Source of the DNA: Candidatus Bathyarchaeota archaeon | GTDB lineage: Archaea; Thermoproteota; Bathyarchaeia; Bathyarchaeales; Bathycorpusculaceae | Direction of reading: 5' to 3' | Assembly (NCBI GenBank): GCA_012515445.1 | Contig: JAAYYI010000067.1 | Span: 1 to 58,903 of the forward strand | Length of the DNA: 58,903 nucleotides | Shown here: positions 1 through 58,903 of the stretch, one piece after another | Layout of the letters: every line of letters starts with the position of its first letter | Position numbering within the stretch: position 1 is the first letter of the stretch | Translations under genes and position numbers: made by a program | Notes under the pieces: generated by a model | The model's input: the letters and a program-made list of their open reading frames with translations, nothing else | The model's database searches: none | Told to the model about the DNA's origin: nothing

Positions 1-452
1 GCAATACCCATGGAACCTGAGACCATCTCACAGGAAACGCCTCTCCAAGAGGCAGCGCTGGTTCGCATGCAAGACGTTCTATCGACTTGGGAAGCAACGA
101 CAAAACCATCGGAGACCGCTTCTTGTTCTGCAGGGGCCTTTATGGACCCTCTGTTGGGCATTTTGGCTATTTCTTCGTTAGTCATAGCTCTACCTAGCCA
201 TTTTGCGCCAGTTTTAGGATCCCAACCCATACCTAGTTCTGTGAGCTTTGCGGTTATTTGTTCATCATTCAGTGCCTGTAATTTGAATTCCTGTATTTTT
301 AGAGTCACTGGGTCGACAAAGTTTTCTGGTGGTTGCCAGTTGCCCGATGTGATCGAATCACTAGAATCTGCCGCCGTCACTGATAATATTGGAGAAAGCA
401 TTGTAATGCTAAGCAATATAGCTGTTAAGTGGTAAGCGAATTTCCATTTCAC
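1..452 (-). CDS. Secreted hypothetical protein, C-terminus beyond window
   Basis: The frame is open from a GTG at 452 down to position 1, so only the first 150 residues are visible. GTG is chosen because a strong GGAGGTGA ribosome-binding site sits just upstream and no in-frame ATG is near the start. Residues 1-27 form a signal peptide (basic KWK, then a hydrophobic run ending in TAA). The mature part is polar and includes GMGWDPKTGAKWLGRAM and a Cys pair in a Ser/Trp-rich stretch near the edge. I do not recognise the family. It shares an upstream regulatory element with the genes starting at 1224 and 2367. It should be an exported protein; function unknown. Confidence 0.7.
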   Translation of the reverse strand, partial: MKWKFAYHLTAILLSITMLSPILSVTAADSSDSITSGNWQPPENFVDPVTLKIQEFKLQALNDEQITAKLTELGMGWDPKTGAKWLGRAMTNEEIAKMPNRGSIKAPAEQEAVSDGFVVASQVDRTSCMRTSAASWRGVSCEMVSGSMGI

Positions 453-490
453 TATTTCACCTCCCTCTTAGTCTACAACTTGCTTTACAG

Positions 491-535
491 ACTATATTTC
501 TACGCTCTAGGACAACTGTACTAAAAAGTAGGACA
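491..535 (-). promoter_or_regulatory. Promoter with three-half-site operator (copy O1)
   Basis: On the plus strand the element reads TAGGACA (508-514), then its near-inverted partner TGTACTA (517-523), then TAGGACA again (529-535). A TATA-like stretch lies at about 492-500, between the element and the GTG at 452. Copy O2 at 2418-2445 has identical half-site spacing, and O3 is similar. Position upstream of TATA fits an activator site; which regulator binds is inferred. Confidence 0.6.
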
Positions 536-630
536 TCAAAGGCTTAAAGACCACATGTCTTAAAATGTAAAAGCGTTTGCCTCTATTGCAGAAAAAAGAA
601 AAGATTCTTCTCGCAGTAAACTTGAGTTTT

Positions 631-1224
631 TCATGCGGATGGACCAAGAATTGCATTTAATAAGTAAGTGTTAGTTTCATTATTAAATACGCATTCCGCT
701 CGAATCGTAGAATCAGTCACGATAGGCTTTTGGTCCAACTGTTCAATTGAAGGATAAAATTCGCAGCGTGTTACATTTGCGTCTATTCTGAAAGACACTG
801 TTTTATTTACCTCTTTCTGCAAGCTATTCAGCGTGAACGGAATTTTGATAGAGCTACTGTTAATTTGAATGCCATCTTGGCTGTCTGCTATCAAGGATGC
901 ATTAGTAGATTCCAACACTAAATAGAAGCTTGTTTCTCTCATACTGAGGCTTTCACAGGAAACAACTAACTGATTAACTTGCTCAGCATAAATCTGTTTG
1001 TCACTGCCTATCTGGTAGGAGATGACAGCGGGACCTAAAGAAACATCATAGGTTTCATACGCCAACAAGCTAAAGATTATGGCTAAGACAAAATAAGCCG
1101 TAATATTTCTTTTTTTCCGGTATTTCCTTAGTGATGGGAATTTTAAGAAACATATAAGGACTATTACTGTAAGAGCAATGAAAAGAATAACATAAGGAAC
1201 AAAATACAAGTTAGCAATCGACAT
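631..1224 (-). CDS. Membrane protein with extracytoplasmic domain, hypothetical
   Basis: This 197-residue protein has two N-terminal transmembrane helices (about residues 8-28 and 41-58) joined by a basic loop (RKYRKKRN). A predicted extracytoplasmic domain of about 135 residues follows, rich in beta-prone segments and N-x-S/T sites. No catalytic motif is evident and I do not recognise the family. It lies between the partial secreted protein and the metzincin gene, on the same strand, with its own promoter carrying operator copy O3. Co-regulation suggests it works with the neighbouring exported proteins, but the role is unknown. Confidence 0.6.
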   Translation of the reverse strand: MSIANLYFVPYVILFIALTVIVLICFLKFPSLRKYRKKRNITAYFVLAIIFSLLAYETYDVSLGPAVISYQIGSDKQIYAEQVNQLVVSCESLSMRETSFYLVLESTNASLIADSQDGIQINSSSIKIPFTLNSLQKEVNKTVSFRIDANVTRCEFYPSIEQLDQKPIVTDSTIRAECVFNNETNTYLLNAILGPSA

Positions 1225-1261
1225 TTTCTGTATACACCGTTAGGTTAGTTACAGATGGGGG

Positions 1262-1307
1262 TGATTTAAAGCGATGCTTTAGGACATACTGTCTAATTTT
1301 TAGTACA
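1262..1307 (-). promoter_or_regulatory. Promoter with operator copy O3
   Basis: Half-sites TAGGACA (1280-1286), an inverted TGTCTAA (1290-1296) and TAGTACA (1301-1307) lie 56-83 nt upstream of the ATG at 1224. A TATA-like TTTAAA sits at about 1264-1269. Spacing matches O1 and O2 within one nucleotide for the middle half-site. Confidence 0.5.
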
Positions 1308-1446
1308 CCTCATGAGAAATTCTTTTTCCTCTATGTCTGAGGATATTAAATGCCCTCATGAAAGAACACAAAGAGTAGAACCCGACAAACTTATTAAGTA
1401 AACTTATCTGCGGTCATCAGATTAGAAAAAGAGGAAGGGGTAATAA

Positions 1447-2367
1447 TTAATCGAAACGAGCACAGTTTAGATTAATTTGTGTAGTGCATCCAGTACAGTA
1501 TCCTCTTGTTTGCCACTGGTATGTATAGCTCATGATACAATAGGTCTGATCATATCCGTGGTCTGAGCAATCGTATAGGTGTGAAGCTTCATGTTGGAAG
1601 AGATTTGCTACAGGAATGTAATATGGCCAACCAGAGGCGGCTGCGTTCATAAGAAAATGATGCCCCATTCTATTTGCGAGACCCACTATGCTTCCGCCAG
1701 ATTGCCCTGTCATTAACACTATCACATCACAGCCAACACCTGTCGGATCAACGCCATCAATCTCATCTAATAGGTCATAGTAATCCATGTCGTCGGGTGT
1801 TTCCCAATAGCTATAATACTGTGATTGTGCTTGGAAGTCAATTCCAAAAGGTATCTCCAAATAATCATCACCGCCCTCTAGAATGTTATTTGCCCAGGCA
1901 CAGCATCCTTCCCATGTAGCAAACCAAGGTTCATTGCTTGCGTAATAATTATACGCCTCTTCATCGATTATCACAATTGTCTTTACAACATGAGTTGTCT
2001 CATCCAACAGCATTTGTCCGCCACTGTTATAGGTTATGCCTTCAGTTGACATCTGGTTTGGTGTAAAGTAGTCGGGTAGACAGGCAAGTTTATTCAAATC
2101 TTCTTTAGTCATTTTTTCCACTATCTCAGGAGGCAATTGCCAAGCATCAGCTGTTTCGACGCACACTTCGTATTCAATATTGTTCTCAATAGTGTCTTTA
2201 TTCGCAGATTGAGATATTATAGAGCGCAACTCATCAAAAGTCATTGCACCCGCTGGAACGCCTATGGTCTCGTCTGATGATGTCAACGCTTGAACGGGCA
2301 ATATTGCCATGACAACGAAAAGAACACTTGCCACTGCAATAATTTTTAAAATTTTTGCGTTTTTCAT
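1447..2367 (-). CDS. Secreted metzincin-type zinc metalloprotease
   Basis: The 306-residue protein begins with a signal peptide (MKNAK followed by a hydrophobic segment ending VQA). Near the C-terminus it has HEASHLYDCSDH (residues 259-270), which matches HExxHxxxxxxH: three zinc-ligand histidines and the catalytic Glu. It is followed by CIMSY, whose Met279 fits the metzincin Met-turn. Several C-terminal cysteines could form disulfides outside the cell. The start at 2367 is preferred over an upstream ATG at 2391 because AAGGTGA lies directly before it. Its promoter carries operator O2 and the regulator gene lies just upstream. Extracellular proteolysis is the likely role; the substrate is unknown. 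Confidence 0.75.
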   Translation of the reverse strand: MKNAKILKIIAVASVLFVVMAILPVQALTSSDETIGVPAGAMTFDELRSIISQSANKDTIENNIEYEVCVETADAWQLPPEIVEKMTKEDLNKLACLPDYFTPNQMSTEGITYNSGGQMLLDETTHVVKTIVIIDEEAYNYYASNEPWFATWEGCCAWANNILEGGDDYLEIPFGIDFQAQSQYYSYWETPDDMDYYDLLDEIDGVDPTGVGCDVIVLMTGQSGGSIVGLANRMGHHFLMNAAASGWPYYIPVANLFQHEASHLYDCSDHGYDQTYCIMSYTYQWQTRGYCTGCTTQINLNCARFD

Positions 2368-2400
2368 TGATTCACCTTGGCAATATCTCATTATATATTG

Positions 2401-2445
2401 AATTTATTTCTACACTTTAGGACAACTGTACTACAGAATAGGACA
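2401..2445 (-). promoter_or_regulatory. Promoter with operator copy O2
   Basis: Half-sites TAGGACA (2418-2424), inverted TGTACTA (2427-2433) and TAGGACA (2439-2445) repeat the O1 arrangement exactly. A TATA-like AATAAATT lies at about 2401-2410. The nearest half-site is 51 nt upstream of the metzincin ATG. Confidence 0.6.
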
Positions 2446-2464
2446 CAAAATGGAAATCGTTGGA

Positions 2465-2908
2465 TTACAGGCTACCTTTACGCCAAACCTTTATTGTCTC
2501 ATAGAGAAAAACTAAGACAGAAAGAGCGGTCACTGATACATAAAAGAAATATTCACCATTGAAAACAAGCGGTCTCAAAACAGTAAGCTCTATCAACAAA
2601 ATAGTAATCGCAAAAGACAAATAAAATAGATATCTTGGAATCAAGAAACGGCTAATTTTAACGCAATTTTCCAATATCAGCTTGTCGACGGTGTAATTAC
2701 CCGCTTCCTTCTTTAGTAGTCCTGCGTGCTCCAATTTGGAGATGTGATATTGGGCTACAGAGGGGCTGCTCAGTTTTAATGCTCTTTGAATTTCTCGAAT
2801 ACCAAGAGATTTACGACTCCGTAACAAAAGGCGATAGATATCAAGAGCGGTTCCCTTTAGAACATCGCTTGATTCATCTTCTGGTAAATCTCTTACCCCC
2901 GAAGACAT
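2465..2908 (-). CDS. Winged-helix transcriptional regulator with C-terminal membrane helices
   Basis: The 147-residue protein has an N-terminal winged helix-turn-helix of the ArsR/MarR-like type (about residues 18-80): IREIQRALKLSSPSVAQYH is the helix-turn-helix region, followed by HISKLEHAGLLKK and the wing. Two hydrophobic segments (about 88-108 and 118-138) are predicted membrane helices, with a basic tail. Such membrane-anchored one-component regulators are common in archaea. Its location directly upstream of the metzincin gene, and the shared operators before three neighbouring genes, make it the best candidate regulator of this block. Whether it activates or represses cannot be read from sequence. 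Confidence 0.75.
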   Translation of the reverse strand: MSSGVRDLPEDESSDVLKGTALDIYRLLLRSRKSLGIREIQRALKLSSPSVAQYHISKLEHAGLLKKEAGNYTVDKLILENCVKISRFLIPRYLFYLSFAITILLIELTVLRPLVFNGEYFFYVSVTALSVLVFLYETIKVWRKGSL

Positions 2909-2982
2909 AATAAATCGTTAACCTCCATTTAAAAATAGCTCAGTATATCCAGAACGTTTCGTCTGAAATACAGATAGCCAAG

Positions 2983-3015
2983 TGTACAAAATTTAGTACA
3001 GCTTTAAGAAATATA
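2983..3015. promoter_or_regulatory. Divergent regulatory region with operator-like half-sites (O4)
   Basis: TGTACA (2983-2988) and TAGTACA (2994-3000) resemble the O1-O3 half-sites and lie between the regulator gene (start 2908, minus) and the small membrane-protein gene (start 3084, plus). GAAATATAAC at about 3008-3017 is a plausible TATA box for the plus-strand gene. The match is weaker than for O1-O3. Confidence 0.35.
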
Positions 3016-3083
3016 ACATTAAAATAATCGATACGCTTTGAGATTTCATTGAAGCATAGGCTTGGTGAAATCTCGAAACCTTG

Positions 3084-3365
3084 ATGAAACTTGAGACGAA
3101 GATGGTATTAACAGTTATAGTTGGTGTTTTATCGGCTTTTTTACTGCTAGGTTTAAGTTATATTATCTTCCCCGAAACGCCTGTACAACAACCACCTGGA
3201 CCACAGCCAACCTCTAGTCCAGAACCCTTGTTAAGTCAAATACTTTGGGCAATTCAGTGGATAGGCTTGGCAGCAATTATTTCTATCAGTGTTGTTGGAG
3301 CATATCTGATAGTTAACCGTTTAAGAAAAGGGGGAACTGCGGGTGTACATTCCACTTCGTGCTAG
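3084..3365 (+). CDS. Small membrane protein with two helices and Pro-rich linker
   Basis: The 93-residue protein has two predicted transmembrane helices (about residues 7-27 and 53-77). They are separated by a Pro/Gln/Ser-rich extracytoplasmic linker, and the protein ends in a short basic and polar tail. There is no recognisable domain. The 3' end runs up to the first tRNA-end-like fragment, so the last residues may be an accident of that junction. It is divergent from the regulator gene and shares its promoter region. Coding status is plausible from the clean helix-linker-helix pattern; function unknown. Confidence 0.5.
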   Translation: MKLETKMVLTVIVGVLSAFLLLGLSYIIFPETPVQQPPGPQPTSSPEPLLSQILWAIQWIGLAAIISISVVGAYLIVNRLRKGGTAGVHSTSC

Positions 3366-3445
3366 GAGCAAATCCCTCCCCGCCCGCCACCATTTTCCCA
3401 TAAACATTTTCAGCCTCCTAAGTTAGGTCGAGATCTAAAATTCCA
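3366..3445 (+). repeat. tRNA 3'-end-like remnants (A and A2)
   Basis: Positions 3366-3392 resemble a T-arm to CCA end (CAAATCCCTCC, then GCCCGCCACCA), but the T-stem does not pair properly and no 5' half is found. Positions 3411-3445 carry a second degenerate piece beginning with GCCTCCTAAGTT, identical over 12 nt to the fragment at 3871-3882. These look like leftovers of integration at a tRNA gene rather than functional tRNAs. Confidence 0.35.
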
Positions 3446-3546
3446 CTCTGTGCTACGCTTTCATTTGGCGTTAGCTTGTTGTATCCTTTTGCAGCCACAG
3501 AGCTTCTTATTCCTTGCATGGTTACGATGTTTGGAGAAAAAAAATA

Positions 3547-3753
3547 ATGACGGTTGTAAAAATTATAGAGTTAATAGGCTCTTCGCCCAACAGTTGGGAA
3601 GACGCCGTTAAGAATGCTCTGGCGCAGGCTGTGAAGACGGTTAAGAACATTAAATCTATTTACGTTAAAAGCTGCAAGGCAACCGTTGAAAACAACAAAA
3701 TCGCGGAGTACCGGGCAGTGGTAAAAATAGCCTTTGTTGTGGAAGGCAGCTAA
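3547..3753 (+). CDS. Dodecin family flavin-binding protein
   Basis: The 68-residue protein matches the dodecin pattern: a short beta strand (VVKIIELIG), SSPNSWEDAVKNALAQA as the single helix, then two strands (IKSIYVKSCKATVEN and EYRAVVKIAFVVEG). Dodecins form hollow dodecamers that store or buffer flavin and CoA-type ligands in the cytoplasm. The ATG at 3547 is chosen because the family starts there; the longer upstream extension has no homology. The gene sits alone between tRNA-end-like fragments that share a 12-nt direct repeat, suggesting it may have arrived by integration. Confidence 0.85.
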   Translation: MTVVKIIELIGSSPNSWEDAVKNALAQAVKTVKNIKSIYVKSCKATVENNKIAEYRAVVKIAFVVEGS

Positions 3754-3862
3754 GGACCTTTTCAAAACCATTTTTTCTACTGCTAAAAATTTTTGACTAA
3801 AATAGCAGGGGCTATTGCCGTTTTTCCTTTGTTTTTGTCGTATTTTACCGCCAGCCAAACCA

Positions 3863-3914
3863 GAGCCCCCGCCTCCTAAGTTGGGGGTTGAGGGTTCAAA
3901 TCCCTCTCTACCCA
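3863..3914 (+). repeat. tRNA-Arg(CCU)-like 3' half remnant
   Basis: A perfect T-arm is present: GAGGG (3890-3894), TTCAAAT loop, CCCTC (3902-3906), followed by acceptor strand TCTACCC and discriminator A. Upstream, CTCCTAA resembles the anticodon loop of tRNA-Arg(CCU). No matching GGGTAGA acceptor 5' strand exists in the preceding 500 nt, so only the 3' half is there. This is the pattern left by integrative elements that use tRNA genes; a split tRNA half is a less likely alternative. Confidence 0.45.
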
Positions 3915-3949
3915 CAATAAAATCTCTTTTAGAACCGCTAGCAACGCAT

Positions 3950-4849
3950 TCAAATTTCTAATTTGAACGCTTCAGCTAGCTTTTTAAGACCTGCTGGGTC
4001 AGCGCTGAGAATGTTCTTTGCTTCTATGGTCCTCTTGAAATCTTCTTTTATCTCCACAAAGTCGCGGCAGTTCGAGCACTTCACGAATTTCGCTGACTGC
4101 TTATAGTCAGTCATTATGCACTGTTCATGAACTTTGCAGTTGCCTTCTTCGTCTAGATCGAAGTTTTCGCATACTCGGAAAGTGTCAGGAGATAAATCGT
4201 CAATGAGAACTATCTGCCCTGTCTTTTGGTCTCTGCCCCACTCCATTTTTCCGTCAACTAAATGGAAGCCTCGCTTCATGAATTCATCATACATTAATTT
4301 TGCAATCTGTACTGTTCTACTCTTAGTAGCTTCTAGCTCTGTCTGGCTCATCATGCCCAACTGAACCAAGGCATCGTCCACCATCAAAATATCCGGCTCA
4401 CCTGCCTTACCCTTAGCGTAGAACTCTACAACAGCTATCCGTTTACCGGGAACTTGAACAGGATACCTTCTCCACCAGCTTCCCATAACCTCGTTCCGAA
4501 AAACTGTCTCAAGGCCATATACTTCATCAGAGCCTTTGTATTGCCCTGCCTGATTAGCGACACCCAGTAAGTTGGAGGGTCTAACTATCATAACGTTTGG
4601 AGCTGAGCCTATCCCCACAAAATCGGTGGGAATACCCTTCTCCTCGAACAGTTTGAAGAAATATTCCGTGAACTTGCAGGAGATTTTTCCCTTTCCAGGA
4701 ATTTGCCCAACAACTTTATCGTAGCCAGCGTTGAACACTGGTTTACCGTCAGATAAATAGCCTGTTGCATCGTCTTTAAAGTGGAACTCTAAATTTCCGT
4801 CTGCTCTCTTAAAAACGTCTTTTGTCTTTCCTTGATAAACTAAACTCAT
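3950..4849 (-). CDS. purC: Phosphoribosylaminoimidazole-succinocarboxamide synthase-like protein
   Basis: SAICAR synthetase joins CAIR and aspartate using ATP in purine synthesis. Recognisable blocks include YQGKTKDVFK at the N-terminus, KGKISCKFTEYFFKLFEEKGIPTDF, VEFYAKGKAGEP and the metal/nucleotide site IDDLSPDTFR. The 299-residue length is at the long end of the family. The extra C-terminal part carries Cys227, Cys238, Cys244 and the CxxC pair Cys258/Cys261, which could bind zinc. The start at 4849 (MSLVYQ) is preferred over 4876 because the TATA-like element at 4891-4900 would place transcription start downstream of 4876. It lies in a minus-strand housekeeping block with guaAB. Confidence 0.8.
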   Translation of the reverse strand: MSLVYQGKTKDVFKRADGNLEFHFKDDATGYLSDGKPVFNAGYDKVVGQIPGKGKISCKFTEYFFKLFEEKGIPTDFVGIGSAPNVMIVRPSNLLGVANQAGQYKGSDEVYGLETVFRNEVMGSWWRRYPVQVPGKRIAVVEFYAKGKAGEPDILMVDDALVQLGMMSQTELEATKSRTVQIAKLMYDEFMKRGFHLVDGKMEWGRDQKTGQIVLIDDLSPDTFRVCENFDLDEEGNCKVHEQCIMTDYKQSAKFVKCSNCRDFVEIKEDFKRTIEAKNILSADPAGLKKLAEAFKLEI

Positions 4850-4890
4850 TGTAACTCCCCGTCTCGATGCTCTCATTAAGCACTGTTAGG

Positions 4891-4900
4891 AAATTTAAGC
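4891..4900 (-). promoter_or_regulatory. TATA-like element of purC
   Basis: The minus strand reads GCTTAAATTT here, a plausible archaeal TATA box about 42-51 nt upstream of the preferred ATG at 4849. Confidence 0.4.
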
Positions 4901-4989
4901 TTGTCGTACTCAAGATAATGTTGAAAAAGCATCCAAAATCCGCCGCCAAGCGAAAGTAAACCTTGGTTGCGATGGAGATTAAGGAAAAA

Positions 4990-5436
4990 CTATTCTTCCC
5001 AGCGGTACTTTTTCTTTTTCAGCTTTAGCTTTTCTAACCCACAACTGTAACATATCCCGTTATGACAGCAAATTACTCCACCACAATCTGGACAGCGCCA
5101 CTTCGTCTTTTGATTCTCCAGAAACTTTTCTATTCCGTGCTCTTTTATGAAAGTCAGGTTTTCAACCATGCTAACGTGATACAAGGCTACGTAGCCTTTT
5201 TGTAGGTCAAGTAATTTATTGCATGGGAAAGAACTGCATTCGTAGCAGAAAGCTACGTCATGATTGCGAAGTGTGTCGCATTTTTTCTTGATAAAAGAGC
5301 ACTGTTTGTCTCTGGGGCGGCAGCCTTTACAGTAAGGTAGCTTCAAACCTTTTTGCCGCACATCATTTACCCTGGCAAGGTAGTTGCTGCATAGTCCACA
5401 GTTCATTCCACAGGGCGCAATTAGCTCTTTATCCAT
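4990..5436 (-). CDS. DUF3795 Cys-rich protein
   Basis: The 148-residue protein starts with the DUF3795 signature APCGMNCGLCSNYL. It continues with YCKGCRP, CSFIKKKC and CYECSSFPCNKL, then ends with a zinc-ribbon-like CPDCGG...CCHNGICYSCG module and a Lys-rich tail. The many cysteines suggest zinc or iron-sulfur binding. DUF3795 is frequent in anaerobic archaea and bacteria but has no assigned reaction. It is a single gene on the minus strand between purC and guaAB, with a 5' region holding a tRNA-end-like sequence. Family membership is confident; function unknown. Confidence 0.85.
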   Translation of the reverse strand: MDKELIAPCGMNCGLCSNYLARVNDVRQKGLKLPYCKGCRPRDKQCSFIKKKCDTLRNHDVAFCYECSSFPCNKLLDLQKGYVALYHVSMVENLTFIKEHGIEKFLENQKTKWRCPDCGGVICCHNGICYSCGLEKLKLKKKKYRWEE

Positions 5437-5487
5437 GTTGAAGCAGCCGAAAACAGGTTGTGAGCATTCGGTATATATGAATTACTA

Positions 5488-5535
5488 GAATTACCAGTGG
5501 AGCCGAGGGGGGTCAAATCCCTCGGTGCTTGTCAC
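5488..5535 (+). repeat. tRNA T-arm-like hairpin
   Basis: GCCGAGGG and CCCTCGGTGC enclose a TCAAAT-containing loop, resembling a tRNA T-arm followed by an acceptor-like GCTTGTCACA. The loop has two nucleotides too many and there is no D-arm or anticodon arm, so it is not a functional tRNA. It may be a degenerate 3' end or a hairpin in the intergenic region. Confidence 0.25.
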
Positions 5536-5554
5536 AAAAAGAAAGAAAAAGAGT

Positions 5555-6487
5555 TTATTCAAACTCTATTGTAGCTGGCGGTTTATCCGTTATGTCGTAT
5601 AGGCATCTGACGACCGATGGGATTTCAGTAGTGATACGCTTAGAAATCTTCGCCAGCAACTCAAACGGTACATTAACCGCTGAAGCTGTCACTGCATCTT
5701 TGGAGTGAACGATCCTGACCGTTATGATGTTTCCATACATTCGGTTGCCGTCTTTGATGCCTGTAGCTTTGTCATTGTGCAGAACTGCGAAACTCTGGAA
5801 TGAACCCAAAGCAGAGGCCTCCTCCTCAACGATCACCGTAGCTTTCCTCACGATGGCGGCTTTCTCGGCAGTAACAACCCCCAGAATTCTCAGCGATAGT
5901 GCAGGCCCTGGAAAAGGCATACGTTCCGAAATCTCGGCAGGCAATCCGAGTTCTCTTGCGACCATACGAACTTCGGGCTTAAACAGCTCTCTTAATGGCT
6001 CCAGAATCTTGTAACCGTAAACCTGCGAGTCTATACCAATCTGTTCCAGGACGTTATGCTGAGATTTTATTCCTTTAACCGTTTCTATAATGTCTGCCTT
6101 GATTGTACCTTGGCAGATGAACTTGATTTTTTCTTCTTTAGCTACTTTCCCTAGTGTGCTGTAGAATTTATCACGAAATGCTTTACGTTTTTCTTCTGCA
6201 TCTGTTTTCCCCTCAAATGTCTTGAAGAATTCCTCTTTTGCATCAATGTAGCGAGTGTTAATCTTTAATTCCTTAAGGATTCTTACGACGAATTCAGGTT
6301 CCCCTTCGCGCCTTAAACCATCATCGATGAAAACTGCTACGAGTTTATCTCCAACTGCTTTATGCACCAGATAGGTTGCGACGGTGCTATCGACGCCGCC
6401 TGAGCAGGCAGAAATTACTCTACTATCTCCAACAGAATCAGCGATTTCTTTTAACGAGTTCTGAATGAATTCTTTGGCGTTAAACAT
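5555..6487 (-). CDS. guaAB: GMP synthase, ATP-pyrophosphatase subunit B
   Basis: The 310-residue protein converts XMP to GMP using ATP and ammonia supplied by a separate glutaminase subunit. The PP-loop SGGVDS is at residues 29-34. The C-terminal GMPS dimerisation domain is visible from RMPFPGPALSLRILG to the end, including the terminal PPATIEFE. In archaea the glutaminase and ATPase are usually separate genes, as here; no glutaminase gene is in the window. The start ATG is preceded by GGAG at a slightly long spacing. Cytoplasmic purine metabolism, near purC. Confidence 0.95.
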   Translation of the reverse strand: MFNAKEFIQNSLKEIADSVGDSRVISACSGGVDSTVATYLVHKAVGDKLVAVFIDDGLRREGEPEFVVRILKELKINTRYIDAKEEFFKTFEGKTDAEEKRKAFRDKFYSTLGKVAKEEKIKFICQGTIKADIIETVKGIKSQHNVLEQIGIDSQVYGYKILEPLRELFKPEVRMVARELGLPAEISERMPFPGPALSLRILGVVTAEKAAIVRKATVIVEEEASALGSFQSFAVLHNDKATGIKDGNRMYGNIITVRIVHSKDAVTASAVNVPFELLAKISKRITTEIPSVVRCLYDITDKPPATIEFE

Positions 6488-6637
6488 GCTTATGTTTCTC
6501 CAGCTTGAATAGTATGTTATCGTTTAACCTTTTGAGTTTTGCCATACCACCAAAAAAGGGAACCAGTTACAACCGCATGCTAACATTCAAAGCCCCAGTC
6601 AGCAAAGTGGCTATAATTCTTGTGCAGAGCAAACACA

Positions 6638-7915
6638 TTAGCAATTAATTCCCGAAGAATTAGGCAGACCACCAACCGTTTCGGCTGTGTCCTTAACTGC
6701 TGCTGTTTTACCTGCTTCCATCAGCGTCCTATTCCTGAACATAAGAATGCTTGTAAAGGCGGTCAGCAGCCCTGAAACAATCAGCAACCACTCGACTGCC
6801 ACGTAATCGGCAACTGGCCCAAAAAAGATCATGCCAAACGGCATCATGAAACTTGAAATCATACTGAGAACACCGAACACTCTGCCGAGATAATTTGGAT
6901 CTATCTTTTCCTGCAGAAGAACGGTGGCGGGTACATTAAAAATGGGTATAGCCACACCAATTATCGCCATGAAGACTAGGTAGAGCCAGAAGAACGGTGT
7001 GATGCCAAGCGCGAACGTGAAAGCGCCCATGACTAAGGCTGCCACTGCAATCGAGTAAGCCTTATTTCTAAACCCTCCCCAAGCTGCTATTAGTATTCCG
7101 CCAGAAATCATTCCCGTAGAAAAAGCGACTTCGACCGCTGTCAGGAACCATACGTCACTGCCGAAGCTTCTTGTTACCTGAAGCGGAGATAAAAACGCTG
7201 CCGGAGCCACTAAAAAGAAGAAAACAGCTGCAAATACAAAAACAACTTTCAGGTAGCCTTGGCTTTTTATGTATTCGATGCCACTTCTTAGATCCTCAAA
7301 GTAACCGATTTTTTGCTTTTCCAAAGCTTTAGCGTGCGGCGCAATACGGACTGCTAGCATAAGTATCGATATCGCTATTAAGGCAGTTATTACGTCGATG
7401 AAGAACACTACTTCTATGGCTATTGCAAGTAACGCTCCGCTGACCATTGGCGCAATCAGCATCAACAATGATTGAAGGCTCCCATTCGCCGCATTTACCT
7501 TAGTTAATTTGTCCTGAGATACCAGCTGGGGAATAACAGCGCCTACGGCCGGTGTTTGAACTCCCGCCCCGATTGAACGTATACATAAAACAACAAAAAG
7601 CAACCAAAGCGGGGCGCACCCTAAAAAGAACAGGACAGCTACGATAAGCGTTGCCGCCGCGATGGAAGCGTCGGAGAGTATAATTAGCGTTTTTCGGCTA
7701 TAGCGATCTGCCCATACCCCCGCAAAGGGGGCAACGATAAAGGTTGGTAGAAACCCGCAGACGATGGCTATAGTCATCATTAATCCGGATTGAGTGGTTA
7801 GGGTAATGTACCATGTGATGGCATACTGGACAAGCGATGACCCGAACAGCGATATATTCTGGCTGGCTAAGAACAATAGAACTGTAGAGCCATACTTTGA
7901 GAGACTGCTTGCCAA
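6638..7915 (-). CDS. MFS transporter, EntS/MFS_3-type
   Basis: The 425-residue protein has about twelve hydrophobic helices and the MFS signature in the first cytoplasmic loop (PFAGVWADRYSRKTLIILSD). The N-terminal LASQNISLFGSSLVQYAITWYI is typical of the MFS_3 (enterobactin exporter EntS and macrolide efflux) group. It probably exports a small molecule in exchange for protons; the substrate is not predictable. The start used is a TTG at 7915 with weak Shine-Dalgarno support, close to a TATA-like element at 7946-7957, so a nearly leaderless transcript is possible. It stands alone on the minus strand. Confidence 0.85.
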   Translation of the reverse strand: MASSLSKYGSTVLLFLASQNISLFGSSLVQYAITWYITLTTQSGLMMTIAIVCGFLPTFIVAPFAGVWADRYSRKTLIILSDASIAAATLIVAVLFFLGCAPLWLLFVVLCIRSIGAGVQTPAVGAVIPQLVSQDKLTKVNAANGSLQSLLMLIAPMVSGALLAIAIEVVFFIDVITALIAISILMLAVRIAPHAKALEKQKIGYFEDLRSGIEYIKSQGYLKVVFVFAAVFFFLVAPAAFLSPLQVTRSFGSDVWFLTAVEVAFSTGMISGGILIAAWGGFRNKAYSIAVAALVMGAFTFALGITPFFWLYLVFMAIIGVAIPIFNVPATVLLQEKIDPNYLGRVFGVLSMISSFMMPFGMIFFGPVADYVAVEWLLIVSGLLTAFTSILMFRNRTLMEAGKTAAVKDTAETVGGLPNSSGINC

Positions 7916-7945
7916 CCTTTTAACCTTACCAACTGATTGAGCCCC

Positions 7946-7957
7946 AAAAATTTAAAC
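7946..7957 (-). promoter_or_regulatory. TATA-like element upstream of MFS gene
   Basis: The minus strand reads TGTTTAAATTTT, a good archaeal TATA match about 31-42 nt upstream of the TTG start, consistent with a very short leader. Confidence 0.4.
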
Positions 7958-8039
7958 ACATCTGCACTAAAATATAGCTAATGAAATTTTTAAAAAATTA
8001 ATCATAGGAAACGTACAACTTATTCTTCAACAATGACGT

Positions 8040-8489
8040 TTACTGCTTCTTCTGCTCCATCGCCTTCTCCGCTAAAGCCACCGCGTCCTCTCTTGTTCGA
8101 CCAAAGAGAGCCCCTAATGCATCGGCGTCTTCCTGTGTAACCGCTGCGCCGCCAATCAAAACTGTAACTTTGCCCTTCAAACCTTCAGCATCTAGAGCTG
8201 AAACAAGACTCCGCAGGTTTTTCTTGGCTCCATCAACACTAACCGTTACAACTGCGATGTCAGCGTTTGCCTCTTTAATTTTTGATAGGAAAACCGAAGC
8301 AGAAGTCCCCACACCAGCATCTATAACTTGAAACTGTGCGGCTTTAAGCGATTTTCTAACCATCTCTTTAGCGGTATCGATGATATCGGGGGCAAGAGTG
8401 CCAATAACTATTCTTCCCACGGGGTTTTCGGGTTCAGGTGGCTCCTTTTCGCTTAGACCTTTAAACCAAGATTTGAAGAGACCCGGCAT
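8040..8489 (-). CDS. Cobalamin-binding-fold protein lacking the cobalt-ligand His
   Basis: The 149-residue protein aligns by eye with the Rossmann-like B12-binding domain of corrinoid methyltransferase proteins: IVIGTLAPDIIDTAKEMV, FQVIDAGVGTSASVFLSKIKE, ADIAVVTVSVD and VTVLIGGAAVTQEDADALGA. In true corrinoid proteins the first block reads GDxHDIGKN. Here it is PDIIDTAKE, so the cobalt-coordinating His is Ile37 and the following Gly is Ala. The helical cap domain usual in MtaC/MtmC proteins is absent, replaced by a short N-terminal stretch. It may bind cobalamin base-on, bind another ligand or be regulatory. It is next to the M29 peptidase gene, and no methyltransferase is adjacent. Confidence 0.75.
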   Translation of the reverse strand: MPGLFKSWFKGLSEKEPPEPENPVGRIVIGTLAPDIIDTAKEMVRKSLKAAQFQVIDAGVGTSASVFLSKIKEANADIAVVTVSVDGAKKNLRSLVSALDAEGLKGKVTVLIGGAAVTQEDADALGALFGRTREDAVALAEKAMEQKKQ

Positions 8490-8552
8490 ACAATCAACTC
8501 GAGATTATCCTATCATTACTATCTAGTATCCATTTAATACAATTTTGCTGTT

Positions 8553-9662
8553 TTATAGTAAAACGCCGTTTCTCATGATGTCTTTAACAGCGCCATCATT
8601 GCAGAAACCAGTAATCGTCGGCTTACTAACCAGCATATCCACGTGGCACCGGATGTTCCCGGGCGCAAGATGGCAGGTGCCCCTGATTTTCTCGTCCTCC
8701 AGCATATTACCTGTTACGCGGGCCTTATCGTTTAAGCCGATACCCACTTCTTCGAGCACAGTCGGTAAACCATACTTCACCTCAGCGCCACGTATGTCTT
8801 CGATAACTCCTATTAGTGCAGGGTCAGCGCATTGCAAATCAGTTAAAACGCCGTCTCTGAAGGTCGCGTTTAAAGGTTCAGTGGGGTCAATTTTTCCTTG
8901 GTAGCCGCCAGCCGCAACGTCACAGACCAGCACCCCATCCGCTGGATGCTTCACGGGGTAACTCTGCGTCTCGGCTTCTCCGGTTTGCTTGTTTACCGCT
9001 TGAATGATTTTATCTCTTTGTGACCATACTTCGCCCACCGGCAAGTTACCGAACCTTCCGGCACCTCCGTAAACGTTAGGCGGCACAATAACGCAGTCAG
9101 TATCGAACACCACATCCTCCGGTATCTGTACGGTTAAGTCAGTTCCGCCGGGCGCTGTGATACGCAATTTAGTGACGCCCCGCAACTCTCTAAGCAGCTT
9201 CTCAGACTTCTCAACCATCTCACGGTAGTCACACTGCAAAGCACCGTTTAACGCCATATCCAAGGTTATGCCCGGGGAATGCGCCCAGCTTATAGGGACT
9301 TCCTCAATTACTTTATGCAGAAGCTCTATTCTTGCGCCTACCTCTTTTAGGCTCCAGTCTGGGTGTGCAGAGTAGTCGAAGAGTCCCATTCCGGCTTTAG
9401 GGGTTTTCTGCCGCAGCAAAGCTATGAGCTCCGCCGGGAAATGCTCGTATGGTTCCTTGCTGTCCAAAAGGTAGATGGAAACATCCAAACCCAGTTTTTC
9501 GGCGGCTTCTTGGGCTGAACGTGTCAGGACGGGGGAATTCCGGTTGACTATGAGGTAGCTGTCTTGCGGTTTTACTTTTTGGCTGTAGCGCATGAACTCT
9601 TCTAGTTTAACTGTGATTCTGTCGAGGTCTTGGCGGCTTAGATTCTGCATACCAATACTCAT
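8553..9662 (-). CDS. M29 family (AmpS-like) aminopeptidase
   Basis: The 369-residue protein resembles the thermophilic metallo-aminopeptidases of family M29, which remove N-terminal residues from peptides using a two-metal site. Visible family blocks are LPVGEVWS with a candidate metal-ligand Glu, VLEEVGIGLND, and HLAPGNIRCHVDMLV with the His-x-Asp ligands near the C-terminus. ATG at 9662 is used because the upstream 50 residues of the longer frame look non-homologous and would overlap the divergent promoter region. It is likely cytoplasmic (no signal peptide). A divergent surface-protein gene starts about 100 nt away. Confidence 0.8.
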   Translation of the reverse strand: MSIGMQNLSRQDLDRITVKLEEFMRYSQKVKPQDSYLIVNRNSPVLTRSAQEAAEKLGLDVSIYLLDSKEPYEHFPAELIALLRQKTPKAGMGLFDYSAHPDWSLKEVGARIELLHKVIEEVPISWAHSPGITLDMALNGALQCDYREMVEKSEKLLRELRGVTKLRITAPGGTDLTVQIPEDVVFDTDCVIVPPNVYGGAGRFGNLPVGEVWSQRDKIIQAVNKQTGEAETQSYPVKHPADGVLVCDVAAGGYQGKIDPTEPLNATFRDGVLTDLQCADPALIGVIEDIRGAEVKYGLPTVLEEVGIGLNDKARVTGNMLEDEKIRGTCHLAPGNIRCHVDMLVSKPTITGFCNDGAVKDIMRNGVLL

Positions 9663-9763
9663 CTCTTTGAAGGATAAATGCTTAGGCTTCTCGAATATGC
9701 GGTCGCCCAAGATACCTTTAGTCTGCGAAACTTTATGCGAAAAACTCCAAAAACAACCTAACG

Positions 9764-11714
9764 GTGAAACGTTTGAAAAATAAAATGCTCTCCGCCTGTT
9801 TCCTTTTAACATTAATCACTACTGCCGTGATTGTAGGTATATCCGTAAATATCGAACCCGTCCAGAGCACCACAGCAAGCTACACATTTTCAGGGTACAT
9901 TTATGACTCCACCGGAAACGTTGCTCCGAATGCCCACGTTTACCTCATTAGCCAAGTTAACGGCCGTTCGGCAGCACAGGATTACTCAGATATTACTGGT
10001 TACTATAGCCTAAGTGTCCCATCTGGAACCTACAATCTGGTTTCAAGACTGATCGGCTCCTCCCAGAGTACTCTAAAAATAACCTTATGATAAACGGGGA
10101 CACGTCAATGGACATGAGCCTGGTCGTAGGCTACAAAATCACAGGCCGAGTCTTCGACTCCTCAGGTAACACCTTGCCTGGAGCATCTACCATTGTTTCT
10201 AACTCTACTTGGACAGTTCCCAGCGTCACATCGGATGGTTCAGGGTACTACACCATATATGCGCCTGCAGGCACCTACCTTTTTGGTCTTTGGCCACCGA
10301 TGAATTCAAACCTAATAAACTTCAAGAACAACAACTTCACCGTTACCTCAGACATGACCTATGACATCGTTATGTCCTCAGGATACAAAGTTTCAGGTTT
10401 CATCCAGTATCCCTCTGGAGAAAAAGTATACGGCGTCACAACCTACTTGGTAAACGGAACTGGCTACAGCTTTTCGTCCGGTCATTACACTGACTCGCTC
10501 TGGCTTTCAGGTGGTTACTATATTGTTGCACCAGCTGGAAACTACACTATAAAAGCCCAATTGAACTCTGTTCTGATATACTCAGAATCCAACGTTACCC
10601 TCAGCGAGGATATCACAAAAGACCTTACCCTGCCCACAGTTTCAATTTCACCTCCTACCGCGGTAATAGATGTTGGTCAAAGCTACCCCTATGTAGCCAC
10701 TACCACTGGCGGATCAGGTACCTATTCCAACTTCAAATGGTACGTGAATGGAACCGCTAAAGCCACGACGGATAACCCGACGTTTAACTTTTCCCCTGAC
10801 TCGATAGGCACATACTTAGTCACAGCCAAAGTACGTATACTTCAGGAGCTGTCTCAACCCAATCAATTACTGCCACAGCCAAAGTTAACCCCGCGCTATT
10901 ACCATGCGAAGTATCTGCATCTCTAAAGGTACTTGACCAGGGACAAACATCAGTGTTAACAGCAACAGAAGCCTCCGAGGGCACAGGGCCATACAGCTAC
11001 CAGTGGTACATCAAATCCCCCAGCGCAGTAGATTACTCTGTAATTAAAGATACAACATCGCTAAGCTACACCTTCACCACCGCCGCCTCTACCGAATTAG
11101 GTAAATGGAGCTTTACTGTAAATGTAACTGACAGCGCAACCGTTCCAGTTACCGTAGCCTCAAACGTTATTCTAGTAATGGTAAATGCTGCACCATCGGT
11201 ATCCGTTTCTGCCAGCTCAGCGACCTTCACTGTGGGGCAATCATGCACTTTCACCGCCAACGCCGCCAGTGGCTCAGGTAGTTACACACGCTATCAATGG
11301 TACGTCAACGGCGCCGCTCAGGCAGGGCAGAATAGTGCAACATTCATTTTTTCGCCCTCAACCACTGGTTCCTACACGATCACTGCTACAGTCACAGACA
11401 CCTTAGATGCGACTTCTACCCAATCCAGTGCTGTTGCAGTACAGGTTTCGCCTACTCCAACTCCAACTCCGACTGCCACTCCCGCACCTACAACTACCCC
11501 AACTTCGACTCCAACCCTGACTCCTATACCCGCTTCAACGCCAACCCCCACCGCTTCTACATCCTCGCCCACGCCTACAGCAACCCCAAACATCGAAAAT
11601 GCACCAGAAACCGGAACATACATAATTATCTGCATGGTCCTGGCAGTAGTCGTAGCGGCGCTTATCACAGTGATTTTGATATCAAAGAAAAAGCAGAAAG
11701 CCACTAAACCCTAA
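9764..11714 (+). pseudogene. Stalk-anchored surface protein with Cna-B-like and PKD/Ig-like domains, two frameshifts
   Basis: Three consecutive reading frames form one protein. The first (9764-10090) has a signal peptide and the start of a carboxypeptidase-regulatory-like (Cna-B type) repeat. The second (10087-10926) carries two more such repeats and the first PKD/Ig-like domain. The third (10953-11714) has two further Ig/PKD-like domains, a Thr/Pro-rich stalk (PTPTPTATP type) and a C-terminal membrane helix with a KKKQK tail. Frame switches at about 10085 and 10830 interrupt otherwise continuous domain sequence. This is either a decaying gene or two sequencing indels; programmed frameshifting is less likely. 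The intact product would be displayed on the cell surface, perhaps for adhesion. Confidence 0.75.
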
Positions 11715-11734
11715 GACAGATGTATCTTAAGCGT

Positions 11735-12484
11735 TTATCTAATGGCTTTTTTCAAAGCTACGAAACACAGTCCGAAGAATGCAGCGCCGAAAAGCATTAG
11801 AACAGCAAGCGACAGCCAAGGGAAGGGTTGTCCAAGCGCGGAAGCCCTAAGGCAGAGGCAGGCATGAGTCAGCGGCGAAGCATACAACACGGCAATTAAT
11901 GCGTCGGGAACCTGACTGAGCGAGAAGAAGGTGCCGCTTAGAAAAGACATCGGCAAAATCACCAGACTCATAAACAGCGTCATGTCCTGGTGGGTCTTAG
12001 CCAGCAGGGCAACTATGACGCCTAAGAAGGAGAAAGCGAAACAGGTCAAAACTAAGCTTAATGGGAAAAGTAGGTTCATAGTGGGCAGCGGCGAAAATGC
12101 CAATGCAACCGCTAGTATAGCGGCTGAACTCATCAGTCCCCGCACAACGCCGATCAAGGCTTTACCTACGATTATGGAGAATGGGCTCACGGGCGCCATC
12201 AGGGTTTCGTCGAAGCACTTGTAGAATAATCGGTCCACATGTAGCTTAAGCCCTGAAGTGTTAAACGCTGTTGTCATGGCGGTTAAGGCGATGATTCCGG
12301 GGATTACGAAGTCAAGGTAGCTGTAACCCTCAACTAGGGTGCCTCTGCCTAATCCGTAGCCGAACGCCAACAGGTAAAGCACCGGTGCAATGAGCGTCAA
12401 AGCCATTGTTTTAGTTAGGTTGCGGCGCAGAAAACGCAGATCAACCCATACGACTGTGCCTATATCCTGCAGGGTTTCAAGCAT
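11735..12484 (-). CDS. ABC-2 type transporter permease
   Basis: The 249-residue protein has six predicted membrane helices and an N-terminal amphipathic stretch (VWVDLRFLRRNLTKT), the layout of ABC-2 exporter permeases. FVIPGIIALTAMTTAFNTS and SFLSGTFFSLSQVP are typical family segments. It partners with the ATPase gene just upstream: the coding regions overlap by about 8 nt, indicating translational coupling. A GTG one codon earlier (12487) is an alternative start. Substrate unknown; this class exports drugs, lipids or polysaccharides. It converges on the surface-protein gene with a gap of about 20 nt. Confidence 0.9.
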   Translation of the reverse strand: MLETLQDIGTVVWVDLRFLRRNLTKTMALTLIAPVLYLLAFGYGLGRGTLVEGYSYLDFVIPGIIALTAMTTAFNTSGLKLHVDRLFYKCFDETLMAPVSPFSIIVGKALIGVVRGLMSSAAILAVALAFSPLPTMNLLFPLSLVLTCFAFSFLGVIVALLAKTHQDMTLFMSLVILPMSFLSGTFFSLSQVPDALIAVLYASPLTHACLCLRASALGQPFPWLSLAVLMLFGAAFFGLCFVALKKAIR

Positions 12485-13385
12485 CACCGTCTGCCTCCAC
12501 CTTTTTGCCTGTTAACTTTACAAAGACATCTTCCAAGCTTGAGTCGCGCACAACCGCCTTAACGTCAGAGGGCAAACATTGCATGTACGCTAATGCTTCT
12601 TGCCTGTCGACGAAATGCTCATAGCGAGTGTATTCTCCTCCGACCAGCATCTCAACAGTCGCCAAACCAACCTGCCCTCGAAGCTCGGAGGGTGAACCCA
12701 GCGCAATCAAATGTCCCTGATTAACGATGCCGACACGCGAACAGAGCGCTTCAGCCTCCTCAATGTAGTGAGTAGTTAGAAATATGGTTGTGCCGCTTCG
12801 GCTTAACTTGCGGATCAAATCCCACATGCGCCGCCTTATCTGGACATCTAAACCTACCGTAGGTTCATCTAGGAAAATAATTTTGGGCTGATGCAGCAAT
12901 GCGCGGGCAATCATCGCTGCTTTTTTCATTCCGCCCGATAAATCTTCAACCAACCGTTCACTCTGCTTAGTTAAGCTTACAAACTCCAGAAGTTCATCTA
13001 TGCGCTGTCTGCGTATGTTTTTTGGGATGTGATGTAAGCGGGCATGCAGCTCCATGTTTTCCCTCAGGTTCAGGTCTAAGTCAAATGTGAAATGCTGCTG
13101 GACAACGCCTATTACCCGTTTAACTTTCTCTGGTTCACTCGCTACATTGAATCCACAGACTGAAACTGACCCCGAGGTGGGCTTTGCAAGTCCGGTTAGG
13201 GCGCGGATGGTTGTTGTTTTGCCTGCTCCGTTGGGGCCGAGAAAGCCGAAGATTTCCCCGTTTTCTATGCTGAGGTTTAGGTTTTCTACTGCGCAGACAT
13301 CTTTGTACCGCTTTGTAAGGTTATGTATCTCGATAGCTTTCTCCACTGCCCAATACCCCCGCTGATGCAAGTACTTACTAACCAT
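12477..13385 (-). CDS. ABC transporter ATP-binding protein (DrrA/CcmA-like)
   Basis: The 302-residue ATPase has Walker A GPNGAGKTTT, the signature LSGGMKKA, Walker B KIIFLDEPTVGLD and the switch His in TTHYIEEAE. The C-terminal extension ending in SSLEDVFVKLTGKKV is typical of daunorubicin-resistance-type exporter ATPases. It energises the ABC-2 permease encoded immediately downstream. The ATG at 13385 is used; a GTG at 13346, giving MEKAIEIHNL at the usual family start, is equally possible. Cytoplasmic, membrane associated. Confidence 0.92.
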   Translation of the reverse strand: MVSKYLHQRGYWAVEKAIEIHNLTKRYKDVCAVENLNLSIENGEIFGFLGPNGAGKTTTIRALTGLAKPTSGSVSVCGFNVASEPEKVKRVIGVVQQHFTFDLDLNLRENMELHARLHHIPKNIRRQRIDELLEFVSLTKQSERLVEDLSGGMKKAAMIARALLHQPKIIFLDEPTVGLDVQIRRRMWDLIRKLSRSGTTIFLTTHYIEEAEALCSRVGIVNQGHLIALGSPSELRGQVGLATVEMLVGGEYTRYEHFVDRQEALAYMQCLPSDVKAVVRDSSLEDVFVKLTGKKVEADGDA

Positions 13386-13452
13386 GTTTAGCCTAAATAA
13401 AAATAATGGGCTAAAAAAACGTACTTAAAGAACCCGCGCCTGTGCAATTAGA

Positions 13453-13510
13453 GTAGAATGCTCAAGATTATTCCCAAGCCGAACGCTATGCCAAAAAAGA
13501 CCAAAAATTA
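13453..13510 (-). pseudogene. Short remnant of a membrane-protein C-terminus
   Basis: The minus strand encodes a hydrophobic tail ending GIAFGLGIILSILL before a stop, with an upstream in-frame stop and no start. It looks like the last helix of a lost membrane protein, between the ABC operon and the decayed genes. Confidence 0.2.
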
Positions 13511-13530
13511 GCGGGAAGAGAACCCTTACA

Positions 13531-14300
13531 TCATCTGATTTTTCTCAGGTTCTCAAAGCTCCCATAACCGCCAGCTCTGCCATCAAACACGAACTCGCCG
13601 AACGCCTGAACCAAAAACGACAACTGCCCATGCTCATCCATGAAAGGCAAAGGAACCATCGGACCCGTTTTGCCTTCCAACTCATGCCGTACGCCCAAGC
13701 TATCAACTATTTCGATTTTGCAGCCAACAGGCAGGTTGCTAGTACCAAATGTTTGATCCAATACTCGGATGGATTTTATGGGGATATTTTCGCCGTTCTT
13801 ATAAATGAAGCCGCCTGAGGAAACCCTCCCGTCGTCTGCTACTATAGCCGCGGGGTTAACGCATAGGTTCTCGTTGAACCATACGACGAAGTAAAGCCAG
13901 TTACCTATCCCTGTCCAATCGCGGACGCCATGCGTGTGGTCACGTTGCCCGATTACTTCTTGAATGGTGTACGTGTCATTGTTGATTTTATTTGGCCGCT
14001 GACTTTGCCGATTTGTTCCCAGTGTTGATCGCCTGATTTTTTGCCGAGTTCAAGGACAGAGTTAAATCGAAGTTTACTTGTGCGATGGCTCTGACGAGTT
14101 CGCGGTGCTGCGATAGTTTCGGTAGGTCCTCGGGGTTGTCTGCTATTGGCATAGAGGCGTTGAGGGTGTAGTGCCATTCGCCCGTGGGTAGCCTCTGGTA
14201 AGTCATGGCGGATACGGCTGTGCGCTGTTTTCTTGCTTCATCGGCGACTTTTTCGGTTGCGTTATAGATGGCTGCTTTACCGTCTGGTAAACGTGAACCC
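13531..14300 (-). pseudogene. Decayed DUF7064/7065 (CrtC-like) gene
   Basis: Minus-strand frames combine into the C-terminal part of a DUF7064/DUF7065-type protein: WEQIGKVSGQIK, then IGQRDHTHGVRDW, WLYFVVWFNENLC and DGRVSSGGFIYKNGE, ending at 13531. The GxRDHxxGVRDW block is the family hallmark. At least two frame changes (about 14030 and 13980) are needed and there is no plausible start. An upstream piece (YNATEKVADEARKQR to PKLSQHRELVRAIAQ) is in another frame and of unclear origin. The original protein may have acted on a hydrophobic substrate; it is not functional here unless the sequence has errors. Confidence 0.6.
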
Positions 14301-14399
14301 TACTATCCACGCTGGGCAGCAAGCCTCATACAGGCTTCGCCGCTTCTAAGAGAGCAGATTCTCAGTTACCCCTCAAACCTGCTTATGCTACAGCTTCAA

Positions 14400-15028
14400 G
14401 GCAGAAACGACTCGGAAATCCGCTCTAATCCAGAGAGTAGTGCCAAGTAGCCTTCAGTGGCGTCCTTTTTGCCGATGAATCTGGCCTCTAATTCTTGGGC
14501 TAGCTCAAGCAGGCCAGCAATATCATGGCTTTTAGCGAGGGGTTCAAATCGCTAATTGAATTGGCTAGCGAAGGGCTGAAACTGTTTTCTGCTCCATTTA
14601 TCGTATGCAGATGCGGTTTTGGTTATGGACCCGTTTCTGTCATAGAGCATAACGCGGATTTCGGCTAGCACCCTTTTTGACATGTGGAAGGGTTGCTTCT
14701 TCATCGTTTCTTTGCCGTATGGGCCGTCGCCGTCTTCGAAGTAGTTTAGGATATCATCGTTGCGTAGCATCGGAGGGATTTCGTATTCAACTTTCCTTTT
14801 GAGTACTTCGAGGTTGAAGTAAACGTGGCTGCGATGAAGTAGCAGCAGTTGGTCTAGTTTGTCGCTTGGTTTAGAGTAGCCCATTATGGCGTTGAGTTCG
14901 ACATTGACAATCTGTGTCAGTTGATCGCCGAGTAACTCGAAGAATAAGGGTGAAACAGAATCGTTCCAGTAGTCATCCGAGTAGCCTCTTGTCCAAACTG
15001 TACCTTCTGCTGAGGCGTAATCTTCCAA
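14400..15028 (-). pseudogene. Truncated PEP-utilising-enzyme-like gene with amber stop
   Basis: The frame starting at 15028 encodes 158 residues resembling the region after the central domain of PpsA-like phosphotransferases (GTVWTRGYSDDYWNDSVSPL), then stops at a TAG (14552-14554). The same frame continues with another 50 family-like residues (RFEPLAKSHDIAGLLELAQ to LERISESFLP) before a TGA at about 14400. The ATP-grasp and His domains of a real PEP synthase are missing. This and the adjacent DUF7065 remnant suggest one decaying locus. A promoter-like TTAAGCTTAAATA lies upstream at about 15072-15086. Confidence 0.55.
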
Positions 15029-15163
15029 GCTTTTGCCCCTCTCTAGTATGCTACTTACCCTCGGAATGTTTGATATTTAAGCTTAAGGCTCAACCAAAAT
15101 AGATGTTGCCGCTGAATAAATTTCGGAGTTTGACCAAAACACACATAGGCAGAAACCCCAAAT

Positions 15164-15661
15164 ATGTGCAGTAGGAAGAGAGCACACTTGTCAGACTTAG
15201 CCAACAGCTGCGAATACCACACCCCCGAAGCAACCTGTCTAGCAATAGCGGAGAATCCGAAGGCAAAAGCTAACCGCGAAGCCAGATGCTTAAACGACGA
15301 AAAAAGTTGCTGCTGCTATGTATGCGACTCCAGACGTGAATGCATAATAAGCTGCAAATACCTTGGCAGCGTAGAAAGCTCTCCTAAAACTCAGGATGTA
15401 CCCGAACCACAGCCGGTAAAACCGTCTCCTGAACCTAAATCTGCAGTTCCGACAAGCAGTACAAAGAATTTTCCAGCTGTTTACTGCACCTCATGCAACG
15501 TCGAAATGTCGCCTAAAAACGCTAAACTCAAACTTGAGGACAGCGAAACCGAGCGCCCTAAACAATTCGGCGATTACACACCCCAACCTGAAGAAGTCAT
15601 GCCGGTCATAATCTATTTGTGTCCGCTGTGTGGCAGAATAGAGTTCCGATCAGCTAAATAG
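15164..15661 (+). CDS. Cys-rich two-module zinc-ribbon protein, hypothetical
   Basis: The 165-residue protein has an N-terminal Cys-rich module (CEYHTPEATCLA, CLNDEKSCCCYVCDSRREC, CKYLG), a Pro-rich linker (about residues 68-100) and a C-terminal zinc ribbon formed by YCTSCNVEM and LCPLCGRIEF. The architecture suggests a small nucleic-acid- or protein-binding zinc protein. I do not recognise a named family. The downstream TRAM gene starts 12 nt after its stop, so the two are probably cotranscribed, which hints at an RNA-related role. Confidence 0.7.
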   Translation: MCSRKRAHLSDLANSCEYHTPEATCLAIAENPKAKANREARCLNDEKSCCCYVCDSRRECIISCKYLGSVESSPKTQDVPEPQPVKPSPEPKSAVPTSSTKNFPAVYCTSCNVEMSPKNAKLKLEDSETERPKQFGDYTPQPEEVMPVIIYLCPLCGRIEFRSAK

Positions 15662-15673
15662 AGGAATAACACG

Positions 15674-15913
15674 TTGGTTCATAGAAGAGTTCGTGGCGGA
15701 AAATTTAAAGTGAAAAAGTCCCCTTCACCTTCGCCCGTTGAGGTTGGAGACGAATTAGAAGTAAACATCATCGAGAGGGCTCCTAGCGGTGATGGGGTAT
15801 CTAACATTCAGGGGTACACTATTATTGTTCCGAGAGCTAAGCCGGGTGAGCGGGTGAACGTCAGGATAACTGCGGTTGATAGGAAAACGGTTACTGCTGA
15901 ACTAATCAAATAA
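15674..15913 (+). CDS. TRAM domain RNA-binding protein
   Basis: The 79-residue protein is essentially one TRAM domain: VEVGDELEVNIIERAPSGDGVSNIQGYTIIVPRAKPGERVNVRI, an OB-like fold that binds RNA. Free-standing TRAM proteins are abundant in archaea and some act as RNA chaperones in cold response. The start is TTG at 15674 with GAGG about 8 nt upstream. The basic N-terminus (HRRVRGGKFKVKKS) fits RNA binding. Cotranscription with the preceding zinc-ribbon gene is likely. Confidence 0.9.
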   Translation: MVHRRVRGGKFKVKKSPSPSPVEVGDELEVNIIERAPSGDGVSNIQGYTIIVPRAKPGERVNVRITAVDRKTVTAELIK

Positions 15914-16015
15914 TCCTGCCTTTGGTCGGGCGATATAGCTTACACAGGGCAAAAAAAGGTTGAAAGTTAACAGGCTTTAGAAAATCCTTTTAACGATACT
16001 TTTACAGTTAAGTGG

Positions 16016-16261
16016 ATGGGACCCCATATGAAGAAGCCCTCAAACCGCACATTAATCGTAATCGCAATTATCGCCGGAGTAGCAGCTTTCTGCACGCTTG
16101 TTCTGCCATACATGCTGTGTCCACAGTGGTATATACCGAAAGCTAACGCCTCCACAGGATATACTGCACCTGTTACCGCAGAGGGCTGGGCTCTAATGAT
16201 TGCCGGATTTGTGTTTGTTGGGATAGCGACTGTTTGCCTCAAACTGCGCAAGCTCGATTAA
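16016..16261 (+). CDS. Small two-helix membrane protein, hypothetical
   Basis: The 81-residue protein has a basic N-terminus (MKKPSNRT) and two predicted helices (about residues 12-34 and 55-74) separated by a short loop with Pro and Trp. It has no known domain. An alternative start is the ATG at 16028. It is followed by a T6 tract at about 16282, which could terminate transcription. Function unknown. Confidence 0.6.
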   Translation: MGPHMKKPSNRTLIVIAIIAGVAAFCTLVLPYMLCPQWYIPKANASTGYTAPVTAEGWALMIAGFVFVGIATVCLKLRKLD

Positions 16262-16274
16262 AAATCCCTGATTA

Positions 16275-16455
16275 ATTCTGTTTTTTCTTCAGATAGATGC
16301 CATAAGCGCCTGCACATACAATAAACGTAGGGGAACATGCAGGAATTCTAGTACTGGCACGATTAAGGTGCCGCCGCTGAATGGGGTTTTGGCTTCGAAC
16401 CCTTTAGAGTCTGTTCCATAGCATAGAAACATCACTTTACTGTCCTGTGTGGCTT
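16275..16455 (-). pseudogene. Remnant of a membrane-anchored protein
   Basis: Minus-strand frames read SKVMFLCYGTDSKGFEAK, then PFSGGTLIVPVLEF, and after a one-base shift CSPTFIVCAGAYGIYLKKK before a stop, which looks like a C-terminal membrane anchor with Lys tail. No start or full domain remains. The rest of the 16262-16735 gap holds repeat copy N1 and AT-rich sequence. Confidence 0.35.
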
Positions 16456-16561
16456 CGGGGGCGAAAGTGGAAGTATATCAAAATTTTTTGCAGAGTAATT
16501 TGTAATTTAGTAATAACTGTAGTGAAGATGAAGTATTTTTACTGACTTGAACGTTGCAGTT

Positions 16562-16672
16562 GGGGGAGAGGTGGGCTGCGGCTCCAGCTAAGGAGAAAGG
16601 AGAAGGCATATTGTCGCTATTTGGCACCTATTTGGAAGGGATATTTTTTGGAGCCGTACCTGCAGCCTCACT
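16562..16672. repeat. Structured direct repeat N1 flanking the DUF72 pair
   Basis: This element shares the string GGGGGAGAGGTGGGCTGCGG, directly followed by CTCC, an AGGAGAA-rich middle, TTGGCACC, an ATTTGGAAG-like block and a GAGCCG...CAGCC end with copy N2 at 18542-18652. GGCTGC (16574-16579) can pair with GCAGCC (16662-16667), and GGCTCC (16580-16585) with GGAGCC (16650-16655), giving a two-segment long-range stem. It may be a structured RNA or a recombination repeat. Confidence 0.6.
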
Positions 16673-16735
16673 TGCAAACACAACTAAGAAGGTTTAGAGT
16701 GATAATTTTTTGTGCGTAAAAATCTGAGACAACAG

Positions 16736-17560
16736 CTAGGTACAAAATGCGCCGAGCTCTGACTGTTTAACTCTGCTTTTCCGCTGAGCCCTCTTCTGTT
16801 CCTCCGACTGCAGTCCAAGACGCCTCAGTAGCTCCAAGCAGTTCTCGGGTGCGTAGCCGTGATAGTGATTGTTGAAGTAGCCATAGAGCTTCTTTACTTT
16901 ACCGGCGGTTTCTTTTACTTTCGGCGACCACTCTTCGAGTTGGGTGCTGCTGTAACGGTAATCAAACCAGACGGGGCTACCGTGGCCATGCCAGCGGAAG
17001 TAGCTGAAGTCTGCGGTTAAGTGCACTTCTGGCGGGAGTAGCGGCTCATCTACGACTGTGTAGGCTACGTCGTACTTTCTGAGCAGCCGCAATGTTTCGG
17101 TTTCCGGCACCAGCCATGAGAGGTTGCGGAACTCCGCTGCGTAGCGAAATCGGGGGTCGAGGAGTTCAAAGAAGGATTCCAGGTTCTGTGGGTTGTAGGC
17201 GTATTTGGGTGGAAGCTGGATTAGCAGGCAACCGAGTTTTCCTGCTTGCTGAAGCGGCATCATCAGCTCTATGAACTCTTTGAGGTCGCCGCTGACGTCT
17301 CTTTTGAGGCCAAGTGCTTTGTCGTGGGTTATGGTTTTCGGCAGTTTGGCGGTGAAGGTGAAATCGGCGGGCGTGTACTTTAGCCAGCCCAATACTGTGC
17401 CTCTGGTGGGGTTGCGGTAGAAGGTGGAGTCGATCTCCGCTGTTTTGAAAACCCGTGAGTAGGCGTGGAGTTTGCTTTCGCCGCTGCCTTTGCGGTAGAA
17501 GTTGCCTTCCCATTCCCTGTAGCTCCAGCCCGATGTGCCCAGATGGATGTTGCTACTCAC
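16736..17560 (-). CDS. DUF72 (YecE-like) TIM-barrel protein
   Basis: The 274-residue protein has the DUF72 hallmarks: LGTSGWSYREWEGNFY at the start, TAEIDSTFYRNPT, FTFTAKLPKTITHDKALG, LGCLLIQLPPKYAYN, RYAAEFRNLSWL and a C-terminal YGYFNNHYHGYAPENCLELL. DUF72 proteins have a TIM-barrel fold likened to AP endonuclease IV, but no firmly established reaction. It overlaps the upstream DUF72 gene by 4 nt (ATGA), so the pair is translationally coupled. The two share only the family core, so they are diverged paralogues rather than a recent duplication. Direct repeats lie on both sides of the pair. Confidence 0.92.
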   Translation of the reverse strand: MSSNIHLGTSGWSYREWEGNFYRKGSGESKLHAYSRVFKTAEIDSTFYRNPTRGTVLGWLKYTPADFTFTAKLPKTITHDKALGLKRDVSGDLKEFIELMMPLQQAGKLGCLLIQLPPKYAYNPQNLESFFELLDPRFRYAAEFRNLSWLVPETETLRLLRKYDVAYTVVDEPLLPPEVHLTADFSYFRWHGHGSPVWFDYRYSSTQLEEWSPKVKETAGKVKKLYGYFNNHYHGYAPENCLELLRRLGLQSEEQKRAQRKSRVKQSELGAFCT

Positions 17561-18471
17561 TGGTTTGCCTCCAGCGCTGCTACCACGTCTTCTACGTTTT
17601 GGTAGGTGCGGTTTGGGATTCGGTTGAGCACTTCGGATAGGTGGACGCGTTTGTCCGCTGATAGGTCGATGACTTTCCAGCCCTGATCCGCCATCAGCTC
17701 GGCTTTGCCTAGGGGGAATTCTGTGTCTTCTCTTAGCACAGATTTGGCTGAGTCGACTCCGAAGTAACCTGTGGCGGGCAGGAATTTGCCCGTGCGTATA
17801 TGCGTCTGGCTCCTCGCCGCGTCATTATACATTCTTGCACCGTGGAACGAAACCGCTGCCTTCTTGATTTTGGGGTTTGCGGTGGCGTTTTGTTCGATTT
17901 CTGCTAGTTCTTGGTCGGTGAATTGGTAGAGGTTGTGTTTGCCTTTGCCGAAGATGCGCGAGTAAACCAGTTCTGTGTTCTCTGGGGGTTTTTGGAGTGA
18001 GAGGTCTACGGATTGGATTATGCCATAGTCGAGCATTAAGCGGCTGATCTGTGGGGTTTGGGGTGCGCGGTATTCCCAGACCAGCTGCAATCCGTCGGTT
18101 GAGATTGATGCGAGGAAGCTGCGGGCTGCGTTGATGTCTTGGGGTGTGTAGCTGTGGGTTTTTGGGGTTTCAAGCACCAGAAACGGCGCCTTAAGTGCGT
18201 GGCAGTAAGCCTTCATTTTTTCCATTACGGCGTATGCTTCCTCGGTTGGTCTTAGTCCGATGTGATGCGTCAGGTCTTGGTGGCACCGCACGGAGAAGGT
18301 GAAGTCCGGGGGTACCAGGCGTCTCCAGCCCTCGACCGCGCGGAGGGTGGGGTATTCGTAAAAGGTGCTGTTGACTTCTACGAAGCTAAATACTTCGGAG
18401 TAGGCTATAAGCGGATGCTTACCTGGCACTTGGAAGTATGCCCAGCCGCCTGCGCCTACAAGAAACTCCAT
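17557..18471 (-). CDS. DUF72 protein, longer paralogue
   Basis: The 304-residue protein has DUF72 blocks VGAGGWAYFQVPGKHPL, FSFVEVNSTFYEYPT, FTFSVRCHQDLTHHIGLRP, APFLVLETPKTHSY, LQLVWEYRAP and SFHGARMYNDAARSQTH. Compared with the classical family it has GAGGWAYF where others have GTSGWSY. Its C-terminus (GKAELMADQGWKVIDLS to VVAALEANQ) differs from the downstream paralogue. It is the first gene of a two-gene operon, with no obvious DNA-repair partner nearby, unlike the DUF72 gene at 45297. Function unknown. Confidence 0.88.
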   Translation of the reverse strand: MEFLVGAGGWAYFQVPGKHPLIAYSEVFSFVEVNSTFYEYPTLRAVEGWRRLVPPDFTFSVRCHQDLTHHIGLRPTEEAYAVMEKMKAYCHALKAPFLVLETPKTHSYTPQDINAARSFLASISTDGLQLVWEYRAPQTPQISRLMLDYGIIQSVDLSLQKPPENTELVYSRIFGKGKHNLYQFTDQELAEIEQNATANPKIKKAAVSFHGARMYNDAARSQTHIRTGKFLPATGYFGVDSAKSVLREDTEFPLGKAELMADQGWKVIDLSADKRVHLSEVLNRIPNRTYQNVEDVVAALEANQ

Positions 18472-18541
18472 TTGGAATTGTCCTCATTTGGGTATCGGGT
18501 TTTGTGCACTAATGCTTTTCCGTAAAAAGACATTGAGGGTG

Positions 18542-18652
18542 GGGGGAGAGGTGGGCTGCGGCTCCCCAAACTTAGGAGAAGGAGAACGCTAGGTTTTGGC
18601 ACCACATTGGAAGAGATGAATTTTTGTGAGCCGGTTTTTCAGCCGCACTTTT
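18542..18652. repeat. Structured direct repeat N2
   Basis: Second copy of the N1 element, same orientation, about 2 kb away on the other side of the DUF72 operon. Pairing potential is kept although the 3' half has diverged: GGCTG (18554-18558) with CAGCC (18640-18644), and GGCTC (18560-18564) with GAGCC (18628-18632). Confidence 0.6.
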
Positions 18653-18791
18653 ACTGAGAACTGTATATGGCTGTTTTGGTGGATATTGCTGTGTGCGTTA
18701 CTTCTGCTACGCTGCCCGCCTGCTTCAGCAATGGGAGGGTGCTGGGTGTAAAGCTTTTAAGCGCAATATCGGCAGTACTCTGGTGATGCCG

Positions 18792-19376
18792 ATGAGCTTC
18801 TTTAAGAAACTCAGCAACCGCGTGGTAACCCCCAAAGCAGACGCCAATTTGCAACTCTCCGAATCATACGCCGTACTCGGCGAAGACCTGGAAGGAACCT
18901 TCACCGTGACAGCGCACGAAACGGTGGACGCCGACGAAATACGCTGCGAACTCGACTGCACCGAAACAGTTCAGGTCACCAGAACAGAATACGACCCCAC
19001 ACTGAAAGCCCACGTCACAAGACACTTCACGGAGACCCGCATACTCTACCAGACAAAACCCCCCTGCAACCCCGCCACGCAACTCGTAGACGACGTCACC
19101 CGAACCTTCCGCTTCAGCATAAACATCCCAGCAGGCGCCCGCCCAACATTCATGTCCGCCATCGACAACATCGTCTGGCAGATCAAGGGCGTAGTCGCCA
19201 TACACGGAAGACCCGACATCACCACCCAAACCCTACAGTTCCAAGTAATCCCCCAAAGCCAGAAACCACAAAACCAGCCCCCCAAAATCAAACTAATACC
19301 CTGCGAATACTGCCAAACACTAATGCCGGAAACAACGCTGGCGTGCCCCAACTGCGGGGCAAGAAGAAAAAACTAG
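18792..19376 (+). CDS. Arrestin/SpoOM-like beta-sandwich protein with C-terminal zinc ribbon
   Basis: The 194-residue protein starts MSFFKKLSNR at an ATG with GGTGAT just upstream. The body (about residues 14-145) is a beta-rich domain with LSESYAVLGEDLEGTFTVTA, then RCELDCTETV and FRFSINIPAGARPTF. This resembles arrestin-like or Spo0M-like sandwich proteins. A short linker with Pro/Gln leads to a zinc ribbon (CEYCQTLMPETTLACPNCG). Such proteins are thought to be cytoplasmic adaptors; the partner is unknown. It stands alone, divergent from the DUF72 operon. Confidence 0.6.
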   Translation: MSFFKKLSNRVVTPKADANLQLSESYAVLGEDLEGTFTVTAHETVDADEIRCELDCTETVQVTRTEYDPTLKAHVTRHFTETRILYQTKPPCNPATQLVDDVTRTFRFSINIPAGARPTFMSAIDNIVWQIKGVVAIHGRPDITTQTLQFQVIPQSQKPQNQPPKIKLIPCEYCQTLMPETTLACPNCGARRKN

Positions 19377-19507
19377 AAAAGACTTGCCACTATGCAAAAA
19401 GCGGGTCGTCAATACCAGTAAGCCAGCGATTTCTATAACTGTTTACCTATGGCCCAATTAGCAGTTTTATTCAGAAACCGTAGAGGGGGTACCTGAATTG
19501 TCTGATA

Positions 19508-19537
19508 GGGGGGAGGTACTTCTGAGACGGGTAGGTG
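19508..19537 (+). repeat. G-rich repeat motif G1
   Basis: This 30-nt segment of the form GGGGGAGGTAC(n11)GGTAGGT resembles the motifs at 46079-46108 (plus) and 50567-50596 (minus). The G runs could support a G-quadruplex or form the start of a small transcript. No TATA-like sequence is evident just upstream of this copy. Confidence 0.4.
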
Positions 19538-19544
19538 CTAAAAA

Positions 19545-19609
19545 GCTGCTTCATATAAGGAGGGGTCTAGTCGGAAATCATACGTGAATGCGAGTCTAGG
19601 TGAAGCAGC
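19545..19609. other. Long inverted repeat, candidate structured RNA or leader
   Basis: GCTGCTTCA (19545-19553) and TGAAGCAGC (19601-19609) form a perfect 9-bp inverted repeat around 47 nt. That loop itself contains two CTAG-centred segments, GTCTAG and GTCTAGG. It lies in the 340-nt gap upstream of the response regulator, next to G1. It could be a structured RNA or an operator. The rest of this gap shows no ORF. Confidence 0.4.
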
Positions 19610-19719
19610 AGAACGCCGCCCTATTGTGTTGTGTGTATTTTTCTGGTAATACCGCTTTTTGCTTGTTTGTCGATTTTATTATGTACACACTCTTTACTGC
19701 TTTTTTAGCAGTCTAATGT

Positions 19720-20388
19720 TTGGTTGAGACATACTTGACGACACCAATTAGGGTACTACACGTAGATGATGATGTGGTTTTCCTGAATGTTTCAAAAGAA
19801 ATACTCTTTGGCATTGATAGTGCCCTAAAAGTCGAGTTAGCCTCAAACGTCGAAGACGCCATCGACAAACTCGAAGCCTATCACTATGACGTAATCGTCT
19901 CGGATTATGAATTGCCCGAAATAAGCGGGTTAGAGTTCCTCAAAAGGCTCCGAGCGCAGGGCAACCGCATACCATTCATCCTCTTCACCGGCAAAGGCAA
20001 AGAAGACATCGCCAAACAAGCACTAAACCTAGGCGCAGACTGCTACCTCAACAAACCCGGAAACATAGAAGACACATACCTCGAACTCAGCCACAACATC
20101 CAAATACTAACCGAAAAACATAAAATACAACTCTGCATCGACGGCTACGAAAAACGCTACGGCACACTCACCTCAAACGCCAACGACACCGAACGCATAA
20201 AAACCCTCTTCGAACTCCTAATACGAGAAATCGAAGTACTAAAAATGATGGCAAACGACCTACCATTCGCACGAAACGACGCAGAACTCGTAACAGGCTT
20301 CATCACCGACGCCATCGACCGAATACACGTCGTTGAACGCGAAGTCTTCCGTCTAAAAGCATTTCTAACAAAAGAAGGCATCGTATAA
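19720..20388 (+). CDS. Response regulator receiver protein with C-terminal helical domain
   Basis: The 222-residue protein has a receiver domain (residues 9-125): acidic pocket in HVDDD, phospho-acceptor Asp62 in IVSDYELPE, the Thr of LFTGKGKED and Lys in YLNKPGN. The C-terminal 90 residues are helical with no DNA-binding motif, so it may act through protein contacts. Starts at TTG 19720, or TTG 19735 giving a shorter protein. No histidine kinase gene is in the window. Codon use shifts to C/A-ending codons compared with the DUF72 genes. Confidence 0.88.
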   Translation: MVETYLTTPIRVLHVDDDVVFLNVSKEILFGIDSALKVELASNVEDAIDKLEAYHYDVIVSDYELPEISGLEFLKRLRAQGNRIPFILFTGKGKEDIAKQALNLGADCYLNKPGNIEDTYLELSHNIQILTEKHKIQLCIDGYEKRYGTLTSNANDTERIKTLFELLIREIEVLKMMANDLPFARNDAELVTGFITDAIDRIHVVEREVFRLKAFLTKEGIV

Positions 20389-20400
20389 GCCCCTGAAACA

Positions 20401-20409
20401 TTTTATAAG
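20401..20409 (+). promoter_or_regulatory. TATA box of cysK
   Basis: TTTTATAAG lies 41-49 nt upstream of the cysK ATG, a good archaeal TATA match giving an expected leader of about 20 nt. Confidence 0.5.
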
Positions 20410-20449
20410 CGCCCAAACCCTAAACATCAAACGCCAAGGCGCATCAACG

Positions 20450-21436
20450 ATGACCAGCAAAACCATACTCCAACTAATCGGCAACACACCCCTTGTACAA
20501 GTTAAACGCTTAAGCCCAAACCCAGCAGTGCAAATGTACGTTAAACTCGAGAAAAACAACCCGGGCGGCTCCATAAAAGACCGCGTTGCACTCTACATGA
20601 TAGAGCAAGCTGAGAAAGCTGGACTGCTAAGCGGCGGCAAAACCGTCATTGAACCCACAAGCGGCAACACCGGAATCGGCATTGCACTGGTTTGCCGCGC
20701 AAAAGGCTATGACACGGTTATCGTTATGCCTGAAACCATGAGTATGGAGCGGCGACAGGTTCTGATTTCGTTTGGCGCAAAGGTGCTATTAAGCGATGGC
20801 GCAAAAGGTATGGACGGCGCAGAGGATCTGGCTCGCGAGATCGCGGAGAAAAACCCTGAAAAGTACTATATGCCCAACCAGTTTGCCAACCAAGCTAACG
20901 TTCTTGCACATTATGAGACGACTGCGCCGGAGATTTGGCGTGACACAGACGGCAAAGTCACCCATGTCTTTGCGGGAATCGGAACCACGGGAACAGCGAT
21001 GGGAATCAGCAAGCGCCTAAAAGAGCTGAACCCCAAAGTGCAGGTGATCGGTGTGCAGCCTGAAGTTGGCTCTGCTATTCAGGGATTAAAGGATCTGAAA
21101 ACTCAGCATATCCCCAAAATCTACAATGCCGAATTAATCGACGAAGTTGTTTATGTTAACCCCCACGTTGCTGACGAAACTGCAAGGCTTTTGGCTCTTG
21201 AAGAAGGCATATTTGTAGGTTCCAGTTCAGGCGCGATTTTCTATGCTGCGATGCAGAAGGCTAAGACGCTTAAAGAGGGCGTGATCGTCTGCATAGCTCC
21301 TGACGGCGGCGAAAAGTACCTTAGCACTACTCTGTGCGATCCGAATCTGTGTTTGGCGTGTGTTAAGAAGTACGGTTTAAAGTGCAGTTACCGCGATGGG
21401 AAACCTATGCAGAAGGGTGACGCTGGCGAGTTTTAG
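20450..21436 (+). CDS. cysK: Cysteine synthase (O-acetylserine sulfhydrylase)
   Basis: The 328-residue PLP enzyme makes cysteine from O-acetylserine, or a related activated serine, and sulfide. Lys43 in NPGGSIKDR binds PLP, TSGNTGIG is the substrate loop and GIGTTGT the phosphate-binding loop. After the usual family end (GGEKYLSTTL) it has a tail of about 30 residues with CDPNLCLACVKKYGLKC, four cysteines that could bind metal or regulate. Monocistronic, with its own TATA box at 20401. Confidence 0.92.
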   Translation: MTSKTILQLIGNTPLVQVKRLSPNPAVQMYVKLEKNNPGGSIKDRVALYMIEQAEKAGLLSGGKTVIEPTSGNTGIGIALVCRAKGYDTVIVMPETMSMERRQVLISFGAKVLLSDGAKGMDGAEDLAREIAEKNPEKYYMPNQFANQANVLAHYETTAPEIWRDTDGKVTHVFAGIGTTGTAMGISKRLKELNPKVQVIGVQPEVGSAIQGLKDLKTQHIPKIYNAELIDEVVYVNPHVADETARLLALEEGIFVGSSSGAIFYAAMQKAKTLKEGVIVCIAPDGGEKYLSTTLCDPNLCLACVKKYGLKCSYRDGKPMQKGDAGEF

Positions 21437-21475
21437 TCACTAATTTAAAATACCATTAGCAACGTTTGGTTGTTT

Positions 21476-21667
21476 ATGGCGTTTCAACTTATTCCTTTCC
21501 CGATTTCAGTGATTTTTATTTTGGTTTTCGGCTTAGCGGTGGAAGTGGCGCTTTGGAAGCTGCGGACGAATGGGCGACTGTACCGCTGGATATCCAACTT
21601 AGGCGTTGCTTTTGGCGCAGTGATTATTGCTTTAGCTTTACTTTTGGTGCTGCAACCGCTGCTGTAG
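21476..21667 (+). CDS. Small two-helix membrane protein
   Basis: The 63-residue protein has two predicted helices (about 5-24 and 40-61) joined by a basic loop (KLRTNGRLYRW). It is downstream of cysK and converges on the DUF1801 gene. A TATA-like TAATTTAAAAT lies at 21441-21451. No family is recognised; coding is plausible from the hydrophobic pattern and promoter. Confidence 0.5.
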   Translation: MAFQLIPFPISVIFILVFGLAVEVALWKLRTNGRLYRWISNLGVAFGAVIIALALLLVLQPLL

Positions 21668-21683
21668 CTGTCTATTTTTATGG

Positions 21684-22064
21684 CTATGTGCTATGGTCGA
21701 AGCCAAGCGCTGCAGCGTCACGCACAAGCCTCTCAAGTTCAGGCTTCTCCATGGCAAAGTTGCTGACCTGCGCATGCCGCACATTCTGGTTCTGCTCAGC
21801 CACACCGCGGCTTCTAAGCAAATCAGAAGACAAGCTGCTGCCACACGCGAAATCTAAATCCACATGATCCTGCGTGTAGCTTATCCACACAAAATCTTTA
21901 CCTTCAAGCTTGTAGACGAGTTTACCCTGCTTAACCATCTCTACAGATTCGGGAACTGCATCTCGGACCAGTTGACGCAGCTTCTGCAATGTTTCCTTCT
22001 GACGCGGATTTAAGCTGCTTAGAACCTCGTCGATTGTCTGCTGTTTCTGCTGTTTTTTCGGCAT
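21684..22064 (-). CDS. DUF1801 family protein
   Basis: The 126-residue protein belongs to DUF1801 (YdhG-like): IDEVLSSLNPRQKETLQKLRQLVRDAVPESVEMVKQGKLVYK, then DFVWISYTQDHVDLDF and a conserved C-terminal helix. The family has a frataxin-like fold but no settled function, with iron or metal handling proposed. ATG at 22064 is used; an upstream TTG at 22109 would add 15 residues without homology. A TATA-like TTATTTAAAG lies at 22148-22157. Confidence 0.85.
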   Translation of the reverse strand: MPKKQQKQQTIDEVLSSLNPRQKETLQKLRQLVRDAVPESVEMVKQGKLVYKLEGKDFVWISYTQDHVDLDFACGSSLSSDLLRSRGVAEQNQNVRHAQVSNFAMEKPELERLVRDAAALGFDHST

Positions 22065-22181
22065 ACTAGAAGCTTTGATCCGGAGGTTTTTATTGATGTT
22101 GACATCCAAGCGAAAACTGCACTTAACTGCGATTTTTCTCTAGACCCCTTATTTAAAGGGCTAAAAGAGCGCCAATGAGTT

Positions 22182-23033
22182 TTAGTTTGGTTTTGCTGCT
22201 TTTCGCTGTAGAAACATGTTCACGGCATCAGCCAGCGCTTCGCAGGCGAACCAACGCTCCTCCAAGGAGCCATCCACTTCGAGTTCTTCGATGCGTTTCT
22301 GGTATTTCTTTATCTCCTCGGCTACTGGTTCACGTTTGCGGTCGAACTCTTCGCGCAGTGCCCGCTGAGATTGCTTCAAATCCATGATCGCCAGCTCCAG
22401 CTCATTCTGCCTGTTTGTAAGGTCCTCAACTATGCTGATTTCTTCCTGTTCCCGTTTCTTTTTAGAGCGTAAATGTAAGAAGCCAGTTTTTTGCTTGATA
22501 ACTCCATCCAGCTGCTGTTTAATCAGCGCTATCTCCCTGTTTAGGTGCCTGATCTCGCTGTTCTTTTGCCCTCTCATAGTGCTAGCTTGGGCTGCGTATT
22601 GATTGTTAATTTTCTGTAGCTTCACCTTGGCTTCCGAGAGACTATAAACTTCTTGGTTAACTGTGGTTTCTCGTCGCTGGATTAAATCAAGTGTTGTTTT
22701 TATGCTGTTCAGCGTCAGAGTGGTTTCCTGTGTGAACTCGTCGTCTATTCCGATGTTGGGGTTAGCGACGAATTCTGCTAAGACGGCTTCAACGGATTTA
22801 ATCCACCTATCAAAGTGCTCGCTGTATGGGAAGACACCGAATTTTTGGTTCCCCAAAATATGCAGCCGCTTCAACGTGTCCTGCACGATTTCCTGCTCAG
22901 AAGGTATCTGCCTCTCTTCCTCGTTGGGTTGGGCGTATCCTCTGCGGAGTCGTTTCTTCTCTTTTGCTTCACGCAGCGGCTTGTATTGGCGAATTGTTCT
23001 CCGTGGTTTAGTCGGAGGGTGAGAGTAACCCAT
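22182..23033 (-). CDS. Coiled-coil protein, hypothetical
   Basis: The 283-residue protein has a basic Pro-containing N-terminus (HPPTKPRRTIRQYKPLRE). It then has a globular helical part (about 45-125, FGVFPYSEHFDRWIKSVEAV) and a long coiled coil (about 130-255) with heptad-like charged residues such as KKKREQEEISIVEDLTNRQ. There is no membrane segment. I do not recognise the family. Neighbour on the minus strand is DUF1801 (gap about 117 nt with its own promoter), so no clear operon. Confidence 0.7.
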   Translation of the reverse strand: MGYSHPPTKPRRTIRQYKPLREAKEKKRLRRGYAQPNEEERQIPSEQEIVQDTLKRLHILGNQKFGVFPYSEHFDRWIKSVEAVLAEFVANPNIGIDDEFTQETTLTLNSIKTTLDLIQRRETTVNQEVYSLSEAKVKLQKINNQYAAQASTMRGQKNSEIRHLNREIALIKQQLDGVIKQKTGFLHLRSKKKREQEEISIVEDLTNRQNELELAIMDLKQSQRALREEFDRKREPVAEEIKKYQKRIEELEVDGSLEERWFACEALADAVNMFLQRKAAKPN

Positions 23034-23157
23034 ACTGAAGTGGTATCTTTACGGTAGTATTTAGGTTGTTTCTAAATTCAGCTTGTAGGTTGGCAAAATT
23101 ATCGGTTTAGTTGGCTAACATAAATAAGCAATCACTTACGATGTTTTTCTGAATACT

Positions 23158-23658
23158 ATGAAATCCACTTGTCCAGTCTGCGGTCAAACCTACCGTGGCA
23201 TCGCGCTAAACACAGTCAAAAACGGCAAAGCAGTCGAAGTCTGCCCAAGCTGCTACAAAACACTCGATGCAGAATACCGCAAAAACAGCTGTTACGCCTG
23301 CGTATTCTTCAACAGCGGCACATGTGAACTCTACGGAACCGAACTAGACGAGCCCTACTTACAGAACGCCAACTGCGAATCCTTCACAACAAGCAAGGAC
23401 CCCTCTATCGTTGCTCAAGCAAAAGAAAGAGCTGAAGCAGCAAGAAAACAAAGAAGGGAACGCCTTTCAAAGCCATTATCCTTTGATGAGGCAATCGCTG
23501 AATTAAACAAGAAAGGACAAACCATAACCTACTATTGCTGTCATTGTGGTGCACCGTTAAAAGTTGGAGAAAAACACGAAATCTTGAAAGATTGCCCAAA
23601 CTGCAAATGCGACTTGTCAGTCATCGATATGGCAAAACTAATTAATCAACACCTGTAA
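23158..23658 (+). CDS. Zinc-ribbon protein with Cys-rich central module
   Basis: The 166-residue protein has an N-terminal zinc ribbon (CPVCGQTY...CPSCYKT), a central CYACVFFNSGTCELYG module, a charged helix rich in Lys/Arg/Glu (VAQAKERAEAARKQRRER) and a C-terminal zinc ribbon (CCHCGAPLKV...CPNCKCDL). This multi-ribbon layout recurs in archaeal proteins that may bind RNA or act as adaptors. It is divergent from the coiled-coil gene and upstream of the DUF4353 gene. Function unknown. Confidence 0.75.
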   Translation: MKSTCPVCGQTYRGIALNTVKNGKAVEVCPSCYKTLDAEYRKNSCYACVFFNSGTCELYGTELDEPYLQNANCESFTTSKDPSIVAQAKERAEAARKQRRERLSKPLSFDEAIAELNKKGQTITYYCCHCGAPLKVGEKHEILKDCPNCKCDLSVIDMAKLINQHL

Positions 23659-23767
23659 GTATGGGCAGCCCAAGCAAACTCTTTTTCTAAGTTATCGCGT
23701 TTTGTTTGATCCGCCTTATTATGGTAAACACTTTAATACTTTTACATACAACCGTCAACTGAGTATT

Positions 23768-25717
23768 ATGCGCAAAAAAGCACTATTGCTATCAGTAGCC
23801 TTGATCTGTCTACTGCTTTCTTTTGTTGCATACGAAATATTATACTCTCAAGTACCGGTAAATAATGTACCGCAGAATAATAATGGAACCAAAGGAAACG
23901 ACGATGATCCCAGTGTGACGCCGTCTCCAACGGTAACTATTGAGCCAACTAATGACGATAATCAACAAACCAATCAACCGAACAATAACAATAACCAAGG
24001 CTCAGGAAAAACAATCTACCCCACCACGCCTCCCACTGTTGATCCGTCAGTTCCCGATATCTCATCACCCCATCAAAAGGACCACGAAAAAGCCTCCGAC
24101 TACACCTGGAACAGTACAGAAGTCGTCAACGTGGCATTAAACGGCAACTCAATAACCACCTCTACGCCAAAAAACGTCACAATCGAAGGCAGCAAAATAA
24201 CAATAACCTCCGCTGGTAACTACCGCTTTACAGGCTCATTAACAGATGGACAAATCATCGTTAATACCCAAGATAAAGACACAGTCCGCCTCATTTTAAA
24301 CAACATAGACATATCCTGCTCAAATAGCGCCCCCATCTATGTTATGGCAGCCAAAAAAACAATAATAATCCTAGAAGAGAACACCGTAAACACGGTAAAG
24401 GATACCAAAACTGGAAGCACAGTGGAGCCCAATGCAGCAATCTTTAGCGCTGCCGATTTAACCATTTTCGGGTCGGGACAACTAAAGGTACAAGGAAACA
24501 ATAACGATGCAATCTCCAGTAAGGACGGATTAATCATTAAAAGCGGCAGCATCAATGCAGACGCACTTGACGATGGTATCCGCGGAAAAGACTACTTAAT
24601 CATCAAGGGCGGAAGCATAGTAGTGACAGCAGGTGGTGATGGATTCAAGTCTGATAACGATGAAGCCGCCAGTAGAGGCTATGTCACCATAGAAGACGGT
24701 GTTATTTCTATCACTTCCGGCGGAGACGCAATAAGCGCCCGTACAGATGCAACTATAACCGGTGGCCAATTTACCTTAACCGCCGCCGGCGGCAGTAGCA
24801 GCGGTATCGGCTCAAGCTTATCAGCTAAAGGAATCAAAGGCATAGTGAACGTTACCATAACTGGTGGTTCTTTTACAGTAAACACAGCAGATGACTGCAT
24901 ACATTCCAACAGAACCGTAACCCTAACCGGAGGATTGTTTACACTCTCAACTGGCGATGACGCTATCCATGCGGATAAACAGATTACAATCAGAGGCGGA
25001 ACGATAGATATCTTGGAATCATACGAAGGGATAGAAAGCACTGACATTTTAATTGAGGGAAATTCGGTTATCCATATAACTTCAACTGATGACGGGATAA
25101 ACGGTGCAGGTGGAAATGATGGTTCAGGATTTAGACCGCCGCCTGATTTTCCTGGTCCCGGAGGCGGTTTTGTACCTGGTAGTCGAACGCTCACAATTAA
25201 CGGCGGCTATATAGTGGTTACTAACAACGGTAACCCCGACGGCGACGGTATCGATATAAATGGGCCAATCACAATGACTGCCGGTTACGTAATAATTAAC
25301 GGTCCGAAACCTGGTTTAGGCGAGAGTGCTATAGACTGGGAGGGCTCCTTTACAATGAGTGGCGGCTTCATCTTAGGTGTTGGGAGCTCAGTTATGCCCA
25401 TGACTGTAGGGCAAACGTCAACGCAATGCGGGTTGCTATTGAACTTTAGATCGGCTAAACCAGCCGGAACCCTCATCCACATTCAAAGCAGCACAGACAC
25501 AGAAGTCATAACATTTAATCCGGTAAAATCATTCCAGTCAATAGCTATCTCCTCACCTCAACTGAAAATTGGTTCAAGCTACGACCTCTACTTAGGCGGC
25601 AGCTCCACTGGAATACTCTCTGATGGCGTCTACCAAAACGGTGTTTATACTCCCGGAACCAAAACCGGCCCCACCTTAACTCTCTCAAATATTGCAACTA
25701 CTCGGTACAACCTTTAG
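23768..25717 (+). CDS. DUF4353 (Cthe_2159-like) beta-helix surface protein
   Basis: The 649-residue protein has an N-terminal signal anchor (MRKKALLLSVALICLLL), an Asn/Gln/Pro/Thr-rich linker to about residue 110, then a right-handed beta-helix with repeated GG-x(3)-I-T units and Asp-rich turns (DDGIRGKD, GGDGFKSDND, ADDCIHSN). This is the DUF4353 family, where Cthe_2159 binds calcium and carbohydrate. A Gly/Pro-rich loop (about 455-475) interrupts the helix. The start is ATG at 23768. It faces the VTC-DUF4956 pair, a known gene neighbourhood. Confidence 0.88.
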   Translation: MRKKALLLSVALICLLLSFVAYEILYSQVPVNNVPQNNNGTKGNDDDPSVTPSPTVTIEPTNDDNQQTNQPNNNNNQGSGKTIYPTTPPTVDPSVPDISSPHQKDHEKASDYTWNSTEVVNVALNGNSITTSTPKNVTIEGSKITITSAGNYRFTGSLTDGQIIVNTQDKDTVRLILNNIDISCSNSAPIYVMAAKKTIIILEENTVNTVKDTKTGSTVEPNAAIFSAADLTIFGSGQLKVQGNNNDAISSKDGLIIKSGSINADALDDGIRGKDYLIIKGGSIVVTAGGDGFKSDNDEAASRGYVTIEDGVISITSGGDAISARTDATITGGQFTLTAAGGSSSGIGSSLSAKGIKGIVNVTITGGSFTVNTADDCIHSNRTVTLTGGLFTLSTGDDAIHADKQITIRGGTIDILESYEGIESTDILIEGNSVIHITSTDDGINGAGGNDGSGFRPPPDFPGPGGGFVPGSRTLTINGGYIVVTNNGNPDGDGIDINGPITMTAGYVIINGPKPGLGESAIDWEGSFTMSGGFILGVGSSVMPMTVGQTSTQCGLLLNFRSAKPAGTLIHIQSSTDTEVITFNPVKSFQSIAISSPQLKIGSSYDLYLGGSSTGILSDGVYQNGVYTPGTKTGPTLTLSNIATTRYNL

Positions 25718-26413
25718 CTAAAGCATGCCTTTTTGGGAAAGCTGCTGGTTACGGCAAATAACGTATTTACCCAAAGCTAATCGCGGTCGGATGGTGTCTG
25801 GGAAGAGTCCTCGAATGTATTCGGGAAAAACCTCGGTGTATTTCACTTCTAGAACCACTGGAAAATCCAAAACACTCATTGTAGGCGCCTCTTTATCGAA
25901 AAATGTGTTTACTGCTAGTCCACTACGTAAACAGGTGTCAAAGGTTATCCTCACGTTGCCTATTGGATGAACATAGGCTTCCCTTTCATATTCAACCAGA
26001 GTTACAGGACGCATAATCTTACATTTGGACTCCAGATAGAACTCTTGTAGTAACCGATTATCTGTTCTGGCGAAAAAATCAAAGTCTTCTGCTATTAACC
26101 GATCAGCTTCACGGCGCGTTACTCGAGTGGTATTTTTTAGTACATATTGACCGATTTTGCTTTTGCATTCAAACTTTATTACTGAATCACTATGGTTATA
26201 GATGCGTAGCCTATACTTTTTTCTTTTAAAAACTCCGGCCTGTTTATTGTGGTAAGCCGAGTCTTCGTAGTCGTCGAAGTAGAGTGTCCGAACATTGTAG
26301 CTTCTATGCGGCAGCATATGTGGGTCAGGTTTCAGGATGGCGGCTAACTTTTTCTTTAGAACGTGATATTCCAATGCGTTGATTTGGTACTTTAACTCGT
26401 GTCGTAGAGTCAT
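25718..26413 (-). CDS. VTC domain protein, polyphosphate polymerase-like
   Basis: The 231-residue protein contains a VTC domain: RHELKYQIN at the start, RTLYFDD, KYRLRIYN, FECKSK, LVEYEREAY and VVLEVKYTE, all with basic or acidic tunnel residues expected of the polyphosphate polymerase VTC4. It probably makes polyphosphate from ATP in the cytoplasm. The stop immediately abuts the convergent DUF4353 gene. It is encoded just downstream of DUF4956 (5-nt gap), forming an operon. Triplets of VTC, DUF4956 and DUF4353 are recurrent, so the three likely work together in surface or spore-coat-like matrix formation. Confidence 0.88.
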   Translation of the reverse strand: MTLRHELKYQINALEYHVLKKKLAAILKPDPHMLPHRSYNVRTLYFDDYEDSAYHNKQAGVFKRKKYRLRIYNHSDSVIKFECKSKIGQYVLKNTTRVTRREADRLIAEDFDFFARTDNRLLQEFYLESKCKIMRPVTLVEYEREAYVHPIGNVRITFDTCLRSGLAVNTFFDKEAPTMSVLDFPVVLEVKYTEVFPEYIRGLFPDTIRPRLALGKYVICRNQQLSQKGML

Positions 26414-26418
26414 TGTGA

Positions 26419-27081
26419 TTATGCTGAATCAGAGTTGTAGCTTACAATCGAAGCGTCTTTTACCCCGTTAATCTTAAGCAGTTCATCAACTTGTGGTATC
26501 TCTTTAGCGTTCATCCTTACTTCCCCCATAAACTCTACTCCTTCAGCGTTAACTGTTCGAGAACGAACTTTATGTTTAGGCAGGGCTGTCTGCAGGGCGG
26601 CTTCTGCATCGCTTGTGTAGTGTACAACCATCAGGTAGGATTCTGGTCCACGGAGTTTAATGCGTTCTAAAACAAACAGCATAACAATGATTATTGGAAC
26701 CCCTACTATGGCTACTATGTATAAGCCTGCACCGCAGATTATGCCGACGGTTATTGTCCAAAACGTGAAAACGATGTCTTTCGGGTCCTTGATAGCTGTT
26801 CTAAAACGAACAATGCTTAATGCTCCAAGCATACCTAGTGACAGCGCAATGTTGGAGCTTATTGGTAAAACAACTAAGGTGACTACTAAACCGGTTAATA
26901 CTAAACCCACATTGAAGTCCCGATTATAGATGACTCCTCTAAACGTTTTACGGTAGATAAAAAAAATCAACAGGTTGATTAAAAAAGACATAACCAGTGC
27001 TATTACTACCCGGTCTATTGTCAATGATGAAAACATGTTAGCGGGATTCAGAAATTCGTTAAGGAGCTGCTGTAAATCCAT
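26419..27081 (-). CDS. DUF4956 membrane protein
   Basis: The 220-residue protein has about four helices (residues 25-45, 57-77, 83-100 and 110-145) with the DUF4956 core SLGMLGALSIVRFRTAIKDPKDIVFTFW split across two helices. A soluble C-terminal domain of about 75 residues follows. It is the first gene of a two-gene operon with VTC and is probably its membrane partner. A TATA-like element lies at 27110-27119. Confidence 0.9.
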   Translation of the reverse strand: MDLQQLLNEFLNPANMFSSLTIDRVVIALVMSFLINLLIFFIYRKTFRGVIYNRDFNVGLVLTGLVVTLVVLPISSNIALSLGMLGALSIVRFRTAIKDPKDIVFTFWTITVGIICGAGLYIVAIVGVPIIIVMLFVLERIKLRGPESYLMVVHYTSDAEAALQTALPKHKVRSRTVNAEGVEFMGEVRMNAKEIPQVDELLKINGVKDASIVSYNSDSA

Positions 27082-27109
27082 CTCAATCGACTTACCGATT
27101 AAGTGGAAC

Positions 27110-27119
27110 TATTTAAAAA
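27110..27119 (-). promoter_or_regulatory. TATA box of DUF4956-VTC operon
   Basis: The minus strand reads TTTTTTAAAT, about 30-39 nt upstream of the DUF4956 ATG, a good archaeal TATA position. The rest of the 412-nt gap up to 27493 holds a small hairpin (AGCCG/CGGCT, 27255-27268 region) and no credible gene. Confidence 0.4.
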
Positions 27120-27493
27120 ATATATGTACAATATCTCTGATAATGCATTTTTCTTTGCAAAAACGATATTATGTTCCCAAAAAAAGAACAAACGATGCAG
27201 CGATTTTCTGCCGAGACTGGGTTAATCTGATTGAGCAATGGTGCCCCTATTTTCAAAAAGCCGCCTTCGGCTGATTGCTGATTCATATCTCTTCCAGTAA
27301 ACCATAGAAATGGGCGGTTTTCCTTCTGTTTAGCGCCAAAAAGCTTTTTTAGGTGTCTGATGCGGTTGATTGAGAAATCCCATGAATACCCAACTGGCTG
27401 AACTGAACAAATGTCCAATTCGCTTAGTTGACTTTATCGCGGCGCCTCATCAGATGGTGCTGCCGGTTAATTCTGGACTATAAGAGACCCTTC

Positions 27494-29434
27494 ATGATTG
27501 AAACCCTGTTTTCGTTGAGCTTAATTGTTTTACTTATTGCAGCAACAATATCCCTCTTAGGCACTAAAACATCATATAGTAAAATTGCTAGGCGAATTTC
27601 TCTTGTCTTAGCTACCACAGCAAGCATCTTTATGCTGGCTTTCGCCGCTGAAATCTTGCTCACAGACGGAAACTACTCAGTTCTTGCTTACCAAATCACC
27701 CCCACCTTCCAGTTCAGCTTCATGGTGGACCGATTAGCCGCGTTTTTCTTATCAATCATAAGTATCGTTTCTGTTGCAGTTTCTATCTATTCAATCCCGT
27801 ATGTTGAGCATGAAGAGCACGAGGACAGAAAAAACCTCATAGTTGGCTTAATGTGCTTCTTCATCCTATCAATGCTGCTTGTTATCGCCTCGTTTAGCAT
27901 GTTCTCTTTTCTGTTCTTCTGGGAAATTATGGCGTTAAGCTCTTTCTTGCTGGTCATGACTGACTTTGAGAAGAAGGAAACCCAGAAAGCAGGCATATTT
28001 TACTTCGTCATGACCCATCTGAGCACGCTTTTCCTGTTCTTCGCTTTCTTGTTCATCTACCTGCAAACAGGCACATTCGACATTGCAGCGATACGTGCCG
28101 ATCCACTGGTAACATCGATTGCGTTTGGTTTCCTGTTTTTGGGTTTTGGCATAAAAGCAGGCATAATCCCATTCCACAAGTGGCTTCCATACGCCCATCC
28201 AGCTAGCCCCTCAAACATAAGCGCGCTGATGTCAGGCGTCATGATTAAAGTCGCCATATACGGCTTAGTTCGCTTCCTATTCCTCTTACCGCTACAGACC
28301 TGGTGGGGCATACTAATTCTGGCTATGGGAACACTTTCAGCCGTTCTAGGCGTAATTTATGCCATAAAAGAGCATGACATTAAACGTTTACTCGCCTACC
28401 ACAGCATCGAAAACATTGGCATCATACTAATCGGCGTAGGTTTATACGTCATCTTCACCGTCGAAGGCTTCCAATCCATAGGGATGCTTGCTCTCCTCGG
28501 CGGCCTCTTCCATACCTTAAACCATGCCATCTTCAAAAGCCTCCTATTCATGACTTCAGGCTCTATAGTGAACGCCACTGGAACAAGAAACATCGAAGAA
28601 ATGGGTGGATTAATCAAACGCATGCCAAAAACCGCGATGCTCTTCCTAATCGGCGCAGTATCCATCTCCGCACTACCTCCATTCAACGGCTTCATAAGCG
28701 AACTCATGATATTCCAAACCTTCTTCCAGTCCTCAGTTCTATCAAACTCATTTCTCGAACTTCTCCTCCTACTCGCCTTAGCAGTCTTCGCCCTAACAAG
28801 CGCGCTTGCAGCAGCATGCTTTGTAAAAGCCTTCGGCGTAACCTTCCTTGCGCTGCCCCGTTCGCATGAAGCAAAAGCGGCTAAAGAATCACCTAAACTC
28901 ATGATTATAGGGTCAGCCATACTCGCGGGACTCTGTGTTGTGCTGGGTATTTTCTCTTCGCAAATCTTTGGCTTGTTAGGGTTCTCTATAGCGGTACCCA
29001 ACATGCTCTTTATCGGCGTCATCTTGGCGGGCTTCTATGGGTTAATCTTCCTAGCTATGCGTGAAATCGCAAACCGAAATGAGCGAGTAACCGAAACCTG
29101 GGGCTGTGGTTATCCAATGCAGAACTCCAAGATGGAGTACACCGCCTCGGGCTTCTCCGAGCCCATAGTAACCATACTCAAAGGCATATTCCGAACGCAG
29201 AAGACGAGCGAACGCAGTTTCCATGACGATAAAAAATCCGTCTTCAAAGAGGGCAAAGCCGAAATTCACCTACTCAAATTCTTCGAGGAACGCCTCTACT
29301 TGCCAGTTGCAAACGCTGTCAAAAAAATTGCAGAAAAAGTTAACAGTATGCAACGTGGCGACGTTGACTTGCATGTCGCATACGGCTTTGTAATGATAGT
29401 GATTTTGCTACTGATAATTTGGTGGTTTGCATGA
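27494..29434 (+). CDS. HyfB-like proton-antiporter subunit of hydrogenase-4-like complex
   Basis: The 646-residue protein is an Mrp/NuoL-type subunit with about 16 helices. The conserved Glu in FFWEIMALSSFLLV, the Lys in GIKAGIIPFHKWLP, SGVMIKVAIYG and AYHSIENIG mark the ion channel, so proton or sodium translocation seems intact. A soluble C-terminal part (WGCGYPMQNSKMEYTASGFSEP) is typical of HyfB/HycC. ATG at 27494 is used. First gene of the six-gene operon, overlapping the next by 4 nt. Confidence 0.92.
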   Translation: MIETLFSLSLIVLLIAATISLLGTKTSYSKIARRISLVLATTASIFMLAFAAEILLTDGNYSVLAYQITPTFQFSFMVDRLAAFFLSIISIVSVAVSIYSIPYVEHEEHEDRKNLIVGLMCFFILSMLLVIASFSMFSFLFFWEIMALSSFLLVMTDFEKKETQKAGIFYFVMTHLSTLFLFFAFLFIYLQTGTFDIAAIRADPLVTSIAFGFLFLGFGIKAGIIPFHKWLPYAHPASPSNISALMSGVMIKVAIYGLVRFLFLLPLQTWWGILILAMGTLSAVLGVIYAIKEHDIKRLLAYHSIENIGIILIGVGLYVIFTVEGFQSIGMLALLGGLFHTLNHAIFKSLLFMTSGSIVNATGTRNIEEMGGLIKRMPKTAMLFLIGAVSISALPPFNGFISELMIFQTFFQSSVLSNSFLELLLLLALAVFALTSALAAACFVKAFGVTFLALPRSHEAKAAKESPKLMIIGSAILAGLCVVLGIFSSQIFGLLGFSIAVPNMLFIGVILAGFYGLIFLAMREIANRNERVTETWGCGYPMQNSKMEYTASGFSEPIVTILKGIFRTQKTSERSFHDDKKSVFKEGKAEIHLLKFFEERLYLPVANAVKKIAEKVNSMQRGDVDLHVAYGFVMIVILLLIIWWFA

Positions 29435-30372
29435 ATATCGCTCTACTGTTAGCTTATGGCATAATCAACACTCTATTTGTCCTGCTTGTTTCGCCGCTGT
29501 TCATCAGCTTAATCAAGAAGGTGAAGGCTTATGCGCAGGGCAGAAGGGGCCCCTCGCTACTGCAGACTTACCGTAACCTCGCCAAACTGCTCAAGAAGGA
29601 AACGGTTTACTCCCAGAACAGTTCCTGGATTATGCGTGCAACGCCAATCATCAACTTAGCCGCGCTACTGGTCGCCAGCCTCTTTGTTCCCCTAATCTAC
29701 TTGCCAGAACCCACAGACCTAGTTGGAAACATCATCCTGTTTCTCTATCTATTGGCGCTCGCAAAATTCTTTATGGCGCTCGCAGGCCTCGACGCGGGTA
29801 GCAGCTTCGGCGGTATGGGCAGCAGCAGAGAAATGGCGATATCCGCCTTAATCGAACCCATCATCATGCTTGTCTTCGCCTCGCTAGCGTTCGCTTACAA
29901 GACCGTTAGCATCCCAGACATGTTCCGGGGCGCTTTAGCCAACAACGTATTCGACCCAGTAGCTGTACTGGTAGCTGTCTCTCTATTCATTGTAATCGTC
30001 GTTGAATCCTCACGTGTGCCGGTAGACAACCCCGAAACCCACCTCGAGTTAACCATGATTCACGAAGCTATGATTCTGGAGCAATCAGGCAAGAACTTGG
30101 CTATGATGGAGCTCTCAAGCGCTATGAAGCAGCTTCTGCTGATGGGTGTATTGCTTAACATACTGGTTCCATGGGGATTAACAACGGATTTCTCTCCTGT
30201 ATCCCTCGCAGTCGCTTTAGCTGTCTTCCTACTAAAAGCAGTAATCTTGGCAGTTGTCATAGGCTTATTCGAATCCTGCGCAGCAAAATCCCGATTCTTC
30301 CGCCTGCCCGGCTTATTCGCGATAGCACTATTCCTGGCAGTTGTCACGTTGATCATTGAGGTGTTCGCATGA
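29431..30372 (+). CDS. HyfC/HycD/NuoH-like membrane subunit
   Basis: The 313-residue protein has about eight helices and the family signatures GRRGPSLLQTYRNLAKLLKKE, FGGMGSSREMAISALIEP and PVDNPETHLELTMIHEAM with the acidic residues that link the peripheral arm to proton transfer. Its start overlaps the HyfB stop (ATGA), as does the next junction. This subunit anchors the hydrophilic subunits in complex I-like enzymes. Confidence 0.92.
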   Translation: MNIALLLAYGIINTLFVLLVSPLFISLIKKVKAYAQGRRGPSLLQTYRNLAKLLKKETVYSQNSSWIMRATPIINLAALLVASLFVPLIYLPEPTDLVGNIILFLYLLALAKFFMALAGLDAGSSFGGMGSSREMAISALIEPIIMLVFASLAFAYKTVSIPDMFRGALANNVFDPVAVLVAVSLFIVIVVESSRVPVDNPETHLELTMIHEAMILEQSGKNLAMMELSSAMKQLLLMGVLLNILVPWGLTTDFSPVSLAVALAVFLLKAVILAVVIGLFESCAAKSRFFRLPGLFAIALFLAVVTLIIEVFA

Positions 30373-31070
30373 TCCTACCGACTGAGCAATTAACCCAGAT
30401 TCTAATGGTAATGGTACTGGCAACCGCAGCTATCATAATAATGAAGCGTGATATCCGCTCACTCATCAAAACCTACGCATTCCAGTCCCTACTTGTGGCG
30501 GTCATGGCGTTGGTTTTCTATATAGAAACAGGCGCCGTAACACTCTTGCTCTTAGCAGTCGTATTCATCATCAGCAAAGTCTGGATTATCCCACACTTTA
30601 TGGGTAAAGTACAGCAGAAACTCAACATTAAACGCGACATAAAATTTCACTTCCTCTCGCCCATAACAGCCCTGATCGTCAGCCTATTCATCCTCTTATT
30701 CGTCTACCTCGCCTTCACGCCCCTGATAGCTGAACTTAATCGCTTCAACTCAACGCTGTTCACTCTAGGCGCAACAGTGGGCGTCTCCATCGTCTTCATG
30801 GGCATGATAGTTATCTTCACTCGTAAACAGACGCTAACAAACGTAGTCGGTTACCTCACTATGGAGAACGGCGTAGTACTCTTCAGCCTGTTCTTAACTG
30901 AGTTGCCGATGCTAATCGAGATACTCATCATAATAGACCTGATCATGCTAACCCTGATCGCCACAGTGCTGGCGTTTGGTATCGACTCCACAATCGAAGA
31001 GTTCCATGCACGCCTAAACCCCTTCAGCCGCGAGCAACAGACAAAGAAACCTGAGGAGACAACACAATGA
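30369..31070 (+). CDS. HyfE-like membrane subunit
   Basis: The 233-residue protein has about seven helices and the HyfE pattern: a NuoK-like C-terminal half (TNVVGYLTMENGVVLFSLFL and ELPMLIEILIIIDLIMLT with conserved Glu/Asp residues). The polar C-terminal tail is charged. It overlaps HyfC and HyfF by 4 nt at both ends, fixing it as part of the operon. Predicted to contribute to the ion path. Confidence 0.85.
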   Translation: MILPTEQLTQILMVMVLATAAIIIMKRDIRSLIKTYAFQSLLVAVMALVFYIETGAVTLLLLAVVFIISKVWIIPHFMGKVQQKLNIKRDIKFHFLSPITALIVSLFILLFVYLAFTPLIAELNRFNSTLFTLGATVGVSIVFMGMIVIFTRKQTLTNVVGYLTMENGVVLFSLFLTELPMLIEILIIIDLIMLTLIATVLAFGIDSTIEEFHARLNPFSREQQTKKPEETTQ

Positions 31071-32542
31071 ATTCGCTTGACATAATCCTCGCATTATACG
31101 CTGTACTCGGCGCCGCCATAACCGTTGCAACATGCCTAAGCAAGTCGCATAAGACACAGAATACACTATCAATGATTCTGCCCGTATGCTACCTCGCATT
31201 AACCCTCTACATCCTAATGGCTACACAGCTTCCCGCATACGGACTCGGCAGCGACTACTTCCTAATCGACCACCTAAGCATCTACGAAATCCTAATAGCC
31301 GCAACACTGTTCCTGCTAGCCGCAGTCTACTCACGCCAATATGTCAAGGACTCCATCTTTATCCATGAGATGGATGAGAGTAACCTCAGACTCTACTATG
31401 CAGCCTTCAATATGCTGCTAATGGCGGTCGTTTACGTGTTCTTAGCGGACAATTTGGCTCTGTTCTGGATACTCGCCGAGTTAACAACAGCCTTCTCTGC
31501 CATCCTAATCGTCATCCTAAATGCCCCTAAAAACATCGGAGCCGCTCTGAAGTACATCTTCATAACCAGCACCTGCATGCTCTTCGCATTCATCGGTTTA
31601 ATCCTCATCTTCACACTAACCGAAGACCTGATTGGAGTCGGCACCCTAAACTGGAGCATGCTAATGTCAGTGGCAGGCGGCTTGTCGCCGGGTATAATGT
31701 TTGCCGCATTCATCTTTACATTCGTGGGTTTCGCGGCGAAAAGTGGTATCGTACCATTCCACGCTTGGCTACCTACAGCCTACTCCAAAGCGCCGGGACC
31801 CATAAGCGCAATCCTCTCTGGCACCGTAACCACCATCGGCGTCTACGGTATACTTCGAATGTACACCATAGTAGCGCAGACAGCGGCAATCGGCAAAATC
31901 CAAATTCTCCTGATCGCGTTTGGCGTAATCAGCATGATTATAGCCGCGTTAACTATGCTGCGCGAGCCCAACCTCAAGAAGCTCATCGGCTACAGCTCAA
32001 TCGAACACATGGGCTTCGTACTGGTCGGACTCGGCATCGGAACATCCGTCGCCATGTTCTGGGTGGTCTTCTACTTCTTAGCCCACGCCTTTACCAAATC
32101 CTCGCTTTTCCTCTCCGCAGGAATCATAAAACATCAATATGGCAGCGTACGGCTTGAGTACATAAAAAACGTCTTCCAGCTGCAATCCTTCGCCGGCTGG
32201 AGCCTAATATTGGGTGCCTTCTCAATAATCGGCATGCCCGTCTCTGCAATTTTCCTTGCTAAACTAGGTATCCTCGCGCAATCAACGTTGGTCTCGCCTG
32301 TGCTGACGGTTGTCCTGTTAACCGTTTTCCTGTTTGCCGCCGCTGCGTTTGGAGTATTCATGATAAAGATGCTCTCAAGAAAAGAAGACTCAACCGCAGA
32401 TGTACCGTACTTCCACGTTGGCTGGGGTATGAAGATACCAATTGCTATACTACTCGCCATAGTCTTCGTGCTTGGCTTGTTCTTCCCAGAGCAACTAACC
32501 ACGCTACTTAACACTATAGTTTCCGAATTGGGGGTAACCTAA
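31067..32542 (+). CDS. HyfF-like antiporter subunit
   Basis: The 491-residue protein is a second NuoL/M/N-type antiporter subunit of about 14 helices. Channel residues are visible as Glu in LFWILAELTTAFSAIL and Lys in GFAAKSGIVPFHAWLP, and the discontinuous-helix region IGYSSIEHMGFVLVG is present. In the helix after HAWLP the sequence is SGTVTTIGVYG, where many homologues have Lys. With HyfB it gives the complex two channel modules. Confidence 0.9.
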   Translation: MNSLDIILALYAVLGAAITVATCLSKSHKTQNTLSMILPVCYLALTLYILMATQLPAYGLGSDYFLIDHLSIYEILIAATLFLLAAVYSRQYVKDSIFIHEMDESNLRLYYAAFNMLLMAVVYVFLADNLALFWILAELTTAFSAILIVILNAPKNIGAALKYIFITSTCMLFAFIGLILIFTLTEDLIGVGTLNWSMLMSVAGGLSPGIMFAAFIFTFVGFAAKSGIVPFHAWLPTAYSKAPGPISAILSGTVTTIGVYGILRMYTIVAQTAAIGKIQILLIAFGVISMIIAALTMLREPNLKKLIGYSSIEHMGFVLVGLGIGTSVAMFWVVFYFLAHAFTKSSLFLSAGIIKHQYGSVRLEYIKNVFQLQSFAGWSLILGAFSIIGMPVSAIFLAKLGILAQSTLVSPVLTVVLLTVFLFAAAAFGVFMIKMLSRKEDSTADVPYFHVGWGMKIPIAILLAIVFVLGLFFPEQLTTLLNTIVSELGVT

Positions 32543-34099
32543 ATGTCACTACTAGAACAAATCGAAAGAATGATCGGCCCACTTGGCGCAGTTGAAGGAA
32601 AAAACAATGAACTCTACGTTTCCGTCTCAGCGCAGGAACTGCAAAGAGCCATACCTTTCCTCTCCACTACCGGCTACGAATTAGTCAGTCTCTTTTGCGC
32701 TCAAGACTTCGACGGCTTAGGCTTCACATTATTCTATGTCTTCGAAAAAGCGGGATTCAAACAGGCGCTGGTTATACGGACCGATTTAGGTGACGACGAA
32801 ACAGTCTCCATCGCCAAAACCTACCCATCTGCATGCTGGTATGAACGAGAAGTCGCCGACGGCTTCGGCATACAATTCCACGGGGCCTACGACACGCGAA
32901 GGCTCTTTTTACATGAAACATACCCCCAAGGCTTCCATCCGCTACTGAAATCCTTCAAGAACAGCAAAATTCGAACGGTGGAATCCAGCGAGAAAAACCA
33001 GTACCAATTCAAGCAAATGAACGGCGAAGGTGTCTGCCACGTTGCAGTAGGCCCAGTCCACGCAGGCATAATCGAGCCGGGTCACTTTCGCTTTAGCGTA
33101 ATCGGCGAAACAATATTCAATCTCGAAGTGCGCATGTTCTATAAACATCGTGGACTCGAAAAACTCGCTGAAGGCAAAACGCCTATTGAATGCGTTAAGA
33201 TTGCTGAAGCAGTGAGCGGCGACGAAACTACCGCAAACGCGGTCGCCTATTGTATCGCGGTTGAGAAAATTTGCGACGTAGCGGTTCCGAGGCGGGCGCT
33301 TCAGTTACGCATGTTGCTTCTTGAACTTGAGCGGGTTTACTCGCATCTCGGCGACTTGGCGGGCATGTGCGTTGATGTGGCGTACCCAGTTGGAGCCAGT
33401 CCATTCTTTGTATTGCGTGAGGAAATTTTTCGCCAAAACGAGGCGTTAACTGGCAGTCGCTTCCAGAAGGGTACCGTAGCAGTCGGCGGTTTAACCAGAG
33501 ACATCCCGGCAGATGCACTCAAGAGCCTCTCAGCTTATCTGGCGGATTTCAAGAGCCGATTTAATTTGGCGACGCATATTGACAGCTCCTTCTTTTCGGT
33601 AGTTGACAGGTTCGAAACGACAGGTATAGTAAAATCTGAACTGCTTGAACCCCTTCATATCACTGGCCCAATTGCGAGGGCAGCAGGAAAAGCAGTCGAC
33701 ACAAGAGTCGACCACCCGTACGACTTATACGCCGAATTGAAACCTAAACTGATAACTACTGAAAGCAGTGATGTGTTAGCCCGCTTCTACATTAAGTCGC
33801 AGGAAGTCAACGATTCAATTCGACTAATTCAAATGGTGCTTAGTCAACTTGATGGTGGCTTGGTTTCGGTGCCTTGGGAAGTTAAAGATGGCTACGCGTT
33901 ATCTATTGTGGAGGCGCCGCGAGGCCAAAGCATACATTGGCTTTACATTAAAAACGGTAAAGTTGATCGCTACAAGATTCGAACGGCTTCCTTCTGTAAC
34001 TGGCAAGCCATCGAGCACGCCGTACTTGGCAACATCGTACCTGACTTTCCACTCATTAACAAAAGCATGAACCTGTCCTATGCAGGAACGGACCTGTGA
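32543..34099 (+). CDS. HyfG-like large subunit without [NiFe]-ligand cysteines
   Basis: The 518-residue protein fuses a NuoC-like domain (about 1-150; ACWYEREVADGFGIQFHG) to a NuoD/HycE-like domain. In HycE the first metal motif is CGxC and the C-terminal one DPCxxC. Here the aligned segments are AVSGDETTAN (Ser225, Glu228) and SMNLSYAGTDL (Ser512, Gly515), so all four [NiFe] ligands are gone. The rest of the fold, including KHRGLEKLAEG and RVYSHLGDLAG, is kept. It cannot be a hydrogenase by this site. The start is preceded by GGGGGTAA. Confidence 0.9.
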   Translation: MSLLEQIERMIGPLGAVEGKNNELYVSVSAQELQRAIPFLSTTGYELVSLFCAQDFDGLGFTLFYVFEKAGFKQALVIRTDLGDDETVSIAKTYPSACWYEREVADGFGIQFHGAYDTRRLFLHETYPQGFHPLLKSFKNSKIRTVESSEKNQYQFKQMNGEGVCHVAVGPVHAGIIEPGHFRFSVIGETIFNLEVRMFYKHRGLEKLAEGKTPIECVKIAEAVSGDETTANAVAYCIAVEKICDVAVPRRALQLRMLLLELERVYSHLGDLAGMCVDVAYPVGASPFFVLREEIFRQNEALTGSRFQKGTVAVGGLTRDIPADALKSLSAYLADFKSRFNLATHIDSSFFSVVDRFETTGIVKSELLEPLHITGPIARAAGKAVDTRVDHPYDLYAELKPKLITTESSDVLARFYIKSQEVNDSIRLIQMVLSQLDGGLVSVPWEVKDGYALSIVEAPRGQSIHWLYIKNGKVDRYKIRTASFCNWQAIEHAVLGNIVPDFPLINKSMNLSYAGTDL

Positions 34100-34103
34100 G
34101 ATT

Positions 34104-34628
34104 ATGGCAGCGAAAGTACTCAGAAACATAGTTCATAAAAAAGTAACCGAGGACTTAGAGTTTAAAGACGTGGAATTCGAAGCCTTAGGGTTCCAATTAA
34201 AAGAGAAAATCGATAAAGTCTTCGGCAGGAGCTTGGCTATACGTGAACTTGACGCAGGCAGTGACAACGCTACTGAAATCGAGTTAAACAACCTCTCAAC
34301 ACCCTATTATGATGTTGAACGCTTCGGCATTGGCTTTGTTGCTTCCCCACGCCACGCAGATGTCCTAATAGTATGCGGAGCAGTAACGCTGAATATGGAG
34401 ATCGCTGCCAAGAAAACCTACGATGCCATGCCTTCGCCGAAGTTTGTTGTCGCCGTGGGAGACGACGCCTGCGGCTGCGGGATACTAAATGAGTCCTACG
34501 CCGTGCTTGGAGGAGCAGATAAAATATTCAACGTAGACCTAAAAATCCCTGGTAATCCACCGTCTCCAAAAGACGTGATAAGAGGCCTTTTCGCGTTAGT
34601 ATGTGAGATAAAGAAGCAAAAGGCATAA
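34104..34628 (+). CDS. HyfI/NuoB-like small subunit without Fe-S ligand cysteines
   Basis: The 174-residue protein keeps the NuoB fold: LAIRELDAGSDNATEIEL, VERFGIGFVASPRHADVLIV, CGAVTLNM, VVAVGDDACGCGIL and PPSPKDVIRGL. In hydrogenases and NuoB four Cys bind a [4Fe-4S] cluster. At those positions this protein has Asp54, Thr57, Asp121 and Asn151. Other cysteines (91, 123, 125) are at non-ligand sites. Last gene of the operon, followed by a T8 tract. ATG at 34104 is preferred since the longer start would run into HyfG. Confidence 0.9.
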   Translation: MAAKVLRNIVHKKVTEDLEFKDVEFEALGFQLKEKIDKVFGRSLAIRELDAGSDNATEIELNNLSTPYYDVERFGIGFVASPRHADVLIVCGAVTLNMEIAAKKTYDAMPSPKFVVAVGDDACGCGILNESYAVLGGADKIFNVDLKIPGNPPSPKDVIRGLFALVCEIKKQKA

Positions 34629-34643
34629 TCTGAGTAGTGTTTA

Positions 34644-34651
34644 TTTTTTTT
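34644..34651 (+). terminator. Poly-T terminator after the Hyf-like operon
   Basis: An uninterrupted T8 run begins 16 nt after the HyfI-like stop, matching archaeal U-tract termination; no strong hairpin precedes it. Confidence 0.5.
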
Positions 34652-34906
34652 AAAATTAGAAGAAGAGAGTGCTGCCCTGCTACTTCATCTTCCTAAACTT
34701 TTTGCTAAAGATTGCTTTTCTGAGTCGGCAGTTGGGAAGCGTTGCGGTTCGGTTGTGGCGACAGTACAACCAACGCCGGTGGTTAAGGCGTTTACTACAA
34801 ATTCTACCGTAGAATACGACCGTTTTTATTAACAAAAAAAAGTATATCAAAAATCGCAGCCCCTCCGCCTGTGGCTACACTTAGCTGGACTCCCGGTTTT
34901 TGCCAA

Positions 34907-35113
34907 AGTTTAAATTACCGACCAAGTGTTTAGTCGATTGGTGAGGAGAGCCTGTGAAGCGGTCAGTGAACCCCTCTCCCTTCTATCTGGGGTTTTGTTG
35001 GCCGAGGGAGTAGGAACAGACTCACCATTTCTCAGTTACCTTTGGGGAAAGGCGAATTAATCCGTGGCTCCATATTAGAGGAAAAGCTAACCTGATTGGG
35101 GCCTCAAGAGCAA
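34907..35113 (+). promoter_or_regulatory. Promoter and possibly structured leader of the S8 protease gene
   Basis: AGTTTAAAT (34907-34915) is a TATA-like box. Downstream sequence can form consecutive stems: ACCAA with TTGGT (around 34920-34944), GGAGAG with CTCTCC (around 34946-34981), and CCCC with GGGG nearby. This gives a candidate 170-nt structured 5' leader. It matches no riboswitch family I know. The preceding 250 nt of the intergenic region show nothing recognisable. Confidence 0.35.
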
Positions 35114-38100
35114 ATGAGAAAATCTTCACTTTCAAAATTATTCACGTTAATCCTTGTTTTAGCGATCGTAGTTAGCTGCAACTTGGCAGCAGCAACATCA
35201 ATATTCACATCAAACAACCACGTCCGCAGCATCGACGCCTCCGCAGGCAATCGATCAACCGTCACCAGCCTCGCTGGACAAACACTCTCACCTCAAACAG
35301 AATACAACTGGACCGCCAGCGCCCTGCTTAATTACGCAGACAATGAAGGCAACCTCGAAGTCATAGTCGGCGTAGACAACAGCACAGCAAGCTACAACTC
35401 CATAGCTGCCCTAACAAGAGAAAACGGCGGCAAAATAGTGGATGTTCTACAAATGGGCGAAAACAGTGCCCTCGTAGTCGAATTATCCTCTTCTGGTGCA
35501 TCCCATTTTGTTAATCAAGTCCACTCGTCAGGAATATCAAGCTACATCGAGCCGAACGGCAAGTACCAAGTTGAATCCACAGTTAACGACCCATACTGGA
35601 ATTTACAGTGGGGGCAAAAAAGAATCGGCGCAGACTACGCTTGGAACACCACGCTTGGCAGCAGTGACCTGCTGGTGGCAGTAATCGATACAGGTATTGA
35701 CTACAACCACCCAGACCTCAAAGCAAACTATGTACCCTTAGGCTACGACTGGATAAACAACGATAACGACCCAATCGATGATCATGGTCACGGCACTCAC
35801 TGTGCAGGCATCATAGCCGCCACCGTGAACAACAGTATAGGCGTCGCCGGAACAGCCCAAGTAAAGATAATGGCGGAAAAAGGCCTTAGAATCGATGGTT
35901 CAGGCCCCTACGTTGCATTAGCTAATTGTATTATCCACGCGACCAATGTCGGTGCAGACATCTTAAGCAACAGTTGGGGCGGAGGTGCATACAGTGACTT
36001 AATCGCTTACGCTCTTGCATACGCAAATGCAAATGGCGTATTGGTTCTGGCGGCAGCGGGCAACGAAAACGTCAGCCAACCCTGCTATCCCGGAGCATAC
36101 AACGACGTGATCGCAGTATCAGCAACCAACACATCTGACACCAAAGCATTGTTTAGCAACTATGGCAACTGGGTAGACGTCGCCGCGCCAGGAGTAATGA
36201 TCTACTCCACTATGCCAACATACCACGTCACGATGAACAACGAGCCCCGATTTACTCAGACGTACTCATATGTTAATGGCACCTCGATGGCTTGCCCAAT
36301 GGCGGCAGGTGTAGCAGCGCTGATCTGGAGCAAGTACCCGGCTATGACAGCCGAGTTTGTCCGTGAACAGCTAGAATTAACCTGTGACGACATCGGCGCA
36401 CCCGGATTCGACGAATACTTCGGGTATGGAGTCGTTAACGCCCAACGCGGTGTCGAACAATCGCCCACTCTACATGATTTAGCTGTTAAAACATGGAGTA
36501 AACCATCTTATGCAATGCTTGGAAAGGCTGAAGCTTTTAGCTTAACAACAATAAACAGGGGCTTTCTAGATGAAGTAAATGTGCAGGTCAACCTGATAGT
36601 GAACGGCTCAGTAGTAAACTCCACAACGATTCCATCTTTAGGTGCTTACAAGACCAATACCACTGTACTAACATGGACTCCGAACACAATCGGAAACTAC
36701 AACGTAACTTACGCGGTAACACCTAGCATAGGCGAAACCAATCTCAACAACAATAAACTCTCAAACACCTATACAGTGGTAGCTCCCCCAAACCCAACAA
36801 ACTGGACACAGATAGCGACTAACCCAGAAACTGGCGTCGGCTACAACCTTAAAGCCGCATACAGTCAACTTGATAGTGGAGTTGTATTCTTCCAGGTTTC
36901 ATTTTATTCCCAATGGAGTAAAGTCACTGAGGCCATAGACGATGTTATAATGATTGACGCCGACCAGAACGTTAGCACAGGTTTGCCATCTGATTATTAC
37001 CCAAACCAGAACAACTACATTGGGGCCGATTACCTGATATTAGTTGGGTGGGAAGGTACCGAAATGTGGATGTGGGACCAGACAAATCGAAGATTTGATA
37101 CAAGTAACCCAATCCGGCTATTGTATCTTGATGCCCCTGATAATTCAAACGTGTTTGTAGTCGGTGTATCCGCAAATGACCTGCCTATTTCCGGACAGTT
37201 TGATTGCTCATTCACTGATATCGCATTAATCAGCGATACTGAAGTAGTTTGGGATTGGATGCCTGATTCAGGTTATGTTCCATTCAGCCCACAAGCAAGT
37301 TTACATGAATTGACCGTCACGTTGGATACACTGCGGATGGGTGAGCCCAACTCCGCCTGTGCACTAACGGCTAATGTGCATAATTGTGGCACAGCAGGCG
37401 AATCCAGCGTTAACTTAAAACTACTCATTAATGGCAAGATGGTAAACAGCACCAGCTTCGAATTGTTAGCAAGTGGACAGGTCAAGTCTGTTACTTACAC
37501 TTGGACTCCAACAGAGGGATACTACAACATAACCGCATACGCTACTCCAGTAAGTAATGAATCTAATGTCGCAGATAACGCTCGAAGCCGAATAATCCCC
37601 GTTAGCCAAAAAATCGCCGTTATCTCCGACAGTAGCGAGCTATGGACCACCCTGAACATACTTGACGAGATGAACATCAACTATGACTACTACTCTAACA
37701 GTGTACAAATCTACACAGCACAGCTAAGCATACTAAAACAATACCCAGTAGTAGTCTATTATAACAATGCCAGAAACATAACCAACGCTGAGGCATCTGC
37801 ACTAAACGGTTACTTGGCGGGAGGCGGTATGCTTCTCGTCACTGGGCTGGATTCAGCAATGTATTCAGACTCAAAACTAGCGCGGGTAGCTCGCGTAATA
37901 CCAAACGGCGATGACTACACCGAAAACAACCTGACCGTAGTAGAGTCTTCTCATCCCATAATGAATGGGCCATACGGGCGATTCCCAGCAGGATATAACG
38001 TTACAAATCTAAATATCGACAATGACGCTGTCAAAGCAGACACCGCACGGAATGCCACGGCAGTTGCAAAATTAAGTGATGGTTACGCAAAAATCGTTGT

Positions 38101-39232
38101 TACCGAGTCGCTTCCCGGAAAAGTAGTCTTCTGGAACGGCATTGGCGCAAGCGACTGGCTAAACAACCAAGACTGCAAAGCTATGTTCAAGAACACCCTG
38201 CTATGGTTCCTTGACGTTTCTGCGCCAACCACAACCGCCGACTACGACGGCCTGTGGCACACCACAGATTTCACAATTAACCTGTCAGCGTATGATTATT
38301 TCGGCGTCAACCAAACCTATTACCGCATAAACAACGGCGCAATAAAAACCCTATCAGCAGACGGCCAACCACAAATCACCGCCGAAAGCGCCAACAACAC
38401 ATTGGAATACTGGAGCACAGACCTCTACGGCCACACCGAAACACACCAATTCTTACAACAGATAAAACTAGACAAAACCGCTCCAGTAGTTACCCTCACC
38501 ATAAACAACGGAGCAAAATACTCAAACACCCAAAACGTAAACATAGTATCAAACGCCTCCGATGCCTTCGCATTATCAATGCGGCTATCAAACGACAACT
38601 CAACTTGGTCAACGTGGGAAACGTATACAGCGACAAAAACGTGGTCTCTTACAAGTGGGGATGGCAGTAAAACGGTTTACGTTCAATTCCGAGACGAGGC
38701 AGGCTTAACTGTATCCTGTGATGCTTCGATACTTCTTGATACGACGGTGCCAACTGCAAATGCGGGCTGCAGCCAGACTGTTAACTTGGGCGAAGCTGTA
38801 GCCTTCGACGGCAGCGGAAGCAATGACGGCAACGGTATAGCAAGTTACAGGTGGACTTTCGGCGACGGTGCAACGGGCACAGGAGTCCAAGTAAGTAACG
38901 TCTATGGTAGCGTTGGAACTTTCAATGTGCGGTTGATTGTGGAGGACGCAGCAGGAAACACTGCTTCAGCATCAGTGAAAGTGACCGTGAGCTTCAAGCC
39001 AGCCGTTACTCCAACACCTACACCAACAGCTACGCCAACCACTGAACCGACAGTCACGCCAACACCCACCCCAACGTCAATGGTTACCCCAACGGCTTCT
39101 TCAACGGAGACTCCAATGATGGGCGCTGATAACACGCTTTGGACTATTGCAGGTGTTGCAGTTGTGGCTTTCTGTTTGGGCGCTGCCTGTGTTTTCGTTT
39201 TGATGAAGCTGCGCGCCAGACCCAAACTCTAA
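35114..39232 (+). CDS. Surface-anchored subtilisin-like (S8) serine protease
   Basis: This 1372-residue protein begins MRKSSLSKLF with a signal peptide. A propeptide-like region runs to about residue 165, and the S8 catalytic domain has Asp192 in VIDTGIDYNHPDL, His229 in HGHGTHCAG, oxyanion Asn317 and Ser391 in NGTSMACPMAAG. After it come two CARDB-like domains, a beta domain of unknown type, a ThuA/GATase-like region (about 840-1040), an Ig-like domain, a PKD domain (SNDGNGIASYRWTFGDG), a Thr/Pro stalk and a C-terminal membrane helix. It is exported and tethered to the surface. ATG at 35114 is chosen over TTG at 35096. Confidence 0.9.
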   Translation: MRKSSLSKLFTLILVLAIVVSCNLAAATSIFTSNNHVRSIDASAGNRSTVTSLAGQTLSPQTEYNWTASALLNYADNEGNLEVIVGVDNSTASYNSIAALTRENGGKIVDVLQMGENSALVVELSSSGASHFVNQVHSSGISSYIEPNGKYQVESTVNDPYWNLQWGQKRIGADYAWNTTLGSSDLLVAVIDTGIDYNHPDLKANYVPLGYDWINNDNDPIDDHGHGTHCAGIIAATVNNSIGVAGTAQVKIMAEKGLRIDGSGPYVALANCIIHATNVGADILSNSWGGGAYSDLIAYALAYANANGVLVLAAAGNENVSQPCYPGAYNDVIAVSATNTSDTKALFSNYGNWVDVAAPGVMIYSTMPTYHVTMNNEPRFTQTYSYVNGTSMACPMAAGVAALIWSKYPAMTAEFVREQLELTCDDIGAPGFDEYFGYGVVNAQRGVEQSPTLHDLAVKTWSKPSYAMLGKAEAFSLTTINRGFLDEVNVQVNLIVNGSVVNSTTIPSLGAYKTNTTVLTWTPNTIGNYNVTYAVTPSIGETNLNNNKLSNTYTVVAPPNPTNWTQIATNPETGVGYNLKAAYSQLDSGVVFFQVSFYSQWSKVTEAIDDVIMIDADQNVSTGLPSDYYPNQNNYIGADYLILVGWEGTEMWMWDQTNRRFDTSNPIRLLYLDAPDNSNVFVVGVSANDLPISGQFDCSFTDIALISDTEVVWDWMPDSGYVPFSPQASLHELTVTLDTLRMGEPNSACALTANVHNCGTAGESSVNLKLLINGKMVNSTSFELLASGQVKSVTYTWTPTEGYYNITAYATPVSNESNVADNARSRIIPVSQKIAVISDSSELWTTLNILDEMNINYDYYSNSVQIYTAQLSILKQYPVVVYYNNARNITNAEASALNGYLAGGGMLLVTGLDSAMYSDSKLARVARVIPNGDDYTENNLTVVESSHPIMNGPYGRFPAGYNVTNLNIDNDAVKADTARNATAVAKLSDGYAKIVVTESLPGKVVFWNGIGASDWLNNQDCKAMFKNTLLWFLDVSAPTTTADYDGLWHTTDFTINLSAYDYFGVNQTYYRINNGAIKTLSADGQPQITAESANNTLEYWSTDLYGHTETHQFLQQIKLDKTAPVVTLTINNGAKYSNTQNVNIVSNASDAFALSMRLSNDNSTWSTWETYTATKTWSLTSGDGSKTVYVQFRDEAGLTVSCDASILLDTTVPTANAGCSQTVNLGEAVAFDGSGSNDGNGIASYRWTFGDGATGTGVQVSNVYGSVGTFNVRLIVEDAAGNTASASVKVTVSFKPAVTPTPTPTATPTTEPTVTPTPTPTSMVTPTASSTETPMMGADNTLWTIAGVAVVAFCLGAACVFVLMKLRARPKL

Positions 39233-39282
39233 CTTTTTTCCTTTCGCCGCTCTGTATTACAACCGTATTGCGGGTGGCAAGG

Positions 39283-39290
39283 CTTTTATG
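39283..39290 (+). promoter_or_regulatory. TATA-like element of the S-component-like gene
   Basis: CTTTTATG lies 50-57 nt upstream of the ATG, a plausible TATA position; a poly-T run from the upstream protease gene end is at about 39236. Confidence 0.35.
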
Positions 39291-39339
39291 CGCTCACAGG
39301 CATCAACCCGTTAACCAAGACAAATATGGATTGAACCTG

Positions 39340-39921
39340 ATGATACAAAAACAAAGTAGCGCAAAAAAAGTAACAGCGATCGCCATAACAGCGGCGCTTT
39401 ACACGGTATTCTTCTTCCTGTCATACTCAATCACCCTGCCAAACTTTACCCTACTCTATCTACCAATTATCCTGTTAGGAGTATTCCCAGTCTGGTTCGG
39501 CTGGAGCGGCCTAATCGGATGCATGATCGGCGCCTTCATCGGCGGCGCATTCGTCGAAGGCTTAGGGTTCCTCGGTATATTCGAATCAGTCTGTGCCCTG
39601 ATAATCTACCTCATTAACTGGACATTGATACCTAAAGGCGCCGCAGAAACCAACAGCAAAGGCAAACTAGCAGTTATGCTGGCAGTCTTAGGCGTAAGCT
39701 TAGCGGCTGGCACAAGCTACATACTATACCAGTACACCATACTGCCACAGCTATTCACCGCCGACGTTGCATTCGCGGTTTGGGTGCCAACGTTCCTGCT
39801 TAACTTGCCCATTGTGCTTATCGCTTGCCCAGCGCTTATCAGAACTATCTCGCCTAAAATGCGCACATGGGGCATGTACACTGGCAACTTCCGTGAATGG
39901 ATGGCCAGAAGCAGAAACTGA
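39340..39921 (+). CDS. ECF transporter S component-like membrane protein
   Basis: The 193-residue protein has about six helices and resembles the substrate-binding S components of ECF vitamin transporters: KKVTAIAITAALYTVFFFL at the start, GVFPVWFGWSGLIGCMIGAFIGG, and FLLNLPIVLIACPAL near the end. The substrate cannot be assigned. No energy-coupling ATPase or T component is next to it, which is common because these are shared. ATG at 39340 follows a TATA-like element at 39283-39290. Confidence 0.6.
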   Translation: MIQKQSSAKKVTAIAITAALYTVFFFLSYSITLPNFTLLYLPIILLGVFPVWFGWSGLIGCMIGAFIGGAFVEGLGFLGIFESVCALIIYLINWTLIPKGAAETNSKGKLAVMLAVLGVSLAAGTSYILYQYTILPQLFTADVAFAVWVPTFLLNLPIVLIACPALIRTISPKMRTWGMYTGNFREWMARSRN

Positions 39922-40005
39922 AGCGGACTAAACCGCTCTCTCTTGCTTTCGTTTTGTACAATACTTTTAAGTTAAATGCCCGCCTTAACGCAGATTGACT
40001 AAACC

Positions 40006-40578
40006 ATGAAACTGCGAATCCTAAAATTGACTCCCGAGCAATTCGCTGGGCTGCTTGGGGGAAAAACGGTATCCTTCGCCTCTAAATTGCCCTCTGATTT
40101 AGAAGTGCTCGACGTTAAAGCTGACCTTTTCAGCCGACAGGTATCTGTGGTTGTTAGAAGCGACAGCTTCGAGGACATATCTGAGTCAATGCAGATTCCG
40201 GAAATAACAGCAACCAGAGCAGCCCACACAGTTGCAGCCCCCGTACCCGCTCCCATCGAAGCCAAAACTGTAATGCCAACAATAAAACCCTCTGCGCCAG
40301 CCATGAAGGCTGAATCAAAACCTGAAATCACAGTCAGCGCTGCAATAGCCAAATCTCTCACGCCGCCATCAAACCGTTACGCTGCAAAAATGGAAAACGA
40401 ATTCAGCCCAGAGCAACGCAAATTGCTGAGTTTCACCGTAAAAGAAAACTGCGTCGTGGTAAAGCCTGTGTCGTTTTTGAAGGCTGAATGGGACGACATT
40501 AACGAGACTGTTCGCAGCTTAGGCGGTAGATGGGTTAAGGGCGACATTATCAGTTACTGGGAGATACCGCTCGGTTAG
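40006..40578 (+). CDS. Hypothetical two-domain protein with Ala/Pro/Lys-rich linker
   Basis: The 190-residue protein has a small N-terminal alpha-beta domain (about residues 1-65), an Ala/Pro/Lys linker (about 66-122) and a C-terminal domain ending in VRSLGGRWVKGDIISYWEIPLG. I do not recognise the family. The linker suggests flexible tethering of two modules. A TATA-like element (ACTTTTAAG) lies at about 39963-39971. It is cytoplasmic; function unknown. Confidence 0.6.
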   Translation: MKLRILKLTPEQFAGLLGGKTVSFASKLPSDLEVLDVKADLFSRQVSVVVRSDSFEDISESMQIPEITATRAAHTVAAPVPAPIEAKTVMPTIKPSAPAMKAESKPEITVSAAIAKSLTPPSNRYAAKMENEFSPEQRKLLSFTVKENCVVVKPVSFLKAEWDDINETVRSLGGRWVKGDIISYWEIPLG

Positions 40579-40592
40579 GTTAGTCGAAAATT

Positions 40593-40602
40593 CTTTAAAT
40601 AA
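40593..40602 (+). promoter_or_regulatory. TATA box of PRC-barrel gene
   Basis: CTTTAAATAA at 40593-40602, 33-42 nt before the ATG, a strong archaeal TATA match. Confidence 0.5.
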
Positions 40603-40634
40603 GAAGTACATATTCAGAAGTTGAGTGAGTATCT

Positions 40635-41027
40635 ATGGAGAATGAAAGACCATTAACTAGAGACGCGTTGATTTCAATGCAGGTTATCGATGCAAAGGGG
40701 CATCTGCTGGGTAAAGTAAAAGATGTTGCGTTTGCAATCGGCAAAAACGGCATCTCTTTATCCGTTGAGGGCGATGCAGGCCAAGTTAGGAATGTCGCGT
40801 GGGAAGAAGTGCAAGCAGCCTCCGACTTCATTATCCTTAAACCAGCACCGATGGCAACTCAGCCTGCTTATCAGCAAAGCAACCAGCCACAGCAGCAGGC
40901 GGCTCAGCCCGTTCAGCAAGCGCAAGCGGCTCAGACTGCTCCGCTTTGTCAAACCTGCGGTAAACCTTTAACTTGGATTCCGCAGTATCAGCGCTGGTAC
41001 TGCTACAACGACAAGAAATATGCATAA
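40635..41027 (+). CDS. PRC-barrel domain protein with C-terminal zinc-ribbon-like tail
   Basis: The 130-residue protein has an N-terminal PRC-barrel (about residues 8-72; ISMQVIDAKGHLLGKVKDVAFAI), a Gln/Pro/Ala-rich linker (about 75-108) and a C-terminal CQTCGKPLTWIPQYQRWYCYN module with a CxxC pair and a further Cys. PRC-barrels bind RNA-processing or electron-transfer partners in archaea and bacteria. The gene has its own TATA box and stands alone. Function unknown. Confidence 0.8.
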   Translation: MENERPLTRDALISMQVIDAKGHLLGKVKDVAFAIGKNGISLSVEGDAGQVRNVAWEEVQAASDFIILKPAPMATQPAYQQSNQPQQQAAQPVQQAQAAQTAPLCQTCGKPLTWIPQYQRWYCYNDKKYA

Positions 41028-41192
41028 AACGCGTTTTCTTCAATTTTCTTCCTCTCTGTTGTTTTTCTCTGTAGTTCTGCGTTCTGTCAGTGATACTGAT
41101 TCTTTGAAAGAAGGTGCATGAGACGGTTTCTTCTCCACCGTCGGCTGCTTAAGAAAAGCCATCTTTTAAAAATTTAGAGAAAGGAAGTGTGT

Positions 41193-41816
41193 TTAATGCC
41201 CGATTGGTTTTTCAAGGATAGTAACTGAGCCATTCTTGCCCAATCGCAGCTGGCGTTCACCTTTAAAACTGGCGACATGTGCACCCTTAACTTCGATGAC
41301 GTCACCGACATGAACCGTGTTAACCTGTTGATCCCAAAGGCACAGTAGAATATGTCCGGATTCGTCCTCGATGACTGCGTTTGAAACAACCGCGTTATCC
41401 CGGAATTGAGTGTGAACTTTAGATGGTTCAGCAACTTCTTTAACAGTTGCGTTAACGTTAATTTTTTTCATGCCTACGCGTAAGTCATCGATGTTTAGAT
41501 GTGTGGGCGCCGGGTTCTGTTTTGCGATTTCTTTTCTTACTCTGCCGGTTTCCATCGAACTGTCAAACGATACATCTGTTCTGTGGAGGGTTTCGTTTGG
41601 TACTCTAAATTGAGCGACTACTTTGCCCTCTTTTGTTATTAGGAAAATCGATTGGTTACCTGCTTTCCCGCGGAATTCGACTGTTAGGTCTCCGACTGCC
41701 TTTTTGCCCTCATCCTTAGATCGTACTAAGGCGGAGAAGAGCTCTGTTGGGTAAACGTCATGCTGCGCTGCGATAAATGCAAGCTGGTCTTCCAGAGTTG
41801 GCTTCTTCGATTTCAT
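41193..41816 (-). CDS. Single OB-fold nucleic-acid-binding protein (RPA/SSB-like)
   Basis: The 207-residue protein has an N-terminal helical region and a C-terminal OB-fold (about 105-200): DDLRVGMKKINVNATVKEVAEP, a strand with FRDNAVVSNAVIEDESGHILLCLWD and VGDVIEVKGAHVASFKGERQLRLG. This matches archaeal replication protein A-like OB domains that bind ssDNA. It is divergent from the NHEJ operon and shares the 277-nt intergenic region. A role in repair or replication is inferred from fold and context. The start ATG is preceded by GGGGGAGAT at a long spacing. Confidence 0.75.
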   Translation of the reverse strand: MKSKKPTLEDQLAFIAAQHDVYPTELFSALVRSKDEGKKAVGDLTVEFRGKAGNQSIFLITKEGKVVAQFRVPNETLHRTDVSFDSSMETGRVRKEIAKQNPAPTHLNIDDLRVGMKKINVNATVKEVAEPSKVHTQFRDNAVVSNAVIEDESGHILLCLWDQQVNTVHVGDVIEVKGAHVASFKGERQLRLGKNGSVTILEKPIGH

Positions 41817-42093
41817 CTTACATTATCTCCCCCAATTTATGGTTAGTTGTAGCGAATTATCTTGAAAAAAGCAAGTTAGTAGCTAGAAATTACCTTTTTC
41901 TTGATTCAATTCTGCATTTCTATTATAACCGCGTTACCTATATAGGTGTAACTGTACAGAAATCCATTTTTTAACGCATAACTCTTCTAGTTTTGCGCTG
42001 CATGCATCAAACTATGGCTTTAGTATCCAAAAAACAGAAAAACCCACACCGCCAATAATATTCATGTAGTTCATATTTTTGGTGTGTTAGCAG

Positions 42094-42990
42094 ATGTTAG
42101 AAGAAGACCTGAAAGAAATAGAGGCGCTTACAAAGGTTAAACTAAAGAACCTAGACAAGTGCTTCTACCCCGATGCCGACGTAACGAAAGGACAAGTCAT
42201 CGAGTACTACATTAAGATGGCCCCCAAGATATTGCCCGTCATAGCCAATCGCCCACTAGTGTTAACCCGCTACCCCGACGGAATAAAAGACGTCAAGCTA
42301 GGCAAAACAAGTTTCTTCGAAAAAAACGCGCCTGAAGGCACTCCTGACTGGGTGAAACGTCATACAATTTACTCACCTACTTCCAAACGCGATGTACACT
42401 ACATAGTCTGCAACGACTTGGATACTCTTATTTGGCTAGCAAATTTAGCGGCGCTGGAAATCCACATGCCTTTTGCCACTACAGAAGATGTGGATCGACC
42501 TGACTTGCTGTTTTTCGATGTTGACCCTGAACCGCCAGCCACGTTAAGCGATGCTGCTGGGGTTGCGCTGCTTCTTCGGGATAACCTGCGTGAAATGGGC
42601 ATGACGCCTTATGTGAAGACTTCGGGCAAAAAGGGCTTGCATGTTGTGATCCCTATCGTGCCCGAGTACTCGTTTGATGTGGTGAGGAATTTTGTGCATA
42701 AAGTAGGTATAGCGCTGGCAAAGCAGAATGACTTGGTGGTGTCGGAGTTTAAAGATACAAAAAAGCCGGGTAAAGTCTTCGCTGATTACCTCCAGAATTC
42801 GCCGATGCGCACGATGGTTATTCCCTACAGCCTGCGCCCGACGGCGGAAGCGACCGTATCTACTCCCTTAGAGTGGAGTGAGGTTAAGAAAGGATTAAAC
42901 CCCTCTGACTACACCCTTAATAGTGTCCCAAAACGACGTGTTAATCCGTGGAAGGACATTTTTGAGAACAGATGTCACTTGGAGATTTAG
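42094..42990 (+). CDS. ligD: LigD-type polymerase (PrimPol) of NHEJ
   Basis: The 298-residue protein is the polymerase domain of bacterial and archaeal LigD, an AEP-superfamily enzyme that fills gaps at broken ends with ribo- or deoxynucleotides. Motifs seen: LDKCFYPDADVTKGQVIEYY at the start, LLFFDVDPEPP with two catalytic aspartates, and SGKKGLHVVIPI, which holds the nucleotide-binding site. It is the first gene of the NHEJ operon. Here the polymerase is a separate protein rather than fused to ligase. Confidence 0.92.
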   Translation: MLEEDLKEIEALTKVKLKNLDKCFYPDADVTKGQVIEYYIKMAPKILPVIANRPLVLTRYPDGIKDVKLGKTSFFEKNAPEGTPDWVKRHTIYSPTSKRDVHYIVCNDLDTLIWLANLAALEIHMPFATTEDVDRPDLLFFDVDPEPPATLSDAAGVALLLRDNLREMGMTPYVKTSGKKGLHVVIPIVPEYSFDVVRNFVHKVGIALAKQNDLVVSEFKDTKKPGKVFADYLQNSPMRTMVIPYSLRPTAEATVSTPLEWSEVKKGLNPSDYTLNSVPKRRVNPWKDIFENRCHLEI

Positions 42991-42992
42991 TT

Positions 42993-43832
42993 ATGGAGCA
43001 AGAACACGAACAGGAAACTTCAGAGCAACAGAGTACAGAGAAAGCCAGTGCGCCTGCGCCTAGCCGTTCAATCTGGTCCGGCTCAATAACCATCGGCCTC
43101 GTCAACGTACCCGTTAAATTATACTCGATGATTTATGACAAAGGCATAACTTTCCATTTCCTGCATAAAACCGACGGCCAACCAGTCAAATATGTGAAGA
43201 TGTGCACTAAAGAGGACAAAATAATCCCCTGGAATGAGGTTGTGCGCGGCTACGAGGTCGCCAAAAATGAGTATATCACCTTTGACAAGAAGGAGCTTGA
43301 TGCTGTGAAGCCGGAGTCGGATAAGCGCATAAGAATCAGCAAATTCGTCGATTACTTCTCAGTTGATCCAGTTTACTTCGACCGCACTTATGCGCTTCTG
43401 CCGGATAAGAGTAAAGACGCCTACAGCCTGTTGCTTAAGGCGTTGGAGCGCACAAATAAAGCCGGAGCAGGACGCATTACGCTGCGCACAAAAGAGTACC
43501 CGGCGCTTCTCCACACCTACAAGGGCGCACTGGTTCTGACTACGCTGCGGTATGCCTACGACGTGGTTGACCCAAGGGACTTTGAGAAGCTCGGCAAACT
43601 GGAGGAGCCGCAGAAAGCCGAACTTGACTTAGCCGTTAAAATCGTATCTGACCTCTCAGGCGACTTCGACATAACCGAATTCCAAGACACCTACATGCAA
43701 CGCATACAGAAGCTAGTTGAGGAAAAACTTAAGGGCGAAAAAATCACAGTGGAGAAAGCCCCCGAAGTCGAAGCAAAAGGCCTCATGGTTGCGCTACGGG
43801 AGACGCTTAAACAGCTGGAACAGCAGAAATGA
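42993..43832 (+). CDS. ku: Ku DNA end-binding protein
   Basis: The 279-residue protein is a homodimeric Ku: SIWSGSITIGLVNVPVKLYS at the N-terminal core, FVDYFSVDPVYFDRTYALLPD and ARITLRTKEY-like segments, and a C-terminal charged tail. It binds double-strand ends and recruits the ligase. ATG at 42993 is preferred, with GGAG about 8 nt upstream; the ATG at 42972 would overlap the polymerase gene. It overlaps the ligase start by 4 nt (ATGA), so the proteins are coupled. Confidence 0.95.
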   Translation: MEQEHEQETSEQQSTEKASAPAPSRSIWSGSITIGLVNVPVKLYSMIYDKGITFHFLHKTDGQPVKYVKMCTKEDKIIPWNEVVRGYEVAKNEYITFDKKELDAVKPESDKRIRISKFVDYFSVDPVYFDRTYALLPDKSKDAYSLLLKALERTNKAGAGRITLRTKEYPALLHTYKGALVLTTLRYAYDVVDPRDFEKLGKLEEPQKAELDLAVKIVSDLSGDFDITEFQDTYMQRIQKLVEEKLKGEKITVEKAPEVEAKGLMVALRETLKQLEQQK

Positions 43833-45304
43833 GCCGCCACCGCATCTACAAACCAATGCTTGCACTGGCAGCAAACGACGCCTTCACCGATAAGGACTGG
43901 ATTTATGAAATCAAATGGGACGGCTTTCGCGCAATCGCCTACGTTGAGCAGCCGTTTAGCCTTAGGAGCCGCAACGGCAAGGAGCTTAAACAGAATTTTC
44001 CCGAGCTACAGCAGATAACTGGCCTCGCCACAGACGTTGTGGTGGACGGAGAAATCGTGGTCATGGCGGAGGGTGCACCGGATTTTCAGGCGCTGCTAAA
44101 GCGGGGACAAGCGGTTTCAGTCGGAGAAATCACTCGACAGTCGCAGCGTTCACCCGCAATCTACATAGTTTTCGACATTTTAGAAAAAGACGGCAAACCC
44201 CTCGTTGACCTGCCATTAATGGAGCGCAAAGCAATCCTTAAAGACTCCCTAAAAGAGGGCGCAAACGTGCTCCTCTGCGATTACATAGAGGAAAAAGGCG
44301 AAGCTTACTTCAAACTGGTTTTAGAAAAGGGTTTAGAGGGAGTTGTAGCTAAGAGAAAGGATAGTTGCTACGAGGAAGGCATGCGAACTGGGAGCTGGCT
44401 TAAAATAAAGAAGCTAAAAACCGCCGACTGCATAATCTTTGGCTACACATGCGGCGAGAACGTCAGGGCGGAGACCTTCGGCGCGCTAGTATTAGGCCTC
44501 TACGATGAAGCGCAGAAACCAGTTTACGTCGGAAAAGTCGGCACAGGGTTCACACAGGAAATGCTGCGCATATTGGTAGACAAATTTGAAAAGATAACAA
44601 CTGAGGAGGCCCCGTTTCGCGCTGAAAGCGGCGACAAAGTTACTTGGCTCAAACCACGCCTCGTCTGTGAGGTAGCCTACCAAGTGGTAACAAAGGATGG
44701 GAAACTGAGAATGGCGCGTTTCAAACGATTAAGAGACGATAAACCACCCGAGCAATGTACGCTCGACCAGTTAACACAAATACAGCCAAAAACCGAGACG
44801 CCGGTGGAAGCACAGAACCCAAAGCAGCTCCAACCCGCAGATGCCAAGTTGTCAGAGTACGCTTCTAAACGCAACTTCCAAGAAACCCCCGAACCCGCGG
44901 GCACAGCAGAAAACAAAGAAACCCTAATCTACGTTATCCAAGAGCACCACGCTAGCCACCTGCACTGGGATTTAAGGCTTGAAAGCGGCGGCGTACTCAA
45001 AAGCTGGGCAGTACCCAAAGGCATCCCCGAAGAACCCAAAGTGCGGCATCTCGCAGTAGAGACCGAAGACCACCCCTACGAGTACGCAAGCTTCGAAGGC
45101 ACAATCCCAAAAGGCCAATACGGAGCGGGTACAGTGAAAATTTGGGATAAAGGCCACTATAAAACCAAGGTCTGGGAACCAAACAAGATCGAGGTCACTT
45201 TAGAAGGCGAGCGTTTACACGGTAACTATGTTCTTGTTCGCTTGAAGAAATCTGAGGACAACAAGAACTGGCTGCTGCTTAAGGGAAAAGACGGTCATGG
45301 CTAA
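43829..45304 (+). CDS. ligD: NHEJ ATP-dependent DNA ligase with C-terminal phosphoesterase domain
   Basis: The 491-residue protein has the adenylation domain first (residues 1-200; Lys29 in EIKWDGFR), an OB domain to about 320, a linker, and a LigD-type 3'-phosphoesterase from about 360 (HHASHLHWDLRLESG, WAVPKG, HPYEYASFEGTIPKGQYGAG). Bacterial LigD usually has PE before the ligase; here the order is ligase-PE. It seals ends after trimming of 3' phosphates or ribonucleotides. Last enzyme of the NHEJ operon; its stop overlaps the DUF72 start by 8 nt. Confidence 0.93.
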   Translation: MSRHRIYKPMLALAANDAFTDKDWIYEIKWDGFRAIAYVEQPFSLRSRNGKELKQNFPELQQITGLATDVVVDGEIVVMAEGAPDFQALLKRGQAVSVGEITRQSQRSPAIYIVFDILEKDGKPLVDLPLMERKAILKDSLKEGANVLLCDYIEEKGEAYFKLVLEKGLEGVVAKRKDSCYEEGMRTGSWLKIKKLKTADCIIFGYTCGENVRAETFGALVLGLYDEAQKPVYVGKVGTGFTQEMLRILVDKFEKITTEEAPFRAESGDKVTWLKPRLVCEVAYQVVTKDGKLRMARFKRLRDDKPPEQCTLDQLTQIQPKTETPVEAQNPKQLQPADAKLSEYASKRNFQETPEPAGTAENKETLIYVIQEHHASHLHWDLRLESGGVLKSWAVPKGIPEEPKVRHLAVETEDHPYEYASFEGTIPKGQYGAGTVKIWDKGHYKTKVWEPNKIEVTLEGERLHGNYVLVRLKKSEDNKNWLLLKGKDGHG

Positions 45305-46049
45305 GCTACACTTGGGCACGATTGGCTGGAGCTACGACTTCTGGAAAGGCCCCTTCTATCCACCTAAAACAGCTTCAAAGGACTTTTTAGCTTACTACTC
45401 AAGCAAATTCAACACGGTTGAGGTTGATAGCACATTCTACCGCATACCCTCAGAGAAGACCGTTGCTAATTGGCGGCTTCAAGTGCCAGACGGGTTCCTG
45501 TTTGCGCTCAAGTTTCCGCAGGTGATCACCCACATTAAGGCTCTTAGGGACTGCGAACGCGACACCGTTATATTTCTTGCTAGAGCAGAGTTGCTTGGCG
45601 ACAGGCTGGGGCCAATGCTGCTCCAGTTCCCACCCAACTTCACAGCCTCTCACATGCCAGATCTGGCTACTTACCTCACTAAACTGCCTAAAAAATACCG
45701 ATACGTCGTCGAGGTACGAAACAAAAGCTGGTTAACCCCAGATTTAACCTCTCTATTACGGGAAGAAGGGGTTGCGTTGGCTGGCACAGAAAAATCGCTG
45801 ACAGCAGAAACAGAGGCAACCGCGGATTTCATCTACATGCGCTGGGAGGGCGACCGCAAAGCAGTCAATGGGCTAAAGGGAGAAATTGAGATTGACCGAT
45901 CTGCTGATCTTCAGGCGTGGGCTAATAAACTTAAACCAATACGAAGCAGAGGGATGGAGGCTTTTGGTTACTTTGGCAAGTACTTCTCTGGATTGCCTCC
46001 GTCAGACGCAAAGACGCTAAGTAAACTAATAGTTGACTCGGCTGATTGA
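45297..46049 (+). CDS. DUF72 protein in the NHEJ operon
   Basis: The 250-residue protein has the DUF72 pattern (LGTIGWSYDFWKGPFY, VEVDSTFYRIPS, FALKFPQVITHIKALRD, PMLLQFPPNF, VVEVRNKSWL, YMRWEGDRKA). Overlap with the ligase gene makes it a coupled member of the NHEJ operon. The fold's likeness to AP endonuclease IV and this context suggest a DNA-end or nuclease role, but that is inference. It differs from the two DUF72 genes at 16736 and 17557. Confidence 0.9.
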   Translation: MAKLHLGTIGWSYDFWKGPFYPPKTASKDFLAYYSSKFNTVEVDSTFYRIPSEKTVANWRLQVPDGFLFALKFPQVITHIKALRDCERDTVIFLARAELLGDRLGPMLLQFPPNFTASHMPDLATYLTKLPKKYRYVVEVRNKSWLTPDLTSLLREEGVALAGTEKSLTAETEATADFIYMRWEGDRKAVNGLKGEIEIDRSADLQAWANKLKPIRSRGMEAFGYFGKYFSGLPPSDAKTLSKLIVDSAD

Positions 46050-46061
46050 ATCCCTGTTTGG

Positions 46062-46108
46062 CGCTTTTAAATAAAGGAGGGGGAGGTGCATCTTAGGTAG
46101 GTAGGTCC
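46062..46108 (+). promoter_or_regulatory. Promoter-like element with G-rich motif G2
   Basis: GCTTTTAAATAAAGG (46062-46076 region) is a TATA-like box immediately followed by a G-rich motif (46079-46108) of the form GGGGGAGGTGC(n11)GGTAGGT. The same TATA-plus-G pattern occurs on the minus strand at 50567-50610. The MBL-fold gene starts 74 nt downstream. Confidence 0.5.
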
Positions 46109-46181
46109 ATTAACTCAGAATCCTCAGCACGTTTTAGCGTAACATTTTTTTCAAGCCGAAGATTTAACCATTCAAGAGTAA

Positions 46182-46811
46182 GTGTCAAAAAGAATGCTAT
46201 TCAATCAGATACAGGAGCACGGCGACAACTTCAGCTACCTCGTAGCCGACGAGGAAACACTTGAAGCGGCAGTGGTTGACTCCAGCTACAACGTCCATGC
46301 AATCATCAAGGCAATAAAAAAGAACAATCTACAACTCAGATACATTATAAATACGCATGGGCACTCCGACCACACAGCCGGCGACCATGAACTCAAGCAG
46401 GCCTTCAGTACAGCGAAAACCGTTGCCCACAGACAAAGCCCAAGATCGGCTGACGTCAAAGTAGACGACGGAAGCCAACTAGAAATCGGCGCAGTCACCA
46501 TACAAGTAATCCACACCCCCGGTCACACTCCAGACGGAATCTGCCTATTAATAAACAAAGAGACGCTGCTAACCGGCGACACCCTATTCGTAGGCGAATG
46601 CGGACGAATTGACCTGCCGGGAGGGAACTCAAGGCAGCTCTACCAGAGCCTATTTGGAAAAATCCTCAAGCTCCCAGACACCGTAGAAGTTTATCCGGGC
46701 CACGATTATGGAGCTAAACCCTCCTCAACCGTAGGCTACGAGCGACAAAACAACTACGTCCTGACGCCCCGAAGCGAAAGAGAATTCGCTGATTTTATGA
46801 ATCAACCCTAA
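46182..46811 (+). CDS. Metallo-beta-lactamase-fold hydrolase (glyoxalase II/persulfide dioxygenase-like)
   Basis: The 209-residue protein has metal ligands in THGHSDH (His59, His61, Asp63, His64), HTPGHTPDGICLL, LTGDTLFVGECGRIDLPGG and YPGHDYG. The GRIDLPGG region resembles the ETHE1/glyoxalase II branch, which hydrolyses thioesters or oxidises persulfides. The start is GTG at 46182. It converges on the metzincin gene, overlapping by 17 nt at the 3' ends. Confidence 0.85.
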   Translation: MSKRMLFNQIQEHGDNFSYLVADEETLEAAVVDSSYNVHAIIKAIKKNNLQLRYIINTHGHSDHTAGDHELKQAFSTAKTVAHRQSPRSADVKVDDGSQLEIGAVTIQVIHTPGHTPDGICLLINKETLLTGDTLFVGECGRIDLPGGNSRQLYQSLFGKILKLPDTVEVYPGHDYGAKPSSTVGYERQNNYVLTPRSEREFADFMNQP

Positions 46812-47706
46812 CCCTACCATGTCTTCGTCGAGGAATAGCTGCTAAAATAGCAAACAGTAATAGCACAATCAGCACGGGTACAGCGATTATTGGTTGAGCT
46901 AAAACGGTGAGCATCATGAGCAGAAACTGTATCGCCGCGCTATCCGTTAAAGTTTGAGGCGGCTGATTCTGCATGGAAACAGGTAAATCCACGTAGTTTA
47001 TGTCGCTGGGCAACGAAACAAACGAGGCATTAAGCCAGCGGCTGACTGGATGAAAGCCCGTTTCGCTTTGCATCCAAGCAAAACATCTGGCTACGGAATA
47101 AGCGTCCAACGTTGAAACCGCCTTCGGTGACGCAGCGAGACTGTAAATTGAATACATCAAATCATCGGTGTAGTTACAGTGGCCCAATCCGAAGCCGTGG
47201 CCTAACTCGTGCATGGCAATGTTTTGCATGTCAACTCCCCGCATCATGGTACCCTGACTTGTCTGTACAGCTAAACTAATTGTACAATTCTCAATCGAGC
47301 TATCGCCGTTTACGTACGTTTTTGCGAGCCCCACTTCGTCAGAGCTATTGCTGAGCGAAGACTTCGTCCAATTAATGTATAAGTCGTAACCCGGCATCGA
47401 CATATTCGACACTGCAGATTGAACTGTTACACCTGAAAGGTAAGAGTACGCTGGATAATTTGTGGCAAAAGCGGCGAATGCGTCGTTCCACTGGCCAACA
47501 GCCCGCAGTGAATCATTAACGTAGCTGCCCCGCCACCAAGATTCATCCTCTGATGTAACCAAAAGCACGGACAATGAGGAGCGATTCCAAGCAAAGCCTT
47601 GAATGTCAATGACGTAAGTCTCCTGTCCCATAACAAAAGGCCCATTTGCAGAACAGAAACCCAAAACCAAAAGTGAACACAACAAAACAGTGTAAAAAAC
47701 GCGCAT
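46795..47706 (-). CDS. Surface metzincin (matrixin-like) metalloprotease
   Basis: The 303-residue protein starts with a signal peptide (LLCSLLVLGFCSANG), has HELGHGFGLGH (His166, Glu167, His170, His176) matching HExxHxxGxxH, and a Met-turn candidate Met184 in DDLMY. The C-terminus has a membrane helix (FLLMMLTVLAQPIIAVPVLI...) and basic tail, so the protease is anchored outside. It differs from the metzincin at 1447, which lacks the Gly and the anchor. A TATA-like element lies near 47737. Confidence 0.85.
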   Translation of the reverse strand: MRVFYTVLLCSLLVLGFCSANGPFVMGQETYVIDIQGFAWNRSSLSVLLVTSEDESWWRGSYVNDSLRAVGQWNDAFAAFATNYPAYSYLSGVTVQSAVSNMSMPGYDLYINWTKSSLSNSSDEVGLAKTYVNGDSSIENCTISLAVQTSQGTMMRGVDMQNIAMHELGHGFGLGHCNYTDDLMYSIYSLAASPKAVSTLDAYSVARCFAWMQSETGFHPVSRWLNASFVSLPSDINYVDLPVSMQNQPPQTLTDSAAIQFLLMMLTVLAQPIIAVPVLIVLLLFAILAAIPRRRHGRVRVDS

Positions 47707-48026
47707 GCTACTAAATAAGAAACAAATCTGTACTCTTTAAATTTGCTTACAAGTTACCCTAATTACCCAAATCGTTATATCCCAATACTTGTTTATTACC
47801 AAATAAGCTATAACAGCTGCAAGAGCCTTAGGCATGCAAGCACCTGTGTATACAAATCAAGCAGAACAAGCAGACAAAAGTTAAAGAACTTAGATCAGTA
47901 TAGTGAGAAATGCAATGAAACTCTATTTTATGCGGGTATTAAACACGAGACTTACTATCCTGCATGCTAAAAGTTCTGTAATCCAAATAGCAAAATCTTA
48001 TAGAACAGGTGAACGGAGATAACCCG
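47707..48026. other. Intergenic region, no clear gene
   Basis: This 320-nt divergent region has a TATA-like AATTTAAAG at about 47737-47745 (minus, for the metzincin) and TCTTATAG near 47998 (plus, for the glycosyltransferase). A 75-codon ORF at 47743-47970 lacks any support. Confidence 0.5.
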
Positions 48027-49292
48027 ATGACTACTCTTGCATCAGATGTTATCTCAATCATTCTACTAACGGTACTGCTCATTTGGTCCGCTTATAACGG
48101 CTCAATCATCTACATAGGCATCAAACAGAAACGTCAACAGGCAAAACAAAGCCGAATAGACCAAGAGCAACCGCCTGGAAGCACTGGGCTTAGCTACTCA
48201 ATTATTGTTCCCACAAAAAACGAGGCCTCCGTAATCCGTCGATGCCTAGACGGAATCTTAAACATCGATTACCCAAAAGACAAACTTCAGGTAATAGTAG
48301 TTGACGGAAACTCTGTCGATGAAACACTAAGTATATGCAAAGAATTTGAGCAAAAATACCCCCAAACCTTCACTGTCATTTCCGAAAAAGCCACGCATGG
48401 CAAACCTGCAGCGCTCAACCTTGCAGTAACTTACACCACAAACGACATAGTGGCTGTCTTCGATGCAGATAGTGTTCCCCATAAAGATGTACTGCGCAAA
48501 GCAACAGGCTACTTCGCAAACGCAAAAATAGACGCCTTACAGGGAAGAACATCATCGATTAACGAGAGAACTAACGTTCTTACGCGGTTGATATCACAGG
48601 AAGAGAAAGCATGGTACCAGATGCTGCTTGCAGGACGCGAAAAGCTGCAATTGTTTGTCCCATTAAATGGTACCTGCCAATTCGTAAGACGCCCCGTACT
48701 GCTAGAATTTGGCGGTTGGGACGAGAACTCGCTTACTGAAGACGTAGAATTAGCAGTGCGGCTAATAGAGAAAAACCACTCCATAAAGTACGCGGAAGAC
48801 GTCTGCTCCGATCAGGAAACCCCCACTATGCTTAAGAGCCTGTTTAAGCAGCGTATCCGCTGGTACCGAGGATACATGGAGACCGCGCTCAAGTATGGCC
48901 GACTGCTTGACAAAATTAACAGAAGAACCTTAGACGCAGAGTTTTCCCTCGCTGGACCATTCATGATGGTGGTTTCACTTCTAAGTTACATCAATTGGTT
49001 CATAATCATAGTATTCCTGTCTCAATCTACACCAATCATTAACTTCACTGGCTTAGTCATTGCATTGACAGCTGTTTCTCTTGTCTCCATAGGAATAGGA
49101 TTAACTGCATCCGAAAAACCTATCAAACCCAAAAATATACTGTGGATTCCCTCAATCTACATATACTGGCTAATGCAAATGTGCATTGCTGGGTGGGCGT
49201 TCCTTAAACTAGTGACAAGAAGTAAAAGGGAATGGAGTAAGACCGCGAAGAATGGATCTCAAGCACCAATCAACAAGAGAGGAGTACTCTGA
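48027..49292 (+). CDS. GT2 family glycosyltransferase, membrane bound
   Basis: The 421-residue protein has an N-terminal helix, a GT2 domain (about 55-270; SYSIIVPTKNEASVIRRCLDGI, VDGNSVDE, FDADSVPH, GGWDENSLTEDVELAVRL, QRIRW) and C-terminal membrane helices. This is the processive-type family (BcsA/HAS-like architecture without the pore helices fully assigned). It probably adds sugar to a lipid-linked or surface glycan. GGAGAT just before ATG 48027 decides the start. First gene of the plus-strand glycan locus. Confidence 0.88.
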   Translation: MTTLASDVISIILLTVLLIWSAYNGSIIYIGIKQKRQQAKQSRIDQEQPPGSTGLSYSIIVPTKNEASVIRRCLDGILNIDYPKDKLQVIVVDGNSVDETLSICKEFEQKYPQTFTVISEKATHGKPAALNLAVTYTTNDIVAVFDADSVPHKDVLRKATGYFANAKIDALQGRTSSINERTNVLTRLISQEEKAWYQMLLAGREKLQLFVPLNGTCQFVRRPVLLEFGGWDENSLTEDVELAVRLIEKNHSIKYAEDVCSDQETPTMLKSLFKQRIRWYRGYMETALKYGRLLDKINRRTLDAEFSLAGPFMMVVSLLSYINWFIIIVFLSQSTPIINFTGLVIALTAVSLVSIGIGLTASEKPIKPKNILWIPSIYIYWLMQMCIAGWAFLKLVTRSKREWSKTAKNGSQAPINKRGVL

Positions 49293-49316
49293 ATACATGA
49301 CGGGTGATACTAGCGC

Positions 49317-50561
49317 TTGAGAGTTTGCTTTGTTTCCTCTTATCCGCCTAATCGAGCACGGTTAAGCGAATACGCTGAAACCTTAGTCGAGGAATTAGCT
49401 AAACGCCCAAGCATAGAAAAAATATATGTTATCGCAGACAAAGAACTATACACCCACACCCAAATCATTACAAAGAAAAACCCAAAAATCGAGATTATAC
49501 GCGCTTGGAGCGCAGATAACCCGCTTTCAATCTTTAAAGTGCTCTATTACGCTAACAAACTCAAACCTGACGTTCTGCATTTTAACGTTCACTTCCAGAG
49601 CTACGGCAAAAAGCGGCTAGCAAACTTTACAGGATTCCTACTAGTTCCGCTTTCAAGACTACTTCACATAAAAACAGTTGTCCTACTGCATAACTTGGGC
49701 GAGAAGGTTGATCTGCGAAAGGTCAATATGAAGCCATCTTTCGTTAACCGCGCTGGAATTATGGTTGCAACCAAGATGCTGCTTTCCGCCCAAGCAACAG
49801 TTGTTCCAGTGCAGTTCTACGCTAAATTCATCAGGACTAAACACCATAAAAGTAACGTCAAATACATACCGCATGGAACAGCCACATACACTGACCACGA
49901 ATACATGCATAAAGAAAAACGCATTCTAATGTTCGGTCACATGGGGCCATCAAAAGGTCTCCCGGTAATGCTGAAAGCGTTTAAAGAAATCACCCAAAAA
50001 AACCGTAACGTTGCGCTTATAGTAGCTGGTAGCAGCCACCCAAATTACCCGCATTACTTAGATAGTCTCAAAAAAGACGCTCCCGCAAACACTCGATTCT
50101 TAGGTTACGTCCCTGAAATGAAGCTCTCCAATGTCTTTGAATCCTCCGACTTAGTCGTGTTACCCTACTTAACCGCAACTGGCACAAGCGGCGTATTCCA
50201 CATGGCCTGCGGATACGGAAAACCCGTAGTTGCATCCAACTTGCCTGAAATACGGGAACTAGTAGACTCCGGCGCCTCAGCGATTCTGGTTCCACCAGGC
50301 AACACTGAATCTTTAAAGAAAGCGGTGGAAGAAGTGCTGTCAAACGAGAGACTAGCGTCAAAGATGAGTCTACGCAACCTTTTCTTCGCCAAAAAAGAAA
50401 GCTGGCGCTCAGTTGCTGCGGCATACGAAGAAGTCTACCTTACACTCAACAAGCAAAAACTAACAACGCAACCAGTAACAGCACAAGAGGAAGAAGTGTT
50501 TGTCGCAGTGCCGAATACACCCTATCCCCTGTATGAAAAACCTCAAAAAACGAAAGCATAA
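49317..50561 (+). CDS. GT4 family glycosyltransferase
   Basis: The 414-residue protein has two Rossmann-like halves: N-terminal RVCFVSSYPPNRARLSEYAETL and a C-terminal nucleotide-sugar part (MFGHMGPSKGLPVMLKAF, LPYLTATGTSGVFHMACGYGKPVVASNLPEIRELV with a conserved E-x7-E-like region). It is a retaining-type transferase for a surface glycan. The start is TTG 49317 with GGGTGAT upstream. It lies 25 nt after the GT2 gene, so the two are likely cotranscribed. Confidence 0.85.
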   Translation: MRVCFVSSYPPNRARLSEYAETLVEELAKRPSIEKIYVIADKELYTHTQIITKKNPKIEIIRAWSADNPLSIFKVLYYANKLKPDVLHFNVHFQSYGKKRLANFTGFLLVPLSRLLHIKTVVLLHNLGEKVDLRKVNMKPSFVNRAGIMVATKMLLSAQATVVPVQFYAKFIRTKHHKSNVKYIPHGTATYTDHEYMHKEKRILMFGHMGPSKGLPVMLKAFKEITQKNRNVALIVAGSSHPNYPHYLDSLKKDAPANTRFLGYVPEMKLSNVFESSDLVVLPYLTATGTSGVFHMACGYGKPVVASNLPEIRELVDSGASAILVPPGNTESLKKAVEEVLSNERLASKMSLRNLFFAKKESWRSVAAAYEEVYLTLNKQKLTTQPVTAQEEEVFVAVPNTPYPLYEKPQKTKA

Positions 50562-50566
50562 CTCAC

Positions 50567-50610
50567 CTACCCTCCCCAGCGGTACCTTCCCCTCCCTTAT
50601 TTAAAGAGCG
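50567..50610 (-). repeat. TATA-like box and G-rich motif G3
   Basis: On the minus strand, CTCTTTAAATAA is followed by GGGAGGGGAAGGTACCGCTGG and then GGGAGGGTAGGTGAG. It matches the G2 element including the TATA-like part. It points back into the GT4 gene; an antisense or small RNA start is possible. Confidence 0.45.
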
Positions 50611-50696
50611 CAAACTAGCCTTGGTTGCTTTTTGGTGAGCTGTTTGCTGCTATAAGGGAAATCTTTTAAGCCCTAAAGGCACCATTTTTAAATAGA

Positions 50697-52184
50697 TTGA
50701 ACCGAAAAAACCTGTTTATACCATTTCTAGCTTTCTTACTGCCATTGCTGATTAGGTGTATCCCTGAATTAATAATGGGTCCCTACCTTGTTGGATTTGA
50801 CGTGACCGCTCACTATGTGCCAACGACCCTGCTTTGGCTACAGGGCGATGTTACTTTCGGCAGCTTCTTCGGCACCGCACCGTTGCTCTACACGCTAACC
50901 ACGGGTTTAACCGTTTTGTTTGGGTCTGTAACTGTTGCCCTGAAAGTGCTTCCGCCGGTGCTTCTGGGCTTCTTGGGTTTCTCAGTCTACACGTACGCTC
51001 GCCTTGGTGTATCTTGGTCACAGAAGAAAAGCCTGTTCGTAGCCTTGCTTGGTGCACTGTACTTTGTTGCTCTGCGAATCTCTTGGGATGCCCTGCGTGA
51101 GGAACTTGCGGTAGGTTTCCTCTTTTTAGCTTTAACGGCGGCTTCCCTAATAGTGGCCGGCAGAGCGCCTAGGAAGAATATCGTTTTTCTATCGTTGGCT
51201 TTGGTTGCTGTTATACTGGCTAATCAGGTAGTTGCGGTCCTTGCACTTGGAATAATAGTCTTAAGCATCATCTATCTGCTCTTTAAAAAGAGCCGAAGTA
51301 TCGCATTACGGGTCGCTGTGCCGTCGCTACCTGCAATCGTCGTGTTTCTCGCAGTTTTCTTTTTGAGCCCCAGCATCCCTGAGTACCGTTTGATATTCGG
51401 TTTTCCCGACAGCTCTGACGGCTGGATAGCAATATTTGGGTACGCTTCATATCCCGATATGCTTGCAAGCACCGCAGTCTTCTACCTTTACTGTTTCGGA
51501 TTTCTATTGCCACTAGCGCTTCTAAGTGTCCGCCGCTTCAAAAACCTGCAGATGCGAATCTGGGTTATACTGATCTTGATAGCGGCGTTTATTCCAATCG
51601 TGAGCCCCAGCGGTTTACGCATAGCCATGCTTTTGACTTACCCCTTAGCGTTCTATGCAGCAGAGGGTTTAAGCAAATTAAGGACTGTCCGCTGGAAGAA
51701 CTGCAGGAAGCCACTTTTCACTGCGGGGATAGTATACCTTGTTGCGGTAACCTCAGTTTTAGGATTGGGCTTCATGACGGCTTCCGCTACAGCGGCGTTT
51801 CCCTATTATAGCTCCCCAGTTAACACACATCTAAACCAGATACCCTCATCAATGCTGCAGAATACAGTGGCGATTTACGATTGTCCAAGCGTAGAAAACG
51901 CCGTAAAATGGCTTAAAGAAAACATGACAGAAGGCGATGCTTTGCTTGCGCACCGTGCATTCTACGGCTGGGCACTCTTAAGCTTAGAAAAAACCCAAGT
52001 TATACTCTACGAATACGATAATCCCTCAGATGCAGCCGCAGCAAACGCCACCGCAGGCTACAACAATCTCTACTTAATCTGGTGGATTAACGGAAAAGGC
52101 TGGTATAATCTACCATCGATTCCCTCTGTTTTCCATGAGGTTTATCAAAGCGGCGACATCGCAGTCTACATTTATAAGCCATAA
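50697..52184 (+). CDS. Multi-helix GT-C-like membrane glycosyltransferase
   Basis: The 495-residue protein has about ten to eleven helices. The first extracytoplasmic loop contains the acidic residue of GT-C enzymes (GFDVTAHYVP), and a C-terminal domain of about 120 residues (PSVENAVKWLKENMTEG...) follows the last helix. It may transfer sugar from a polyprenyl carrier outside the membrane. Starts at TTG 50697. No close family is recognised. Confidence 0.7.
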   Translation: MNRKNLFIPFLAFLLPLLIRCIPELIMGPYLVGFDVTAHYVPTTLLWLQGDVTFGSFFGTAPLLYTLTTGLTVLFGSVTVALKVLPPVLLGFLGFSVYTYARLGVSWSQKKSLFVALLGALYFVALRISWDALREELAVGFLFLALTAASLIVAGRAPRKNIVFLSLALVAVILANQVVAVLALGIIVLSIIYLLFKKSRSIALRVAVPSLPAIVVFLAVFFLSPSIPEYRLIFGFPDSSDGWIAIFGYASYPDMLASTAVFYLYCFGFLLPLALLSVRRFKNLQMRIWVILILIAAFIPIVSPSGLRIAMLLTYPLAFYAAEGLSKLRTVRWKNCRKPLFTAGIVYLVAVTSVLGLGFMTASATAAFPYYSSPVNTHLNQIPSSMLQNTVAIYDCPSVENAVKWLKENMTEGDALLAHRAFYGWALLSLEKTQVILYEYDNPSDAAAANATAGYNNLYLIWWINGKGWYNLPSIPSVFHEVYQSGDIAVYIYKP

Positions 52185-52363
52185 ATGTAGCGACCAAGCA
52201 CTAAATGGATATGCTTAAGTTTCGGATTTAACTTTCATACTGTAGTAATCCGCCCTCGTTAATCGGGGTGCGTTTGTTTTAGGGAGCGCGAAATTATTAG
52301 AGTAAATTCTGATGTAGCTGCTTGCAGCAAATTAAAATTAAAGCGTACGGAGCGGCCTAAGGC

Positions 52364-53167
52364 TTGCTAGAGATTAAGCCGCAGCTGTCAGTGGTTATCC
52401 CTGCTTACAACGAAGCAGAACGAATAGAAACCACACTCAGCAACCTAATCTCTGCTGATAACCGACTTTTCAACAGAACCTGCGAGGTCCTAATCGTGAT
52501 GGATGGCTGCACAGACAACACACCGCAGGTTGTCAAAGAAATCATAAACCAATGCAAAAACGCAACCGCACTGGTCTTCCCCCAGAGGCTAGGTAAAGGC
52601 GGCGCTATCATGCAGGCGCTTAATTACACCCGCGGCGACGTTATCGCTTTTATCGACGCCGATGGTTCGATTTCACCTTCTGAATTACGTCGGCTAATCG
52701 AATTAACAGACCTCTATGACTTAGTAATCGGTTCCAGATACCAGAAGAACTCTAAACTTGAAAGAAACCGCTCCTTCAAGCGGACGATGATGAGCAGAGC
52801 ATTCAATGTTGTAGCCAAGTTGATGTTTTGGCGCTTAAGAGGCATAAGAGACACACAGTGTGGAGTAAAGGTCTTCTCTAAACACTTGATTGATACAATA
52901 CGCAATGATTTTCTCATAACCGGCTTCGGGTTTGATGTCAACTTGATTTATTCCTCACTAAGTTTCGGCTACAGAGTAAAAGAGGTAGGCATAAAATGGA
53001 TGGATCGAAAGGGCAGCAAGCTATCAGGCGGATTATTGAAGCATGGCTTTGTTATGTTTTGCTCTCTTCTACGTCTTAGGCTCTACTACAGCCGATTTAG
53101 GAAAATTTTATATTCTAAGCTCTTTGAAGTTCTTAGTAGAGCTTTTTATTCGTGGTCGAAAATTTGA
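52364..53167 (+). CDS. Dolichyl-phosphate sugar synthase-like GT2
   Basis: The 267-residue GT2 has LSVVIPAYNEAERIETTLSNL, GCTDNTPQ, GKGGAIMQALNYTRGD and FIDADGS (DxD metal site), matching dolichyl-phosphate mannose or glucose synthases. It probably loads sugar onto a polyprenyl phosphate carrier. The TTG start at 52364 has little Shine-Dalgarno support. It overlaps the next gene by 16 nt. Confidence 0.85.
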   Translation: MLEIKPQLSVVIPAYNEAERIETTLSNLISADNRLFNRTCEVLIVMDGCTDNTPQVVKEIINQCKNATALVFPQRLGKGGAIMQALNYTRGDVIAFIDADGSISPSELRRLIELTDLYDLVIGSRYQKNSKLERNRSFKRTMMSRAFNVVAKLMFWRLRGIRDTQCGVKVFSKHLIDTIRNDFLITGFGFDVNLIYSSLSFGYRVKEVGIKWMDRKGSKLSGGLLKHGFVMFCSLLRLRLYYSRFRKILYSKLFEVLSRAFYSWSKI

Positions 53168-54270
53168 GCAGGCAAGCTTCTATCGTTGAGGAGTGCTCTC
53201 CGTACACATTCATCAGTTCACAAAGCAACGCGTCCAAAGGTATCTCAGTTCTTATCCCAACGTATAATCCAGACATCGAAGACATCAGAGAAATCCTAAT
53301 TGCCCTGTCTAATCAGCAGTACCCAGCTTTTGAGGTAATAATCGCTAACGACGGCGAAGACTTCTACAATAACGTCCAAGACCTAATATCAGCCAAGAAC
53401 CCCAATTTCCACTACATAAACAACCCGACGCGCCTAGGCCTCTACGGCTCAATAAAGGCGAACATGAAGTACTGCCAGCATGACCACATACTGGTGCTGG
53501 AGCAAGACATAATACCGCTCAATCCACGGTATCTTTCTAATCTTGTCTCTCTCAAGGAGGAGTCACCAGCTAACGTCGTCACATCTAAGCTGGTTATAGC
53601 TGCCGACACCGACTACAAGAAATACATTTTCTATAAACGGCGAATCGCGAACCTCGAAGTCTTCGACCGAGAAAACATGGATTTATCCTCAAACGCCTCC
53701 GAAGAAACTGAAATAGCATTCACAAAAGCCGACCTACTTGACAAACGCGTCCTGTCCGAGTTGTTTTCAAAAGGCTCCAAGAACGTATTCACTGCTCAAG
53801 ACATCATTTTAACCTCGATCGTTCGCGAGGACAAAAAATTAGTCACCAGCGACGCCACAGCTTGCGAAATAGCACAGCGTGATCCAAACCAGTTAGTTTT
53901 TTTCTTAAAAAAAGAGTTCCTCTACGGCAAATCCGTTTTCGATGCATGGCGGCATTCAAACAGGGAATGGTTGCAGAAAACAAGCTACTTCAGGGAGAAA
54001 GCGTTGCGGATTTTGTTTCTCGGTTTAGAAACAGCGGCTGTGCTGGCGCTTGTTATGTCCCTCTTGTTTGGTGTAGGGTTCCTGCAGTTACCGCTTTTGG
54101 CGGTGGCTTTAGGTTTGGGCATTTTCTATTCTCAGGCGGTATTGGTGCGAATAGGATTCTGGCGGTATTGGCGCTCCACCCGAAGGCTAGCTGCTTTTTT
54201 TGCTTCAGGTATAGTAGTGGTTCTTCTTGATGTTGCATATGCATTGGGCATCATACGGAGGCTGATCTAG
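53152..54270 (+). CDS. GT2 glycosyltransferase with C-terminal membrane helices
   Basis: The 372-residue protein has a GT2 domain (about residues 30-265; ISVLIPTYNPDIEDI, NDGEDF, LEQDIIPLNPRY in the metal site) and two to three C-terminal helices (about 285-355). Its GTG start overlaps the preceding gene, suggesting coupling; TTG at 53164 is an alternative. Probably extends a lipid-linked glycan. Family subgroup not assigned. Confidence 0.8.
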   Translation: MVENLSRQASIVEECSPYTFISSQSNASKGISVLIPTYNPDIEDIREILIALSNQQYPAFEVIIANDGEDFYNNVQDLISAKNPNFHYINNPTRLGLYGSIKANMKYCQHDHILVLEQDIIPLNPRYLSNLVSLKEESPANVVTSKLVIAADTDYKKYIFYKRRIANLEVFDRENMDLSSNASEETEIAFTKADLLDKRVLSELFSKGSKNVFTAQDIILTSIVREDKKLVTSDATACEIAQRDPNQLVFFLKKEFLYGKSVFDAWRHSNREWLQKTSYFREKALRILFLGLETAAVLALVMSLLFGVGFLQLPLLAVALGLGIFYSQAVLVRIGFWRYWRSTRRLAAFFASGIVVVLLDVAYALGIIRRLI

Positions 54271-54271
54271 C

Positions 54272-55195
54272 ATGCAGATGAACGTAGCATTGTTAGAAGC
54301 GCCTAACGCGGAAACGGGCAAGAGCGCCATAGTAATAGTCACCTACAATAAGGTTCCGAACTTCGCTATCTTCGAGGAAGCTACCGACTCGGTCGACTAT
54401 ATAATCGTCTGCGACAACAGCTCTGACCCTCACGTAATCGACGATTTATCAGGTTACTGCCAGCGTCACTCAAAATTTATCTATATACAGAACAATGCCA
54501 ATTTGGGTATCTCAAAAGCCTACAACAAAGCCGTCGCATATGCCCAGCAGCTTGGTGTCTACTGGCTTTACTTTTTCGACGATGACGCCAACTTTGACGT
54601 AGCATGGTTAAGAGCGGCAAAAAAGGCTTGGCTGGAGTTAGAAGCGCAGAATAAACCTGTAGGCCTTTTGGCGCCCATAATCACCAATGATAAAGCATAC
54701 ATGCATTCAACCCTCGGGTTCCGGGGCAGATACTCGGTTATAGCTTCAGCTATCACTTCAGGGATATTTACGACAGTTGATGCTTTCAACCGGTGTGGCG
54801 GCTATAACCCAGACTATTTTGTGGACTGGGCTGATTTGGAATTATGCCGACGTATGAAGCAATGCGGATGCTCTGTTATTCGCCTAAATGAGGTTTTCAT
54901 CTACCAAGCGTTTGGGCGAAACCTGAAAAACAGTAACATACGCAACAGGCTCATCAATACCTACATCAAGTCCTCTTCGGTGCTGAGTCTAAAACTAAAC
55001 AAATCAAACACCCTGTCCACCTATTACTCAGTATACTCAGTTTCCCGCTACAAAGACCAGAAGGTCAGCGCTTTATGGACCATGAAGCACTCGGGTATAA
55101 AGAACCTTGGATTCCGGCTGTTTTTGATACTTATGCATCATGTGGTGTTACCTAAAATCTTACTGAAAGAAGTACTCTACCCAAGCAGAGGATAA
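54272..55195 (+). CDS. Rhamnosyltransferase-like GT2
   Basis: The 307-residue protein fits the WbbL/rhamnosyltransferase branch of GT2: AIVIVTYNKV, NNANLGISKAYNKAV, WLYFFDDDANF (DDD metal site), GGYNPDYFVDWADLELCRR and a C-terminal helical tail. Starts 2 nt after the previous stop; GGAG lies about 11 nt upstream. The sugar is not predictable. Confidence 0.85.
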   Translation: MQMNVALLEAPNAETGKSAIVIVTYNKVPNFAIFEEATDSVDYIIVCDNSSDPHVIDDLSGYCQRHSKFIYIQNNANLGISKAYNKAVAYAQQLGVYWLYFFDDDANFDVAWLRAAKKAWLELEAQNKPVGLLAPIITNDKAYMHSTLGFRGRYSVIASAITSGIFTTVDAFNRCGGYNPDYFVDWADLELCRRMKQCGCSVIRLNEVFIYQAFGRNLKNSNIRNRLINTYIKSSSVLSLKLNKSNTLSTYYSVYSVSRYKDQKVSALWTMKHSGIKNLGFRLFLILMHHVVLPKILLKEVLYPSRG

Positions 55196-55201
55196 AGCTC
55201 A

Positions 55202-57694
55202 ATGGTGAATCGGAAACTTATCCTACTGTACGTCGCCATAGCCGTTAACTTGGCGCTGGCTATGCTGCCGACTTATGATGCAGTTAACATAAGAGCGTGG
55301 ATCGCGCTGGGTTCCTCTATCACGAGTGCGGCGCCGGTTATGGCTAATAATGTCTGGCCGGGCGGGTTCTTTTCGTTCATGGCTTTCACGCCCATGTACC
55401 TAAGCTACGTCCAATCAGGCTTCAACGTTTACCTATCTGTGGTAACGCTGAAACTCATCCTATTCACTTTCACTATCCTCACAGCCTTACTGCTGTACCG
55501 CATCACCCAGAAGGTTAAGCCTGAATACGCATACACTGTGCTGCTCTTCACGCTACTTAACCCAGCGATTTTATATGTTAACTATTTTTGGGCGCAAATA
55601 GACATTCTGCCCGTTTTCTTCTTCACCTTGGGCTTTGCGCTGTTGCGGTTCGTGGATTTTGGTCAAAACAACTACAAACGCTACCTAGTGGGGTTCCTTC
55701 CGATAATTATAAGCGCATTCATCTACCGCTACGCGCTAGTTCTATTACCCGCAATGGTGTTTTTTGACTCTGGCACCGTAAAGCAGCGGTTTTCAGCTTT
55801 ATTCATTGCCGGTGCAGAAGTCGCCGTTTTCTTTGGAATTGAGTACCTGCTCTTCAGGGGTGGCCTGTACAATTACGTTGGCGCATTATCCGGCTCAGTT
55901 ATTAACATGTCGGGGGTGCAGGGATTCCAGTACTGGCTCAATATCCCTCTGATTCCATACGTTGCTTTCTTATGTGTGCTGGGGTTTGCCGTTCCGCTCT
56001 TGCTCAAGCAGCTCAAATATGTTGAATCAGCAGTTCTTTTCCTTATTCTGCTGCTATTCATCTATACCTCTGCAGTGCCGTTGGCGGACTACTTCCTGTG
56101 GCTTTACCCCATAGGTGTGTTTTTAGCTTTAGAATCCGCATCGAAACTCTCCTTTAACAAACGCCTTATCCTGACTGGTTTACCGATATATGTAGCGTTA
56201 TTCTTCATCAGCCTGCTTATCGGAAATGGTGTTCAGACGGGGCCCTTCTACTTCGCTTATCCCCTGCTTTATCTGGATGTACCGCTGTTGGCTGCTTCAA
56301 GCGAAATGTACTACACTGGCGTTTTTGTGTTCAACCTGTTCCTAATAGCCACAGTTGTTGTCTTGTCCCTGTTTTGCCTCTCCAGAGCAAACCGTGTACA
56401 AACAGGCTTCAACATTCCATCGAGGAAGCTGATGCACTGTAAGCAAGGCTTAAGCAAAAAAACCACGGGTGCCCTGACGATTCTGAGCATAATCATTGTC
56501 TTGATAGGTTTGGGTTTCAATGCATGGTACTCTCAACCGGTCAAGGCATCTAACGAAAATGTTTTTCCCCTATACCTCTTCCCAGCTAACAGCATCTACG
56601 ACTCGATGCCCATAGGACAAACCTATTACCTTTCATGGAATGGGCTTGTTGTGTATAACAACGGGTCTGCGCCTATCTCATTTAACCATGCGCTGAACCT
56701 TCAGAACGTCAACTTCACCGCAGATTTTAACCTCACAGCTGACTACTACGGCAACTATGACCTGCTAAGAGCTGACAACTACATCATGGGAATAGACATG
56801 CAACCCAAAGTTGCAACGTTCAATCTTAGCGCAGTCGAACCCACAGACTACTCGGGGTCTAAGCCGCAGACCACTAATACATCAATCTTCGACAATCAAA
56901 CACAGATATACACTTTCAACCCTTACTCCTCGGTTTCCTACAGGCTTAATCAATCCCAAACAGGCGACTACTACACTGCAGCCTTCAAGTTCACTAACAG
57001 CAGCCTTCCCCAAAGCCTACTTTTCCACTTTAGCAACTCCAAATTCATCTTTGACTACATGGTTTCAAATAGCATGCAGTGGGTTTTCTACTACGATTTA
57101 GAGGCACATAATTCAACCGCCTACGCCAGCGGATACGCAGTTGCTCCCAGTGACGGCTGGAACCTTCTCGTATTCAAAAACAACGGCACACACTTCAACG
57201 CGTGGGTAAACAACAACTCATTCAGCGTGAAAGGCGACTTCTTGAGTGAAAACACCGATCTGCTTGTCACCTCATACATACAGGGCAAAGCTTCATTGCA
57301 AACGGGCGGCGCCATATCTCAACTGTACTCTTGCCCGTCACAACCAGTGACAGACACAAGCTACCTATTCTACCTCAACATGGACGAACAGCGCCGCGTA
57401 GAAGAACCAATACGCTCATCCACGATAAAACTTGCCCTGCAAACCTCACCCCAAGAAAGCTCAATCACATTGGACAATCACCAATGGGTGATCGATCAAG
57501 TGGACTCGCTGTACTTTGGAAAACTAACCGGCGGCGCCTATGGCTTGTCAGTGGCACTTAACCATCTGGAGCTGTCACAGAGAAGCTACGGATACTACCT
57601 TGTGCCCGTGTACTTCGCGGTTGTAGTCCCGTTCGCGGTTGCACTTTTAAGTTTGCCGCTGCTTTTTAGGCGACGGGGAATCGCCGCTGATTAG
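55202..57694 (+). CDS. Large GT-C-like membrane protein with extracytoplasmic domain
   Basis: The 830-residue protein has about ten to twelve helices in residues 1-400. The first-loop acidic site TYDAVNIRAW resembles GT-C mannosyltransferases. A helix at about 420-440 and a beta-rich extracytoplasmic domain (about 450-790; many N-x-S/T sites) follow, then a final helix. It may transfer glycans on the outer face or bind them. It ends overlapping the convergent GT2 gene by 29 nt. Confidence 0.75.
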   Translation: MVNRKLILLYVAIAVNLALAMLPTYDAVNIRAWIALGSSITSAAPVMANNVWPGGFFSFMAFTPMYLSYVQSGFNVYLSVVTLKLILFTFTILTALLLYRITQKVKPEYAYTVLLFTLLNPAILYVNYFWAQIDILPVFFFTLGFALLRFVDFGQNNYKRYLVGFLPIIISAFIYRYALVLLPAMVFFDSGTVKQRFSALFIAGAEVAVFFGIEYLLFRGGLYNYVGALSGSVINMSGVQGFQYWLNIPLIPYVAFLCVLGFAVPLLLKQLKYVESAVLFLILLLFIYTSAVPLADYFLWLYPIGVFLALESASKLSFNKRLILTGLPIYVALFFISLLIGNGVQTGPFYFAYPLLYLDVPLLAASSEMYYTGVFVFNLFLIATVVVLSLFCLSRANRVQTGFNIPSRKLMHCKQGLSKKTTGALTILSIIIVLIGLGFNAWYSQPVKASNENVFPLYLFPANSIYDSMPIGQTYYLSWNGLVVYNNGSAPISFNHALNLQNVNFTADFNLTADYYGNYDLLRADNYIMGIDMQPKVATFNLSAVEPTDYSGSKPQTTNTSIFDNQTQIYTFNPYSSVSYRLNQSQTGDYYTAAFKFTNSSLPQSLLFHFSNSKFIFDYMVSNSMQWVFYYDLEAHNSTAYASGYAVAPSDGWNLLVFKNNGTHFNAWVNNNSFSVKGDFLSENTDLLVTSYIQGKASLQTGGAISQLYSCPSQPVTDTSYLFYLNMDEQRRVEEPIRSSTIKLALQTSPQESSITLDNHQWVIDQVDSLYFGKLTGGAYGLSVALNHLELSQRSYGYYLVPVYFAVVVPFAVALLSLPLLFRRRGIAAD

Positions 57695-58691
57695 CCATCG
57701 CTTGGAAGGTACCTCTGCCGGTGTAATGGTGCCTGACTAGAATTCTGCGGTGCCTGTTGACGGCGGCTAAACGCTGGATTAGCATCCTGTTCACCTCAAC
57801 ATATTCTCTAACAAACCCGCTCTGACCCGCAAGAGCGTGCTTTAACGCGAATAGCTCGAATCTTGCAAAAATAAACAACCATACGCCGGCACCCGACACT
57901 TTTAGCTGAATCGCGTGGTGATTAACAAGGTGGAACCTATGTGTCCGTCTATCTAACGCCTTAACGTTTGTTGTTCTGCCGCCTCGATGAAGCACCCTCA
58001 CGTCGGGGGCAAAAACGTTCCTGTACCCAGCTATGGTTAATCTCCAGCCAAGGTCAACGTCGTCAAAGTTGAAACTTAAACTGCCATCAAAACCGCCTAT
58101 CTCAAGCAACGCCACTTTTTCAACGGCGAAAAATGCGCCTCGAAGAGACGGCAGCTGCTCATAAATCAGGCAGTCTCCTATCCGATTCAGTTTTTCGCCC
58201 GCGCATCTTATGACTGCATGGTAGACGCCGTTTAAGCGGATTATTCTGTCACCTGCCGAATCAACTATGTTTGGGTCAGCGTACCTTAGCAGCAGGGGCT
58301 GGATGCTTTGGATGCTGCTGTTAAGTTTGTCTATCAGGGGTGTGATGTCTTCGGTGAGGACTATGTCGTCGTCTGAAAAGATGAGGTTGCTTGATTGCGC
58401 CGCTGCGGCTCCGATGTTTCTTGCCTGCGCAAGTCCCGGGTCTTCGTCGAGGATGATTATGGTTGCTTGGCAGCACCGGCTGTTAGCGTCAAGTATGCGT
58501 TGAAGGGCTCCTTTGTTTAATTGTGTTCTCTGTTTAGTGCTTGTGACTATGATGATTTCGTATTCTGCCTTAATGTGAGCAGTTGACTGGATAAAATCTT
58601 CAAGCTGGCGGTTAGGGAAAAGTCGAGGCGCCACTATTATGCTCATTTCGGGCGCATGCTTAGACGGGTTTGAAGAAAACAGCACCCTCAT
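57666..58691 (-). CDS. GT2 glycosyltransferase, convergent
   Basis: The 341-residue GT2 has EMSIIVAPRLFPNRQLEDFI, IILDEDPGLAQARNIGAAAA, FSDDDIVLTEDI (DDD metal site), GGFDGSLSFNFDDVDLGWRL and a basic tail. It is transcribed against the main glycan genes and overlaps the upstream partial gene by 4 nt (ATGA), forming a separate minus-strand operon. It probably belongs to the same surface glycan system. Confidence 0.85.
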   Translation of the reverse strand: MRVLFSSNPSKHAPEMSIIVAPRLFPNRQLEDFIQSTAHIKAEYEIIIVTSTKQRTQLNKGALQRILDANSRCCQATIIILDEDPGLAQARNIGAAAAQSSNLIFSDDDIVLTEDITPLIDKLNSSIQSIQPLLLRYADPNIVDSAGDRIIRLNGVYHAVIRCAGEKLNRIGDCLIYEQLPSLRGAFFAVEKVALLEIGGFDGSLSFNFDDVDLGWRLTIAGYRNVFAPDVRVLHRGGRTTNVKALDRRTHRFHLVNHHAIQLKVSGAGVWLFIFARFELFALKHALAGQSGFVREYVEVNRMLIQRLAAVNRHRRILVRHHYTGRGTFQAMANQRRFPVA

Positions 58692-58903
58692 TTAGGCTGC
58701 CTCGCCTGCTTTCTTGCTGCAACTACGCCAAAGCCATAGTACGGCGCCCTATCAATCAATCGAACCACAAGGTAGCTTACGATGTTTGCAACTGCACGCA
58801 GATTGGCTCTCCAAGGCACATTCTGAAGCATACCCGAGAAGACCACAGCCCAGAATCCAACAATAGGCGTCTCCATAACCACGTTTCCATTAGTTTCCAA
58901 TGC
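58688..58903 (-). CDS. C-terminal fragment of a gene continuing beyond the window
   Basis: About 71 residues are visible, with a hydrophobic segment (PIVGFWAVVFSGML), IVSYLVVRLIDRAPYYGFGVVAARK and a basic end. YYGFGVVAARK resembles the end of a class I methyltransferase, but too little is visible to assign it. The frame is open to the window edge with no convincing start. Stop overlaps the start of the downstream GT2. Confidence 0.4.
   Translation of the reverse strand, partial: ALETNGNVVMETPIVGFWAVVFSGMLQNVPWRANLRAVANIVSYLVVRLIDRAPYYGFGVVAARKQARQPK

Follow-up and report, generated by a model that had tools for sequence, protein, structure and literature searches.

The six-gene hyfBCEFGI operon on the + strand at 27494-34628 of the window (the whole 58,903-nucleotide stretch of Candidatus Bathyarchaeota DNA analysed here) encodes a HyfG-HyfI subunit pair in which no cysteine ligands remain, whether for [NiFe] or for the [4Fe-4S] cluster next to it. 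The substitutions are under purifying selection, every clade member read lacks the cysteines, and neither a recurring linked soluble partner nor an adjacent ferredoxin subunit was detected; the interpretation of the gene products as a conserved complex that lacks the customary redox centres is therefore well supported. This much of the original prediction stands; it had further proposed an ion-translocating or scaffold complex driven by something other than electron transfer, whereas the well-supported claim stops short of ion movement or drive.

The operon consists of six intact genes that overlap or abut, with an ATGA overlap at each of the B/C, C/E and E/F junctions and no N within the interval, so that reading of the ORFs and junctions bore out the tight overlaps and intact frames described earlier. 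The four membrane subunits come first: a HyfB/EhrA-like antiporter subunit (27494..29434, +; 646 aa from the ATG at 27494; Pfam PF00361, Proton_antipo_M; NCBIfam NF006418 at 874 bits, above the cut-off), a HyfC/EhrB-like NuoH subunit (29431..30372, +; Pfam PF00146, NADHdh), a HyfE/EhrC-like membrane subunit (30369..31070, +; no Pfam match, and NCBIfam NF008556, 'hydrogenase 4 membrane subunit', at 63 bits, under the cut-off), and a HyfF/EhrD-like antiporter subunit (31067..32542, +; Pfam PF00361, Proton_antipo_M; NCBIfam NF006427 above the cut-off). The hyfC start codon (ATG, 29431) overlaps the stop codon of hyfB, and the same frame also opens at a TTG at 29419, from which HyfC residues are numbered here. 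The HyfG/EhrL-like large subunit without [NiFe] ligands (32543..34099, +; 518 aa; Pfam PF00329, Complex1_30kDa, and PF00346, Complex1_49kDa) and the HyfI/EhrS-like small subunit without proximal-cluster ligands (34080..34628, +; 182 aa if started at 34080, 174 aa if started at 34104; Pfam PF01058, Oxidored_q6) follow, which is the gene order of ehrABCDLS and that expected of an Ehr operon. All six genes occur together and in order in 34 of the 37 loci longer than 9 kb, and a contig end cuts two of the remaining three.

When HyfG was aligned by HMMER with E. coli HycE (7z0s_E), Ser225/Glu228 and Ser512/Gly515 fell on the two CxxC pairs, confirming the large-subunit ligand loss originally predicted. 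At the site of the first [NiFe] CxxC (Ser225-Gly226-Asp227-Glu228, codons 33215..33226, +), S225, D227 and E228 were each found in 65/65 rows and synonymous codons vary; at the site of the second (Ser512-Tyr-Ala-Gly515, codons 34076..34087, +), S512 and G515 were found in 64/64 rows. Both motifs, SGDE and SYAG, are conserved in the alignment of relatives, as are the cavity residues H173, E178 and R460. In HyfI, alignment to relatives placed Asp62, Thr65, Asp129 and Asn159 at the four proximal [4Fe-4S] cysteine positions; these are the residues formerly given as Asp54, Thr57, Asp121 and Asn151, so that the ligand loss holds and the numbers, which had been counted from Met9, rise by 8. Asp62-Asn-Ala-Thr65 (codons 34263..34274, +) stands where the proximal [4Fe-4S] site has its CxxC, with D62 in 64/64 and N63 in 65/65 rows; Asp128-Asp129-Ala-Cys131 (codons 34461..34472, +) surrounds the third ligand position, with D128 in 64/65 rows, 63 Asp and 2 Glu of 65 at position 129, and C131 in 65/65; and Asn159 (codon 34554..34556, +), at the fourth, was present in 64/64. 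Conservation of the substitutions across homologues therefore holds for HyfG and for three HyfI sites, with a few Glu at 129, but not for Thr65, where relatives carry T, A, V or P. The small-subunit cysteines have been replaced mainly by acidic or amide residues. Measured against known classes, HyfG lacks the two CxxC pairs that bind [NiFe] in Group 4 hydrogenases and the operon has neither the proximal [4Fe-4S] ligands of those enzymes nor a ferredoxin-like subunit linked to it, while HyfI lacks both the cluster N2 cysteines of respiratory complex I and the four small-subunit proximal [4Fe-4S] cysteines of cluster-bearing Ehr.

These replacements are shared by a distinct lineage. SESG is the reading of the large subunit in each of the 78 loci that pair it with a window-type small subunit (thinned to 65 rows; own-genome duplicate loci and matches below 60 bits are not counted, whereas two loci with X in a small-subunit ligand column are, as are two in which the large subunit is broken across two frames, with X). 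A tree built without the ligand columns united the ligand-free sequences in one clade with an SH-aLRT of 100 (65 of 121 rows, the 121 being kept from 142 loci after thinning of pairs >93% identical), and a second such tree, from a set reduced by hand with 12 Thermoproteota loci added, recovered the same single clade with an SH-aLRT of 99 (34 of 91 rows). The clade groups with Ehr complexes that retain the small-subunit cysteines (support 93-94). The invariant replacements span archaea of several phyla plus Chloroflexota, and no cysteine-bearing member was found among the clade sequences read, the motifs of 21/35 Methanosarcinales matches at 51-57% identity and 6/36 Chloroflexota matches being unread for want of a locus. 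Median dN/dS was 0.100 for HyfI (137 of 174 pairs, 80-98.5% identical; dS 0.05-1.5) and 0.112 for HyfG (75 of 76 pairs), values that agree with the purifying selection on the substitutions anticipated earlier; relaxed selection together with close homologues bearing intact cysteines, the outcome named in advance as contrary, was not encountered among the clade members read. A second group, six Chloroflexota loci (L141-L146) with [NiFe] cysteines, has D62 throughout, with E or D at position 129 and either D or S at position 159. That the clade and these loci lost the cluster in one event was rejected (AU p 0.0024, on a quick tree and with groups defined after the first tree had been seen).

Each membrane subunit can be aligned with its counterpart (HyfB, C, E or F) in E. 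coli hydrogenase 4, an enzyme with which the clade has charged membrane-channel residues in common. HyfB E144, K221, H228, K252, H340, H344, K348 and E403 are invariant in 36/36 family rows and also found in E. coli HyfB; E196, D203, E210, E216 and E221 of HyfC, E166 and E184 of HyfE (the same in E. coli HyfE), and E138, K225, H232 and K344 of HyfF are invariant in 37/37. The channel Glu and Lys residues said to be retained are thus fixed across 36-37 rows, although their retention is no proof of transport without redox drive.

A search with E. coli HyfH matched none of the 97 clade loci, many of which have only ~1.5 kb of flank, as against 14/14 cluster-bearing Methanosarcinales loci, 7/12 cluster-bearing Thermoproteota Ehr loci, whose small subunits (in those read) retain a four-cysteine ferredoxin remnant at the N terminus, and 1/8 plasmid Ehr loci, namely L095, which holds a second complex. 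Ferredoxin queries matched 10/97 clade loci, but nine of these matches were out-of-frame DNA at the hyfG end, because the Methanosarcinales HyfH query started inside hyfG, and the tenth (L046) lay ~10 kb off within a 540-aa frame; none was accepted as a linked ferredoxin gene. Within the window, the 36 of 52 ORFs scanned (at least 120 aa) included no ferredoxin subunit or maturation gene beside the operon, in agreement with the original prediction. Elsewhere in the same genome, a draft that is 92% complete, HyfH-like proteins of 150 aa and 155 aa are encoded in two other operons and there are eight weaker ferredoxin-type matches, so that an unlinked partner may have been missed. Clustering of neighbouring genes across the window and 43 further loci, which addressed the earlier suggestion of a linked soluble partner, yielded no gene recurring across phyla: families beyond the operon occurred in at most 16 loci, with a kinase, a response regulator and an ABC ATPase assigned by eye only. 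The methanogen neighbours scanned were an upstream acetyltransferase (cluster in 9 loci) and a downstream alpha/beta hydrolase (7 loci). A link to an ATPase was also rejected, for the Methylovirgula operon adjoins an ATP synthase cluster but none of nine other annotated bacterial loci does (gene tables incomplete). Loci lacking annotation were left out of this comparison, and one further locus proved to be an ordinary cluster of the formate hydrogenlyase type.

This kind of operon is already in print as Pmh/Ehr. The 2009 report that named Pmh describes the Methanospirillum hungatei operon (Mhun_1817-1822), and homologous operons in M. acetivorans and M. mazei, as having no large-subunit [NiFe] cysteines (PMC2686161), and the genes were named ehrABCDLS, with ferredoxin reduction assumed, in another paper (PMC4704411). 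As described, the M. hungatei operon resembles that of the window in its six genes and absent [NiFe] cysteines; the window clade differs from Ehr as published in that the cluster ligands are gone from the small subunit too, and ferredoxin reduction through that subunit is therefore unlikely. The available portions of PMC2686161 and PMC4704411 do not mention this small-subunit loss, and no published statement of it was found in a search that did not include the main Ehr survey, so absence from print is not claimed. The original prediction overlooked both this literature and the related Ehr that keep the cluster cysteines. These relatives, on Proteobacteria plasmids (L090-L097), in Methanosarcinales (L114-L127) and in Thermoproteota (L174-L185), have the same hyfBCEFGI core where the stretch is long enough, have lost the [NiFe] ligands and carry SGD and SY.G motifs similar to those of window HyfG, yet keep four small-subunit cysteines in all those read. 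SGDE itself is common to the clade and the cluster-bearing Thermoproteota Ehr and is therefore not peculiar to a redox-free complex. Among characterised enzymes, the best PDB sequence match of HyfG is HycE of E. coli formate hydrogenlyase (7z0s), which, unlike the window operon, has [NiFe], the proximal cluster and ferredoxin-like HycB/HycF (PMC9474812). The complex I-like Pyrococcus furiosus MBS sulfane reductase has partly lost its [NiFe] ligands but retains a non-standard, catalytic proximal [4Fe-4S] cluster on three cysteines plus two further clusters (PMC7684303), whereas in window HyfI the proximal-cluster ligands are gone.

We consider the chances even that the operon encodes a cofactor-free Ehr that would move ions without electron transfer. 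Mrp cation/proton antiporters run without redox input; by analogy, the complex may work by secondary ion exchange or as a gated channel (H+ with Na+ or some other cation), in which the old active-site region (Glu178, Asp227 and Glu228 with small-subunit Asp62, Asp128, Asp129 and Asn159) would form a protonatable, ion-binding or ligand-binding gate that is linked to the channels and replaces the redox site. The mrp gene set is not known to include hydrogenase-like soluble subunits, nor are Mrp antiporters known to have a HyfC, HyfG or HyfI counterpart of the window kind; the window operon, in which all three are present, lies outside that set. In a broader form, which we hold in equal balance, this would be a branch of the complex I superfamily without any electron transfer, its [NiFe] and proximal-cluster pockets turned into a conserved acidic site through which the binding of ions or protons, or else some non-redox reaction, is coupled to the membrane channels. 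As part of that reading, a similar cysteine-to-carboxylate change would have arisen separately in Chloroflexota that retained the [NiFe] ligands.

The same acidic residues, with Cys131, could instead be metal ligands, and it is possible, though rather unlikely, that the former cluster site holds another metal by oxygen ligands (Asp62, Asp128/129, Asn159, perhaps Cys131) as a Lewis-acid or unusual redox site driving or gating the complex. Asp/Glu or Asn took the place of three of the four cysteines and has stayed there, the [NiFe]-keeping Chloroflexota, for which a single clade with these sequences was rejected, changed similarly, and Cys131 is invariant; however, Cys131 is also frequent in ordinary hydrogenases (23/27 rows) and is therefore no new ligand, position 65 varies freely, and none of the small-subunit sites acquired a histidine. 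Doubtful to a greater degree is continued electron or hydride transfer, with a soluble carrier or substrate, supplied by an unlinked enzyme, binding directly in the HyfG cavity of a complex that is still redox-driven. The conserved cavity residues agree with such binding, and since SGDE is shared with cluster-bearing Thermoproteota Ehr the pocket may still serve the same substrate, but both the last cluster on the pocket side and the ferredoxin subunit are gone and no partner gene recurs. We think it slightly less probable again that the six proteins serve a related redox complex of the same cell as scaffold, assembly factor or regulatory inhibitor; the window genome does encode two related large subunits in which none of the four [NiFe] cysteines is missing, but a scaffold would not need intact channel-type residues, and the six genes have stayed together in order. 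A decaying hydrogenase, to which the loss of every catalytic ligand might point, is contradicted by the conservation, namely the median dN/dS of ~0.1, the open frames and the invariant replacements across phyla, and was ruled out as vanishingly improbable.

In complex I, how redox chemistry powers the movement of ions has long been a question. A relative found in nature with channel residues and soluble cap in place, but with no cluster ligands beside the coupling site, would provide a direct test of an electron-free membrane arm. The annotation of such genes as hydrogenases would need correcting, as would the published assumption that, in a methanogen, their products reduce ferredoxin.

The operon hyfB-C-E-F-G-I (27494 to 34628, forward strand) comprised six genes; each of the first three junctions was an ATGA overlap, and domain-model searches bore out the family assignments that the original prediction had made for all six. 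HyfB and HyfF exceeded the cut-offs of the NCBIfam 'hydrogenase membrane subunit' models NF006418 and NF006427; thus, this kind of operon is already in databases, under a hydrogenase name. Alignment placed Ser225/Glu228 and Ser512/Gly515 of the large subunit HyfG at the first and second CxxC of E. coli HycE (PDB 7z0s), and alignment to relatives placed Asp62, Thr65, Asp129 and Asn159 of the small subunit HyfI (start at 34080) at the four proximal-cluster cysteine positions. The draft genome (2.44 Mb, 92% complete; the window is its contig C46) encoded HypD on a separate contig and two further large subunits, on contigs C52 and C79, with all four [NiFe] cysteines present. The C52 small subunit carried all four cluster cysteines, no small subunit was detected within the C79 stretch read, and the C79 and C52 operons encoded HyfH-like proteins, 150 and 155 aa long; eight weaker matches lay elsewhere in the genome.

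To the 43 loci of an initial genome-collection scan, in which the closest operon relatives among named records were Bathyarchaeota and 'Crenarchaeota' assemblies, later searches added others, giving alignments of 143 HyfI and 147 HyfG rows; some genomes are present twice among the loci, and thinning left 65 double-loss rows. Cysteines were lost from both subunits in 78 loci, the window counted. Outside the 78 stood L045 (Altiarchaeales IMC4), with a large subunit only: five operon genes were found, and no credible small subunit (11512 to 13000; best E 0.47 in the 21.5 kb locus), although 33 N after the operon make an assembly gap possible. Among the thinned rows, HyfG S225, D227 and E228 were each conserved in 65/65 and S512 and G515 in 64/64, as were HyfI D62 and N159 (64/64) and D128 (64/65); position 129 was Asp in 63 and Glu in 2 of the 65, and position 65 was variable. 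Codons at the conserved replacement sites varied synonymously, and dN/dS was low for both HyfI (median 0.100, maximum 0.304; 137 pairs) and HyfG (median 0.112, maximum 0.258; 75 pairs). An additional search covered 150 genomes from the order of a Methanomicrobiales locus: 19 had the small-subunit motif (Glu at position 129 in four), and for 18 of these the large-subunit motif was also read.

Matches of at least 65% identity occurred in 7 of 32 genomes of the same genus (its own counted), and the operon was found in 3 of 398 genomes drawn from its phylum and in 13 of 301 from the phylum of a Dehalococcoidia locus. Twelve additional genomes of its own phylum held a cluster-bearing energy-converting hydrogenase-related (Ehr) operon, with four cysteines read in all. 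Of 149 genomes in the order to which a Methanosarcina locus belongs, 16 had a match (16/16 double loss on reading) and 35 others had a relative of 51-57% identity, with all four cysteines in the 14 read; since each of these 51 genomes gave one match and never two (E 1e-30), the two forms looked mutually exclusive.

Four ligand states were present in the sample: both sites intact; large-subunit site lost and small-subunit site kept (Ehr of Proteobacteria plasmids, Methanosarcinales, Thermoproteota and some Chloroflexota); both lost, the clade of the window operon; and large kept, small lost, seen among aligned loci only in six Chloroflexota (L141-L146). The last are hydrogenase-4-like operons (larger stretches L158-L163) with both large-subunit CxxC motifs and with Asp62, Glu/Asp129 and Asp/Ser159 replacing proximal-cluster cysteines, a predicted break in the electron wire of what appears to be a [NiFe] enzyme. 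In two trees built with ligand columns excluded, double-loss rows formed one clade (SH-aLRT 100 and 99), joined to plasmid and Methanosarcinales Ehr and, in the second tree, also to Thermoproteota Ehr, with supports of 94 and 93, short of the tool's star, and without a firm branching order among these groups; Chloroflexota Ehr rows were placed elsewhere. Because the roots were midpoint roots, reading these states as loss depends on the cysteine-bearing forms that surround them. A single clade uniting double-loss rows with L141-L146 was rejected (AU p 0.0024), which suggests at least two separate losses of the small-subunit cluster site; both groups carry acidic residues at HyfI positions 62 and 129.

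A tblastn search with E. coli HyfH matched 0 of 97 double-loss loci, many with only ~1.5 kb of flank, as against 14/14 cluster-bearing Methanosarcinales, 7/12 Thermoproteota, 6/6 L141-L146 and 1/8 plasmid loci. The tandem 4Fe-4S motif lay in the small-subunit frame in 6/6 of L141-L146 and in 0 of 96 double-loss frames, some of which a stop where the match began had shortened. Plasmid Ehr therefore retains one cluster site and the double-loss clade none. The small subunits read from Thermoproteota Ehr (L174-L185, L215) bore at the N-terminus a ferredoxin remnant in which there were only four cysteines, barely above the Pfam Fer4 cut-off in L215; this would fit the loss of one cluster from an original two.

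Several other gene sets were observed. Directly upstream of the hyf operon lay a gene for a Cthe_2159 carbohydrate-binding protein and, after it on the opposite strand, VTC-domain and DUF4956 genes (23702 to 27081), and consecutive genes for LigD primase-polymerase, Ku and ATP-dependent DNA ligase/phosphoesterase at 42094 to 45301 are predicted to give this archaeon an end-joining set of bacterial type. On a Methylovirgula plasmid (L090, 1 to 4737), a divergent ATP synthase cluster with AtpZ/AtpI-type genes, in an arrangement similar to that of the N-ATPase, adjoined the cluster-bearing Ehr operon. Spermidine synthase-like genes were close to the six-gene Ehr operon in 3/3 Burkholderiales plasmids (L093, L095, L186), and YoaK-family genes occurred in L093, L186 and the Rhizobium loci L097 and L190.

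Across 36-37 family rows, the invariant charged residues of the membrane arm were E144, K221, H228, K252, H340, H344, K348 and E403 in HyfB; E138, K225, H232 and K344 in HyfF; E196, D203, E210, E216 and E221 in HyfC; and E166 and E184 in HyfE. E. coli hydrogenase 4 has the identical residue at every one of these sites, which we take, from the complex I family, to be channel residues.

Loss of large-subunit cysteines in such operons has been noted before. In the portions available, a 2009 study described Mhun_1817-1822 and its homologous operons of M. acetivorans and M. mazei as apparently missing them and possibly not encoding hydrogenases (PMC2686161); the M. hungatei genes have been named ehrABCDLS, with ferredoxin reduction suggested (PMC4704411). 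Ehr is characterized by absent metal-binding residues in the accessible parts of PMC6349859 and PMC7304191, parts that do not treat the small subunit, and the main Ehr survey (Marreiros 2013) may contain an earlier mention of the small-subunit loss. For E. coli formate hydrogenlyase (FHL), the available part of PMC9474812 places HycE E193, the beta1-beta2 loop glutamate, in a putative proton path and describes R478 as a canopy residue. By alignment to HycE, with a 12-residue chain offset that we infer, these correspond to HyfG E178 and R460, both present in 64/64 rows; thus, even without the metals, the proton-handling pocket seems to be partly retained.

The double-loss operon has lost every cysteine ligand, with conserved replacements, intact membrane residues and no linked partner. 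The main rival reading is that a metal is bound through oxygen ligands at the replaced sites. Under the reading that we favor, the double-loss complex would move ions without electron transfer, and the old active-site region may serve as an acidic gate.
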